A DNA stretch of 64,000 nt from Xestospongia bergquistia. Its lineage: Eukaryota > Porifera > Demospongiae > Haplosclerida > Petrosiidae. The stretch lies in NCBI GenBank assembly GCA_963965975.1, contig OZ014415.1:2237001-2301000 (forward strand). The letters run 5' to 3'. Under the pieces are notes generated by a model that saw only the letters and a program-made list of their open reading frames with translations, was not told the origin of the DNA and did not search any database. The position numbers and the translations under genes are program-made. Of this stretch, positions 1 through 64,000 are shown one piece after another; the stretch's first letter is position 1, and every line of letters starts with the position of its first letter.

Positions 1-112
1 TATATTATTGCTCCTGTTATAATATTGCTCCTGTTATATTATTGCTCCTGTTATATTAATGCTCCTATTATATTAATGCTCCTATTATATTATTGTTCCT
101 GTTAAATGTACA
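1..112. repeat. 17-base minisatellite at window edge
   Basis: About six imperfect copies of a unit reading roughly TATATTATTGCTCCTGT run from the first base to about 112. It lies in the intron just upstream of the first visible MTR4 exon. The array probably continues left of the window. Confidence 0.8.
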
Positions 113-154
113 ATTTGGTATTTGAAAGACAATCATTATGTCTTTTTATTATAG

Positions 155-1628
155 AAAATTGAAGCACTTGAAAATCGTCTTGTGTCCAATCCTGTCCACA
201 AAGATTCAGATTTAGAACGACTTTATAATTTATGTCAAAAGAAAACTGAAGTATGTAATTCATTTTATAACTTTTAATAACTTGATTGTTTTATAGATAA
301 ATGCTCAAGTGAGAGAAGCTAAGAAGGAGTTAAAAAAGGCTCAGACGATAATGCAAATGGATGAACTGAAATGTCGTAAAAGAGTTTTAAGAAGGTATTT
401 GTACAATATATGATATTATGTAATAATACAATATAAGCTACAATATATGATATAACAGTTATATTATTTAATGCTATGTTATAACAGTTATATTATATAA
501 TGCTATGTTATAACAGTTATATTATATAATGCTATGTTATAACAGTTATATTATGTAATAATACAACATATGATGTAACAGCTCTATTGTATGTAGGTTG
601 GGATATGCTAATTCTTCTGATGTTATAGAAATAAAAGGAAGAGTAGCTTGTGAAATTGACTCGTAAGTTCCTGTGTCATATGAACATATTGTTTGTCTCT
701 TTATCAAATGTACTATCTGATCTATTTATCTATTTGTTTAACTAACCGTCCATTCATTAATCTGATATTACACATTGTTATTATATATTCTGTAGAGGTG
801 AAGAGTTATTACTAACGGAGATGATATTTAATGGAGCATTTAATGATCTCTCTGTTGAACAATGTGTGGCTTTACTTTCTTGTTTTGTCTTCCAAGAAAA
901 AGTCAGTCCTCTATAATGTATATCTTGTTATTGTTGTGTTCTATATAGGCTGATGAAATGCCTAAATTAACAGAACAGTTATCTGGACCTTTGAGAATGA
1001 TGCAAGTAAGACAGTCAGCTTTCCATTAGATTATATTTATATTGTTCTCTCTCTCTCTCTCTCTCAGGATTCTGCTCGTAGGATTGCTCGAGTTGCCATT
1101 GAAGCAAAACTAGAAGTTGATGAAGAAGAGTATGTCGAATCTCTAAGACCTCATTTAATGGATGTAGTCCATGCATGGTGTTCAGTAAGTCACATGATAT
1201 ACACTATGAGTCATGTGATTCATTTAATTGTCACATGACTGGCTGATATGTCTTCTGTATAGGGAGCTCCATTTTCTCAAATTTGTAAAATGACTGATGT
1301 TTTTGAAGGCAGTATAATTCGTTGTATAAGAAGATTAGAAGAGATTTTACGTCAAATGTGTCAAGCTTCTAAGGCCATTGGCAACATCGAACTAGAGAAT
1401 AAGTTTGCTGAAGGTATATATTTGTGTTCATTGTAATAATAAGTACTGAACTATGTCTGTGATTAATTTGATTTGTTTGTGTATAACCATCCTGTACATC
1501 TGTATAATATATATTAGTAACTGTTGTATGTGTTAGTCTTTGTATGTTATTTTATTTTGTTTATTTCTGTTGTAGGTATTTTAAAGATCAAGAGAGACAT
1601 TGTATTTGCAGCCAGTCTTTATTTGTAA
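155..1628 (+). CDS. MTREX: MTR4/MTREX exosome helicase, C-terminal exons (5' part outside window)
   Basis: Eight exons (155-250, 297-394, 597-662, 796-901, 949-1005, 1068-1184, 1263-1413, 1576-1628) join with consistent phases into the last 247 residues and a TAA stop. The product matches from memory the C-terminal helical region of the Ski2-like RNA helicase MTR4 (SKIV2L2): KIEALENRL at the start, [36 protein letters not shown], then [22 protein letters not shown] and the family-typical end [17 protein letters not shown]4 unwinds RNA for the nuclear exosome as part of TRAMP and related complexes. The ATPase core, the arch and the start lie to the left of the window. The introns are short and all GT-AG. 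A pure CT tract precedes the acceptor at 1067. Identity is near certain because the last 60 residues are almost invariant in animals. Confidence 0.96.
453..562. repeat. 29-base tandem repeat in MTREX intron
   Basis: Between the second and third visible MTREX exons a 29-base unit beginning TAACAGTTATATTAT and ending GCTATGTTA occurs about 3.7 times with very few differences. It is intronic and I see no coding potential. Confidence 0.8.
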
Positions 1629-2230
1629 CTGGTAACCTCATTACATATATATAAATGTTATGTTTACTTCAATCTTTATTATCCTTTCTTAATTATATAT
1701 ACTCTATATATTATAATCTTTAGTGTCAATCCACTTTATCATCTGCCATGTTCTAATGTGTATGTACAACTGTCAAAGAAAAAATGATCATTACATGTAA
1801 ATTCAAAATAAATGAAAAATATCTTTTACTGAACAAACTGGTAGACAATAGTAACAGTTTTGCAAGTCTTGGAAATAGAAATTAATTTGTGCACGATATT
1901 GAATGTTAAATACAATACATTGTAATGAAGACAACACAAAAATTCTTAATAGGATAATATACAGGTATATTCTATATTCTATATAGTTTTTAATATTATA
2001 CACTAGTTATTGTATTATTATGGAATGAGAGTTTACAGTTCTTGTCGTATTTGTAAAGAATCAAGTTTTTGATAATTGCCAAGTCTGTTGTTACAATATT
2101 TGAACGTTAATTGAGATACAAAATAATGAAGATGATCCACTAACAAGTCTTAAGATAATAGATAATATATTCTACATATATACATTATTGCAGTGGGAGG
2201 TACAGTTACATCGCCTTTTGACAGTGCAAT
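1629..2230. other. Intergenic stretch, MTREX 3' end to kinase start
   Basis: AT-rich DNA holding the MTREX 3' UTR and the kinase 5' flank. The minus-strand open frame near 1803-2003 is low complexity and has no splice or homology support. Nothing else is recognised. Confidence 0.5.
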
Positions 2231-5200
2231 ATGGCCGAAAGGCTTCATGCTCAGCTTCAAGCTTTGTTATTGTACAATGTAGAGAAGACTGGTAAAGAGT
2301 TAGGTCGTGGAGCTTATGGTGTGGTATTTGAGGTTAGAGTGAGTGGACTGGTTTGTGCTGGAAAGACTACATGAAGCTATTGTACAGGTACATATACTAG
2401 CTAATGATGAAATGATCACTACATCTTGTTATCTCTTTGTAGAATGAAACATTAGTCAAATTTGCTGAAGAGTGTCTCTGTCACAGTCAACAACGTCATC
2501 CAAACATTGTACAGTTAATGGGTGTCCATTTCTCTCAACATTCTCGACTACCTATGTTAGTAATGGAGTATCTTCCTCTGTCATTAACACAATGTTTAGA
2601 AACACATCAAGATCTCCCACTTCAAATCAAGTACTCCATTCTTCTTGATGTTGCAAAGGGTCTCAATTATCTTCATTGTAAGAGACCTCCCATTGTTCAC
2701 CGTGATCTCACAGCCAATAACATATTGCTGACCTCAAACTTTATAGCCAAGATATCAGACCTAGGTGTGTCTAGAATGATAGACACCTTTAAACTACAAA
2801 GGCATACTGCAGCACCAGGTAATATTGTTGTGATGCCTCCTGAAGCTCTCAAGGACAATCCAAGTTATGACCACAAGTTAGATGTCTTCTCCTATGGTTG
2901 TCTCATCCTCCATGTCTTCACACACCAATGGCCTGTACCTACAGCTCAATATGTACGCAAACGTAATCATCATGGTATGTATATCCTTGTATCAGAGTGG
3001 GATAGAAGATCAAAGTACACTGAACAGATATCAAATGATCCATTCCGTCCTTTTGTTAAGTGTTGTCTTGAAAACAGTGCTAAAAACAGACCAGTCATGA
3101 GTGATGCTATACGATGTATTGAGGGTGCTCTCTCTGAAATTCCACCTCTAAAGAATAAACTAGAGATGATGAAGGAGATTAGTGATTTGGAGGAACTAGT
3201 TCAATCTGAGAGATCATCAAAAGAAAATGAATTATCACGTTTACAAGACATTGTTCAAAAGTCAGAGCAAGCAATGAAACAAGCTCATGAAAGTCAAAGG
3301 AAACTAGCAGTAGAAAAAATCAATTTATCATTGTCTTTATCTGCTAAACAAAAAGAGGTCACTGAACAAGCTAAGCTACTACAAGTTCAGGCTTCTCAAT
3401 CTAGGAAATATCAGAGGCAAATATCTGTTGCCAAACTGATGGAGAGTGAGCATCAAACTTGTAAAAAAACTATTAAACAGAAAGAAATTGACAACTTAGT
3501 TCTTCAACAACAACTTACTGATCTTCAACAACAACTTACTGAATCAAGCTCCTCGGTGAAATCTCTTACAGATGAGAATGTTAAATTACAAGCAGACATG
3601 TTAACACTTACTAAAGGAATTGAGAATACTCTAAAGTCTAAAGATGACTTGATTACCATTTTAGAATCTGAGTTGCCAATTCCTCCTTCATACAATGATC
3701 AAAAAGAAAGAATTCGACCTCTAATGACACAAGAATTGAAGCAAGGAGATTGCTGGTAAGTATTGAGTAGTATAGACTTATATCATCAGTATTTTCCACT
3801 CTATAGGTATCTGGTTAGTCAGAGGTGGTTCACACAATGGAAGATCTATGTTGGATATGACTCTGATCAATCTATGGCTGGTGATGAAATAGCTTATCCT
3901 GGTCCCTTGAATACTGTTGACTTGTTTGAGGGTAGGAGATGTTAACAATTGTTGATAAACCTTCTTCCTTTTTTATACAGACATTGAATCTCAGACTTTA
4001 AAAGATGATTTAAAAGAGATTGACTATGCTTTACTCCCTAAACCAGTATGGGATCTCTTAGTTAGTTGGTATGGACTTTCAGTCGAATCACAACCTATTT
4101 GTAGGTGAGTAATTTATGGTAGTTTAAACTGAACTCAACTCTATTGTATATAATATGATCAACTGGTCATGTTTTATATTTTGTAGTTGCTAATATCCTT
4201 GCTAATATCCTTGGTGATCATACATTATATAGAGTTAAATATTATTTGGTGCTTTCTTTGTCACATACAATAACAAAATAGACAACTACACCATAATATA
4301 GGTACTGAATGAATATAAAAAAACATGACCATTAACATAATGTGTATATCCTAAAACAAAATAGGACTGTCTGGCATGTTCTACATACCAGAGTTTAGAG
4401 AGTAAAAACACTTCATTGTATTAGTAAATTAGCTATTATTTCCTTAATAGGTATGTTGTTGAATATGGAATACGCCATAGACATTATGAAATTGAAATTT
4501 ATGAATTATCAATTAAAGTTTGTGTATATCCACAAGTTGATGATATTACAATAGTCTCTTGCAGCAGAATTATGACTATTGGTAAGTACTGAATAATTAT
4601 ATTTTACATTTTACTGTTTATATCATAAAGATATGTTCAATATATCTAGTACTGATGAGTGTAGATTATGGCATTGTGAAATATATGGTGACAAATTACT
4701 GAATAACCTCAGCAGCACTTTTTCTCATGCTCGAATTTCTGATGGAGAAGTATTGACATTATTATTTTGTAATAATATATTGTTTTTTCCTTTTTTATAG
4801 AAAATAATGTTAGAAGTAAGAAATCATGATGGTAGTTGGCCAAAGAAGATTGAGCTAAAACTGTGTATATATCCACATACTGATGACATTAAATTGTATT
4901 CATTTGGTGTATTTGATACTATAGGTAAATAGTTATTATTTTAAACACTATTGATGCTGTTTGTAGGTACTGTTAAACAGAAGGTGAGAGAATTGTTCAA
5001 TGTATCTGCTACTACTGAGATTAGACTATGGGAATGTACTGGATTTCAAGATCAGATATTTACAAGTCATAAACAGACTTTATATGATGCTCATATCTCT
5101 AAAACACAAGTATCAGTCAGTATTATCAAGTAATTGTTTTTATATTTTATTGCAGACATTAATGTTAGAAGTAAGAAATCATGATGGTAGTTGGCAAAGA

Positions 5201-5976
5201 AAGATTACTTTAAAATTATGTATTTATCCAAATACTAATGACATCAAACAATGGTCATTTGATATGTTTGATACTGTGGGTAAGTCAGAGTAATTTAAAT
5301 GTACCCTTATCATCATGATTACATAGAAACTCTCATGATAAAAGCCAGAGAGGCCTTTAGGATACACTCAACTCTTGAATGTAGAGTGTGGAAAAGTGAT
5401 ACAATTTTAATTACTAATACTCATGAGACTTTAATGAAGACATGTACCGGTTTCTATGAGGGAAAGGTTTGAAATTATAATTGATCACAATTAGATTAAT
5501 TAAATCATTATCTTAGACATTAATGTTAGAAGTAAGAAATCCTAATGGTAGTTGGCCAAGAAAAATCAAATTAAAACTATGTGTATATCCAAATATTGAT
5601 GATATTAAACTGTGGTCATTTGATGTATTTGATACTGTGGGTATGTTATAGTAATAATAGTTCTTTTGAATTAAAGTATTGTTATAATATACAGGTATTG
5701 TTATACAAAAGATAAAACAATTGTTTAATGTTTCTGAAACTGACGAGTGTAGATTGTTGTATAGTGATGTATTTCGTGATAAATTACTGACTAATTCTAA
5801 TGACACTTTATTTAAAATTGGTGTCTCTGAAAATGAGGTATTAAATAACTTCAATTAGAAATGATAACTTTCTTGATTTTTTTCAGACATTAATATTAGA
5901 AGTAAGAAATATTAATGGTAATTGGCCAATGGCAATACAAAACAGAATGAAAAATAAAAGGAAGAGAATAATTTAA
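2231..5976 (+). CDS. TKL-type kinase fused to coiled coil, DUSP and tandem UBL domains; frameshift in exon 1
   Basis: Thirteen exons: 2231-2387, 2443-3755, 3807-3931, 3981-4104, 4451-4581, 4631-4749, 4801-4924, 4967-5109, 5156-5279, 5327-5466, 5517-5640, 5695-5837, 5887-5976, about 950 residues. Order: kinase domain (glycine loop GRGAYGVVFEV, beta-3 lysine in CAGK, HRDLTANNILL catalytic loop, DLG in place of DFG, PPEAL); a Gln/Lys/Glu-rich coiled coil of about 170 residues; a DUSP domain (SQRWFTQWKIYVGY, DEIAYPGPL, LLPKPVWDLLVSWYG); then four ubiquitin-like repeats of the USP4/USP15 type and a truncated fifth. No C19 peptidase follows; the frame ends NKRKRII and TAA. In exon 1 the frame breaks between the beta-3 lysine (about 2361) and LHEAIVQ: two bases seem missing (AAGACTA where AAGAGACTA would keep frame). 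All other exons are intact, so an assembly error or a recent null allele are both possible. The start ATG at 2231 precedes the glycine loop by 33 codons. Confidence 0.85.
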
Positions 5977-6577
5977 CACTTTATCATACTGATAAGATAA
6001 TGTCTTTCAGGTCATTATGCATATATTAATATGCATAAATTTTATTTCACTTCTAATTGTAAATTTATAGTATATGTTCCATCATTACCATGCAACCTTA
6101 AATACACGATTTTTGACTGGAACTCCTTCCGTCCCATAATCCATTTTAGATGGAAGATACACTAAAAGTATTACAGTATAGTTCAATACATTAAGTGCCT
6201 CTTATACACACGTATTAGTATTAAGTATAAACGTATTACAGTATAGTTCAATACATTAAGTGCCTCCTATACACATGTATTAAGTATAAAAGTATTACAG
6301 TATAGTTCTGTATTTCAATATATTAATAGTGCCCACTACACGCATGTAAAAGATCCTGATGGTAAGTTGATGAAATGATGTGCTATATTTCAGAGATATT
6401 ATATTAATTGAAGTTTCTTCATTCTTGCATCTTTTATAGTGGTAGTCATGGAAACATCCTACAGGTCATATACCAGTTTATATTATTAGCAGTCATTATT
6501 TTTATAATAAATACAAAAAATTAAAAATAATTGACATAAATAAATCTATACACATCAAATTCAAATTCTATCTTCTA
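5977..6577. other. Convergent intergenic region with 65-base repeats
   Basis: This lies between the stops of the kinase-DUSP gene (+) and the TMPPE-like gene (-). From about 6166 to 6345 a unit of about 65 bases containing GTATTACAGTATAGTTC occurs nearly three times. Nothing else is recognised; terminator or poly(A) signals of both genes should lie here. Confidence 0.6.
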
Positions 6578-9314
6578 CTAAGCAGATAACAAAGTGATAT
6601 ATGTGATTTCTGGTCGATAATGTCGATAGGGCATCAAATAATAGTGAGTACCAGAACTTACATACACGTACACATGTGGTAGAGGTTCATATAAACCAAC
6701 AAAATATGGATTGTATAGATAGACAGGAATCATGAATGGAAAGATTTGACCAGCGTGGGTGTGTCCTGAAAGGACAAGTCTTACGTCGTTCCAATAGATG
6801 GCCTCTGCTGCAGCACGTGGTTGATGAGCTAAGACAATAGTAGGTACATGACTAGTCCTTCCAGAAAGAGCTCGATGGATGTCCATAGAATGTCGCCCAT
6901 ATCTTTTAAAGATAGCAAAATTGTTATATTCTATAATAAAATTACTGTGTATTAATGAACTATATATGACTTAAACAGAGACACTATAATTTATCCCACT
7001 ATATTAGCCACTAGGACTGATCAGAGAATTATATTGATAAAGTAGCATAACTAAATATATTTTAGTATAAGTCATGTGATATGAAGTATCATAAACTAAG
7101 TATTTGATTTAGCTAAACTTGTACATGAAGTTATTATAATAGAACTCCTCTGATTAGATGCATGAATATACTAACCACTACTAGTACTAACAAAGCTATG
7201 TTATGTCATAATGGAATGAGAAGAGCACTATTCACTTTATGGGATTTCTAGTTTACTAATTTTTCTAAGTAGCTAATGTTCTGCAGTATTGCAAGGTCTA
7301 TTGAAGGGTACAAACTATTTTCTCTATTTTATTTCTGGCCTAAGATATAACACTTGATTAAGATATTCAATTCAATTTGAACAGAGTATTATTATTATTA
7401 TATAAACCTTATTCTCCTTGTGTCTATATCTTCTAGTCCAGCTATGTAAATACCACCCTCACATGAGGTGGTATCCTTTTGTGGTAAGAGGCAAACCCTA
7501 TCGTTAATGAGAGGTTTAATCTTTAAACGAGGTAAGTTTTTAATCCAATTATCGACATCACCTGTATAATAATCATGATTACCTACAATATGAGATTAAT
7601 AATAGTTTATAAAATCTGTTATTTTATTAACATTAATTTTATAAAGTATTAAAAACTGAGAAAAGTATTCTTATCCTAAAACCATTACTCTTTTATATAC
7701 CTATAGTACATTTGATACATGGAATACACTATCATGATATCTATTTATATGATATGCTACCTGTGTCAAAATGGGAATAGATCAATACTGGCTGTGCTTC
7801 ATATTCTCAAGCATTTAGGGTTTGGGTTTAGGGGTGTGGTCTAGTAACAGATAATAATACAGCAGCCAGTAGTGAGCCACTCCCATTTTTTTAACACAAA
7901 CAGCATACCCATTGCATTATACTATAATAGGGAGTGTTGTTATTAATGCAAGTTTTCATAGTATACACAACAATCACTGATTATTACATACAGTATTATA
8001 TCTAAAAACTATGAGATGTACATTAAGGAACAAACATCTGCACTAACTAACCTGTACAATAATACACTCCATATTTTGTCTTCAATTTCTCTAAAGGTTT
8101 GACTGCCTCCCATAAATATTCAACATACGAGTCAACAAGATCACCTGTTATCATGACAATGTCACCTTGAAGTTTGTTAGTCTTTTCTACAATCATTTCC
8201 ATTCGAGATCGTCCAATAAAAGGACCCAAATGGAGATCACTCAACTGAACAATTGTGGTACCATTAAGATGAGGGTGCAACCCCTTGATAGGAATAGCTA
8301 CCCTTTGTATTTGTATTGTATGAGCGTAATAAGATCCAAGAACACACATTATCAGTGTTATCATTAATGATAATAAAGTACGAAATCGAGATGCGGCCTT
8401 CTTACTCTCAACGCTAATAGATTTACCTTTTGTCCATATCAATCTCTTCAATAAACTTGAGCTCATATTCAAAGCTACCAAAGTTATCATTAAAAAGAAA
8501 ACAATCCCAAGAAAGAAGTTTCCGATTAATAAAATAAGATAAGGATCTGTTCCTACGTAAATCTGCCCCAATGGTACTGTTATAAATGCTAGTACAAGAG
8601 ATGTTAGTATAAGCAGCTGGAGTATAAACTTTAATGGCCAGAGATATTGTGGTAATGGAGCGAGTAAGAGGGATAGTTTCTTCCATATATAACGAACTGA
8701 TAGAAATGCAGCAACCTCTGGAGATAGAGATAGACAATTAATATTAATATTAATAAGTTATATATTTGCAAAGTGTTATTGTCATAGTGTTATATAATGT
8801 TAAGTAATGCTTATCATAACTGTGGTAACATAAGAACATTACAGATATCAAAGTATAGTGCTTTGTCAGCATTGTTAACTTCTTTAGTGTATCAAAATTG
8901 TCCTAATACATTTTTTGTACTGGTATTTAAAAAGACTATCTTAGTTTTGTGCTGACAACACAAGATTACCATTGACTGCACAATATAATCATTGTGTACT
9001 AAATGTAATCAATGGACATCTACTGCAGTAACATCTCAGTACATAAATTATCATGGTAAGTCTTTATATACACCAGGTGATATACCAATATAGAGATGTT
9101 CTCCTGTAACATAAGTACATGCATGTATGTGTGTGTGCACTGGCTATTCTATCTTACCTATAAATGTATATACGTGATATCTGAACGCTTTAATGGCTGC
9201 ATTATCATCAGTCTTACTCCAAAGATACACTTCAATAGGTATGATCAACAACAGAGACACCCAACCATATATTAAATACCCTCTGCAAAGTCCACTGACA
9301 AATTGCTGACCCAT
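6578..9314 (-). CDS. TMPPE: TMPPE-like transmembrane metallophosphoesterase, complete
   Basis: Four exons on the minus strand (9314-9158, 8717-8052, 7582-7408, 6902-6578) total 1323 bases, giving 440 residues; human TMPPE is of similar length. The first 190 or so residues hold several hydrophobic segments (GWVSLLLIIPIEVYL, LILTSLVLAFITV, LILLIGNFFLGIVFF, LLSLMITLIMCVLG). The C-terminal half is a calcineurin-like phosphoesterase of the YkuE type with its metal ligands in order: QLSDLHLG, MITGDLVD, GNHDYY (split by an intron after the G), AGLEDIDT, LAHQPR and LSGHTHAGQIFP. It is expected to be a membrane-anchored, metal-dependent phosphoesterase; its substrate is unknown. The ATG at 9314 opens exon 1 (MGQQFVSGL) and leaves only 64 bases to the divergent small gene. 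Confidence 0.93.
7130..7380. repeat. Dispersed repeat copy in TMPPE intron
   Basis: This intronic stretch (CATAATGGAATGAGAAG, TTTATGGGATTTCTAG, CTAATGTTCTGCAG, AACACTTGATTAA) resembles 10450-10640 in a GUK1 intron (CATGGTGGAATGTAAAA, TTTATGAGATTCCTGG, AACACCAAGTTAA). The two are diverged copies of one dispersed element, class unknown, possibly an old non-autonomous transposon. Confidence 0.45.
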
Positions 9315-9378
9315 ATTTAGTAGGTGGGGTTAATTAAATATTCATTATTTTTAATGGGTGTGGCTAAAACAGAAACCT
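9315..9378. promoter_or_regulatory. Putative bidirectional promoter between TMPPE and the small mitochondrial-type gene
   Basis: Only 64 bases separate the TMPPE start codon (9314, minus) from the ATG at 9379 (plus). The two genes must share a promoter, or transcription start sites must lie within each other's 5' exons. No TATA-like box stands out. The inference rests on spacing only. Confidence 0.5.
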
Positions 9379-9781
9379 ATGTATCGAGTTAATTTGTGCT
9401 GTGGTAGCATTCTTTTTAGATATTCATCCAACTCTAGACGTTTACTACACTATTGTGCTGTTCTTAACAGAAAGCGGCCTGTACCACCTCCTACTCCACC
9501 TGAAAGACTTAAAAATTTACGCAGAGCTGAAAGACAGTAAGTGGAACACGTGTTCAGGTAGCTATGGTGATGTTATATTGTTTTATTTTAGCGTTGCCAT
9601 CTTTGCTGGCGTATCACTTCTTATTGGATACTTTGCTCTCAAAAAGACTTTCTCAAGTAAATTGCCAAAGCTCAACTATTTAGTGAATATTACAAATAAC
9701 AGCAGTTTTGAGTTATATACTGGTGTTGTGATGTATGTAGCAGCTGAAATATTTACTTTGAAACCTTCTATAATGTTGTAA
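9379..9781 (+). CDS. Small protein with mitochondrial-type presequence and one membrane segment, unrecognised
   Basis: Exon 9379-9536 begins MYRVNLCCGSILFRYSSNSR: arginine-rich, without acidic residues for about the first 45 positions, a typical matrix-targeting pattern. It ends PPERLKNLRRAER and splices (GT at 9537, AG at 9590-9591) into an exon starting at 9592 that encodes the hydrophobic segment VAIFAGVSLLIGYFAL followed by KKTFS. Read through, the frame ends at TAA 9779-9781. A donor at 9657 (CAA then GTAAAT) would instead join in frame to the GUK1 exon at 9974. I do not recognise the family; size and plan recall small inner-membrane assembly factors, but that is only a resemblance. The 9358 frame upstream starts at GTG, so I chose the first ATG. 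Confidence 0.55.
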
Positions 9782-9975
9782 AGTCTACAACTAGAATTTA
9801 AAGTTATAGTGTTTGTACCAGTAGAGACTTTAATAATATTATTATATTGCCTCCAAGTGTCCCTTTCTCTTAGCCTGAAGGCAAGAGAATTAGTCTCGCA
9901 AAGGGAATTTGAGACCATAACTATGCACTTGTTGTCTATTTATGAATACTGAAACTCATAACTTCTCCTTTAGAT

Positions 9976-12960
9976 ATGGCTTCTAAAGTATCTCATCCTC
10001 CTTCTCCACGACCACTTGTTATTGCTGGACCTTCAGGATCTGGTAAAAGTACCCTCTTGAAAAAATTGTTTGATGAATTTCCTGATGAACTTGGATTTAG
10101 TATTTCACGTGAGTTAGTAGCTTAATGACTTTGATATGGTTACTTCCACAAATATTTGCTATTTTTTTGCTCAAATATTTACTATACTCTATTTGTGTTG
10201 AGAATTCTTGCAGTTTAGTGGAATTCTAGTAATGGCATACATTATCAACCTAACTTGGGGATAGTGCTGTAGTTGCAAAGGCTTTTTGTGAGCAATACTG
10301 AAGACTTCTTGTGTTTTTTTGCTGTCTGTTCTTAATCTAACCTACTTTTGCTATTAAATGTACTTTTGACACTTTCTTAACTTTTCTATTGAAGTTAGAA
10401 TATGCTGTGCAAGTGTTCATTAATAATATGTAAATTATATATGACATCAGATCATGGTGGAATGTAAAAAATGACAGTCACTTTATGAGATTCCTGGTTT
10501 GCGATTCTTAAATAGCCAGCACTTAATTTTTTGATAAATATGTGGACTTAGAAGGCCTTTTGAATAGTGCAAACCATTTCTCTCTAGCTCATTCCTAATC
10601 TGAGTTATAACACCAAGTTAATAGTCATTCTCAAGTCAGATTATAATTACTTAGTCAAATATTTACTAATTAGTTTAAATATTTACTAATTACTTCGTTA
10701 TCAATTAATTATTGTAATATTTTCTATAGATACTTCAAGAAAACCTCGTGATGGAGAAAAGAATGGGAGGGGTTAGTACAAGTACATGTATTAACTTTCT
10801 ATTAACTAGTATAAACTGGTGTTAATATAACATACTATGAGCTACTATCAACTCTTAATATGACTTCCTATTAAATGGTATATATTAGTGTTAACTATAG
10901 TATATGAACCTCTCAATTCCTACTGTTAAAATAACATACTAAAGGAGGTATTATCAACTCTTGGTATGAGTACTACTATAAACTAGTGTTAATGATAACA
11001 TACCATTAGCTATTAACAACATGTAGTAAGACTTGCTATTAACAACTATAAACTAGTTTAACTGTAACATGCTTTTTTAGTAGGTACTATTAATAACTTC
11101 CTGCTGTAGTACTATAGTCTGTTTACGTTCACCTTGCCACCGGAAATTAATAGTGGGTGTAAGTAGTATACATAACACATACCACAGATCATAAATTAAA
11201 TTACTTGTGGTGTTATTATTATATCACATGAAACCCAGTGTCTGTGTGTGTATAGAGTTGATTTTCTTTTCTTGTAAGAACAAATTTATTAGTATAATAC
11301 TTTTACCTATATACATATATGATTAAAGTTTTACAGTTAGAATGAATTTCTGACCATACTGGTTTCTCTCTTCAAGTGGCAGCCATTTTATTGATTAACG
11401 AAATTCACAAGATCACATTCCTCATCGTCAATGGCATCTTCTATACTTTGCTTATGGAAAGTACAACAAATCTTGTTCTTGTGGGTCATATCATATAAAA
11501 AATGACATCAAAAGACCCGTATGGTCATCAGGAGACCACTTGACTTTGAAATTTTGAATTTTCTTGAGTTATTAGAACATTGTAATATTTTTTACCAGCA
11601 AGGTGAACACAAATAGACTATAGTTTTTATAGCAGGAAATGCTCTTAATAACTGTTCTTAATTACTGCCAATGTTACTATTAATACTACCAAAATCCCTA
11701 ATAACTAGCTCCTAACTTTTGTCAATGGTAGTTATACTGCTACAAGTACTATTAACTACTTCCTAGCTAATAGTTGTGCTACTATGAGCTATTGTACACC
11801 AAATCTAGTATTAGTATAACATGTGTAATGATGAGGTCATGATTTTGTTAAGAGCTATTGTTCACCAAATCTAGTGTTAGTATAACATGTAATGATAAGG
11901 TCATCATTTTGTTATCTTTTGTTAGAATATCATTTCAGCACACGTGAGGCTATGCAAGAGAGTATTAAGAGAGGAGAATTTATTGAGTCAGCAGAATACT
12001 CTGGTAATTTATATGGCACAAGGTATAATATATAATATGTGTATTGTTTCTCTTAGTAATTAGCTAATTATAAACAAAATGCGCACAGTTGCTAGGCAAC
12101 TGTAATGTAGATACTTTGTATTCCAAGTTGTTACTATAGATATGTCTTTAATATCTGCTTAATGAATAATTATTCATTACTGTATGACATTATTCTTTAT
12201 TGTCAGGACTATTACATCTAAATTTGTCATCATTATTATAATGATATAAACTTTAAATACTACCTCATTACTAACTGGGTTTTGTTGTAATTTAACAATT
12301 TTTTGTATTTCTTTTAATAGTAAAAAGTCTGTATCTGACGTTCAAGCTAAAGGTAGAGTATGTGTGTTGGATATTGACATACAAGGTGTTCATAGTGTTA
12401 AGGATACCAACTTGAATCCTATTTATGTATTTATTCAACCACCTTCTGAGAAAGAGCTGGTGAGATTGTGTGTGTATGTTTGTGTCTGAGAGAGAGAGAG
12501 AGAGAGACTATTGATTTTCTATAGGAAAGGAGACTAAGAAGTCGTAATACAGAGACAGAAGAAAGTCTTCAAAAGAGACTGACAACAGCCAAAGAAGAAA
12601 TGAAATACGGTACATCTTTAGTAAATTCTAATTAATAGTTTGCTGTTTTCATTTTTAGCTGAGACCTCTGGATCATTTGATTACATTATTATAAATGATG
12701 ATGTTGACACAGCTTATACTGAACTTAGAAAGGTTATTGTGGAGGTACAGATCATTATATTATTAAGTACATGTCACCTTGTTCATGTCTAGTTGAGTCT
12801 TTAAATATTTAACTCCAATGTCCATCCATTCATTCGTCCATGTATCCAAGTGTTCATTTTTATCTGTCCATTCAACTATCCAAGTACTACACTTCCTTTT
12901 TACTCTCCACAATAGGAGATTGAAACTATTAAAAGATACAAAGAGACAAACAAATTGTAA
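9976..12960 (+). CDS. GUK1: Guanylate kinase
   Basis: Seven exons (9976-10108, 10730-10771, 11926-12022, 12321-12459, 12525-12609, 12659-12744, 12916-12960) sum to 627 bases, 208 residues plus stop, close to the usual length of about 198. The enzyme phosphorylates GMP to GDP with ATP. Visible motifs: P-loop [16 protein letters not shown] near residue 16, [13 protein letters not shown] (GMP binding), [48 protein letters not shown], and the lid [18 protein letters not shown], ending KRYKETNKL. The ATG at 9976 is preceded by AG at 9972-9973, so the first coding exon has an upstream exon, either UTR or the small gene at 9379. Introns hold degenerate repeats and a terminal-inverted-repeat element. 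Confidence 0.95.
10780..11095. repeat. Degenerate tandem repeats in GUK1 intron
   Basis: Units of about 60-70 bases built around TATAAACTAGTGTTAAT and CTATTAACAACT recur four or five times with many differences. Similar units resume at about 11640-11830, on the far side of the inserted element at 11098-11638, as expected if that element landed inside an older repeat. Confidence 0.5.
11098..11638. mobile_element. Non-autonomous DNA transposon with terminal inverted repeats
   Basis: The left end (TTCCTGCTGTAGTACTATAG, then TCTGTTTACGTTCACCTTGC, 11098-11137) is the imperfect reverse complement of the right end (GCAAGGTGAACACAAATAGA, then CTATAGTTTTTATAGCAGGA, to 11638). The inverted repeats are about 40 bases on an element of about 540 bases. 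No transposase frame is present. I could not define a target duplication. It sits inside a GUK1 intron and interrupts a degenerate repeat. Confidence 0.7.
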
Positions 12961-13029
12961 TGTTTTTATTGTTTTAAAATCGCTGTCGCTATCATAGATA
13001 GGACTGCTATTGTTGTTATGTATTAAATA

Positions 13030-13262
13030 CACTGTAAAAATTAAATTGTTATTTTAACAATTACTTTGTAGTTTACATTGGTGGATTACTATGATATATA
13101 GAATTTTTGTGAATTACTCATTGTGTAATTTCTCAGTATGTTGTACTTTTACATGCCAACAAATTACACAATGAGTAATTCACAAAAATTCTATATTTCA
13201 TAGTAACCCACTGATGTAAACTACAAAGTAATTGCTAAAATAACAATTTAATTTTTACAGTG
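13030..13262. mobile_element. Near-perfect palindromic MITE, TA target duplication
   Basis: A 233-base element flanked by TA on both sides. It begins CACTGTAAAAATTAAATTGT and ends with the complement ACAATTTAATTTTTACAGTG. The arms are close to 100 bases each and nearly identical, with a short loop near 13130-13163. No open frame. The TA duplication and CACTG ends suggest a Tc1/mariner-type non-autonomous element. The small divergence between arms implies a young insertion. It lies just 3' of GUK1. Confidence 0.85.
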
Positions 13263-13314
13263 TAGTTTATTTTATTAAATTTTATTGTTTCTATAGTATA
13301 ATAATAATTATATA

Positions 13315-13555
13315 TGACCAGATTTGCAATAAGAGACCACTTTGGTCAAACAATTGTGATATGATTTATGAAAAAGGGCCACTGTTAAAACACCTCAATA
13401 AACAGTCTTGTATACATAGATGTAGTCCATGAATAGTTATACATAGCAGCTATATGTATACAAAACTATTTTTGTGATGTTTTAACAGTTGTCTTTTTCA
13501 TAAATCATGTCACGAGTGTTTTGCCAGAAGTGGTCCCCTTTTGCAAATCAGGTCA
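13315..13555. mobile_element. Older foldback element
   Basis: TGACCAGATTTGCAATAAGA at the left pairs with TTTTGCAAATCAGGTCA at the right, and the next 60 bases (GACCACTT, ATGATTTATGAAAAAG, ACTGTTAAAACA) pair with their diverged complements before 13555. The arms are about 80 bases with many mismatches, so it is clearly older than the neighbouring MITE. Confidence 0.65.
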
Positions 13556-13577
13556 CGTATTGTTAACATTGATTCAT

Positions 13578-13765
13578 CCAAAATGATCAAATGATAAACA
13601 GCTTTAAATGCAAGAATGATCAAATGATAAACAGCTTTAAATGCAAGAACGATCAAATGATAAACAGCTGTGATGCCAGAATGATCAAATGATAAACAGT
13701 TTAACAGTAATGACAGAATAATCAAATGATTAAACAATTTAAATACCAGAATGATCAATTGATTA
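13578..13765. repeat. 33-base minisatellite
   Basis: Five to six copies of ATGATCAAATGATAAACAGC plus a variable AT-rich remainder, with unit length 32-37. The minus-strand frame across it is simply the repeat translated. Confidence 0.8.
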
Positions 13766-13980
13766 TTAAGAAAATGCAAATTCGTATCGACTAAATGAAG
13801 TACTGTGTGAATGTCTACATTAAATGTTCTAGCTCATTAATTTCATTCAAGCTCTTTATCCTAATTGATTCAACACATTCTTACATAGAAATACTATAAT
13901 CATTGATTAAATAGTGTTATAGTTTATGATAACATAATAGTAATAGTCATATTATAGAGAGAGCTGATAGAAGTAATGCA

Positions 13981-17647
<3,667 letters not shown>

Positions 17648-18321
17648 ACTAAATATTGTTTTTTGTGCATGTCAAAGTCAATGGTATTTTCACCTTCTTA
17701 ATTTGCTAGTCAGTTAATTATGTTTTGTAACTTTATATACTTAAGATTATTAATTTTATTGATATTTGACATTCTTAAAAGGAAATGTTAGAGTAATTTT
17801 ATTCTTGATAGTATTATTGAATATCTTTGGTCATGACAACATTTAAACTATTAATACACTGTATGTATGTAAGGACAAAATAATAATATCATTATGTTAC
17901 CTAATAGGCTTATTATTAATATTAAAATGAAATTAATAATAATTGACATATTGGTAGCAAACCAAATAATACTAATAGATCAAATTAATTTAAGTAGTTA
18001 AAATAATTGGGCAAATATTTAATTTTAATTTGAACAAGGACTTCATCATTTTAAAAGTTACTGATTTATTTTACTGTGATATAATTCATTCAACAGGTAT
18101 TCATTATTACTTATGTATATGTAATTCCATTCATAAAGCTATAGAAATTTTATTAATTTTAAATTAAGTAGAAACAAATGGCAAAACATTTTAAAAATCA
18201 AACAAGGACATCAATATATTAATATTAATATTTATATACTTTTAAAACAACAAAAAATATAACCAATATTGATAACATAAAAAAACCAGTATAATAGGAT
18301 AATAGTTTAAACATAATATGA
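17648..18321. other. Convergent intergenic region between receptor and ROCO1
   Basis: Very AT-rich, no gene seen. Bases from about 18032 rightward are the left edge of a segment also present at 35301 onward. The 3' UTRs of the receptor (+) and ROCO1 (-) must meet here. Confidence 0.6.
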
Positions 18322-18647
18322 TTACTGGTTAGCATATTTCTCATACACATTAGGGTTCTTTAAAAAATCACGAATATTATCACCAACTTGACGACCTTCC
18401 ACCATAGGGCCTTCTATTGCCTCTAGCAATGCCTCCCATGTAGCCTCCTTGGATTTCTTCTGTATCCATATACTAATCATTATTGCCAGATTCTTCTCTT
18501 CTAGGTTCTTGCTTATATTCAGGCTATTTAGATCTGCTGGGCTAACTTCTAGTGCTGTACCAATCATGAACCACTGGTCCTTAATAGACATAAGTACACT
18601 CACAGCATCTTTGTTGGTAGGGACTTTAGAAAGAATTTGACGAATAT
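18322..18647 (-). CDS. Second alternative last exon of ROCO1 (death domain)
   Basis: Exon 18647-18322 starts in phase 1 (AT ATT CGT, DIRQILSKVPTNKDAV) after AG at 18649-18648 and encodes about 107 residues to the stop, a full death domain (WFMIGTALEVSPADLNSLNI, ATWEALLEAIEG, IRDFLKNPNVYEKYANQ). It is paralogous to the exon at 21384-21059 and nearly identical to the ROCO2 last exon 36221-35896. Both ROCO1 copies have the same phase and their own stop, so they can only be used as mutually exclusive terminal exons. Confidence 0.8.
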
Positions 18648-21600
18648 CTGGATTAATGATAGAACATATTACCCAACAAATTCTTATACGACACATATTT
18701 AAATAGTACTAAGGAGTATTTACTTGAAAATATTTATATCAAATGTAAACACAAGACTGGCAAGAGTATGAGATGACTCTGAGTACTATAGAACAAGTTT
18801 TCAAGTACTTTTAGTTTCCATTATAACTAAATGCAAGCAATACTTCGTCTGACTTATGGGGTATAAATTTGTTGTTAGAAAACTATTTCATGATCTTACA
18901 TAGTCTAGATATTCCTCCTTGGGGATGCATGAGAAAGGTATAGCAAAGGACATAATTACAACTTTAATTAATTACGACAAGCAAAAATAAAGAAGCTATT
19001 AAAACACCTGCAACCAGTGATCTCACTATTTAATACATGTTGGCTATGTTTCAAGAACCAACAGATACTAATTTATAAGACAGTCTTGTCTTGATAGCAA
19101 GAATCAAACAGTTTCTTTCAATTCATATATGAAGATATTAGAGAATCAACAACAGTTACAACCAATGTTATACTTTTTCATTATTTTGAAAACCTCTTCT
19201 ATTAACATAACTTCCAGTCCCAATCCTAAGTGAGCTATATGTTCTAGAAACCCAAGTAGTTAATTGTGTCTGACCAATCAGAATGGTTTATTTATGTTAT
19301 TTATATACAATTATAATTATTAAAAATTGACAATTTAAGTGTTTTTAATGTCAATGGTTATAGCTACTTTGTTTACACTTCATTCAAAACTTGAAGTTAT
19401 GCTCATTTCTAACATTTAGTCCAATATAATGGTTACATATTTATAAAATCTGAAGACATTATTAAGGCTGAAAGAGTTAACTAGCATGTCTCAGCCTATT
19501 TAAGTAATTTATTCAGATAATCTATCTAACTATCACTAACAACTGCTGCTAATCAATAATCTACCTCTATCTGAAGATAGATATAATTATTTGTATAAGT
19601 ATGGCATGAAGGGGTGATGTTAATTTTAATGCCATGTACTACTCTGTGTTCTAAATTGATAACTTAAATCATTGCATCTATTTTTTAGAACACTTTATGT
19701 AGTTATTTTCTACAAGAAATCAAACATATTATGCAGCAATATTATAACTAGTATGAAGTGGAAAATTAATACACTGACTGAAAGAAACAAAAATAAATAT
19801 AGGATTTGTCCAGTTTCTGATGTGAGTAAACATTATCTTAACTTGTAAGTTAGTTATCTCTTGAGCTTTAACATAGAAAAAAAGACTTCCAAGTTTTGAG
19901 AGATTCTGACATAATATAAATTTGTATTTCTGCTGATATATTCTATGGATAATTCAAGTCATCCCTACATAAGTAATGCTACTGTCTATGTAGTGCAATA
20001 GTAAATAGTATATCCTTATAACTAGCAGTTGAAACAATGCAATGTTAACTTATATTTAGATTTCAATTTGAAGATAACTTACATGTATTGGCACTACTAA
20101 CTTTAAGGTATCCTCGGTATTGAAAGTAAGTAAAGTATACATTCCCTCACTCATTACCCCAAATGAAATTAATATCACATGATTAACATAAAATTTTTAA
20201 TCAATTGTCACATTAAATAGCTTTGAGATTACATTAATAATAATAATCAGTAATCAGATAATCAATGCTTATTACTACTTTCATAACAAAACTTAATAAT
20301 GACAAAATTAATTTAGGGTTTCATTTTACTCTATACAATCACTTTGTGGTTTATATTTATGACAAGAAAACTGTTAGTTCAATCAATAATTTTATTTCCA
20401 ATGACTACAATAGAGAAATGGATTATCACAATTATTGTATATCAGTAATATCATAACTTACTTGTTAGATAATCATAAAAGTGTAGAAAAATTAAAATAA
20501 TATTACAGTTATAATCCAAACAATTATTATTACATGTTTGTCTACAAAAATAGGGAAATAAAGAAATACAGTTAGTTAATACATGCCTTCTTCAAGTTTA
20601 AGTTCTGAAAATATCTTATTGAAATCACAATAGGATATCAAAACCTATTTATCTTAAACAATGATTTAATAACAAATTACCAATAAAAATAGGAGCTATA
20701 TATATGCCTCTGATAAATTCAGAAATTGTCCCATTGTGTTAGTATTATTTTATTTGTATACTGACATTCAACTATTTAAAATCCATAATCATTGACAACA
20801 GTTTTTACAGTGGCATATCACAATTTCACAAATATATGTAACATATTGTATGGTCTTCAGTCTTTTGATAATACCTGTATTAAATTTAGTAGAAATGAAT
20901 GGATTTGGCCAAAACGTTTTAAAATTAATTTGAAGGAGGATGTATTAGCTATTAAAAAGAAATTAGGGCTCTAATACATTAAATTCTACATAGTTTTAAA
21001 ACAACAAAAAAAGATTAACAAATATTGATAATATATAAAAAACAACAGCATAATCCAATCACTGGTTGGCGTACTGGTCAAACATATTAGGGTTCTTTAA
21101 AGAATCACGAATGTCCTTTCCAACTTGAAGACCTTTCACCATAGGACCTTCTACTGCGTCTAGCAATGCCTCCCATGTAGCTTCCTTGGCTTTCTCCTGT
21201 TTCCATTTACTAATCATTATTGTCAGATTCTTCTCTTCTAGGTTCCTGCTTATATCCAAGCCATTTAGATCTTCTTGGCTAACTTCTAACGCAGTACCAA
21301 TCATGAACCACTTGTCCTTAATTGGTATCAGTTTACTCACGGCATCTTTGATGGTAGGGACTTTAGAAAGAATATGACGAATATCTGCATGGATTAATAA
21401 TAGAACATATTATTCAACAAATTCTTATGCTAAACATATTTAAATAGTGCTAATGAGAATTTACTTGAACTTTAATTAAGTAAATTCATGATTTGTCAAA
21501 TTTCTAATGTGATGATTAAATATTATTGTAACTTTAAGTCAGTTATCACTCGAGCTTAGATGTAGAAAAAAAAGCTTCCAAGTTTTTAAAAATATTCTTA

Positions 21601-24600
21601 CATGTTATAAATTAGTATTTTTGCTAATAGATTTCTATGGACAATTCAAGTCATCTCTACATAAGTAGTGCTATTGTCTACATAGTGCAGTAATAAATCA
21701 ACATTATAATGAATGCCAGGTTCTAGTAATTACAGTGTCATAATGTAATTATTAACTGAGTTTGAGAGATTAATGCAAAGGGCAGTTAATGCTACAGTAT
21801 GTTTTACCTCTTAGTTGAGTTGTGGTTTGCACAGTAGCATATAAATACACAACTGACATGTTAGCCTATGATAAAAGATACAGTATTAAAATAAAGAGAA
21901 GATCTCTGTGGCATAACTAGGTATTTCGTTGTTGATGTAGCTTTACTTACATCTGATGCTACCATTCTTTTAGATGGCATCTCTTCAATTGTTTCCATTA
22001 CATTTTCAGTTGACTTGTCATGATGACCTACATTGGCATTCAAAGTATACTTCTCTTATTCACTGCTTCAATTGTCATAATATACAATTATAAAATAGAG
22101 CAACGAAAACAAACATACTATAATATTAATACAATATGCCATGTGGTCGATTATAAGACTGCTTGACATGCAAAAGCCAGGCAGTGTCTGACAATACTAT
22201 AGACACATATAAGTATTAATACGAAGAACTTTCACTGCTATATGAATTGTATATAATGTTAAGTTACTAATGTTAAATTCAAAAGACTCTTTAGAATTTA
22301 GTAAAAGCATTACATAAATTCTACCTCTTTCACTTTGTGTTAAAGGTTGCTCAGTAGTATATGGACCAACAACAGGCACACCATCCTAAAAGCAATTGTA
22401 TAATATTTATGATATTACAAAATACTATGAGTACATACCTGCTTTGGTAGTATCTCTCCTTTAAACCAAACTGCTTCCTCAGCACTAGGCATGCGATATG
22501 ATCGATTGTTTTCACAACAAATTGGCACATTAACTAATTGCTCCTCTCCAATCATAAGGTAGTGAGGATCACTGCTTTTAAGACATTGCTTGCAAACGTA
22601 CTGAAACTCTTTGGTAATAGGGATACATTGGAATGATTCACTTCGCGAATCCCGATGACTTCCAAGGACTTGCTCAACCTGCTGTCCACAGTATTGTAGA
22701 ACAGTCAATAGCTTCTGACATACAGCATTAATGGATTTAAAGGCTGGGTTATCAGGAGCATATCGCAACACATCAACTTGTATAGCAAAATGAAGATCAG
22801 TCAGAATGATGTGATCAATAGGTGGCTCGCCATATGTAAAGGAGACACGATTGCGATATATTCCATCTTTAAATACAAGTGAACACTTGCACAATGGATT
22901 ACTGGTAAAAGAAGTAACAAAACGTGTGAAGAAGCCTGGAGGTACAAATTTAGTACTAAAGATAATGTGTAGAGGAGTAGCTCGGAAATAATAGCCATGT
23001 GGAGCATCAGAAGGATCTCCTTTGAATGACTTCAGCATTGCTGGTAAAAAAAACTGCTTGACAGTTGGATCATGATATTCCTTGGTAGTAACTGGAGCAG
23101 CAAGACGAAAATTAACCAATAGTTCAATAATGGCTTCTGGACTTAACTCAGTAGTAAATCCAATCCAAATAGACACATACAATGTCTCTACTAGAATGCC
23201 CTTTTCCTGTAACAATGTCAACATTTTTCTTTTTCGTCCTTCTCTTCCATCTAAAGTAAATAATTTGCCAAGTGTGTCTATAAACCATTTGGGTTTAATA
23301 ATGACTTTATCCTTAAGCCCTTCAATATGGGGATAGAAGAGCACAACCCCTAGATCATGGTAAAAGAGGAGGGCTTTAGGGACATCATTATGTGGAATTT
23401 TACAAGCTACTCCAATAGCATGAGCTTCTTCAAGATTAATCACATTTTTTTCAAACATTTGGATAACTTTACGAAAGAGAACCCAACTGATTGGAGTTCT
23501 GACAATGAGTTTGTCATGAGTGAACTGACAAATGGCTCTTCGTAATATAGTGATATTGGGGTCTTCATCATTTCCTTTACCAGAAGTAGTATTATCAATG
23601 ATTAAGGTGTCTTCAATGAGTTCAAAATAGGCTTTATCCTTGTAATGATATTCAATCTGCTCTACAACTGCTTTCTTCTCTTCTTTGGTTTTCAAAATAT
23701 CACCATGAGTGCCAATGCAATACATGCCAGGGTATTCACAAAGACTACCATCCTGTTCTTGCCGAATTAGATGACAATAAATGCTAGCCATCCAATTGAG
23801 CATCAGATCAAGTGTAGTCACATTTACCACCTCATCAAAGATTTTATGTCCAGCCCTATGCTGCACAGACTGCCATCTTTCGTTAAAATCTTTTGATGCA
23901 TCAAACATGAGGAGAAACATTGTACGAGGAGTGAGGAATGCAGGGAGGATTTCAAGAAAAACAGGTTGACCACCACAATCCCAAATGTGCAAAAATGGTT
24001 GAGGTTTAATGCTTTTAAGATCATCTGTTGACATTTTCTCAGAAAGTAATATGGCTCTTGACAAAATATTATTAACATTAGCACCCTCTATATCTTCAAT
24101 TTGGTGTGAAGACAGTGAAGAAGCATTTATCATAGAAGCTATAGGGTAGAGTGCTGAGGCTGTAATTTTACTGTGAACAGACATGGTATTAGAAGGATCA
24201 TGATATACCAAAGCAAGTAGTTTTGCAAGTTCATCAATTTCATCAAGAAAGGTTACTTCTACTAATTTGTCATCATCTTCCTGATTAATGTTGTACCACT
24301 GTTGCCCAAAAGGCCGAACACAGCTGACATCAGATATAACAGTACTGGTAGTGTGGGGTTCCCAAGGCAGTTTCATCAACGATCGTTTCAAACTAGTTTT
24401 TCCAACACCTGCACTACCAAGAAGCATGATACGACCATATGCTACATCCATTTCGCCTTTATCCAGTGCTCTCATATAAGCATCTACAACATGTATATAA
24501 TTATTAGAAATAAAGACATAATATTATTAGATCCAATAAATGAATTATTGCTTATACAAACTTTATTGTAACATCATTTTATTTAATTAACTTTACCTCT

Positions 24601-27600
24601 TCTTTCCTTCCATTCCTATATTCAGTACACAACATAAGTGTTCATCACAGGAGTATTCAAATGGTAAAAAAAAACATTAATAATAGATATAACTACATCT
24701 ACCTTTAAAATATAACCAAGTTAGTTCACTATGCCTACATGTACATAAAAAGTATTCAAAAATATTTTGACACATTCTAAACTTTGAATTTTTTTCATTT
24801 CTTTGCATGTTATATTACAAAAGAACGATGATATTACCATCACTGGCCATTTCATTTGCCAGCATAATTTAGCTAAAGCAATCACTACCATGCTCAATGA
24901 TACACTATGTTATACAATATTACATTAGTAGTTATGATTTAGTGACAAATATACATTCACATACTTACTCTCTAAATAGTTGTGGTAATTGGAAGGTGTG
25001 TCATCAATCATAATAGGATCATTGATGAAAAGAAAGAGAAAAATGGAAATTAATAACAAGAAAAATCATGAAGAATTAAAAATGCACTAGTGAAATTATA
25101 TAAAATACACTTATGTTATACATTATCACATCAATTGTTATGATTTAGTGACAAATATGTATTGTACATACTTACTTTCTAAATAGTTGTAGCAATTGGA
25201 AGGGGCAACGTAAGTGAATACAAGGTTGTTGATGAGAAAGAAAAGTATAATGAAAATTAATAACACAAAAACAATTATTAAGAATCAAAAATATACTAGT
25301 GAAATTATATAAAATACACTATGTGATATAGTATCACATCAATTGTTATGATTTAGTGACAAATATACATTGCACATACTTACAATCTAAATAGTTGTAG
25401 CAAATGGAAGGTGGGTCATCAATGATTATAGGATTATTGATAAAAAGAACGAGAAAATGAAAAGTAATACTAAGGGTGATAGTTAAGAATTAAAATAAAA
25501 CTAGTGAAACTATATAAAATACACTATGTTATACATTATCACATCAATTGTTATGATTTACTAACAAATATACATTGCACATACTTACTTCCTAAATAGT
25601 TATAGCAATTGCAGAGTGGGTCATCAGTTATAACAGGATGAAGAAAAAAAGAAAAATTAAAATTAATAACAAGAACGATTATAAAGAATTAAAACATTGC
25701 ACATACTTACAGGCTAAATAGAATTGAAAGGTGAGTCATCAGTGATTACAGGATCATTGATGAGCAGACAGAGAAAATAAAAATTAATAACAAGAACGAC
25801 CATTAAGAGTTAAAAATAAACTAGTGAAACTATATAAAATACACTATGTTATATATCATCACATCAATTTTTATGATTTAGTAATAAATATACATTACGC
25901 ATACTTACTTCCTAAATAGTTGTAGCAATTGGAAGGTAAGTCATTAGTGATTACAGGATTATTGATGAGGAGAAAGAGAAAATGAAAATTAATAACAAGA
26001 ACGACCATTAAGAGTTAAAAATAAACTAGTGAAACTATATAAAATACACTATGTTATACATTATCACATCAATTGTGAATATTTTGTAAGATATATACAT
26101 TGCACATACGTACTTCCTAAATAGTTGTAGTAATTGGAAAGTGGGTCATCAGTGATAATTGATGAGGAGAAAGAGAAAATTGAAAATTAATAACAAGAAC
26201 AACCATTAAGAGTTAAAAATAATCTAGTGAAACTATATAAAATACACTATGTTATACATTATCACATCAATTGCTATGATTTAGTCACAAATATACATTG
26301 CACATACTTACACTCTAAACAGTTGTAGTCATTGGAAGGTAGGTCATCAATGATTATAGAATCATTGATGAGGAAAAAGAAAAAATTGAAAAAAAGATTG
26401 ATAACAAAAAAATAATTAAGAAATAAAAATGAAGTAATGAAACTATATACAATACACTATTTTATACATTATCATATCAATTGTTATAATTTAGTGACAA
26501 ATATACATTGTAGATACTTACAATCTAAACAGTTGTAGTCATTGGAATGTAAGTCAATAGTGATTACAGGATCATTGATGAGGAAAAAGAAAAAATTGAA
26601 AAAAGGTTAATAACAAAAACAATAATTAAGAAATAAAAATGAAGTAATGAAACTATATAAAATACACTATGTTATACGTTATCATATCAATTGTTAAGAT
26701 TTACTGACAAATATATGTTGCAGATACTTACACTCTAAATAGTTGTAGTAATTGGAAGGTGGGTCATCAGTGATAACAGGATCATTGATGAGGAGAAAGA
26801 GAAAAAGAAAATTAACAACAAGAACAATCATTAAGTATCAAAAATAAACTAGTGAAACTATATAAAATATACTATTTTATACATTATCATATCAATTGTT
26901 AAGATTTACTGACAAATATACATTGCGCATACTTACTCTCTAAATAGTTGCAGTAATTGGAAGGTGAGGCATCAATGATAACAGGATCATTGATAAGGAG
27001 AAAGAGAAAAAGAAAATTAACAGCAAGAACAATCATTAAGTATCAAAAATAAACTAGTGAAATAATATAAAATACACTATGTTATACATTATCACATCAA
27101 TTGTTAAGATTTACTAACGAATATACATTGCACATACTTACTCTCTAAATAGTTGTTGCAATTAGAAGGTGGGTCATCAGTTATTACAAAATCATTGATG
27201 AGGAGAAAGACAATTGAAATGAATAACAAGAATGATCATTAAGACTTAAAAATAAACTAGTCAAACTATATAAAATACACTATGTTATACATTATCACAT
27301 CATTTGTTATGATTTATTGACAAATATACGTTGTACATACTTACTCTCTAAATAGTTGTAGCAATTGGAAGGGCCATCATAAGCGATTACAGGATCATTG
27401 ATGAGAAAGAAGAGTATAATGAAAATTAATAACAAAAAAATTATTTAGAATCAAAAATAAACTAGTGAAATTATATAAATTACACTATGTTATACATTAT
27501 CACATCAATTGTTATGATTTAGTCACAAATATACATTGTACAATACTTACAGGCTAAATAGTTGTAGCAATTGGAAGGGCCATCATAAGCAATTACAGGA

Positions 27601-30600
27601 TCATTGATGAGAAAGAAGAGTATAATGAAAATTAATAACAAAAAAATTATTTAGAATCAAAAATAAACTAGTGAAATTATATAAATTACACTATGTTATA
27701 CATTATCACATCAATTGTTATGATATACTGACAAATATACAGTGCACATACTTACAGGCTAAATAGTTGTAGCAATTGGAAGGGCCATCATAAGCGATTA
27801 CAGGATCATTGATGAGAAAGAAGAGTATAATGAAAAAATTCATAACAAAAACAATTATTAAAAATCAAAAATAAACTAGTGAAATTATATAAAGTACACT
27901 ATGTTATACATTATCACATCAATTGTTATGATTTACTGACAAATATACAGTGCACATACTTACAGGCTAAATAGTTGTAGCAATTGGAAGGGCCATCATA
28001 AGCGATTACAGGATCATTGATGAGAAAGAAGAGTATAATGAAAAAATTAATAACAAAAAATTATTAAGAATCAATAATAAACTAGTGAAATTATATAAAG
28101 TACACTATGTTATACATTATCACATCAATTGTTATGATTTACTGACAAATATACAGTGCACATACTTACATCCTAAATAGTTGTGAGTTGTAACAAATTG
28201 AAATGTGGGTCATCAATGATTACAGGATAATTGATAAAAAGAATGAGAAAATGGAAAGTAATAATGGAACAATCATTAAGAATCAAACATAAACTAGTGA
28301 AACTATATAAAATACACTATGTTATACATTATCACATCAATTGTTTTGATTTAGTGATAGATATACATTGTATATACTTACCAACTAAATAGTTGTAGTA
28401 ATTAAAAGGTGGGTCATCAGTGATTGTAGCATAATTGATGAGGAAAAAGAGAAAATTGAAAATTAATAATCATTAAAAATTAAAAACAAACTAGTGAATC
28501 TATATAAAATACATGATGTTAGACATTATTACATCAATTGTTATGATTACGTGACAGATATACATTATAGATACTTACATACTAAATATTTGTAGCAATT
28601 GGAAGCCGGGTCATCAGTGATAACAGGATAATTAAGAAAAGAATGAGAAAATGAAAAGTAATAACAAGAACGATCATTAAGTATCAAAAGTAAACTAGTC
28701 AAACTATATAAAATACACTGTTATACATTATCACATCAATTGTTATGATTTACTAACAAATATATATTGCAAATACTTACATTCTAAATAGTTGTAGCAA
28801 ATGAAGGGCCATCATTAGAGATTACAGGATCATTGATGAGAAAGAAGAGTATAATGAAAATTAATAACAAAAAAATTATTAAGAATCAAAAATAAACTAG
28901 TGAAACTATATAAAATAAACTATGTTATACATTATCACATCAATTGTTATGATTTAGTGACAAATAGACATTGCAAATACTTACATCCTAAATAGTTGTG
29001 AGTTGTAACAAATTGGAATGTGGGTCATGAATGATTACAGGATAATTGATAAAAAGAATGAGAAAATGAAAAGTAATAATAAGAACAATCATTAAGAATC
29101 AAACATAAACTAGTGAAACTATATAAAATACACTATGTTATACATTATCACATTCAATTGTTTTGATTTAGTGATAGATATACATTGTAAATACTTACCA
29201 ACTAAATAGTTGTAGTATTTAAAAGGTGGGTCATCAGTGATTGTAGCATAATTGATGAGGAAAAAGAGAAAATTGAAAATTAATAATCATTAAAAATTAA
29301 AAACAAACTAGTGAATCTATATAAAATACATGATGTTAGACATTATTACATCAATTGTTATGATTACGTGACAGATATACATTATAGATACTTACATACT
29401 AAATATTTGTAGCAATTGGAAGCCGGGTCATCAGTGATAACAGGATAATTAAGAAAAGAATGAGAAAATGAAAAGTAATAACAAGAACGATCATTAAGTA
29501 TCAAAAGTAAACTAGTCAAACTATATAAAATACACTGTTATACATTATCACATCAATTGTTATGATTTACTAACAAATATATATTGCAAATACTTACATT
29601 CTAAATAGTTGTAGCAATTGGAAGGCGGGTCATCAGTGATAACAGGATCATTGATGAGTAGAAAGAGAAATTGAAAATAAATAACAAGAACGATCATTAA
29701 GATTTAAAAATAAATAAGTGAAACTATATAAAATACACTATGTTATACATTATCACATCAATTGTTATGATTTACTAACAAATATATATTGCAAATACTT
29801 ACATCCTATATAGTTGTAGAAATTGGAAGGCGGGTCATCAGTGATAACAGGATCATTGATGAGGAAAAAGAGATAATTAAAAATTAATAACAAGAGCAAT
29901 CATTAGGGATTAAAAATTAACTAGTGAAACTATATAAAATACACTACAAATATACATTGCACATACTTACACTCTAAATATTTGTAGTAATTGGATAGTG
30001 GGTCATCAGTGATAACAGGACCATTGATGAGGAAAAAGAGAAAATTAAAAAGTAATAATAAGAACAATCATTATGGATTAAAAATAAACTAATGAAACGA
30101 TATAAAATACACTATGTTTGACATTATTAGATCAATTGTTATAATTTACATTGGACATACTTACTTTCTAAATAGTTGTAGTAATTGGAAGGTGGATCAT
30201 CAGTGATTACAGGATAATTGATGAAATAAAAGAAAAAAATTAAAATTAATAACAAAAATAATCATTAATAATTAAAAACAAACTAGTGAAACTATATAAA
30301 ATACACTATGTTAGACATTATTTAATCAATTGTTATGATTTACAGAGAAATAAACATTGCACATCCTTACTCTCTAAATAGTTATAGTAATTGGAAGGTG
30401 GATCATCAGTGATTACAGGATAATTGATGAAATAAAAAAAAAATTAAAATTAATAACAAAAATAATCATTAATAATTAAAAACAAACTAGTGAAACTATA
30501 TAAAATACACTATGTTAGACATTATTACATCAATTGTTATGATTTAAAGAGAAATAAACATTGCACACACTTACTTTCTAAATAGTTGCAGTAATTGGAA

Positions 30601-31811
30601 GGTGGGTCATCAATGATTACAGGATAATTGATAAAAATAATGACAAAATGAAAAGTAATAACAAGAACGATCATTAAGAATCAAACATAAACTAGTGAAA
30701 CTATATAAAATACACTATGTTATACATTATTACATCAATTGTTATGATTTAGTGACAAATATACATTGCACATACTTACTCTCTAAATAGTTGTAATAAT
30801 TAGAAGGGCCATCATAAGCGATTACAGGATCATTGATGAGAAAGAAGAGTATAATGAAAATTAATAGCAAAAAAATTATTAAGAAACAAAACTAAACTAG
30901 TTAAATTATATAAAATACACTACGTTATACATTATCACATCAATTGTTATGATTTACTGACAAATATACAGTGCACATACTTACAGGCTAAATAGTTGTA
31001 GCAATTGGAAGGGCCATCATAAGCGATTACAGGATCATTGATGAGAAAGAAGAGTATAATGAAAATTAATAACAAAAAAATTATTTAGAATCAAAAATAA
31101 ACTAGTGAAATTATATAAAATACACTATGTTAGACATTATCACATCAATTGTTTTGATTTAGTGATAGATATACATTGTAGATACTTACATACTAAACAT
31201 TTGTAGCAATTGGAAGGTGGGTCATTAGTGATAACAGGATCATTGATAAAAAGAATGAGAAAATGAAAAGTAATAATAAGAACAATCATTAATAATTACT
31301 AATAAACTAGTGAAACTATATAAAATACACTAAGTTATACATTGTAACATCATTTAGTCACAAATATACATTGTAAATACTTACATTCTAAATAGTTGTA
31401 GTAATTAAAAGTGGGTCATCAGTCATTACAGAATCATTGATGAGGAGAAAGAAATTGAAATTAATAAGAAGAACAATCATTAAGAGTTAAAAATAAACTA
31501 GTGAAACTATATAAAATACGCTATGTTATACATTATCACATCAATTATTATGATTTAGTCACAAATATACATTGCAAATACTTACATTCTAAATAGTTGT
31601 AGTAATTGGAAGGTGGGTCATCAGAGATTACAGAATCATTGATGAGGAGAAAGAGAAAATTGAAAATTAATAACAAAAATAATCAATTAAAATAAAACAA
31701 TTACAAAGTTATTACAATCATAATGTTAATTGTTATTATTATTGTTTATAACACATTTATAACATGTTATATGTAACTTACTGGATTTTTACTGTAATAT
31801 CTTTTAGCCAT
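18322..31811 (-). CDS. ROCO1: Roc-COR GTPase with death-domain tail and single-codon microexon array
   Basis: Minus strand. Exon 1 is 31811-31782 (MAKRYYSKNP, phase 0). It is followed by 34 predicted 3-base exons (see array entry), a 19-base exon 24615-24597 (EWKERR plus one base), and the large exon 24483-22439. That exon has a P-loop GSAGVGKTS, a long insert, WDCGGQ (G3), GTHGD (G4) and a COR region (TPISWVLFRKVIQMFEKNVI, IIKPKWFIDTLGKLF). It ends with CKQC and CC cysteines. Then exon 22385-22325 (ends TQSER), an optional 45-base exon 21852-21808, and a death-domain last exon 21384-21059 (FMIGTALEVSQEDLNGL, TWEALLDAV, KYANQ-like end). The sum without the optional exon is 2583 bases, 860 residues, frame exact. 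Exon 22027-21951 (HHDKSTENV) has lost a phase-1 donor. Roc-COR plus death domain recalls DAPK1 and ROCO immune proteins; GTP-dependent signalling is inferred. Confidence 0.85.
18700..21058. repeat. Duplicated non-coding segment between the two ROCO1 last exons
   Basis: Sequence 18700-20040 matches 36280-37690 in ROCO2. A shorter part (GCTTCCAAGTTT, CAATTCAAGTCATC, ACATAAGTA) also matches 21540-21700 in ROCO1, showing that a last exon plus flank was duplicated within ROCO1. A phase-1 exon present in ROCO2 (37204-37139) is missing here: its two edges (CTACCTCTATCTGAAG and ATAGATATAATTATTTGTAT) are fused near 19561-19590. No other gene is seen; the small frames at 20265 and 20792 are unsupported. 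Confidence 0.6.
24597..24615 (-). CDS. 19-base microexon of ROCO1
   Basis: Bounded by AG (minus strand GAATATAG) and GTAAAG. It reads GAA TGG AAG GAA AGA AGA G, phase 0 in and phase 1 out, and joins the large exon as EWKERR-DAYMRALDKGE. The equivalents 40649-40631 (QWKERR) and 57732-57714 (EWKKRR) keep length, phase and charge pattern, which supports coding use. Confidence 0.8.
24838..24865 (-). CDS. Possible alternative first exon of ROCO1 that bypasses the microexon array
   Basis: Minus strand ATG CTG GCA AAT GAA ATG GCC AGT GAT G followed by GTAATA. It is 28 bases, ends in phase 1, and splices in frame to the large exon (MLANEMASD-DAY) if the 19-base exon is skipped. It is kept at 40908-40881 and 57981-57954. 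Only ROCO3 has an AG that would allow an internal 18-base phase-0 exon here (MKWPVM), so a first-exon role is the reading common to all three copies. Confidence 0.45.
24960..31690 (-). repeat. Array 1: 34 tandem repeats, each with a 3-base microexon
   Basis: Unit about 205 bases. On the minus strand each has a pyrimidine stretch (TTTTCTCTTTCTCC), CTGATGAC as a branch-site candidate, ACAACTATTTAG, three bases, then GTAAGTATG. Residues in transcription order with the left coordinate of each triplet: N31586 N31385 Y31190 P30985 R30780 K30575 R30371 K30165 S29971 D29803 N29598 Y29396 L29199 D28985 N28781 Y28579 L28382 D28170 P27964 P27756 P27551 R27345 R27142 R26937 S26732 I26522 S26312 E26114 E25909 P25711 E25589 I25384 K25176 R24969. 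No stop codon. The 26114 unit has donor GTACGT. The P25711 unit is shortened to about 120 bases. Spacing from exon 1 and to the 19-base exon continues without a gap, so the array is the first intron region of ROCO1. Confidence 0.9.
31782..31811 (-). CDS. ROCO1 first coding exon
   Basis: ATG GCT AAA AGA TAT TAC AGT AAA AAT CCA then GTAAGT: 30 bases, phase 0. The counterparts 47688-47659 (MAEKHDNIKP) and 60874-60845 (MAERDDTNKQ) have the same length, ATGGCT start and donor. Ten codons vary in sequence but not in length or phase across the three genes, which fixes the reading frame for the array. Confidence 0.8.
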
Positions 31812-33690
31812 TGTCACACTGGTACTATATATGCTATTAAAATATATATATTTAGTTAAAGATATCAACATTGTTGTATCATTAATGAAAATGATTTCTG
31901 TATAAACTAATTAACAAAAAGATACTTAACATGTGGCCTAAAACAATCACCTGATGTTCTAAGTACCTGGTTGAAAATCACTTGTATCAAAATCAATGGT
32001 ATCGTCCTTACATTATAGCACAAGTACATAATTCAATAATATATCACTGATATCATAAATGATTCAGGTAGTTGGTGAACATCCTTCATTATTTGCATCA
32101 ATTATGTTATGTTATTATGTTACTACCTGTGCTATTATGTAGAGATGATGCAACTACCATCCTTACTCTCTTGTTTGCATTCTTTGTACTGATATTAGTT
32201 ATCACTACATTTACTTTATTTCTTAGAAAATTCTTTTATTCACTTCTGTATATAAAATTATATGTACTTTGGTATTCCTTATAATTTTGCTATATTTGGA
32301 CCTACTTCATAAAATATAAAGACTGATATTGTCTGTAATGTTTTGTAGAGCTAGGCCTACTTCATAGTCAGACAACAATGGATAGTGTTATTAATATTAA
32401 TGATAATTTATGCACACAGGAATAGGAAAGCAATTTAGGTTAGGGTTTAGCATTTATTCACACCATTCATTAATTAACTATCATAACAGATTACTTAGCA
32501 ATAGTTAGGGGAGTGGCTTAGCATTCTTAATAGGTCTAAAGCTTCCACATGCCCTCAGTGTGACCTGTTGACACTCTACATATGTAGGATAACAGATGAG
32601 GACAAGACTATATAGTAGCAATTATCTAAATGAAGATAGCATTTCTGCCCTTTTTTGTTGAGCAAAGTTGGCATTAATACCAGACTAAGTGATCCTGATC
32701 ACATGTTGGAATCAAAAATCTACAATACAATGCTCAAAAAATTATAGTGACCTGACATATGCTATAACATGGTGTTAAAGACTTACAATATATTACGAAA
32801 AGTACTCAATACAGAAAAGACTAGTAATAGAAAAGTTCCCAACGATGTTCAAACCTAAAAATAATCAACTATATTTACTTTAATTAGTTTATTAACACAT
32901 ACTTTCATATAAAAGAACACTTGTTAATTATAGTTTATGAAGCGCCATTAGTAAACACAACAAGTATATATTCACACGCATGCGCATAATCAACCACTAG
33001 CATGGCACACGCTCACGTATTTAATTACAGCAGCATTGACATTCCACCTAACCAACTATTGAACTCACTCTTATGACACCTAGTCAAAGAAACTCTCTGT
33101 AATATTAACTGCTATAATGGTCAGTAGTTTAGGTTATGACACTAACAGTTTGAGTTAGGAAAGTTCTAGGTAACTATAAATTAAAGTTGACATGTATCTT
33201 TAGATACAGGACAATACATCCTACACTGATAGCATTTTATAGTATTGGTGTTGAGTTTAAATCTATCAATGTAATATATACATACATGTTAAAATACAAT
33301 ACAATTCAATTTACTTGGTATGATATTCTTATTAAAAATTTGTTGGCTTATAATTTTTAATTTTTACCCTCTGTAAGTTGCTATTGCAGCTTTTCACTCA
33401 CACAATATTGTAATGTAAGACTTAGTACTAATAATAATTCTTGATCCTTATTAATTATGTCTCATTATGATGTGTTTTATATATATTAACATGTAGTAAT
33501 AATATTGAAGTTTTGACAATATTTCAGTATCTAGTAATGAAAGTATGACATTGTAATGATCATTACTAAAATGTTCATAATAATAATATTTATTAAGTCA
33601 ACTATTACCAGAATCTTTGTAAGTATAGTTTATTTTTATGTTCTTGTTATTTTAATTCCATGAGGTTCCACTTCAACAGAATATCTATGT
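31812..33690. other. 5' flank of ROCO1 (duplicated block)
   Basis: No gene supported. The block is shared with 47689-49400, 60875-61650 and again 61850-64000: the stretches CACATATGTAGGATAACAGA, GAGCAAAGTTGGCATTAATA and CAAAGAAACTCT recur in order. It must contain the ROCO promoter. The plus frame at 32072 is not conserved in the other copies. Confidence 0.6.
32978..32986. promoter_or_regulatory. Conserved GCATGCGCA site in ROCO 5' flanks
   Basis: The palindrome-like GCATGCGCA, which fits the core of the NRF-1 consensus, lies at 32978 and 63379 and as GCATGCGCAT at 48701; at 61571 it is GCATGTGCAT. It is one of the few CpG-containing motifs in AT-rich flanks and is followed each time by a CACCCACGTATTTAATTACA-like stretch. 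It lies 0.7-1.2 kb upstream of exon 1. Function is inferred only. Confidence 0.35.
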
Positions 33691-33699
33691 GTATTCAAA

Positions 33700-34745
33700 A
33701 GAGTTAACAATATATATTATTATGTTTAACAGTTCTTATGAATTGTTAAACTGGCCCTTCTTTTTATATTGCCACAAATCCCTCATTTTAGCTGTAGAAC
33801 ACTTGAAAAGACTGAAGTCTAATATAATTTTATGTAATACACTATCCTGTGGTAGTATAATCACTGAGTACAAGGATTTGTCATATGATTGAATATATAC
33901 TGTCACTTATAGCATTATCTAGTTCTCTTTAGACCAAATCTGGTAAGTCTTCTTAAACAGAAACAATTTAAAATAAACATATAGTGCTAGTCATGAATAA
34001 AACCTTATTTCTTTGCAGGTACCAGTAATGTCATAACCAATCCTTTTATCATGCCACCTGCTCCTAAGTGATCTTAATTAATACTGATCATCTCTTTATT
34101 TAAAAGGACCTATGTTTGATATACACTTAATGTCACTTGTTTTACTTTCTTACTTCCTTCATAACATCTTTTAAATTACACATATCTGTGGCTACTAAAA
34201 GTGGAGCTGCCAATATATACCATATACTATACTCAGTACAATATTCAGTGCGTACAAGGACAATGAACAATGTTTACATGAGGTGTACAACCCTACATGA
34301 CATAACAATCATCAGAAATACTTTAATATAATATAATATTACTTGTCCAAAAGTCATTAAAAAGTCTGGATCATTCCAACCTCTGATTGGACCTGTAAAA
34401 TGTACATATAAAGGATAATACTAGTAGAGTAAGATATGGGAGTAAAATGTTTAAATGTTTATGGGAGTTTAATGTAGTAACACATTAAAAATGTAAACAG
34501 TTCAGGTGACTCTGGAGGTACCACCTCCTTGGTTTATATTATTAATTGTTACTATATTAATACCTGCATAATCTCCTAGATCAGCATTGCCCTCTACAAT
34601 TGCAGCTGTTGAAGTCCAGTCATCATGATGATCAGGTCCAATTCTCCAGGAGTTAGCGTATTGGTACATCCATTCCCATGGTTTGTTAACACCCCATTCA
34701 CATGAGTTAAAAAATGGGCTTACCAGTTCAATTGCAGAGTATATG
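33700..34745 (-). pseudogene. Alpha-galactosidase (GH27) fragment A, broken
   Basis: Minus-strand exons in order: about 34745-34566 (NSCEWGVNKPWEWM, YANSWRIGPDHHDDW, EGNADLGDYAG), 34392-34343 (GPIRGWNDPDFLM, the family GPGGWNDPDML motif), about 34115-34021 (LLNKEMISIN then TAA in place of the usual Gln, then DHLGAG), and 33890-33730 with the C-terminal DLYSVIILPQD-like and KMRDLWQYKKKGQF stretches. The N-terminal half with the first catalytic Asp is missing; the fragment abuts the receptor fragment at 34745-34748. The in-frame stop and missing 5' half make it a pseudogene. GH27 enzymes are lysosomal glycosidases. Confidence 0.75.
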
Positions 34746-34747
34746 AA

Positions 34748-35304
34748 TAGCTCCAACTTTAGCTTCCAGTACTATTAATATCACACAGCTATCTTCTAGG
34801 TATTACTACAATCTTGATCTTTTTCACTTCTCCTTATTATTTTTGCATGTCAACTTATTTTCATTGTTCAATTCATCATATCACACACAAGTATATGCTC
34901 TTTATAATAATTATAGATTTGTGAACATTTTATGGAATGACATACCTTGTTCTGGACAGAATGGACCAATCATTGGTTACATGGTACACTACACTAACAC
35001 AAAATTTAGTGACACTGTTAACACCACTCAACCATACTACTACCTTACTGGATTAAAACCTAATACTAGTTATACTGTTAGTATTGCTGCATATAATGTA
35101 GCAGGAGTGGGACCATATGGAGCCAATAAAACCATCACAACTGGTGAGATAATTTTCAATATCATAAATATTTATTTCCTTTGTTTTATATAGCAATATT
35201 AGCAAGTAAAGTAATAAACTTTACATACACAATACAATATACTGATATAAAATTTATGTGGAGTCAACTCTTAATATTTAGCTATCCTATTAAAGGATAT
35301 GAAC
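34748..35304 (+). pseudogene. Truncated copy of receptor FN3 exons
   Basis: Near-identical to 15834-16420: the exon APSTINIT-like start, the FN3 exon at about 34919-35143 (NDIPCSGQNGPIIGYMVHY, SYTVSIAAYNVAGVGPYG, ANKTITT) and part of the next exon. It ends abruptly at GGATATGAAC and continues with sequence equal to 18036 onward. It lacks start, membrane segment and stop, so it is a relic of the segmental duplication, not a gene. Confidence 0.85.
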
Positions 35305-38300
35305 AAGGACTTCGTCATTAATTTTTAAAAGTTACTGATTTATTTTACTGTGATATAATTCATTCAACAGGTATTCATTATTACTTATGTATATGTAATT
35401 CCATTCATAAAGCTATATAAATGATAAATAAACTTGTACTTATCTTAAAGTACAGTGTATATAGTAAAAGAGAAATAGGATTATAATACAAATATTGTCA
35501 TAATGATTTACTTTATTAATAAGAAAGAACAAACAAATATTATTTATCACCTTCATGATTCAGTCTCATATCTGATTTAATAATAACACTCTTTGTTATA
35601 CTGACATCCAATTATTCTAAACCCTTCGTCATTCGGACAACACTATTTTTTACAGTGGCATATCACAAATGTATGTACCATATTTTGAAAACATTAATTT
35701 TATTAGTTTTAAATTAAGTAGAAACAAATGGCAAAACATTTTAAAAATCAATTTGAAGAAGGCATTAGTCATTAAACAAGGACAGTAATATATTAATATT
35801 AATATCAATATACTTTTAAAACAACAAAAAATATAACAAATATTGATAACATAAAAAAACCAGTATAATAGGATAATAGTTTAAACATAATATGATTACT
35901 GGTTAGCATATTTGTCATACACATTAGGGTTCTTTAAAAAATCACGAATATCATCACCAACTTGACGACCTTCCACCATAGGGCCTTCTATTGCCTCTAG
36001 CAATGCCTCCCATGTAGCCTCCTTGGATTTCTTCTGTATCCATATACTAATCATTATTGCCAGATTCTTCTCTTCTAGGTTCCTGCTTATATTCAGGCTA
36101 TTTAGATCTGCTGGGCTAACTTCTAGTGCTGTACCAATCATGAACCACTGGTCCTTAATAGACATAAGTACACTCACAGCATCTTTGTTGGTAGGGACTT
36201 TAGAAAGAATTTGACGAATATCTGGATTAATGATAGAACATGTTACCCAACAAATTCTTATGTGACACATATTTAAATAGTACTAAGGAGTATTTACTTG
36301 AAAATATTTATATCAAATGTAAACACAAGACTGGCAAGAGTATGAGATAACTCTAAGTACTATAGAACAAGTTTTCAAGTACTTTTAGTTTCCATTATAA
36401 CTAAATGCAAGCAACACTTCGTCTGACTTATGGGGCATAAATTTGTTGTTAGAAAACTATTTCATGATCTTACATAGTCTAGACATTCCTCCTTGGTGAT
36501 GCATGAGAAGGGTATAGCAAAGGACATAATTACAACTTTAATTAATTACGACAAGCAAAAATAAAGAAGCTATTCAAACACCTACAATCAGTGATCTCAC
36601 TATTTAATACAATGTTTGATCATTAGCAGAACCAACAGATACTAATTTATAAGATAGTCTTGTCTTGATAGCAAGAATCAAACAGTTTCTTTCAATTCAT
36701 ATATAAAGACATTAGAGAGTCAACAACAGTTACAACAAATGTTATATTTTTTCATTATTTTGAAAATCTCTTCTGTTAACATAACTTCAAGTCCCAATCC
36801 TAAGTGAGCTATATGTTCTAGAAACCCAAGTAGTTAACTGTGTCTGACCAATCAGAATAATTTATTTAAGTTATTTACAATTATAATTATTAAAAATTGA
36901 CAATTGAAGTGTTTTTAATGTCAATAGTTGTAGCTACTTTATTTACACTTTGCTTAAAACTTGAAATTATGTTCATTTCTAACATTTAGTCCAATATAAT
37001 GGTTACATATTTATAAAATGTGAAGACATTATTAAGGCTGAAAGAGTTAACTAACATGTGTCAGCCTATTCAAGTAGTTTATTCCAATAATTTATCTAAC
37101 TATCACTAATAACTGCTGCTAATATATGAATAATCTACCTCTATCTGAAGAATTAGTGCCTCTCTCTTCTTCATAATGTTCAGATGTCATTGAGTCAACA
37201 ACATCTAAATATTGGTAAATGAGAATGTGTAACACAGTATTATTATTGATAGATATAATTATTTGTATAAGTATGGTATGTAGTGGTAGATGCTATTTTC
37301 AATGCTGTGCACTACTCTGTGTTGTAAATTGATAACTTAAATGCATTGCACCTATTTTTAGAACACTTTATGTAGTTATTTTCTACAAGAAATCAAACAT
37401 ATTATGTAGCAATATTATAACTAGTATGGAGTGAAAAATTAACACATTGACTGAAAGAAACAAAAATAAATATAGGATTTGTCCAGTTTCTAATTAATGT
37501 GATTAAATGTTGTCTTAACTTGTTAGCTATCACTTGAGCTTTAACATAGAAAAAGAGGCTTCCAAGTTTTGGGAGATTCTAATACGTTATAAATTTGTAT
37601 TTTCTGCTGATATATTTCTATAGACAATTCAAGTCATCCCTACATAAGTAGTGCTACTGTCTATGTAGTGCAGTAATACATTTAGATTTTAAAGAGTACT
37701 AGGTTCTACTAAATATAGTTATCACAATACCTTTATGATCTTCCTGTTTTCTTTTCTTTGTGTAATGTCTTCCTCCTGCTGGTTCTTTGACATATCTACT
37801 TGATGACCTTGGGTCCCCATCAGATGATCTACTGTAATCATAAGCTCTTTGTTTCTGATATGACATATCTACATCAGAATCTACTCCCTTTGATTTTCTC
37901 TTTCCTGTTATAATTAAATCTGATAAAATGAATTTATTTAAACAACGTACTGTCTTCAGATCTCTCCGGCTTAACTAAGTACTTCCTTGTTGATGTAGCT
38001 GTACTTACATCTGATGTTGCTATCCTTTTAGATGACGTCTCTTTGATTGCTTCCATTAAATTTTCAGTTGACTTGTCATGGTGACCTATGTTGGCATTCA
38101 AAATATACTTCCCTTATTCACTGCTTCAATTGTCATAATATACAATTTATAAAATAGAGCAATGAAAACAAACATACTATTATATTAATGCAATATGCCA
38201 TGTGGTCAATTATAAGACTGCTTGACATGCAAAAGCCAGGCAGTGCCTGACAATACTATAGACACATATAAGTATTAATATGAAGAGCTTTCACTGCTAT

Positions 38301-40620
38301 ATGAATTGTATATAATGTTAAGTTACTAATGTTAAATTCAAAAGACTCTTTAGAATTTAGTAAAAGCATTACATAAATTCTACCTCTTTCACTTTGTGTT
38401 AAAGGTTGCTCAACAACAGACACACCATCCTAAAAGCAATCGTATAATATTTATGATATTATAAATTACTATGAGTACATACCTGCTTTGGTAGTATCTC
38501 TCCTTTAAACCAAACTGCTTCCTCAGCACTAGGCATGCGATATGATCGATTGTTTTCACAACAAATTGGCACATTAACTAATTGCTCCTCTCCAATCATA
38601 AGGTAGTGAGGATCACTACTTTTAAGACATTGCTTGCAAACATACTGAAACTCTTTGGTAATAGGGATAGATTGGAATGATTCACTTTGCAAATCCCGAT
38701 GACTTCCAAGGACTTGCTCAACCTGCTGTCCACAGTATTGTAGAACAGTCAATAGCTTCTGACATACAGCATTAATGGATTTAAAGGCTGGGTTATCAGG
38801 AGCATATCGCAACACATCAACTTGTATAGCAAAATGAAGATCAGTCAGAATGATGTGATCAATAGGTGGCTCGCCATATGTAAAGGAGACACGATTGCGA
38901 TATATTCCATCTTTAAATACAAGTGAACACTTGCACAATGGATTACTGGTAAAAGAAGTAACAAAACGTGTGAAGAAGCCTGGAGGTACAAATTTAGTAC
39001 AGAAGATAATGTGTAGAGGAGTAGCTCGGAAATAATAGCCATGTGGAGCATCAGAAGGATCTCCTTTGAATGACTTCAGCATTGCTGGTAAAAAAAACTG
39101 CTTGACAGTTGGATCATGATATTCCTTGGTAGTAACTGGAGCAGCCAGACGAAAATTAACCAATAGTTCAATAATGGCTTCTGGACTTAACTCAGTAGTA
39201 CATTCTCTCCAAATAGATACATATAATGTCTGTACTAGAATGCCCTTTTCCTGTAGTAATGTCAACATTTTTCTTTTTCGTCCATCTCTTCCATCTAATG
39301 TAAATAGTTTGCCGAGTGTGTCTACAAACCATTTGGGTTTAATAATAACTTTATCCTTCAAGCCTTCAATATGAGGATAGTAGAGGACAACTCCTAGATC
39401 ATGATAAAAGAGGAGGGCTTTAGGGACATCATTATGTGGAATTTTACAAGCTACTCCAATAACATGAGCTTCTTCAAGATTAATAACATTTTTTTCAAAC
39501 ATTTGGATAACTTTACGAAAAAGAACCCAACTGATTGGAGTCTTGACAATGAGTTTATCATGCGTGAACTGACAAATGGCTCTTCGTAATATGGTGATAT
39601 TGGGGTCTTCGTCTTTTCCTTTACCAGAAGTTGTGTTATCAATGATTAAGGTGTCTTCAATGAGTTCAAAATAGGCCTTATCCTTGTAATGAGATTCAAT
39701 CTGTTCTACAATCACTTTTTTCTCTTCTTTGGTTTCCAAAATATCACCATGAGTGCCAATGCAATAGATGCGAGGGTATTCACAAAGACTACCATCTTCT
39801 TCCTTCTGAATTAGATGACCATAAATGCTACCCATCCAATTGAGCATCAGCTCAAGTGTGGTCACATTTACCACCTCATCAAATATTTTATGTCCAGCCC
39901 TATGCTGCACAGACTGCCATCTTTCGTTAAAATCTTTTGATGCATCAAACATGAGGAGAAACATTGTACGAGGAGTGAGGAATGCAGGGAGTATTTCAAG
40001 AAAAACAGGCTGACCACCACAATCCCAAATGTGCAAAAAAGGTTGAGGTTTAACACTTTGAAGATCACTTGGGGACATTCTTTTAGAATAATCTATGGCT
40101 ATTGACAAAATCATATCAACATTAACAGCCTCTATGTCTTCAATTTGCTGTGAAGACAGTGAAGAAGCATTTATCATAGAAGCTATAGGGTAGAGTGCTG
40201 AGGCTATAATTTTACTGTGAGCAGACATGGTACTAGAAGGATCATGATATACCAAAGTAAGTAGTTTTGCCAGTTCCTCTATTTCATCATAAAAGGTTAC
40301 TTCTACTAATTTGTCATCATCTTCCCAACTCATGTTGTACCACTGATGTCCAAAAGGCCGAACACAGCTAACATCAGATATAACAGTACTAGTAGTGTGG
40401 GGTTCCCAAAGCAGTTTCATCAACGATCGTTTCAAACTAGTTTTTCCAACACCTGCACTACCAAGAAGCATGATACGACCATATGCTATATCCAAATCGC
40501 CTTTATCCAGTGCTCTCTTATAAGCATCTACAACATGTACATAATTATTAGAAATAAAGACATAATATTATTAGATCCAATAAATTAATTATTGTTTATA
40601 GCAAACATAATCTTATTTAA
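34748..40620. repeat. Segmental duplication of 15834-24600 with an internal deletion
   Basis: The order receptor fragment, death-domain exon, linker exons, Roc-COR exon and 19-base exon repeats the order at 15834-24615 in the same orientation. Bases equivalent to 16421-18031 are missing; GAAC is shared at both break edges (16417-16420 and 18032-18035, present once at 35301-35304), a microhomology deletion. Identity across the Roc-COR exon is very high, so the event is recent or the copies have been homogenised. Confidence 0.8.
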
Positions 40621-43600
40621 TTAACTTTACCTCTTCTTTCCTTCCATTGCTATATTCAGTACACAACAAAAGTGTTCATCACAGGAGTATTCAAATGGTA
40701 AAAAAAAACATTAATAACAAATACAACTATATCTACCTTTAAAGAGATAACAAAGATAATTCACTATGCCTACATCTATACTGATAGTATTCCAAAGCAA
40801 ATCCACACATTATAAACTTTTAAATTCTTTTATTTCTTTGCATACTATATTATAAATAATATATTATATTATTATATTACCATCACTGGCCATTTCATTT
40901 GCCAGCATAAATTTCAAAAAGGAACCATTACCATGTAAATTATCATATCAACTGTTATGATGAAGTGACAAATACATATTGCACATACTTACTCTCTAAA
41001 TAGTTGTAGCAATTAGAAGGTGAATCATCAGTCATTACAGGATCATTGATCAGGAAAAAGAGAAAATTCAAAATTAATAACAAGATCGATCATTTAGAAT
41101 TAAAGATAAACTAGTGAAACTACATAAAATACACTATGTTATACATTATCATATCAATTGTTATGATTTAGTCACAAATATACATTGCACATACTTACAG
41201 GCTAAATAGTTGTAGTAATTGGAAGGTGTGTCATCAGTTATTACAAAATTATTGACAAGGAGAAAGAGAAAATTTAAAATTAATAACAAGAACAATCATT
41301 AAGAATTAAAAATAAACGAGTCAAACTATATAAAATACACTATGTTATACATTATCATATCAATTGTTATTATTTAGTCACAAATATACATTGCACATAC
41401 TTACATCCTAATTGGAAGGTGGGTCATCAGTTATTACCAAATTATTGATGAGGAGAAAAACAAAATTGAAAATTAATAACAAGAACAATCATTAAGAATT
41501 AAAAATAAACTAGTCAAACTATATAAAATACACTATGTTATACATTGTCAAATCAATTGTTATGATTTAGTCACAAATACACATTGCACATACTCACATT
41601 CTAAATAGTTGTAGTAATTGCAAGGTAAGTCATCAGTTATTACAAAATCATTGACAAGGAGAAAGAGAAAAATTGAAAATTAATAACAAGAACAATCTTT
41701 AAGAGTTAAAAATAAACTAGTCAATCTATATAAAATACACTATGTTATACATTATCACATTAATTGTTATGATTTAGTCACAAATATATATTGCACATAC
41801 TTACTATCTAAATAGTTGTAGTAATTGGAAGGTGTGTCATCAGTTATTACAAAATTATTGATGAAGAGAAAGAGAAAATTGAAAATTAATAACAAGAACA
41901 ATCATTAAGAATTAAAAATAAACTAGTCAAACTATATAAAATACACTATGTTATACATTATCATATCAATTGTTATGATTTAGTCAAAAATATACATTGC
42001 ACATACTTACCACCTAAATAGTTGTAGTAATTGGAAGGTGGGTCATCAGTTATTACAAAATCATTGACAAGGAGGAAGAGAAAATTAAAATTAATAACAA
42101 GAACAATCATTAAGAGTTAAAAATAAACTAGTTAAACTATATAAAATACACTATGTTATACATTATCACATCAATTGTTATGATTTAGTCACAAATATAC
42201 ATTGCACATACTTACTCTCTAAATAGTTGTAGTAATTGGAAGGTGGGTCATCAGTTATTACAAAATCATTGACAAGGAGAAAGAGAAAATTGAAAATTAA
42301 TAACAAGAACAATCATTAAGAATTAAAAATAAACTAGTCAATCTATATAAAATACACTATGTTATACATTATCACATCAATTGTTATGATTTAGTCACAA
42401 ATATACATTGTACATACTTACTCCCTAAATAGTTGAGTAATTGGAAGGTGGGTTATCAGTTATTACAAAATCATTGACAAGGAGAAAGAGAAAATTAAAA
42501 TTAATAATAAGAATTATTAAGAATTAAAAATAAACTAGTCAAACTATATAAAATATACTATGTTATACATTATCACATCAATTGTTATGATTTAGTCACA
42601 AATATACATTGCACATACTTACTCTCTAAATAGTTGTAGTAATTGGAAGGTGTGTCATCAGTTATTACAAAAGCATTGACAAGGAGAAAGAGAAAATTGA
42701 AAAATAATAACAAGAACAATCATTAAGAATTAAAAATAAACTAGTCAAACTATATAAAATACACTATGTTATACATTATCATATCAATTGTTATGATTTA
42801 GTCACAAATATGCATTGCACATACTTACATCCTAATTGGAAGGTGGGTCATCAGTTATTACCAAATTATTGATGAGGAGAAAAAGAAAATTGAAAATTAA
42901 TAACAAGAACAATCATTAAGAATTAAAAATAAACTAGTCAAACTATATAAAATATACTATGTTATACATTGTCATATCAATTGTTATGATTTAGTCACAA
43001 ATACACATTGCACATACTCACATTCTAAATAGTTGTAGTAATTGCAAGGTAAGTCATCAGTTATTACAAAATCATTGACAAGGAGAAAGAGAAAAATTGA
43101 AAATTAATAACAAGAACAATCTTTAAGAGTTAAAAATAAACTAGTCAATCTATATAAAATACACTATGTTATACATTATCACATTAATTGTTATGATTTA
43201 GTCACAAATATATATTGCACATACTTACTATCTAAATAGTTGTAGTAATTGGAAGGTGTGCCATCAGTTATTACAAAATTATTGATGAAGAGAAAGAGAA
43301 AATTGAAAATTAATAACAAGAACAATCATTAAGAATTAAAAATAAACTAGTCAAACTATATAAAATACACTATGTTATACATTATCATATCAATTGTTAT
43401 GATTTAGTCACAAATATACATTGCATATACTTACCACCTAAATAGTTGTAGTAATTTGAAGGTGTGTCATCAGTTATTACAAAATTATTGACAAGGAGAA
43501 AGAGAAAATTGAAAATTAATAACAAGAACAATCATTAAGAGTTAAAAATAAACTAGTTAAACTATATAAAATACACTATGTTATACATTATCACATCAAT

Positions 43601-46600
43601 TGTTATGATTTAGTCAAAAATATACATTGTACATACTTACCACCTAAAAAGTTGTAGTAATTGGAAGGTGGGTCATCAGATATTACAGGATCATTGACGA
43701 GGAGAAAGAGAAAATTGAAATTAATAACAAGAATGACAATTAATAATTAAAAATAAAGTAGTCAAACTATATAAAATAAACTATGTTATACACTATCGCA
43801 TCAATTGTTATGATTTAGTCACAAATATACATTGTACATACTTACTCCCTAAATAGTTGTAGTAATTGGAAGGTGGGTTATCAGTTATTACAAAATCATT
43901 GACAAGGAGAAAGAGAAAATTAAAATTAATAATAAGAATGATTATTAAGATTTAAAAATAAACTAGTCAAACTATATAAAATACACTATGTTATAGATTA
44001 TCACATCAATTGTTATGATTTAGTCACAAATATACATTGCACATACTTACTATCTAAATAGTTGTAGTAATTGGAAGGTGTGTCATCAGTTATTATAAAA
44101 TAATGACAAGGAGAAAGAGAAAATTGAAAATTATTAACAAGAACAATCATTAAGTGTTAAAAATAAACTAGTCAAACTATATAAAATACACTATGTTATA
44201 CATTATCACATCAATTGTTATGATTTAGTCACAAATATACATTGCACATACTTACTCCCTAAATAGTTGTAGTAATTGGAAGGTGGGTTATCAGTTATTA
44301 CAAAATCATTGACAATGAGAAAGAGAAAATTAAAATTAATAATAAGAATGATTATTAAGAATTAAAAATAAACTAGTCAAACTATATAAAATATACTATA
44401 TTATACATTATCATATCAATTGTTATGATTAAGTCACAAATATGCATTGGACATACTCACATTCTAAATAGTTGTAGTAATTGGAAGGTAAGTCATCAGT
44501 TATTACAAAATTATTGACAAGGAGAAAGAAAAAAGTTGAAAATTAATAACAAGAACAATCATTAAGAGTTAAAAATAAACTAGTCAATCTATATAAAATA
44601 CACTATGTTATACATTATCACATTAATCGTTATGATTTAGTCACAAATATACATTGCATATACTTACTATCTAAATAGTTGTAGTAATCGGAAGGTGTAT
44701 CATCAGTCATTACAAAATTATTGATGAAGAGAAAGAGAAAATTGAAAATTAATGACAAGAACAATCATTAACAATTAAAAATAAAGTAGTCAAACTATAT
44801 AAATACACTATGTTATACACTAACACATCAATTGTTATAATTTAGTCAAAAATATACATTGCACATATATACTTACATACTAAATAGTTGTAGTAATTAG
44901 AAGGCAATAAGTCATCAGTTATTACAAAATCATTGACAAGGAGAGAGAGAAAATTGAAAATTAATAACAAGAACAATCATTAAGAGTTAAAAATAAACTA
45001 GTTAAACTATATAAAATACACTATGTTATACATTATCACATCAATTGTTATGGTTTAGTCACAAATATACATTGCACATACTTACCACCTAAAAAGTTGT
45101 AGTAATTGGAAGGTGGGTCATCAGTTATTACAAAATCATTGACAAAGAGAAAGAGGAAATTAAAATTAATAATAAGAATGATTATTAAGAATTAAAAATA
45201 AACTAGTCAAACTATATAAAATATACTATGTTATACATTATTATATCAATTGTTATGACTAAGTCACAAATATGCATTGCACATACTCACATTCTAAATA
45301 GTTGTAGTAATTGGAAGGTAAGTCATTAGTTATTACAAAATTATTGATGAAGAGAAAGAGAAAATTGAAAATTAATAACAAGAACAATCATTAACAATTA
45401 AAAATAAAGTAGTCAAACTATATAAATACACTATGTTATACACTAACACATCAATTGTTATAATTTAGTCAAAAATATACATTGCACATATATACTTACA
45501 TACTAAATAGTTGTAGTAATTAGAAGGCAATAAGTCATCAGTTATTACAAAATCATTGACAAGGAGAGAGAGAAAATTGAAAATTAATAACAAGAACAAT
45601 CATTAAGAGTTAAAAATAAACTAGTTAAACTATATAAAATACACTATGTTATACATTATCATATCAATTGTTATGATTAAGTCACAAATATGCATTGCAC
45701 ATACTCACATTCTAAATAGTTGTAGTAATTGGAAGGTAAGTCATCAGTTATTACAAAATCATTGACAAGGAGAAAGAAAAAAGTTGAAAATTAATAACAA
45801 GAACAATCATTAAGAGTTACAAATATACATTGCACATACTTACCATCTAAATAGTTGTAGTAATTGGAAGGTGTATCATCAGTTTTTACAAAATTATTGA
45901 TGAAGAGAAAGAGAAAATTGAAAATTAATAACAAGAACAATCATTAAGAATTAAAAATATACTAGTCAAACTATATAAAATACACTATGTTATACACTAT
46001 CACATCAATTGTTATGATTTAGTCACAAATATACATTGTACATACTTACTTCCTAAATAGTTGTAGTAATTGGAAGGTGGGTCATCAGTTATTACAAAAT
46101 CATTGACAAGGAGAAAGAGAAAATTAAAATTAATAACAAGAATGATTATTAAGATTTAAAAATAAACTAGTCAAACTATATAAAATAAACTATGTTATAC
46201 ATTATCACATCAATTGTTATGATTTAGTCACAAATATACATTGCACATACTTACAGGCTAAATAGTTGTAGTAATTAGAAGGGAAGTCATCAGTTATTAC
46301 AAAATTATTGACAAGGAGAAAGTGAAAATTAAAAATTAATAACAAGAACAATCATTAAGAATTAAAAATAAACTAGTCAATCTATATAAAATACACTATG
46401 TTATACATTATCACATCAATTGTTATGATTTAGTCACAAATATACATTGCACATACTTACTATCTAAATAGTTGTAGCAATTGGAAGGTGGGTCATCAGT
46501 TATTACAAAATTATTGACAAGGAGAAAGAGAAAATTGAAAATTAATAACAAGAACAATCATTAAGAATTAAAAATGAACTAGTCAATTTATATAAAATAC

Positions 46601-47688
46601 ACTATGTTATACATTATCACATCAATTGTTATGATTTAGTCACAAATATACATTGTATATACTTACTCTCTAAATAGTTGTAGTAATTGGAAGGTGGGTC
46701 ATCAGTTATTACAGGATCATTGATGAGGAGAAAGAGAAAAATTGAAAATTAATAAGAAAAACAAAAATTAAGAATTAAAAATAAACTAGTCAAACTATAT
46801 AAAATACACTATGTTATACACTATCACATCAATTGTTATGATTTAGTCACAAATATACATTGTAAATACTTACTTCCTAAATAGTTGTAGTAATTGGAAG
46901 GTGGGTCATCAGTTATTACAAAATCATTGACAAGGAGAAAGAGAAAATTAAAATTAATAACAAGAATGATTATTAAGATTTAAAAATAAACTAGTCAAAC
47001 TATATAAAATAAACTATGTTATACATTATCACATCAATTGTTATGATTTAGTCACAAATATACATTGCACATACTTACAGGCTAAATAGTTGTAGTAATT
47101 AGAAGGGAAGTCATCAGTTATTACAAAATTATTGACAAGGAGAAAGTGAAAATTAAAAATTAATAACAAGAACAATCATTAAGAATTAAAAATAAACTAG
47201 TCAATCTATATAAAATACACTATGTTATACATTATCACATCAATTGTTATGATTTAGTCACAAATATACATTGTATATACTTACTCTCTAAATAGTTGTA
47301 GTAATTGGAAGGTGGGTCATCAGTTATTACAGGATCATTGATGAGGAGAAAGAGAAAAATTGAAAATTAATAAGAAAAAGAAAAATTAAGAATTAAAAAT
47401 AAACTAGTCAAACTATATAAAATACACTATGTTATACATTATCACATCAATTGTTACACAAATATAAATTGCACATACTTACTTCCTAAATAGTTGTAGT
47501 AATTGGAAGGTAAGTCATCAGTTTATTACAGGATCATTGATGAGGAGAAAGAGAAAATTAAATAATATGATTATTATAAAGTACAAATTTATTACAATCA
47601 TAATATTAATTGTTATAATTATTAATAAAACATTTATAACATGTTATATATAACTTACTGGTTTTATATTGTCATGTTTTTCAGCCAT
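35896..47688 (-). CDS. ROCO2: Roc-COR GTPase with long basic linker and death domain
   Basis: Minus strand exons: 47688-47659 (MAEKHDNIKP), 33 three-base exons, 40649-40631, the 2045-base exon 40527-38483, then phase-1 symmetric exons 38429-38384 (SVVEQPLTQSER), 38085-37951 (HHDKSTENL to KPERSED), 37904-37731 (RKRKSKGVDSDVD to TKKRKQEDHK, lysine, arginine and serine rich with NLS-like KKRK), 37204-37139 (DSMTSEHYEEERG) and the death-domain last exon 36221-35896. The sum is 2940 bases, 979 residues, with no stop and every junction in phase. Roc motifs are intact: GSAGVGKTS, WDCGGQ, GTHGD. Compared with ROCO1 this is the most complete tail: ROCO1 has lost one linker exon, and the others are not found intact there. 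A signalling GTPase with a death-fold adaptor is inferred. Confidence 0.85.
40980..47570 (-). repeat. Array 2: 33 tandem repeats, each with a 3-base microexon
   Basis: Same architecture as array 1. Residues in transcription order with the left coordinate of each triplet: E47483 R47285 P47079 E46874 R46667 I46461 P46255 E46050 M45844 N45709 Y45500 N45291 V45086 Y44877 I44668 N44461 G44256 I44051 G43846 V43641 V43435 I43229 N43022 D42829 R42623 G42422 R42216 V42011 I41805 N41598 D41405 P41199 R40993. No stop. AAT units mostly use donor GTGAGT. The two GAT units at 41405 and 42829 share a 12-base deletion that leaves the acceptor CCAATTAG, proof that one was copied from the other. The unit near 45844 is shortened to about 135 bases. 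Confidence 0.9.
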
Positions 47689-49430
47689 TATCACACTAGT
47701 ATAATATGTACTATAATTAATAAAATATATATTTAGGTAAAGATATCAACATTGTTATATTATTAATGAAATAGTTTCTTTACAAGCTAATATTAATAAA
47801 AAGATCATTATGGAATTGCCATTCTTATTATCATGTTTGAATTATTTGTGTTGGATTGATATTAGTTATCACTATATTTACTTTATTTCTTTAGAAAATT
47901 CTTTTATTCACTTCTGTATATAAAGTCATATGTACTTTGGTATTCCTTATAATTTGTTATATTTGGACCTACTTCATAAAAATATGAAGACTGCTATTGT
48001 CTCTAATGTCTACTTCATAGTCAGACAACAATGGATAGTGCCATTAATATTAATGCAAATTTACACATGCAGGAGTAGGAATGTAATTTTAAGTTAGGGT
48101 TTAGTAACTATTCAACAACAACAAAAAATGTAAATTAGTCATTAATTAACTATCATAACTAAGCAATAGCTGGGGGAGTGGCTTAGCAATAGGTCTAAGG
48201 CTTCCACTTGCCATTTCTACCTCAATGTGCCCTGTTATTTTTAACTTCATCTGTACAGTAGGTAGTTTTGTCTCTAGCTACACACTCACATATGTAGGAT
48301 AACAGATGAGGACAAGACTAGTAGCAATTATTTAAATGAAGATGGCATTTCCACCCACTTTTTGTTGAGCAAAGTTGGTATTAATGCCAGACTAAGTGAT
48401 CCTAATCACGTATTGTAATCAAAAATCTACACTACAATGCTCAAAATATTATAATGGCCTGATATATGTTATAATGTGATGTCAATGACATACAATACAG
48501 TAAGAAAAGTACTGAAGACACAAAAGACTAGTAATAGAAACGTTCCCAACGGTGTTCAAACCTAAAAAATAATCAATAATATTTACTTTAATTAGTTTAT
48601 TAACACATACTTCCATACAAAAGAACACTTGTCAACTCTAATTTATGGAGCGCTGTTAGTAGGTGACTAGTATAATTTTATACTTTAAATTGCACCACGC
48701 GCATGCGCATGATCATCCACAGGCCATGGCAAACACCCACGTATTTAATTACAGCAACATTGCTCCCCCCTCAGCTAATTAAACAACTATTTCTCTTCTG
48801 TTATTATGACACCCAGTCAAAGAAACTCTTTATAATATTAACTGTTATAATAGTCAGTAGTCTAGATTATGACACTAATAGTTTGACTTAGGAAAGTTCT
48901 AAGTAACTATAAAGTAAAACTGACATGTATTTTACATACAGTACAATACATTGTGTGTGTATATATATATATATATATTATACATGCAAAAATACAATAC
49001 AATTCAGTATACCTAATATGACATTTTAATTTATTCATTTGTGATTTTAATTTTACCCTCTTCAAGTTATTTGAGCTTTTACTTAATAATAATTGTAATG
49101 TAAGACATAGTACTAGTAATAATTCTTGGTTCTTATTTATTTTGTCTCATTTTAATGTCATTATGATGTGCTTTATATATATATATTAGCATGTTGTGAT
49201 AACATTGAATTTTCAACACTATTTCTCTAATAATTATAACCATGACAAAGTTATTACTAAAAAATGTTCATATAATAAGAATATGTATTAAGTCAATTAT
49301 TACCAGAGTCTTTGTAACTATAGTTTATCTCTATGTCCTTTTTATTTTGTATACTTTAATTCTATGAGGTTCCACTTCAACAGAATATCTACGTGTATTC
49401 AAAGAGCTCACAATATATATTATTCTATTC
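47689..49430. other. 5' flank of ROCO2 (duplicated block)
   Basis: Counterpart of 31812-33690 with a TA-rich stretch at about 48955-48980. No gene supported. It carries the GCATGCGCAT site at 48701. Confidence 0.6.
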
Positions 49431-49438
49431 AACAGTTT

Positions 49439-50365
49439 TTACAAGTTGTTAAACTGGCCCGTCTCTTTGTGCTGCCATAAATCCCTCATTTTAGCTGTAG
49501 ACCACTTGAAAAGACTGAACTCTAATATAATTTTATGTGATACGCTATCTTGTGGTAGTATTATCAGTGAGTACAAGGATTTATCATATGAATATATACT
49601 GTCATTTAAAGTATTACAAAGTTCTACTGCCTTAGATCCATCTTCAAGATCTTTAGACCAAATCTGGTATGTCTTCTTAAATAGAAACAATTTAAAATAA
49701 ACATAGAGTGCTAGTCATGAATAAAGCCTTACTTCTTTGCAGGTACCAGTGTTGTCATAACCACCACCTGCTTCTAAGGATTTCGATTAACACTGATCAT
49801 TTCTTTATTCAAAAGGATCTATGTTTTATATATATACTTAATGTCACTTGTTTTACTTTCTTACTTCCTTCATAATATCTATTAAATTATGCACATCTGT
49901 CACTACTAAAAGTGGAGCTGTGAATATACACCATATACTATACTCAGTACAATATTCAGCATTTGTCATGCGTACCAGGACAATGAACAAAGTTTACATG
50001 AGGTGTACAACCCTACATGACATAACAATCATCAGAAATACTTTAATATAATATAATATTACTTGTTCACTAGTCATTAAAAGTCTAGTTCATTCCAACC
50101 TCTGCTTGGACCTGTCAATTGTATATACAGGATAATATCAGTAGAGTAAGATATGGAAGTAAAATGTAGTTAAAACACATTACAAAAATGCAAACAGTTC
50201 AGGTGATTTTGGAGGTACTATCTCCTTGTTTATATTATTAACTGTTACTATATTACATACCTGCATACTCTCCTAGATCAGCATTGCCCTATATAATTGC
50301 AACTTTTGAAGTCCAATAATCATGATGATAAGATCCAATTCTTCTGATCCTTTTCCCTATGATCT
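49439..50365 (-). pseudogene. Alpha-galactosidase (GH27) fragment B, broken
   Basis: Same exons as fragment A: about 50340-50270 (RIGSYHHDYWTS, then TAG, then GNADLGEYAG), about 50110-50060 (GPSRGWNELDF then stop; the usual D of WNDPD is E, the P is L), about 49830-49745 (LLNKEMISVNRNP then TAG), and an open C-terminal exon about 49681-49439 (KTYQIWSKDLEDGSKAVEL, STAKMRDLWQHKETGQFNN). The last exon resembles the beta-sandwich end of GH27 enzymes (DLW.HK..G.F). Several stops mark it as dead. Its position relative to the ROCO2 flank equals that of fragment A relative to the ROCO1 flank, so it spread with the tandem duplication. Confidence 0.75.
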
Positions 50366-50505
50366 CATCTAAATTCACAACATTGTCATCACCACTTAAT
50401 CCCTTTACAAATCCAATGTCAACATCAAGTTCAATAGCAAACCTTCTGTGCTCATTATAGCATTCTTGGCCAAAAGATTTACAACATGTTTTTTCTTAGG
50501 TTTCT
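50366..50505 (-). pseudogene. Unrecognised coding-like fragment next to alpha-galactosidase fragment B
   Basis: Minus-strand frame CCKSFGQECYNEHRRFAIEL, then DVDIGFVKGLSGDD and NVVNLDEIIGKRI, fused without a junction to the GH27 RIGSYHHDYW stretch. No start or acceptor fits the frame. I do not recognise the family; it may be part of a third gene joined by recombination. Confidence 0.35.
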
Positions 50506-50507
50506 TG

Positions 50508-52788
50508 TCAAGAATTAGCTGAATATTACTTTCTAAATGTATATAGAAATTTAAAAAGATAACAGTGTTACATGTTATAAAGAAATAGAGTAATAAAGAT
50601 TGTTGATTACAAAAATTACTTATATAAAATAAATAAGTTTCAGCCTGTAAAGCTTTAAGTATTCCATCTACTTAAAACAACATCACTTCTTTGATATAAC
50701 AGTATCCTAAGTCTTGTTGACTTAGAACTTATTACAATCAAGGAAATGTCATAAAACATTAAGAGATGTCTTCAATCATTATCATGGCCATCAGACTATA
50801 GTTAGACACACATTCTTTATATTATGTCATAGTATTGGTGATCCAGACTGAAATAAAGTCTGTATGCACTTTTCATGTATCCTTGATTGTATTTATTATC
50901 ATAGCCTTACAAAGGAGTGAGCAACCGCCATTTTAAAGATTAGACAAACCATAGTATTGACCTGACCATATACTTGGTACATGACAATTATGAATATGAT
51001 TATCTATGCTATTAAACATTCCTTATATAGTCATTCTTAATACATGTAGTTGTCTCCTTTAGAAGGCTATGGGCTCTTGATATTATTTAATATAAAAACA
51101 AAGTTTCACATACTTTTTATCTTTCCACTGTCATTTGATAGTGGTTCTTCATTACCTTCACAAGAAGAAATAGCTGAAGTTGTATCTATAGAAAAACATA
51201 TACAATTTGAATTTTTGAGTGCATGACATTGTACATTCAGCAACCATAACAGTTAGAAATACAAATAAAATGAATATAATGTGACTGCTTTATATTAACC
51301 TTAATAAATAAGGTGACTTATTAAAGTGATAAATAAGCATTGTATTGTGAATACACACTTTAACAATTGTCTATAGTTGCAGTGTGCATGCATTGACCAC
51401 TAGTCTTGCTTACTCAAAGATATATTAGACAGGCTTAAACTCTAAAATTCAGCTCCTTAATTTAAAAAAAAAACATGCAGGAGATCATCTAGGTCAAACA
51501 AAATGTATGCTATCCCTGTCATTCTTACCAAGAGAAATCAAACGTACAATGCAGATCTCTGGAATGAGGGTTTCTCCTTCATTAATGACTTTTAATTTGA
51601 TACCACTTAAAGTGATCCGATGTTGAAGTACTGACACAGTAGCATCACTAGAAGTAGCAGACACTGTCATAAAACAGGAAGGAAACTGAGGAGGACTTTG
51701 ATCATATAACATGTCTACATCAACTTGACTAATCTATGTTATGAGATAATAATGCTATCTAGTTATTAAAGCATTATCATGTACCCTAGTAGGATAGAAA
51801 TGTGGATAAATATACCATCCTTGAGGTAGAGGATGATCTCCAGTAATTAATTCAAGATATCCATTCTCCTCTCGAAATTTGAAGTATATATTGACATCTT
51901 TTTCAGCACTTGGAAGTGAAGCATGAATATACTGTATATAATTAGAACAAATCTTATAGTCACTCAGTACTACAGAACTCTTACCTGTATAAGAGCATCA
52001 AGATGTAGTGAAATAAAAAATCTCATCAACCATTGAGTTTGACTTCTTACTTCATACACTACTTGACCAACATAAAGATTGACTGGAGAGCATCTTGAAG
52101 AAGACTCATCTAAAAAAATATTAATATGATAGCTAATAACATATTTTGTCAAATAAACCTTTGTTCCTCATAGAAAATGGAACTTTTGAGGCATCCACAT
52201 AAAAAGAATCATCGTCAGATGATAACGACTGTGACAGAGGAGGACTAGTACTATCTTCATCATTGTTATAACCTAATAGCCATCTTATAGGTTTTATGAG
52301 TGCTTTAACAATTGCTTTCAAAGAGAACTTAGTAAGAATACTGCCATATCGATCTCCTGGATAAAATTTCCCTCCTTGTTCTAGTTTAAACTGGTATGGG
52401 AGTGTAGATTGATACAGATCAGCAGTGACAACACTAAGATAACCAGTATGTTCTAGTGTCTCTAAAGACACACTGTGCTGAATTGATAGCTGCACAGGCT
52501 GAAGGAGGTCTCTGGAAAGAAAAATGGCGTAAACAGCACTGACCAGCGATGTACCAGAGGGAAACTCAAAGTTCCCCCCTACAATTGCTGCAATCAATAC
52601 TTCACATGTTTCTCCAGGAGGCATGGTCCCATGAGGCACATTAATCCTCAAACCATACTTCTCCCAACTTAAAAACTGAGTTAGTTCTCCTTTTATATAG
52701 AATACTGTTTTACCAGATATATGTATATCTGTCCTGTTAAAATACTCCAATGTTGTCTTGATAATGATACCATATATATAATATATAT
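50508..52788 (-). CDS. ZU5 module exons of ROCO3
   Basis: The first exon begins in phase 1 (DIYYIYGIIIKTTLEYF) and encodes a ZU5 domain: SWEKYGLRINVPHGTMPPGE, GGNFEFPSGTSLVSAVYAIF, LLQPVQLSIQHSVSLE. Then an acidic Ser-rich linker (SLSSDDDSFYVD), a VGQVVYEVRSQTQWL-type strand exon, IYFKFREENGYLELITGD, and SCFMTVSATSSDATVSVLQH. ZU5 domains occur with death domains in UNC5, PIDD and ankyrins, so a link to the ROCO tail is sensible, and all phases fit. It might instead be an independent gene; no start codon or promoter was seen for that. Confidence 0.7.
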
Positions 52789-55700
52789 CTATAAAAAGAA
52801 TGAGACAAAAATGATAGTAATAGAAATAACACTTGATAACATTTATACTGAAAACACTTGGTCATTATCAGATCAATAACTTTTCTGCACTCTATTTTAA
52901 TCCTGTATCAGTTAGATGAAAGCAACTATGTATGAATGACAAAATGTTCTCTCATCTTTCAAATTCTTCTTTGTAATATTCTTCAAGAGGACAATAAAAT
53001 AAGATTTTAGAGATTATTTTTATATAGCATTTATTTTCATGAAATATTCACATTGAATGCTATATAAAGCACTTTCAACAATAAAAGTAATAATGTTTAC
53101 AAAAAATGTTCCCCAGTGATCCCATTTTATTTACATTGGGACAGGATCTGTGACTGTGTATTTGGCTGGTTAATTAGTTCAATTATCTTGTTTACTTACT
53201 CACATATGTTTGTACATATGTATGTTCAAATAATACTAATATTTTTTTTAAAACTTGAGATACATGTTGCTTTAATTAAAATGAAATATTTTTAAAAAGT
53301 CATAAAATAAAGGGTATGACAGTCAAAGAATGCATTACAATATCTTTTACTCAATTGTTGAATTTCTGTTCATACATGATTCACAAAAAATGAATGCTTT
53401 TGTATTTTGAGTTTCTTGGGTTTGATAATGTCTTATTTTTGTGGCTACTACATAGTAGTTTTATTTTTTCTGATATTTGTGACATTGTTTACTACTAAAT
53501 TGGAAGTAGTGAAAACTATTAATTATGCATGTCAATTAAACTATGGTTATTAATTTAATATTTGGTAGGTTTACCAATACTTGTAAAAGCATTGAAAACA
53601 TATAATGATAACAAAACACTATGTCTACTATTTCAACAATATATAGTATTGATTACTTGATTCCATAATTTTGTAATTCCATAAATCCAATCGGTTCCAA
53701 AATATGAAAATTGTTTATGGAAACTGATTGATACACATAAATTTGATAATTGAAAGGTTTTGACATTGTTATTGACAAATCTGGAATGGTTACAGCAATG
53801 AATGGTTTGCTTCTAAAATGTGTAGAAAACTTGTACTTTAACAAAAATCTTTAACATTTTGGTAGATGTTTTTACCAAGACTTGGTTGTAAACTGAACAC
53901 AATACATACAAGTTCAATACCTGGTAAGTTATAATGTTGTTTCTAAAACTTTGGAAATGTTACAGTAATAAGCAGTTTACTTCTAAATTAAAATATATAA
54001 AAAATGGGCACATCTTAACATTTGATAGATAATTTTTTAGTTACACTTGTTATATTTTATACATTGTAATTGAAACTAAAACAGTTCATGTTTAATATCT
54101 AGTAGATTTTGACATTGTTATTGAAAAACATGGAATGATCAAGGCAATAAATATTTTTCTTCAATGTGTTATACGTTTTACCAATTCAGTATACACATAA
54201 TAAACTTTAGAATAGAACCTTTACTTATCTAACTGAATCCGTTTCTTGTCTTCCATAGTCACTGATCAGCTGGCCATGGGTACCTCTTAATTAGGTGGAA
54301 CTTGTTCACTCTGTACATTCTCAATAATGGATGGAGCTCCAATGTTCTGTCAAACTTTCCAGGATTCTGCATTATATTAAGTTAAACAATAAACTTAAAA
54401 GAATATACTTGTTATCTATAAAATCAGATCTTTGTATTTATATTTGTTGGGAATTCTACAGTGTGATTAATTGCTTTCAAGATAGGAGACAATTTCAGTT
54501 ACAAGTAGCAGTATATTGCCCTATTATTTTATCAATAAACATATTTCCATACATTAATCTCACTAACAAAAGTCAACAACAATACTAAAAATATAATAAT
54601 GATAATAATGTAATAGTAAGACAGTACTTTGTAAACAAACAATATGGTTATATTACATGTTTAAATTAACCACAAAATGCGTCCTTTTTGCAGATTAGAT
54701 AAGCCATTTTCTTCTGTAGCTATTTCATTGTATCTAAAAGAAAGAAAAAAGAATACTCATCACTTATTAAAATAAACATTTATATGTACCTTTATATTTT
54801 TCTATAATGATATCAGCTAAGTCATTTCGACTTAAATTTCTTAAAATATCACAAAAAATCTTTAAAATATCAGCATTATGTTCAATACAATTTTTTAGAA
54901 AATCTAGAATTTTATCAAGACGCTCTTCACTTGTATCCCTACATTCTTTGTCTTTCACTTTCTTATAAACATCTTCAGGCATGATTTCTTTTGAATAGAG
55001 TTTCCTTGCTAGAACAAATGGGTCAATACCTGATTCAACAATAATATCAGTGCATTGAACTAAAGCTCGCCTAGCTACACCAGAATTCAGAGTACCATCT
55101 AGAGTGTAGAGGCAAAACATGGAGCTGTTATTACTATATCAGAAAAAAGAGATAATCTATATATACATTGCTCATAGTTATGTTCTAGTCAAATGATTTG
55201 GTAGCATTAAAATGGTAACAAATCTATTATTGTAATACCTATATCTTTTGAAATAGGAATATTCTCACTAGCCCCTGATATTGTAGTTGACACTATTTAA
55301 AAGAATAATACAATTAAATATACTATGTAGAACTTTCACTGCTATATGAATTGTACATGATGCTAAGTTACTAATGGCAAATTCAACAAACTCTTTAGAA
55401 TTCAGTATAAGCATTACATAAATCCTACCTCTTTCACTTTGTGTTAAAGGTTGCTCAGTAGTATATGGACCAACAACAGGCACATCAACCTATAAGCAAA
55501 TGATATAATGATATCAGCAAACAATAATATCACAAAATATTATGAGTACATACCTGCTTTGGTAGTATCTCTCCTTTAAACCAAACTGCTTCCTCAGCAC
55601 TAGGCATGCGATATGATCGATTGTTTCTACAGCAAATTGGCATGTCAACTGATTGCTCCTCTCCAATCATAAGGTAGTGAGGATCACTGCTTTTAAGACA

Positions 55701-58700
55701 TTGCTTGCAAACGTACTGAAACTCTTTGGTAATAGGAATACATTGGAATGATTCACTTCGCAAATCCCAATGACTTGCAAGGACTTGCTCAACCTGCTGT
55801 CCACAGTATTGTAGAACAGTTAATAACTCCTGACATACTGCATTAATGATTATAAAGGCTGGGTTATCAGGAGAATATCGCAACACATCAACTTGTATAG
55901 CAGAATGAAGATCAGTCAGAATGACGTGATCAATAGGTGGCTCGCCATATGTAAAGGAGACACGATTACGATATATTCCATCTTCAAAAAAAAGTTCACA
56001 CTTGCACAACGAATTAAAGGCAAAAGAAGTAACAAATCGAGTAAAGAAGCCTGGAGGTACAAATTTAGTACTAAAGATAATGTGTAGAGGAGTAGCTCGG
56101 AAATGATGGCCATGTGGAGCTTCAGAAGGATCTCCTTTGAATGACTTCAGCATTGCTGGTATAAAGTACTGCTTGACAGTTGGATCATGATATTCCTTGG
56201 TAGTAACTGGAGCAGCAAGACGTAAATTAACCAAAAGGTCAATAATGGCTTCTGGACTTAACTCAGTAGTACATTCTCTCCAAATAGATACATATAATGT
56301 CTGTACTAGAATGCCCTTTTCCTGTAGTAATGTCAACATTTTTCTTTTTCGTCCTTCTCTTCCGTCTAATGTAAATAGTTTGCTGAGTGTGTCTACAAAC
56401 CATTTGGGTTTAATAATAACTTTATCCTTCAGGCCTTCAATATGAGGATAGTAGAGGACAACTCCTAGATCATGATAAAAGAGGAGGGCTTTAGGGACAT
56501 CATCATGTGGAATTTTACAAGCTACTCCAATAACATGAGCTTCTTCAAGATTAATAACATTTTTTTCAAACATTTGGATAACTTTACGAAAAAGAACCCA
56601 ACTGATTGGAGTCTTGACAATGAGTTTATCATGCGTGAACTGACAAATGGCTCTTCGTAATATGGTGATATTGGGGTCTTCATCTTTTCCTTCACCAGAA
56701 GTTGTGTTATCAATGATTAAGGTGTCTTCAATGAGTTCAAAATAGGCCTTATCCTTGTAATGAGATTCAATCTGTTCTACAATCGCTTTTTTCTCTTCTT
56801 TGGTTTTTAAAATATCACCATGAGTGCCAATGCAATAGATGCGAGGGTATTCACAAAGACTACCATCTTCTTCCTTCTGAATTAGATGACCATAAATGCT
56901 ACCCATCCAATTGAGCATCAGCTCAAGTGTGGTCACATTTACCACCTCATCAAATATTTTTTCTCCAGCCTTATGCTGCACAGACTGCCATCTTTCGTTA
57001 AAATCTTTTGATGCATCAAACATGAGGAGAAACATTGTACGAGGAGTGAGGAATGCAGGGAGTATTTCAAGAAAAACAGGCTGACCACCACAATCCCAAA
57101 TGTGCAAAAAAGGTTCAGGTTTAACACTTTGAAGATCACTTGGGGACATTCTTTCAGAATAATCTATGGCTATTGACAAAATCATATCAACATTAACAGC
57201 ATCTATGTTTTCAATTTGTTGTGAAGACAGTGAAGAAGCATTTATCATAGAAGCTATAGGGTAGAGTGCTGAGGCTACAATTTTACTGTGAGCAGACATG
57301 GTACTAGAAGGATCATGATATACCAAATCAAGTAGTTTTGCAAGTTCGTCTATTTCATCATGAAAGGTTACTTCTACTAATTTGTCATCATCTTCCCAAC
57401 TCATGTTGTACCACTGATGCCCAAAAGGCCGAACACAGCTGACATCAGATATAACAGTACTGGTAGTGTGGGGTTCCCAAGGCAGTTTCATCAAGGATCG
57501 TTTCAAACTAGTTTTTCCAACACCTGCACTACCAAGAAGCATGATACGACCATATGCTACATCTAATTCGCCTTTATCCAGTGCACTCTTATAAGCATCT
57601 ATAATGTGTACATAATTATTACAAATAAAGACATAATATTATTAGCTCCAATAAAATAAATTATTTTTTATAGAAAAATTTATTATAACATTATCTTATT
57701 TAATTTCTTTTACCTCTTCTCTTCTTCCATTCCTATATTCAGTACATAATGTAAGTGTTCATCACAGGAGTATTCAAATGGTAGAAAAAAGTACATTAAC
57801 AAAAGATATCACTACATCTATAGATACCTTTAAAAGATAGTTCACTATGTTCAAATTTATATATAAAGTATTCTAAAACATTTCACACATTCTAAACTTT
57901 GAAAATTTTTTATTTCTACATTATGCTATATTATAAAAGGACAATGACATTACCATCACTGGCCATTTCATCTGCCAGCATCATTTTCCTAAAGCAATCA
58001 CTACCATGTTCAATGACATACTATGTTATACATTATCATATCAATTATTATGATTTAGTCACAAATATACATTGCACATACTTACTCTCTAAATAGTTGT
58101 AGCAATTGGAAGGTGAATCATCAGTCATTACAGGATCATTGATCAGGAAAAAGAAAAAATTCAAAATTAATAACAAGAACGATCATTAAAGGTTAAAATA
58201 AACTAGTGAAACTATATAAAATACACTATGTTCATATATCAATTGTTATGATTTAGTTACAAACACATACTTACCAACTAAATAGTTGTAGTAATTGGAA
58301 GGTAAGTCATCAGTGATTATAGGATAATTGATGAGGAGAAAGAGAAAATTGAAAATTAATAACAAGAACGATCATTAAGAATTAAAAATAAACTAGTCAA
58401 ACTATATAAAATACACTATGTTATACATTATCACATCAATTGTTATGATTTAATCACAAATATACATTGTACATACTTACAGGCTAAATAGTTGTAGCAA
58501 TTGGAAGGTGGGTCATCAGTTATTACAGAATCATTGACGAGGAGAAAGAAAAAATTGAAAATTAATAACAAAAACGATCAATAAGAATTAAAAATAAACT
58601 AGTGAAACTATATAAAATACACTATGTTATACATTATCACATCAATTGTTATGATTTAGTCACAAATATACATTGCACATACTTACATCCTATATAGTTG

Positions 58701-60874
58701 TAGAAATTAAAAGGTAAGTCATCAGTTATTACAAAAATCATTGACGAGGAGAAAGAAAATTAAAATTAATAACAAGAACAATCATTAAGAATTAAAAATA
58801 AACTAGTTAAACTATATAAAATACACTATGTTATACATTATCACATCAATTGTTATGATTTAGTCACAAATATACATTGTACAATACTTACTCTCTAAAT
58901 AGTTGTAGCAATTGAAAGGTGGGTCATCAGTTTTTACAAAAATCATTGACGAGGAGAAAGAAAATTAAAATTAATAACAAGAACAATCATTAAGGATTAA
59001 AAATAAACTAGTTAAACTATATAAAATACACTATGTTATACATTATCACATCAATTGTTATGATTTAGTCACAAATATACATTGTACAATACTTACTCTC
59101 TAAATAGTTGTAGCAATTGGAAGGTGGGTCATCAGTTATTACAAAATTATTGACAAGGAGAAAGAGAAAATTGAAAATTAATAACAAGAACAATCATTAA
59201 GAATTAAAAATAAACTAGTTAAACTATATAAAATACATTATGTTATACATTATCACATCAATTGTTATGATTTAGTCACAAATATACATTGTATAATACT
59301 TACAGGCTAACTAGTTGTAGCAATTGGAAGTTGGGTCATCAGTTATTACAAAATTATTGACGAGGAGAAAGAGAATATTGAAAATTAACAACAAGAACGA
59401 TCATTAAGAATTAAAAATAAACTAGTCAAACTATATAAAATACACTATGTTATACATTATCATATCAATTGTTATGATTTAGTCACAAATATACATTGTA
59501 CAATACTTACAGGCTAAATAGTTGTAGCAATTGGAAGGTGGGTCATCAGTTATTACAAAATTATTGACAAGGAGAAAGAAAAAATTGAAAATTAACAACA
59601 AGAATGATCATTAAAAACTAAAAATAAACTAGTCAAACTATATAAAATACACTAGGTTATACATTATCATATCAATTGTTATGATTTAGTCACAAATATA
59701 CATTGCACATACTTACTCCCTAAACAGTTGTAGCAATTGGAAGGTGGGTCATCAGTTATTACAAAATCATTGATGAGGAGAAAGAAAATTGTAATTAATA
59801 ACAAGAATGATCATTAAAGGTTAAAATAAACTAGTCAAACCATATAAAAAATACACTATGCTCATATATCAATTGTTATGATTTAGTCACAAACACATAC
59901 TTACCAACTAAATAGTTGTAGTAATTGGAAGGTAAGTCATCAGTGATTATAGGATAATTGATGAGGAGAAAGAGAAAATTAAAAATTAATAACAAGAATG
60001 ATCATTAAGAATTAAAAATAAACTAGTCAAACTACACTATGTTATACATTATCACATCAATTGTTATGATTTAGTCACAAATATACATTGTACAATACTT
60101 ACAGCCTAAATAGTTGTAGCAATTGGAAGGTGGGTCATCAGTTATTACAGAATTATTGATGAGGAGAAAGAAAATTGAAATTAATAACAAGAATGATCAT
60201 TAAAGGTTAAAATAAACTAGTCAAACTATATAAAATAAACTATGTTATACATTATCACATCAATTGTTATGATTTAGTCACAAATATACATTGTACAATA
60301 CTTACTTTCTAAATAGTTGTAGTAATTGGAAGGTGGGTTGTCAGTTATTACAAAAATCATTGACAAGGAGAAAGAAAATTGAAATTAATAACAAGAATGA
60401 TTTTAAAAGGTTTTAAATAACTAGTCAAACTATATAAAATACACTATGTTATACATTATCACATCAATTGTTATGATTTAGTCACAAATATACATTGCAC
60501 ATACTTACCCACTAAATAGTTGTAGCAATTGGAAGATGTGTCATCAGTTATTACAAAACCATTGATGAGGAGAAAGAGAAAATTGAAAATTAATATAATG
60601 AACAATCATTAAGAATTAAAAATAAATTAGTGAAACTATATAAAATACACTATGTTATACATTATCACATCAATTGTTATGATTTAGTCACAAATATACA
60701 TTGTACAATACTTACAGCCTAAATAGTTGTAGCAATTGGAAGGTGGGTCATCAGTTATAACAGAATCATTGACGAGGAGAAAGAGAAAATTAAAAATTAA
60801 TATAATTTATAATAATTTTTATAACTAACTTATATATAACTTACTTGTTTATTAGTGTCATCTCTTTCAGCCAT
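50508..60874 (-). CDS. ROCO3: Roc-COR GTPase with CARD-like and ZU5 tails
   Basis: Minus-strand exons: 60874-60845 (MAERDDTNKQ), 14 three-base exons, 57732-57714, the 2045-base exon 57598-55554 (GSAGVGKTS, WDCGGQ, GTHGD, COR), then phase-1 exons 55489-55429 (ends TQSER) and 55274-55239 (GASENIPISKDI). From here two continuations keep phase: the CARD-like exon 55098-54790 with last exon 54733-54720 (total 2556 bases, 851 residues), or the ZU5 module 52788-52159, 52109-51985, 51931-51785, 51733-51529, 51185-51114, 50518-50508 (1140 residues, or 1243 with the CARD-like exon retained). An 18-base exon (MKWPVM, 57971-57954) is possible in this copy only. No death-domain exon of the ROCO1/2 type is visible. 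The last 11-base ZU5 exon (TNS stop) is the weakest call. Confidence 0.75.
53550..54200. repeat. Three degenerate repeats of about 190 bases in ROCO3 intron
   Basis: Blocks holding TTTGACATTGTTATTGA, GGAATGnTnAnnGCAATAAA, GTTTGCTTCTAAAAT and TAACATTTGGTAGAT recur three times. No coding potential; the small frames here and at 54331 are unsupported. Confidence 0.5.
54790..55098 (-). CDS. CARD-like death-fold exon of ROCO3
   Basis: The acceptor CTCTAG at 55100-55099 starts the exon in phase 1 (DGTLNSGVARRALVQC); it leaves in phase 1 (KYK then G). The helical pattern fits a CARD: TDIIVESGIDPFVLARKLYS, KEIMPEDVYKKV, EERLDKILDFLKNC, ILKIFCDILRNLSRNDLADI. Joined to the last exon at 54733 it ends DTMK and stop. 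The assignment rests on pattern, not on search. The frame starting at ATG 55120 lies upstream of the real acceptor. Confidence 0.6.
58070..60835 (-). repeat. Array 3: 14 tandem repeats, each with a 3-base microexon
   Basis: Same unit as in arrays 1 and 2. Residues in transcription order with the left coordinate of each triplet: A60716 W60509 K60306 A60103 L59905 G59717 P59511 P59304 R59097 R58892 D58687 L58275 and, between the last two, P58481; then R58086. In correct order the end is D58687 P58481 L58275 R58086. No stop. TGG and GCT triplets occur only here. Donors are often GTAAGTATTG. The L59905 and L58275 units share a shortened CACAAACACATAC stretch, so one was copied from the other. Confidence 0.9.
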
Positions 60875-63800
60875 TATCACAACATGTGCTACAATTATTA
60901 AAATATATATTCAGTTAAAGATATCAACATTATTGTATTAATAATAAAAATGGTTCCTATGTAAACTAATTAACAAAAACAATCAACTGATGATCTGAGT
61001 ACCAGATTAAAAAACACTTTGATGTAACTGCTATTATAAACAATTTTCAGGATAGAACCAAGTCCTTAATTTAATATCACAATAATTGAGTACCAGTGGC
61101 ACAGGTATAAATGAACACCAGGTATCTGACAAAATGTCTGATCAAATTACTTATTATCAATGGAATCATCATTACATAATAGCACAAGGACATAATTCAA
61201 CAAGATATCACAATATTCAACAAGATATTATAAATGATTCAGATAGTTAGTGAATATCCTTAATTATTTGCATCAATCGTGTCATTATGTTAGGATGATG
61301 CAATTATCATCTCTACTATAATGTTTGAATTCATTATATTGAACTGATATTAGTCATCACTATATTTACTTATTTCTTAGAAAATTATTTAAAAACTAGT
61401 AATAGAAAAGTTCCCAACGATGTTCAAACTTAAAAATACTCATATTTTAATTACTTTATTAATACATACCTTCATACAAAAGAATACTCATTAACTATAA
61501 TTTATGGAGTGAAGTTAGTAACACTAACAGTTGACTAAGTACAAACATATACTTTAAAATTGCTACACATGCATGTGCATAATCAACCACTGGCCATTGC
61601 ACACACCCACATATTTAATTACATCAACATTGACCCCTCAGCTGAAACTTGTTAATTATTCCATGTGTACTAGATCCACGTGGAATCTTTTAATCCTCGT
61701 AAATTTTGCAATGCTAAAAGTTAAAAAAGAACCAACAGTACTGTCAAGATCATCTGTCAAGTGTATGATTACTTTAATAAGGAAGCTAAGAAAATAAAAG
61801 AGGAAAGTATTGAAGTAAAGCAAGATGACAGTACAAGTAATAAATAAAATAATAATAGGTATTAAATGTAAACTAATGGAATTATTTGTTCTCTTATCTC
61901 AGAATAATTGAGTAACAGTGGCACAGATATAAATGGACTACCAGGTATATGGCAAAAATGTCTAATCAAATTACTTATTCTCAATGATATCATCTCTACA
62001 TAATAGTGCACAGAATTCAATGATATATCACTGATATTTTTTAAGTGATTCAGATAGTTACTGAATATCCTTAATTATTTGTGTCACCTGTGCAATAATG
62101 TAAGGATAATGTAATTGTCATCCCTACTATCTATTTTGGATTCTTTGTATTGAACAGATATTACATTTACTTTATTTTTTAGAAAATGCCTTCATTTGTT
62201 TTACTTTATTTTTAGAAAATTATTTTAATTTACTTGCATATATTAAGTTATATGTATTTTGGTGTCCTTTATAATTTACTACATTTCCTTGTTGGCTGAG
62301 TATGAAGGTTCAATGCTGATATATAGCACAATTTTAATTTATTTGCCAAATTATTTTTAAGATAGACATTTTCTACCTAGATTGTAGCATGTAGAAGGTA
62401 ATCATAGACTATTTTGAGCCATTTGCTATATTCATGTATATATATATACAGGTGCTTTTTTATTCCATTCAATGTTTTATGTGACTATCAAGAGCAACTA
62501 ATGAAATAAAGTAACTGTTATTGTTACCATTTCAAGTTGAACATGATTTATTAAGAGAATTTACTGTAACTCAAGAAAACCTTTTTATTAAAGAGCTCTT
62601 GTTTCTGCCAACTCTTAACAACTATTTGCTTCTGCTTAGTACAAAATATTAAGACTGCTATTATCTCAAATGTCTTTGTAGGGTTGGCCCACTTCATAAT
62701 CACACAACAAAGATAGTGTTCATTATATTAATGTTAATTTCTACGTATGTGTCCCAGTATAAGGTTAGGATTTTTTAAAGTTGGGGATTAGCAATCACTC
62801 AACATTATACATCAACAATTAACTAGACTATAGCAATAGTTGGGGGAAGGGGCTTAGCATCTCTTAATAGGTCTGAACCAGCCACATGCAATTTCTACCT
62901 CAATGTGACCTATTATTTTAACTCGAGTTTTACATTAAGGTAGTCTTGTCCAAATACCTACTCTACATATGTAGGAGAGCAGGTGAGAACAAGACTAGTA
63001 GCAATTATCTAAACTAAGATGATATTTCCATACACTTTCTGTTGAACAAAGTTGGCATTAATACCAAACTAAGTACCATGATTACATATTGTAGATATAA
63101 ATCTACACTATAATGCTCAATATATTATAGTGACCTGGTATATGTTATATGTTTTATATCAATGACTTACAATATAGTAAGAAAAGCACTCAAGACACAA
63201 AGGACTAGCAGTAGAAACGTTCCCAACGATGTTCCAACCTAAAAAATAATCAAAATCATATTACTTTAATTAGTTTATTAACGCATACTTCAAAACAAAA
63301 GAACACTTGTTAGCTATATATAATTTATGGAGCACTGTCAGTAACCCTGATTATCTGATTTTAAGCAGATCGCTACACGCATGCGCAAATCATTCAACTA
63401 GCAGGTCATCCACCCACGTATTTAATTACAGGACTACTGCTCTAATAAATTTTGGGAAGTTATCGTGACAGCCAGTCAAAGAAACCCTTTATAATATTGT
63501 TATAATGGTAGGTAGTTTAGGTTATGTCGCTAACAGTTTGACTTAGGAAAGTTCTAAGTAACTATAAAATAAAGCTGACATGTATCTTTACCTACAGGAC
63601 AATACATCCTACACTGATAGCATTTTGTCATATTGAGTTTAAATCTATCAATGTAATATATATATACACAATACAATTCGGTTGATCTGATATGACACTT
63701 TAATTTGTTCACTTGTGATTTTAATTTTTACCCTCTTCAAGTTATTTGAGCTTTTACTTAATAACAATTGTAATGTAAGACATAGTACTAGTAATAATTC

Positions 63801-64000
63801 TTGGTTCTTATTTATTATGTCTCATTTTAATGTCATTATGATGTGCTTTATATATATTAGCATGTAGTAATAACATTGAGTTTTTCAACAATATTTCTCT
63901 AATAATTATAACCATGGCAAAGTTATTACTAAAAATGTTCATAATAATAATATTTTTCAAGTCAACTATTACCAGAATCTTGTAAGTATAGTTTATTTTT
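60875..64000. other. 5' flank of ROCO3 with an internal duplication
   Basis: 60875-61650 and 61850-64000 are both related to the 31812-33690 block, so the flank is present one and a half to two times. The second copy reaches the point (ACCAGAATCTTGTAAGTATA) just before where alpha-galactosidase sequence starts in the other two flanks. A further GH27 fragment and perhaps another ROCO copy may follow right of the window. No gene supported here. Confidence 0.6.

Follow-up and report, generated by a model that had tools for sequence, protein, structure and literature searches.

Whether a protein segment can be encoded at one codon per exon is the question raised by this window (the whole stretch of DNA analysed, 64 kb). 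The original prediction placed in it a tandem array of 34 repeats of about 205 bases, each offering a three-base exon, between a 30-base phase-0 first exon and a 19-base exon. Exactly 34 units were found on the minus strand, and both flanking exons were located (Table 1). A profile search without any demand for intact splice sites also gave 34 units, and all 34 consist of AG, three bases and GT. Their spacing is 194–214 bases, close to the predicted period, except for two short steps of 168 and 122 bases; the pattern used for the spacing had no plus-strand match. The exact strings CTATTTAG and GTAAGTATG, claimed for every repeat, did not hold throughout, with ATATTTAG, CTGTTTAG, GTAAGG and GTACGT occurring as variants, but AG and GT are always there.

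The prediction was confined to this array and missed both its neighbours and the genome-wide scale. Two further arrays (33 and 14 units) lie in the window, each before a Roc-COR frame and each accompanied by a separate 30-base first exon ending in phase 0 and a separate 19-base exon. In all three window ORFs Roc is followed by COR-A in one frame, with Pfam scores above cut-off, which places them in the ROCO family. No Pfam match at E 0.01 was obtained for six ORFs lying downstream of the Roc-COR frame that follows array 3.

Table 1. Predicted features of the three array-bearing genes in the window
Feature	Position	Strand	Description
Array-1 gene, exon 1	31782..31811	-	30 b, MAKRYYSKNP, phase-0 end, donor GTAAGT
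Array 1	24969..31588	-	34 single-codon exons, NNYPRKRKSDNYLDNYLDPPPRRRSISEEPEIKR, mostly ~205-b units
Array-1 gene, 19-base exon	24597..24615	-	EWKERR(G), phase 0 to 1
Array-1 gene, Roc-COR frame	22415..24483	-	Phase-1 entry, 688 codons open; Pfam Roc and COR-A
Array-2 gene, exon 1	47659..47688	-	30 b, MAEKHDNIKP, phase 0
Array 2	40993..47485	-	33 single-codon exons, ERPERIPEMNYNVYINGIGVVINDRGRVINDPR
Array-2 gene, 19-base exon	40631..40649	-	QWKERR(G)
Array-2 gene, Roc-COR frame	38459..40527	-	Pfam Roc and COR-A
Array-3 gene, exon 1	60845..60874	-	30 b, MAERDDTNKQ, phase 0
Array 3	58086..60718	-	14 single-codon exons, AWKALGPPRRDPLR
Array-3 gene, 19-base exon	57714..57732	-	EWKKRR(G)
Array-3 gene, Roc-COR frame	55530..57598	-	Pfam Roc and COR-A

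Splice sites and triplets

AG and GT are kept in 81 out of 81 window units. Had these four positions changed as freely as the remainder of the unit, about 30 broken units would be expected; none occurs, and this retention is more than chance. Within units that are otherwise alike, variability peaks at the triplet columns (pairwise diversity of 0.61–0.73 in the window, against a body mean of 0.15). Mean body diversity was 0.06–0.18 in seven of the eight arrays analysed and 0.36 in C1, where site conservation is also weaker: out of 69 aligned units, 5 and 8 deviate at the AG. For C10_1.44, conservation in the 11 core columns was no better than random (P 0.20).

We consider it probable that the three-base units are genuine exons, which are joined step by step and whose translation yields low-complexity arms. 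Each repeat would comprise an intron and an exon of a single codon, and the spliceosome would take out the short introns in succession, in a ratchet-like manner that deposits one codon per step in the mRNA. Exon 1 would thus be followed by n codons and then by a short adapter exon, with a phase-0 connection to the Roc-COR (or ankyrin) exons. The protein would carry a low-complexity N-terminal arm, possibly serving as a linker, with one residue more or less for each unit added or removed. The likeness of the introns would be maintained by tandem duplication and by exchange among units, and selection would maintain sense codons at every triplet together with working splice sites. Splice sites are conserved in the DNA, and uniform length, absence of stops, agreement of phase with the flanks and genome-wide recurrence, likewise observed there, favour the one-codon-per-exon reading first put forward for array 1.

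Exon length and stop codons across the genome

Fourteen arrays were profiled, giving 472 units of about 120–215 b, of which 438 are intact three-base exons, the longest run being 95. The same 438 have an acceptor and a donor around an exon of 30 b or less and are candidate microexons. The 34 units left out lack AG, GT or length 3, or score poorly; 18 are in C1, and many are weak matches. The parse of C14:4062948, one of these 34, places TAA between splice sites that are broken, and two C1 matches were read as a candidate of 7 bases containing TAA. Genome-wide there are 2,428 pairs of neighbouring three-base exons at one spacing (100 of the 2,428 listed), against 28 in the control; tandem pairs with a first exon of 4–9 bases are at background genome-wide (17 against 39 in the control). 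The clean 4-base exon (CCCT) belongs to an array with a Roc frame that is interrupted by a stop after 69 codons. The pattern CTATTTAGNNNGTAAGT had 381 matches (100 of the 381 listed), against six in the control, with a single TRR among them, a TGG. CTATTTAGN{4,30}GTAAGT also exceeded its control (145 against 54); most of the 100 of 145 matches listed look like dispersed, unrelated elements. Searches for relatives elsewhere retrieved none in viral_contigs; one match in genome_contigs, a Bacilli contig with the triplet pair TAG and CTC, was taken as chance.

No stop triplet occurs among the 438 intact exons. When the triplets are joined, the proposed frame contains no stops, against 15 and 60 in the offset frames, the first of which is likewise stop-free in 9 of the 14 arrays. 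Among the genome-wide pairs, counting the first exon of each pair only, TRR was found in 95 cases, against 15 in the control: 87 are TGG and eight TAA, with no TAG or TGA. By eye, the eight TAA exons lie in two apparently unrelated repeats whose downstream sequence differs. Because paralogues and copied units do not count as independent, stop avoidance was recomputed on distinct codons: it gave P of about 0.008 on 117 distinct array-codon pairs (0.001–0.06 with one position shuffled) and was not significant on the 38 distinct codons alone (P 0.21).

An untranscribed satellite, with splice-like motifs arising by accident and made uniform through homogenisation, would fit the tandem structure and the likeness of introns within arrays, yet homogenisation should level the triplets too, and in the window these vary most, between nearly invariant neighbours. 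Stop absence, the single exon length and a phase that matches the exons on either side, seen in two gene families, are left unexplained by such a satellite, which we consider very improbable; the arrays do not behave as sequence free of reading-frame constraint, with the qualification given by the conservative distinct-codon test.

Selection on single codons was approached in two further ways. There were six synonymous against 113 nonsynonymous neighbour pairs, but the argument from this deficit was dropped because composition-preserving shuffles yield comparable counts; the arrays showed no synonymous constraint other than that expected from base composition. In recent block duplications, 7.0% of codon sites differ against 2.9% of intron sites, a comparison that demonstrates neither accelerated nor constrained codon change and thus does not show purifying selection on single codons.

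Flanking exons and downstream frames

Exon 1 was found at 6 of the 14 arrays, ending in phase 0 in all six, and was not found at the other eight (for C11a, the search covered 33 b upstream). Flanking exons are in phase 0 wherever identifiable. With the exons as read from DNA, Roc would be joined in frame via the 19-b exon in the three window genes and C14, via a 25-b exon in C10_1.44 and directly in phase 0 in C1; in a second gene family, the array would join a 99-b ankyrin exon in phase 0. The AG of the 19-b exon is lost in C11 and C10, where the next AG, 6 or 9 b on, keeps the frame.

A DNA search with the joined predicted exons, aimed at retrocopies or an uninterrupted version of the arm, gave four matches: three are the exon 1 copies themselves and the fourth, on C14, covers about 56 b at 83%. 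The method skips common words, so the absence of retrocopies weighs little.

In the C10 copies, the adapter frame has no stop as far back as an ATG (MNPYSY...); transcripts beginning at this point could avoid the array. Such a downstream start, or arrays acting as ratchet points that aid the removal of long introns with incidental triplets, is improbable in our view. Acceptor and donor almost abut in every unit, resembling the juxtaposed sites of recursive splicing ratchet points in Drosophila, as described in the available part of PMC8605326, and stepwise removal is implied in both cases. However, one codon would stay per step here: three sense bases are retained in each of the 438 intact units, where a ratchet point keeps none, incidental triplets should include stops, and first exons of 4–9 bases are no more frequent than background.

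Decay of the arrays together with the Roc frame was also considered for the single-codon exon reading. Broken units amounted to 3/259 against 7/63 in chosen array sets (P 0.0006), but to 25/385 in all eight arrays with an open Roc stretch against 7/63 in the four damaged ones (P 0.19). Subsets gave P values of 0.0006, 0.025, 0.004, 0.017 and 0.00002; the result hinges on the arrays compared and is therefore not taken as proof. In C10_4.06, all 27 units are intact although the Roc frame stops after 149 codons.

Known systems and the use of the exons

Arrays of duplicated exon–intron units are shared with Dscam, whose tandemly duplicated exons are long and mutually exclusive, whereas those described here are 3 b and jointly in frame. 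Tandemly repeated 81-base exons within one S. mansoni gene were reportedly described by Davis and colleagues in 1988; the exon has 81 bases there and three here. Single 3-base microexons are known from mouse Ncam and Drosophila TnT, described singly in the available text of PMC8042270; these too are one-codon exons between ordinary exons, but here they form tandem rows genome-wide. Schistosoma micro-exon genes (MEGs), according to the accessible part of PMC10526429, have 10–20 exons per gene of 6–81 b (3–81 in the abstract), mostly 15 b, separated by introns of 0.1–5 kb. In MEGs, and as proposed for our arrays, protein regions are assembled from numerous tiny exons between introns, most with lengths divisible by three; unlike the varied MEG exons, each intact exon here has 3 b, an array holds up to 95 of them, and the units are alike and in tandem, with first exons of 4–9 b at background. 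MEGs are further marked by an N-terminal signal peptide and a secreted product; the N-termini predicted here include MAKRYYSKNP. At the level of titles and abstract openings, with bioRxiv and most subscription journals outside coverage, no description of a tandem array of 3-base exons was found in the literature.

Every exon being one phase-0 codon, any subset could be skipped without loss of frame, and cells might include variable subsets to give many arm variants. Intact units are frame-neutral with diverse codon content, a unit with a broken donor (3/83 in C10_4.41) could simply be skipped, and schistosome MEGs use alternative splicing for protein variation, as far as the available text of PMC10526429 goes. 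The donor hexamer GTAAGT at 405 of the 438 intact exons suggests instead uniform use over regulated choice, and combinatorial inclusion appears unlikely, though less so than the alternatives above. Its extension to a genome-wide diversity system is a shade less likely again: at least about two thousand frame-neutral single-codon exons would be used in variable subsets in ROCO, ankyrin and perhaps other families, with germline gain and loss of units adding variation, and one gene could yield an enormous set of arm sequences.

If the arrays are transcribed as predicted, with up to 95 single-codon exons in succession and about two thousand or more per genome, each of these exons would hold a single codon, the smallest unit into which coding sequence can be divided. 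Such an architecture would mark a lower bound of gene structure, provide a test case for a spliceosome facing back-to-back splice sites and offer a route to protein lengthening by single residues; whole protein segments could also escape standard annotation and read alignment.

In none of the six arrays tested did the predicted arms show helical order above that of shuffles (lowest P 0.09). Predicted arm sequences include SDNYLDNYLDPPPR and a Glu/Leu/Arg arm in C11.

Arrays in the window and across the genome

The 34 three-base units originally described for array 1 were borne out on the minus strand, where 34 of 34 units carry AG, three bases and GT. Re-reading returned the same 34 codons, and the two flanking exons proposed with them, exon 1 and the 19-base exon, were recovered as described (table). 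Arrays 2 and 3 each precede a Roc-COR frame that is open for 688 codons. Codon and donor form a linked subtype in array 2: all five AAT units have the donor GTGAGT, and GTAAGT is the donor of the other 28.

Positions of array features, related clusters and repeats (window coordinates unless a contig is named)
Feature	Position	Strand	Description
Array 1, exon 1	31811-31782	minus	30 bases, phase 0 at end
Array 1, 19-base exon	24615-24597	minus	In-frame lead into Roc-COR exon
Array 2	40993-47485	minus	33 units; own 30-base phase-0 exon 1 and 19-base exon
Array 3	58086-60718	minus	14 units; own 30-base phase-0 exon 1 and 19-base exon
CT run and fibronectin type III frame	14978-15147 and 15901-16593		Long CT dinucleotide run beside the frame
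Pair-pattern clusters	C1:9.61-10.03, 13.1-16.85, 19.5-19.8, 26.9-27.4 Mb		Other tandem three-base exon matches, different intron families
Pair-pattern clusters	C7:3.80-4.21 Mb; C2		Other tandem three-base exon matches, different intron families
L059 array	L059 1-8100 (C1:9.6254-9.6335 Mb)		41 three-base exons, only TTT, CGA, GAA, GAT
L044 units	L044 4980-5720 (C8:2.556 Mb)		Four window-family units (ITGR), all intact
Tandem repeat	C8:6984123-6985412		Units of ~85 bases, also matching TAG-NNN-GTAAGT

Searches covered the genome of the window (146 Mb, 21 contigs). Its fibronectin type III, Roc-COR and ankyrin genes are consistent with an animal, perhaps a sponge. The pattern CTATTTAGNNNGTAAGT matched 381 times, against 6 in the control. 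Profiles built from the units retrieved 472 of them, distributed over 14 arrays and seven contigs, including that of the window; 438 are intact three-base exons, and the longest arrays are those of contig C11 (95/95 intact) and C10_4.41 on contig C10 (80/83 intact). A pattern of two adjacent units with any triplets, 110-140 bases apart, gave 2,428 matches versus 28 in the control; the 100 of these that were listed all lie at C1:9.61-9.84 Mb and belong to a different intron family. At 141-171 bases there were 135 matches versus 19, partly simple repeats. When the first exon of the 110-140 pair was set to 4-9 bases, only 17 matches were found versus 39. Since three-base pairs far exceed their control and those with 4-9-base first exons do not, three is the exon length used in tandem pairs among the lengths compared genome-wide (3 and 4-9). 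A looser single-site pattern, CTATTTAGN{4,30}GTAAGT, matched 145 times versus 54; among 100 of the 145, most resemble copies of dispersed, unrelated elements, and a single match, a four-base exon (CCCT), sits within an array.

Single 3-base exons are known from mouse Ncam and Drosophila TnT (PMC8042270), schistosome micro-exon genes have 10-20 exons of 6-81 bases, with tandemly repeated 81-base exons of S. mansoni named in the reference list (PMC10526429), and ratchet points juxtapose acceptor and donor (PMC8605326). No description of a tandem array of 3-base exons was found in the literature searched. We rate the array architecture as categorically new and its chemistry, that of spliceosomal microexons, as already known.

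Triplets as probable codons and proposed splicing

No stop triplet occurs among the 438 intact exons of the 14 arrays. This absence has no significance on the 38 distinct codons alone (P 0.21); for the 117 distinct array-codon pairs, shuffling bases within arrays gave a stop-free set in 0.8% of trials, and shuffling one position in 0.1-5.7%. The joined triplets contain 0 stops in the proposed frame versus 15 and 60 in the offset frames, the first of which is likewise stop-free in 9 of the 14 arrays. With its triplet restricted to TRR, the pattern that matched 381 times left one match, TGG. As first exon of genome-wide pairs, TRR matched 95 times versus 15 in the control, comprising 87 TGG, 8 TAA and neither TAG nor TGA; the TAA cases, on contigs C3, C4 and C10, fall by eye into two repeats with differing downstream sequence. 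A single transition turns TGG into TAG or into TGA, so that, even with the copies being related, it is difficult to account for 87 TGG and neither stop unless the triplets are translated.

Across 81 aligned window units, pairwise diversity is 0.68, 0.73 and 0.61 in the triplet columns and averages 0.15 in the 175 body columns, two of which reach the lowest triplet value and none the triplet mean. The AG and GT columns show no variation in these units, where body columns depart from consensus by 11% on average and about 30 of 81 units would be expected to be broken at four random columns. For C11 (body departure 10.1%), about 33 of 94 units would be expected broken; site reading found 95/95 intact, and a separate column alignment found one departure at A and one at G. 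Site conservation is weaker on contig C1, where 69 units were aligned and AG departs in 5 and 8 of them. In C10_1.44, the 11 core columns were no better than random (P 0.20), and T is the third triplet base in 24/24 units.

Factors for an acceptor and a donor three bases apart can hardly bind simultaneously, given splice-site footprints, so the introns would probably be removed one by one, each step adding a codon. The donor is GTAAGT in 405 of 438 intact units, which may compensate for missing exon contacts. The predicted protein arms are of low complexity (array 1 Arg/Pro/Asn-rich, C11 Glu/Leu/Arg, C10_4.41 Gln/Leu/Ser), and no helical period was detected in them.

Flanking exons, Roc frames and unit history

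A predicted exon 1 was located at six of the 14 arrays (30 bases at five, 36 at one), ending in phase 0 in every case. The 19-base adapter exon keeps its AG in the window genes and on contig C14. This AG is lost in the C10 and C11 families, where the following AG is 9 or 6 bases further along and would give an adapter of 10 or 13 bases with the frame kept; an equivalent shift in the damaged C10_3.87 copy would leave 9 bases, out of frame. Above the adapter, the C10 copies have an open frame that reaches back as far as an ATG, and a start at this codon might bypass the array. Predicted exons also include a 25-base exon usable before Roc in C10_1.44, and direct phase-0 entry into the Roc exon is possible on C1. 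At C1:9.725 Mb, six predicted three-base exons stand before a phase-0 exon of 99 bases that codes for an ankyrin repeat (Pfam Ank 2.8e-14 when joined to the next exon). As three-base exons precede both Roc and ankyrin exons in these models, the single-codon-exon architecture appears to be present in at least two gene families.

Four arrays precede a Roc frame that is damaged, either by a stop (after 69, 32 or 149 codons) or by loss of the P-loop, and have 56/63 units intact, versus 256/259 in five arrays before an open frame (three in the window, C11 and C10_4.41; P 0.0006, or 0.025 without three truncated hits). Adding C1, C14 and C10_1.44, whose Roc is open over the stretch examined, gives 360/385 and P 0.19, so joint decay of array and Roc frame is only a hint. 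The clean four-base exon CCCT belongs to an array with a stop 69 codons into its Roc frame. C10_4.06 runs counter to the trend, with 27/27 units intact despite a Roc stop after 149 codons. Early stops are found in Roc copies L007/L046, L053, L041 and L008, and L052 is missing the P-loop. The C10/C11 paralogues L041, L042, L046 and L048 resemble one another strongly in the non-coding stretch from last unit to Roc exon, a similarity for which recent duplication may be a sufficient cause.

Window pairs below 3% intron divergence (n=18) have nearly identical triplets (9% differing), and at 3-6% (n=212) 65% of triplet sites are already different, in most cases with two or three bases changed. C1 is unlike the window, as pairs up to 15% diverged almost always have the same codon. 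Where blocks of several units were recently duplicated, the copies differ at 26/369 triplet sites and 506/17,252 body sites, which argues against wild mutation of the codons. The simplest reading of the sequences is a reconstructed history in which codon diversity is old and introns have been homogenised again and again. Intron and codon are linked in part, since nearest neighbours by intron share their codon in 65% of units versus 16% by chance (four arrays pooled).

Other clusters of three-base exon matches

Two cluster stretches were read, one of which (L060) is tied to a gene, ankyrin. The other, L059, has three broken donors and one 2-base exon, with no clear gene within the 9 kb examined, and is possibly a decaying or young array. 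The L044 units are distant from every Roc match found and directly adjoin an inverted repeat with arms of ~29 bases (by eye); they seem to represent an array copied to another site.
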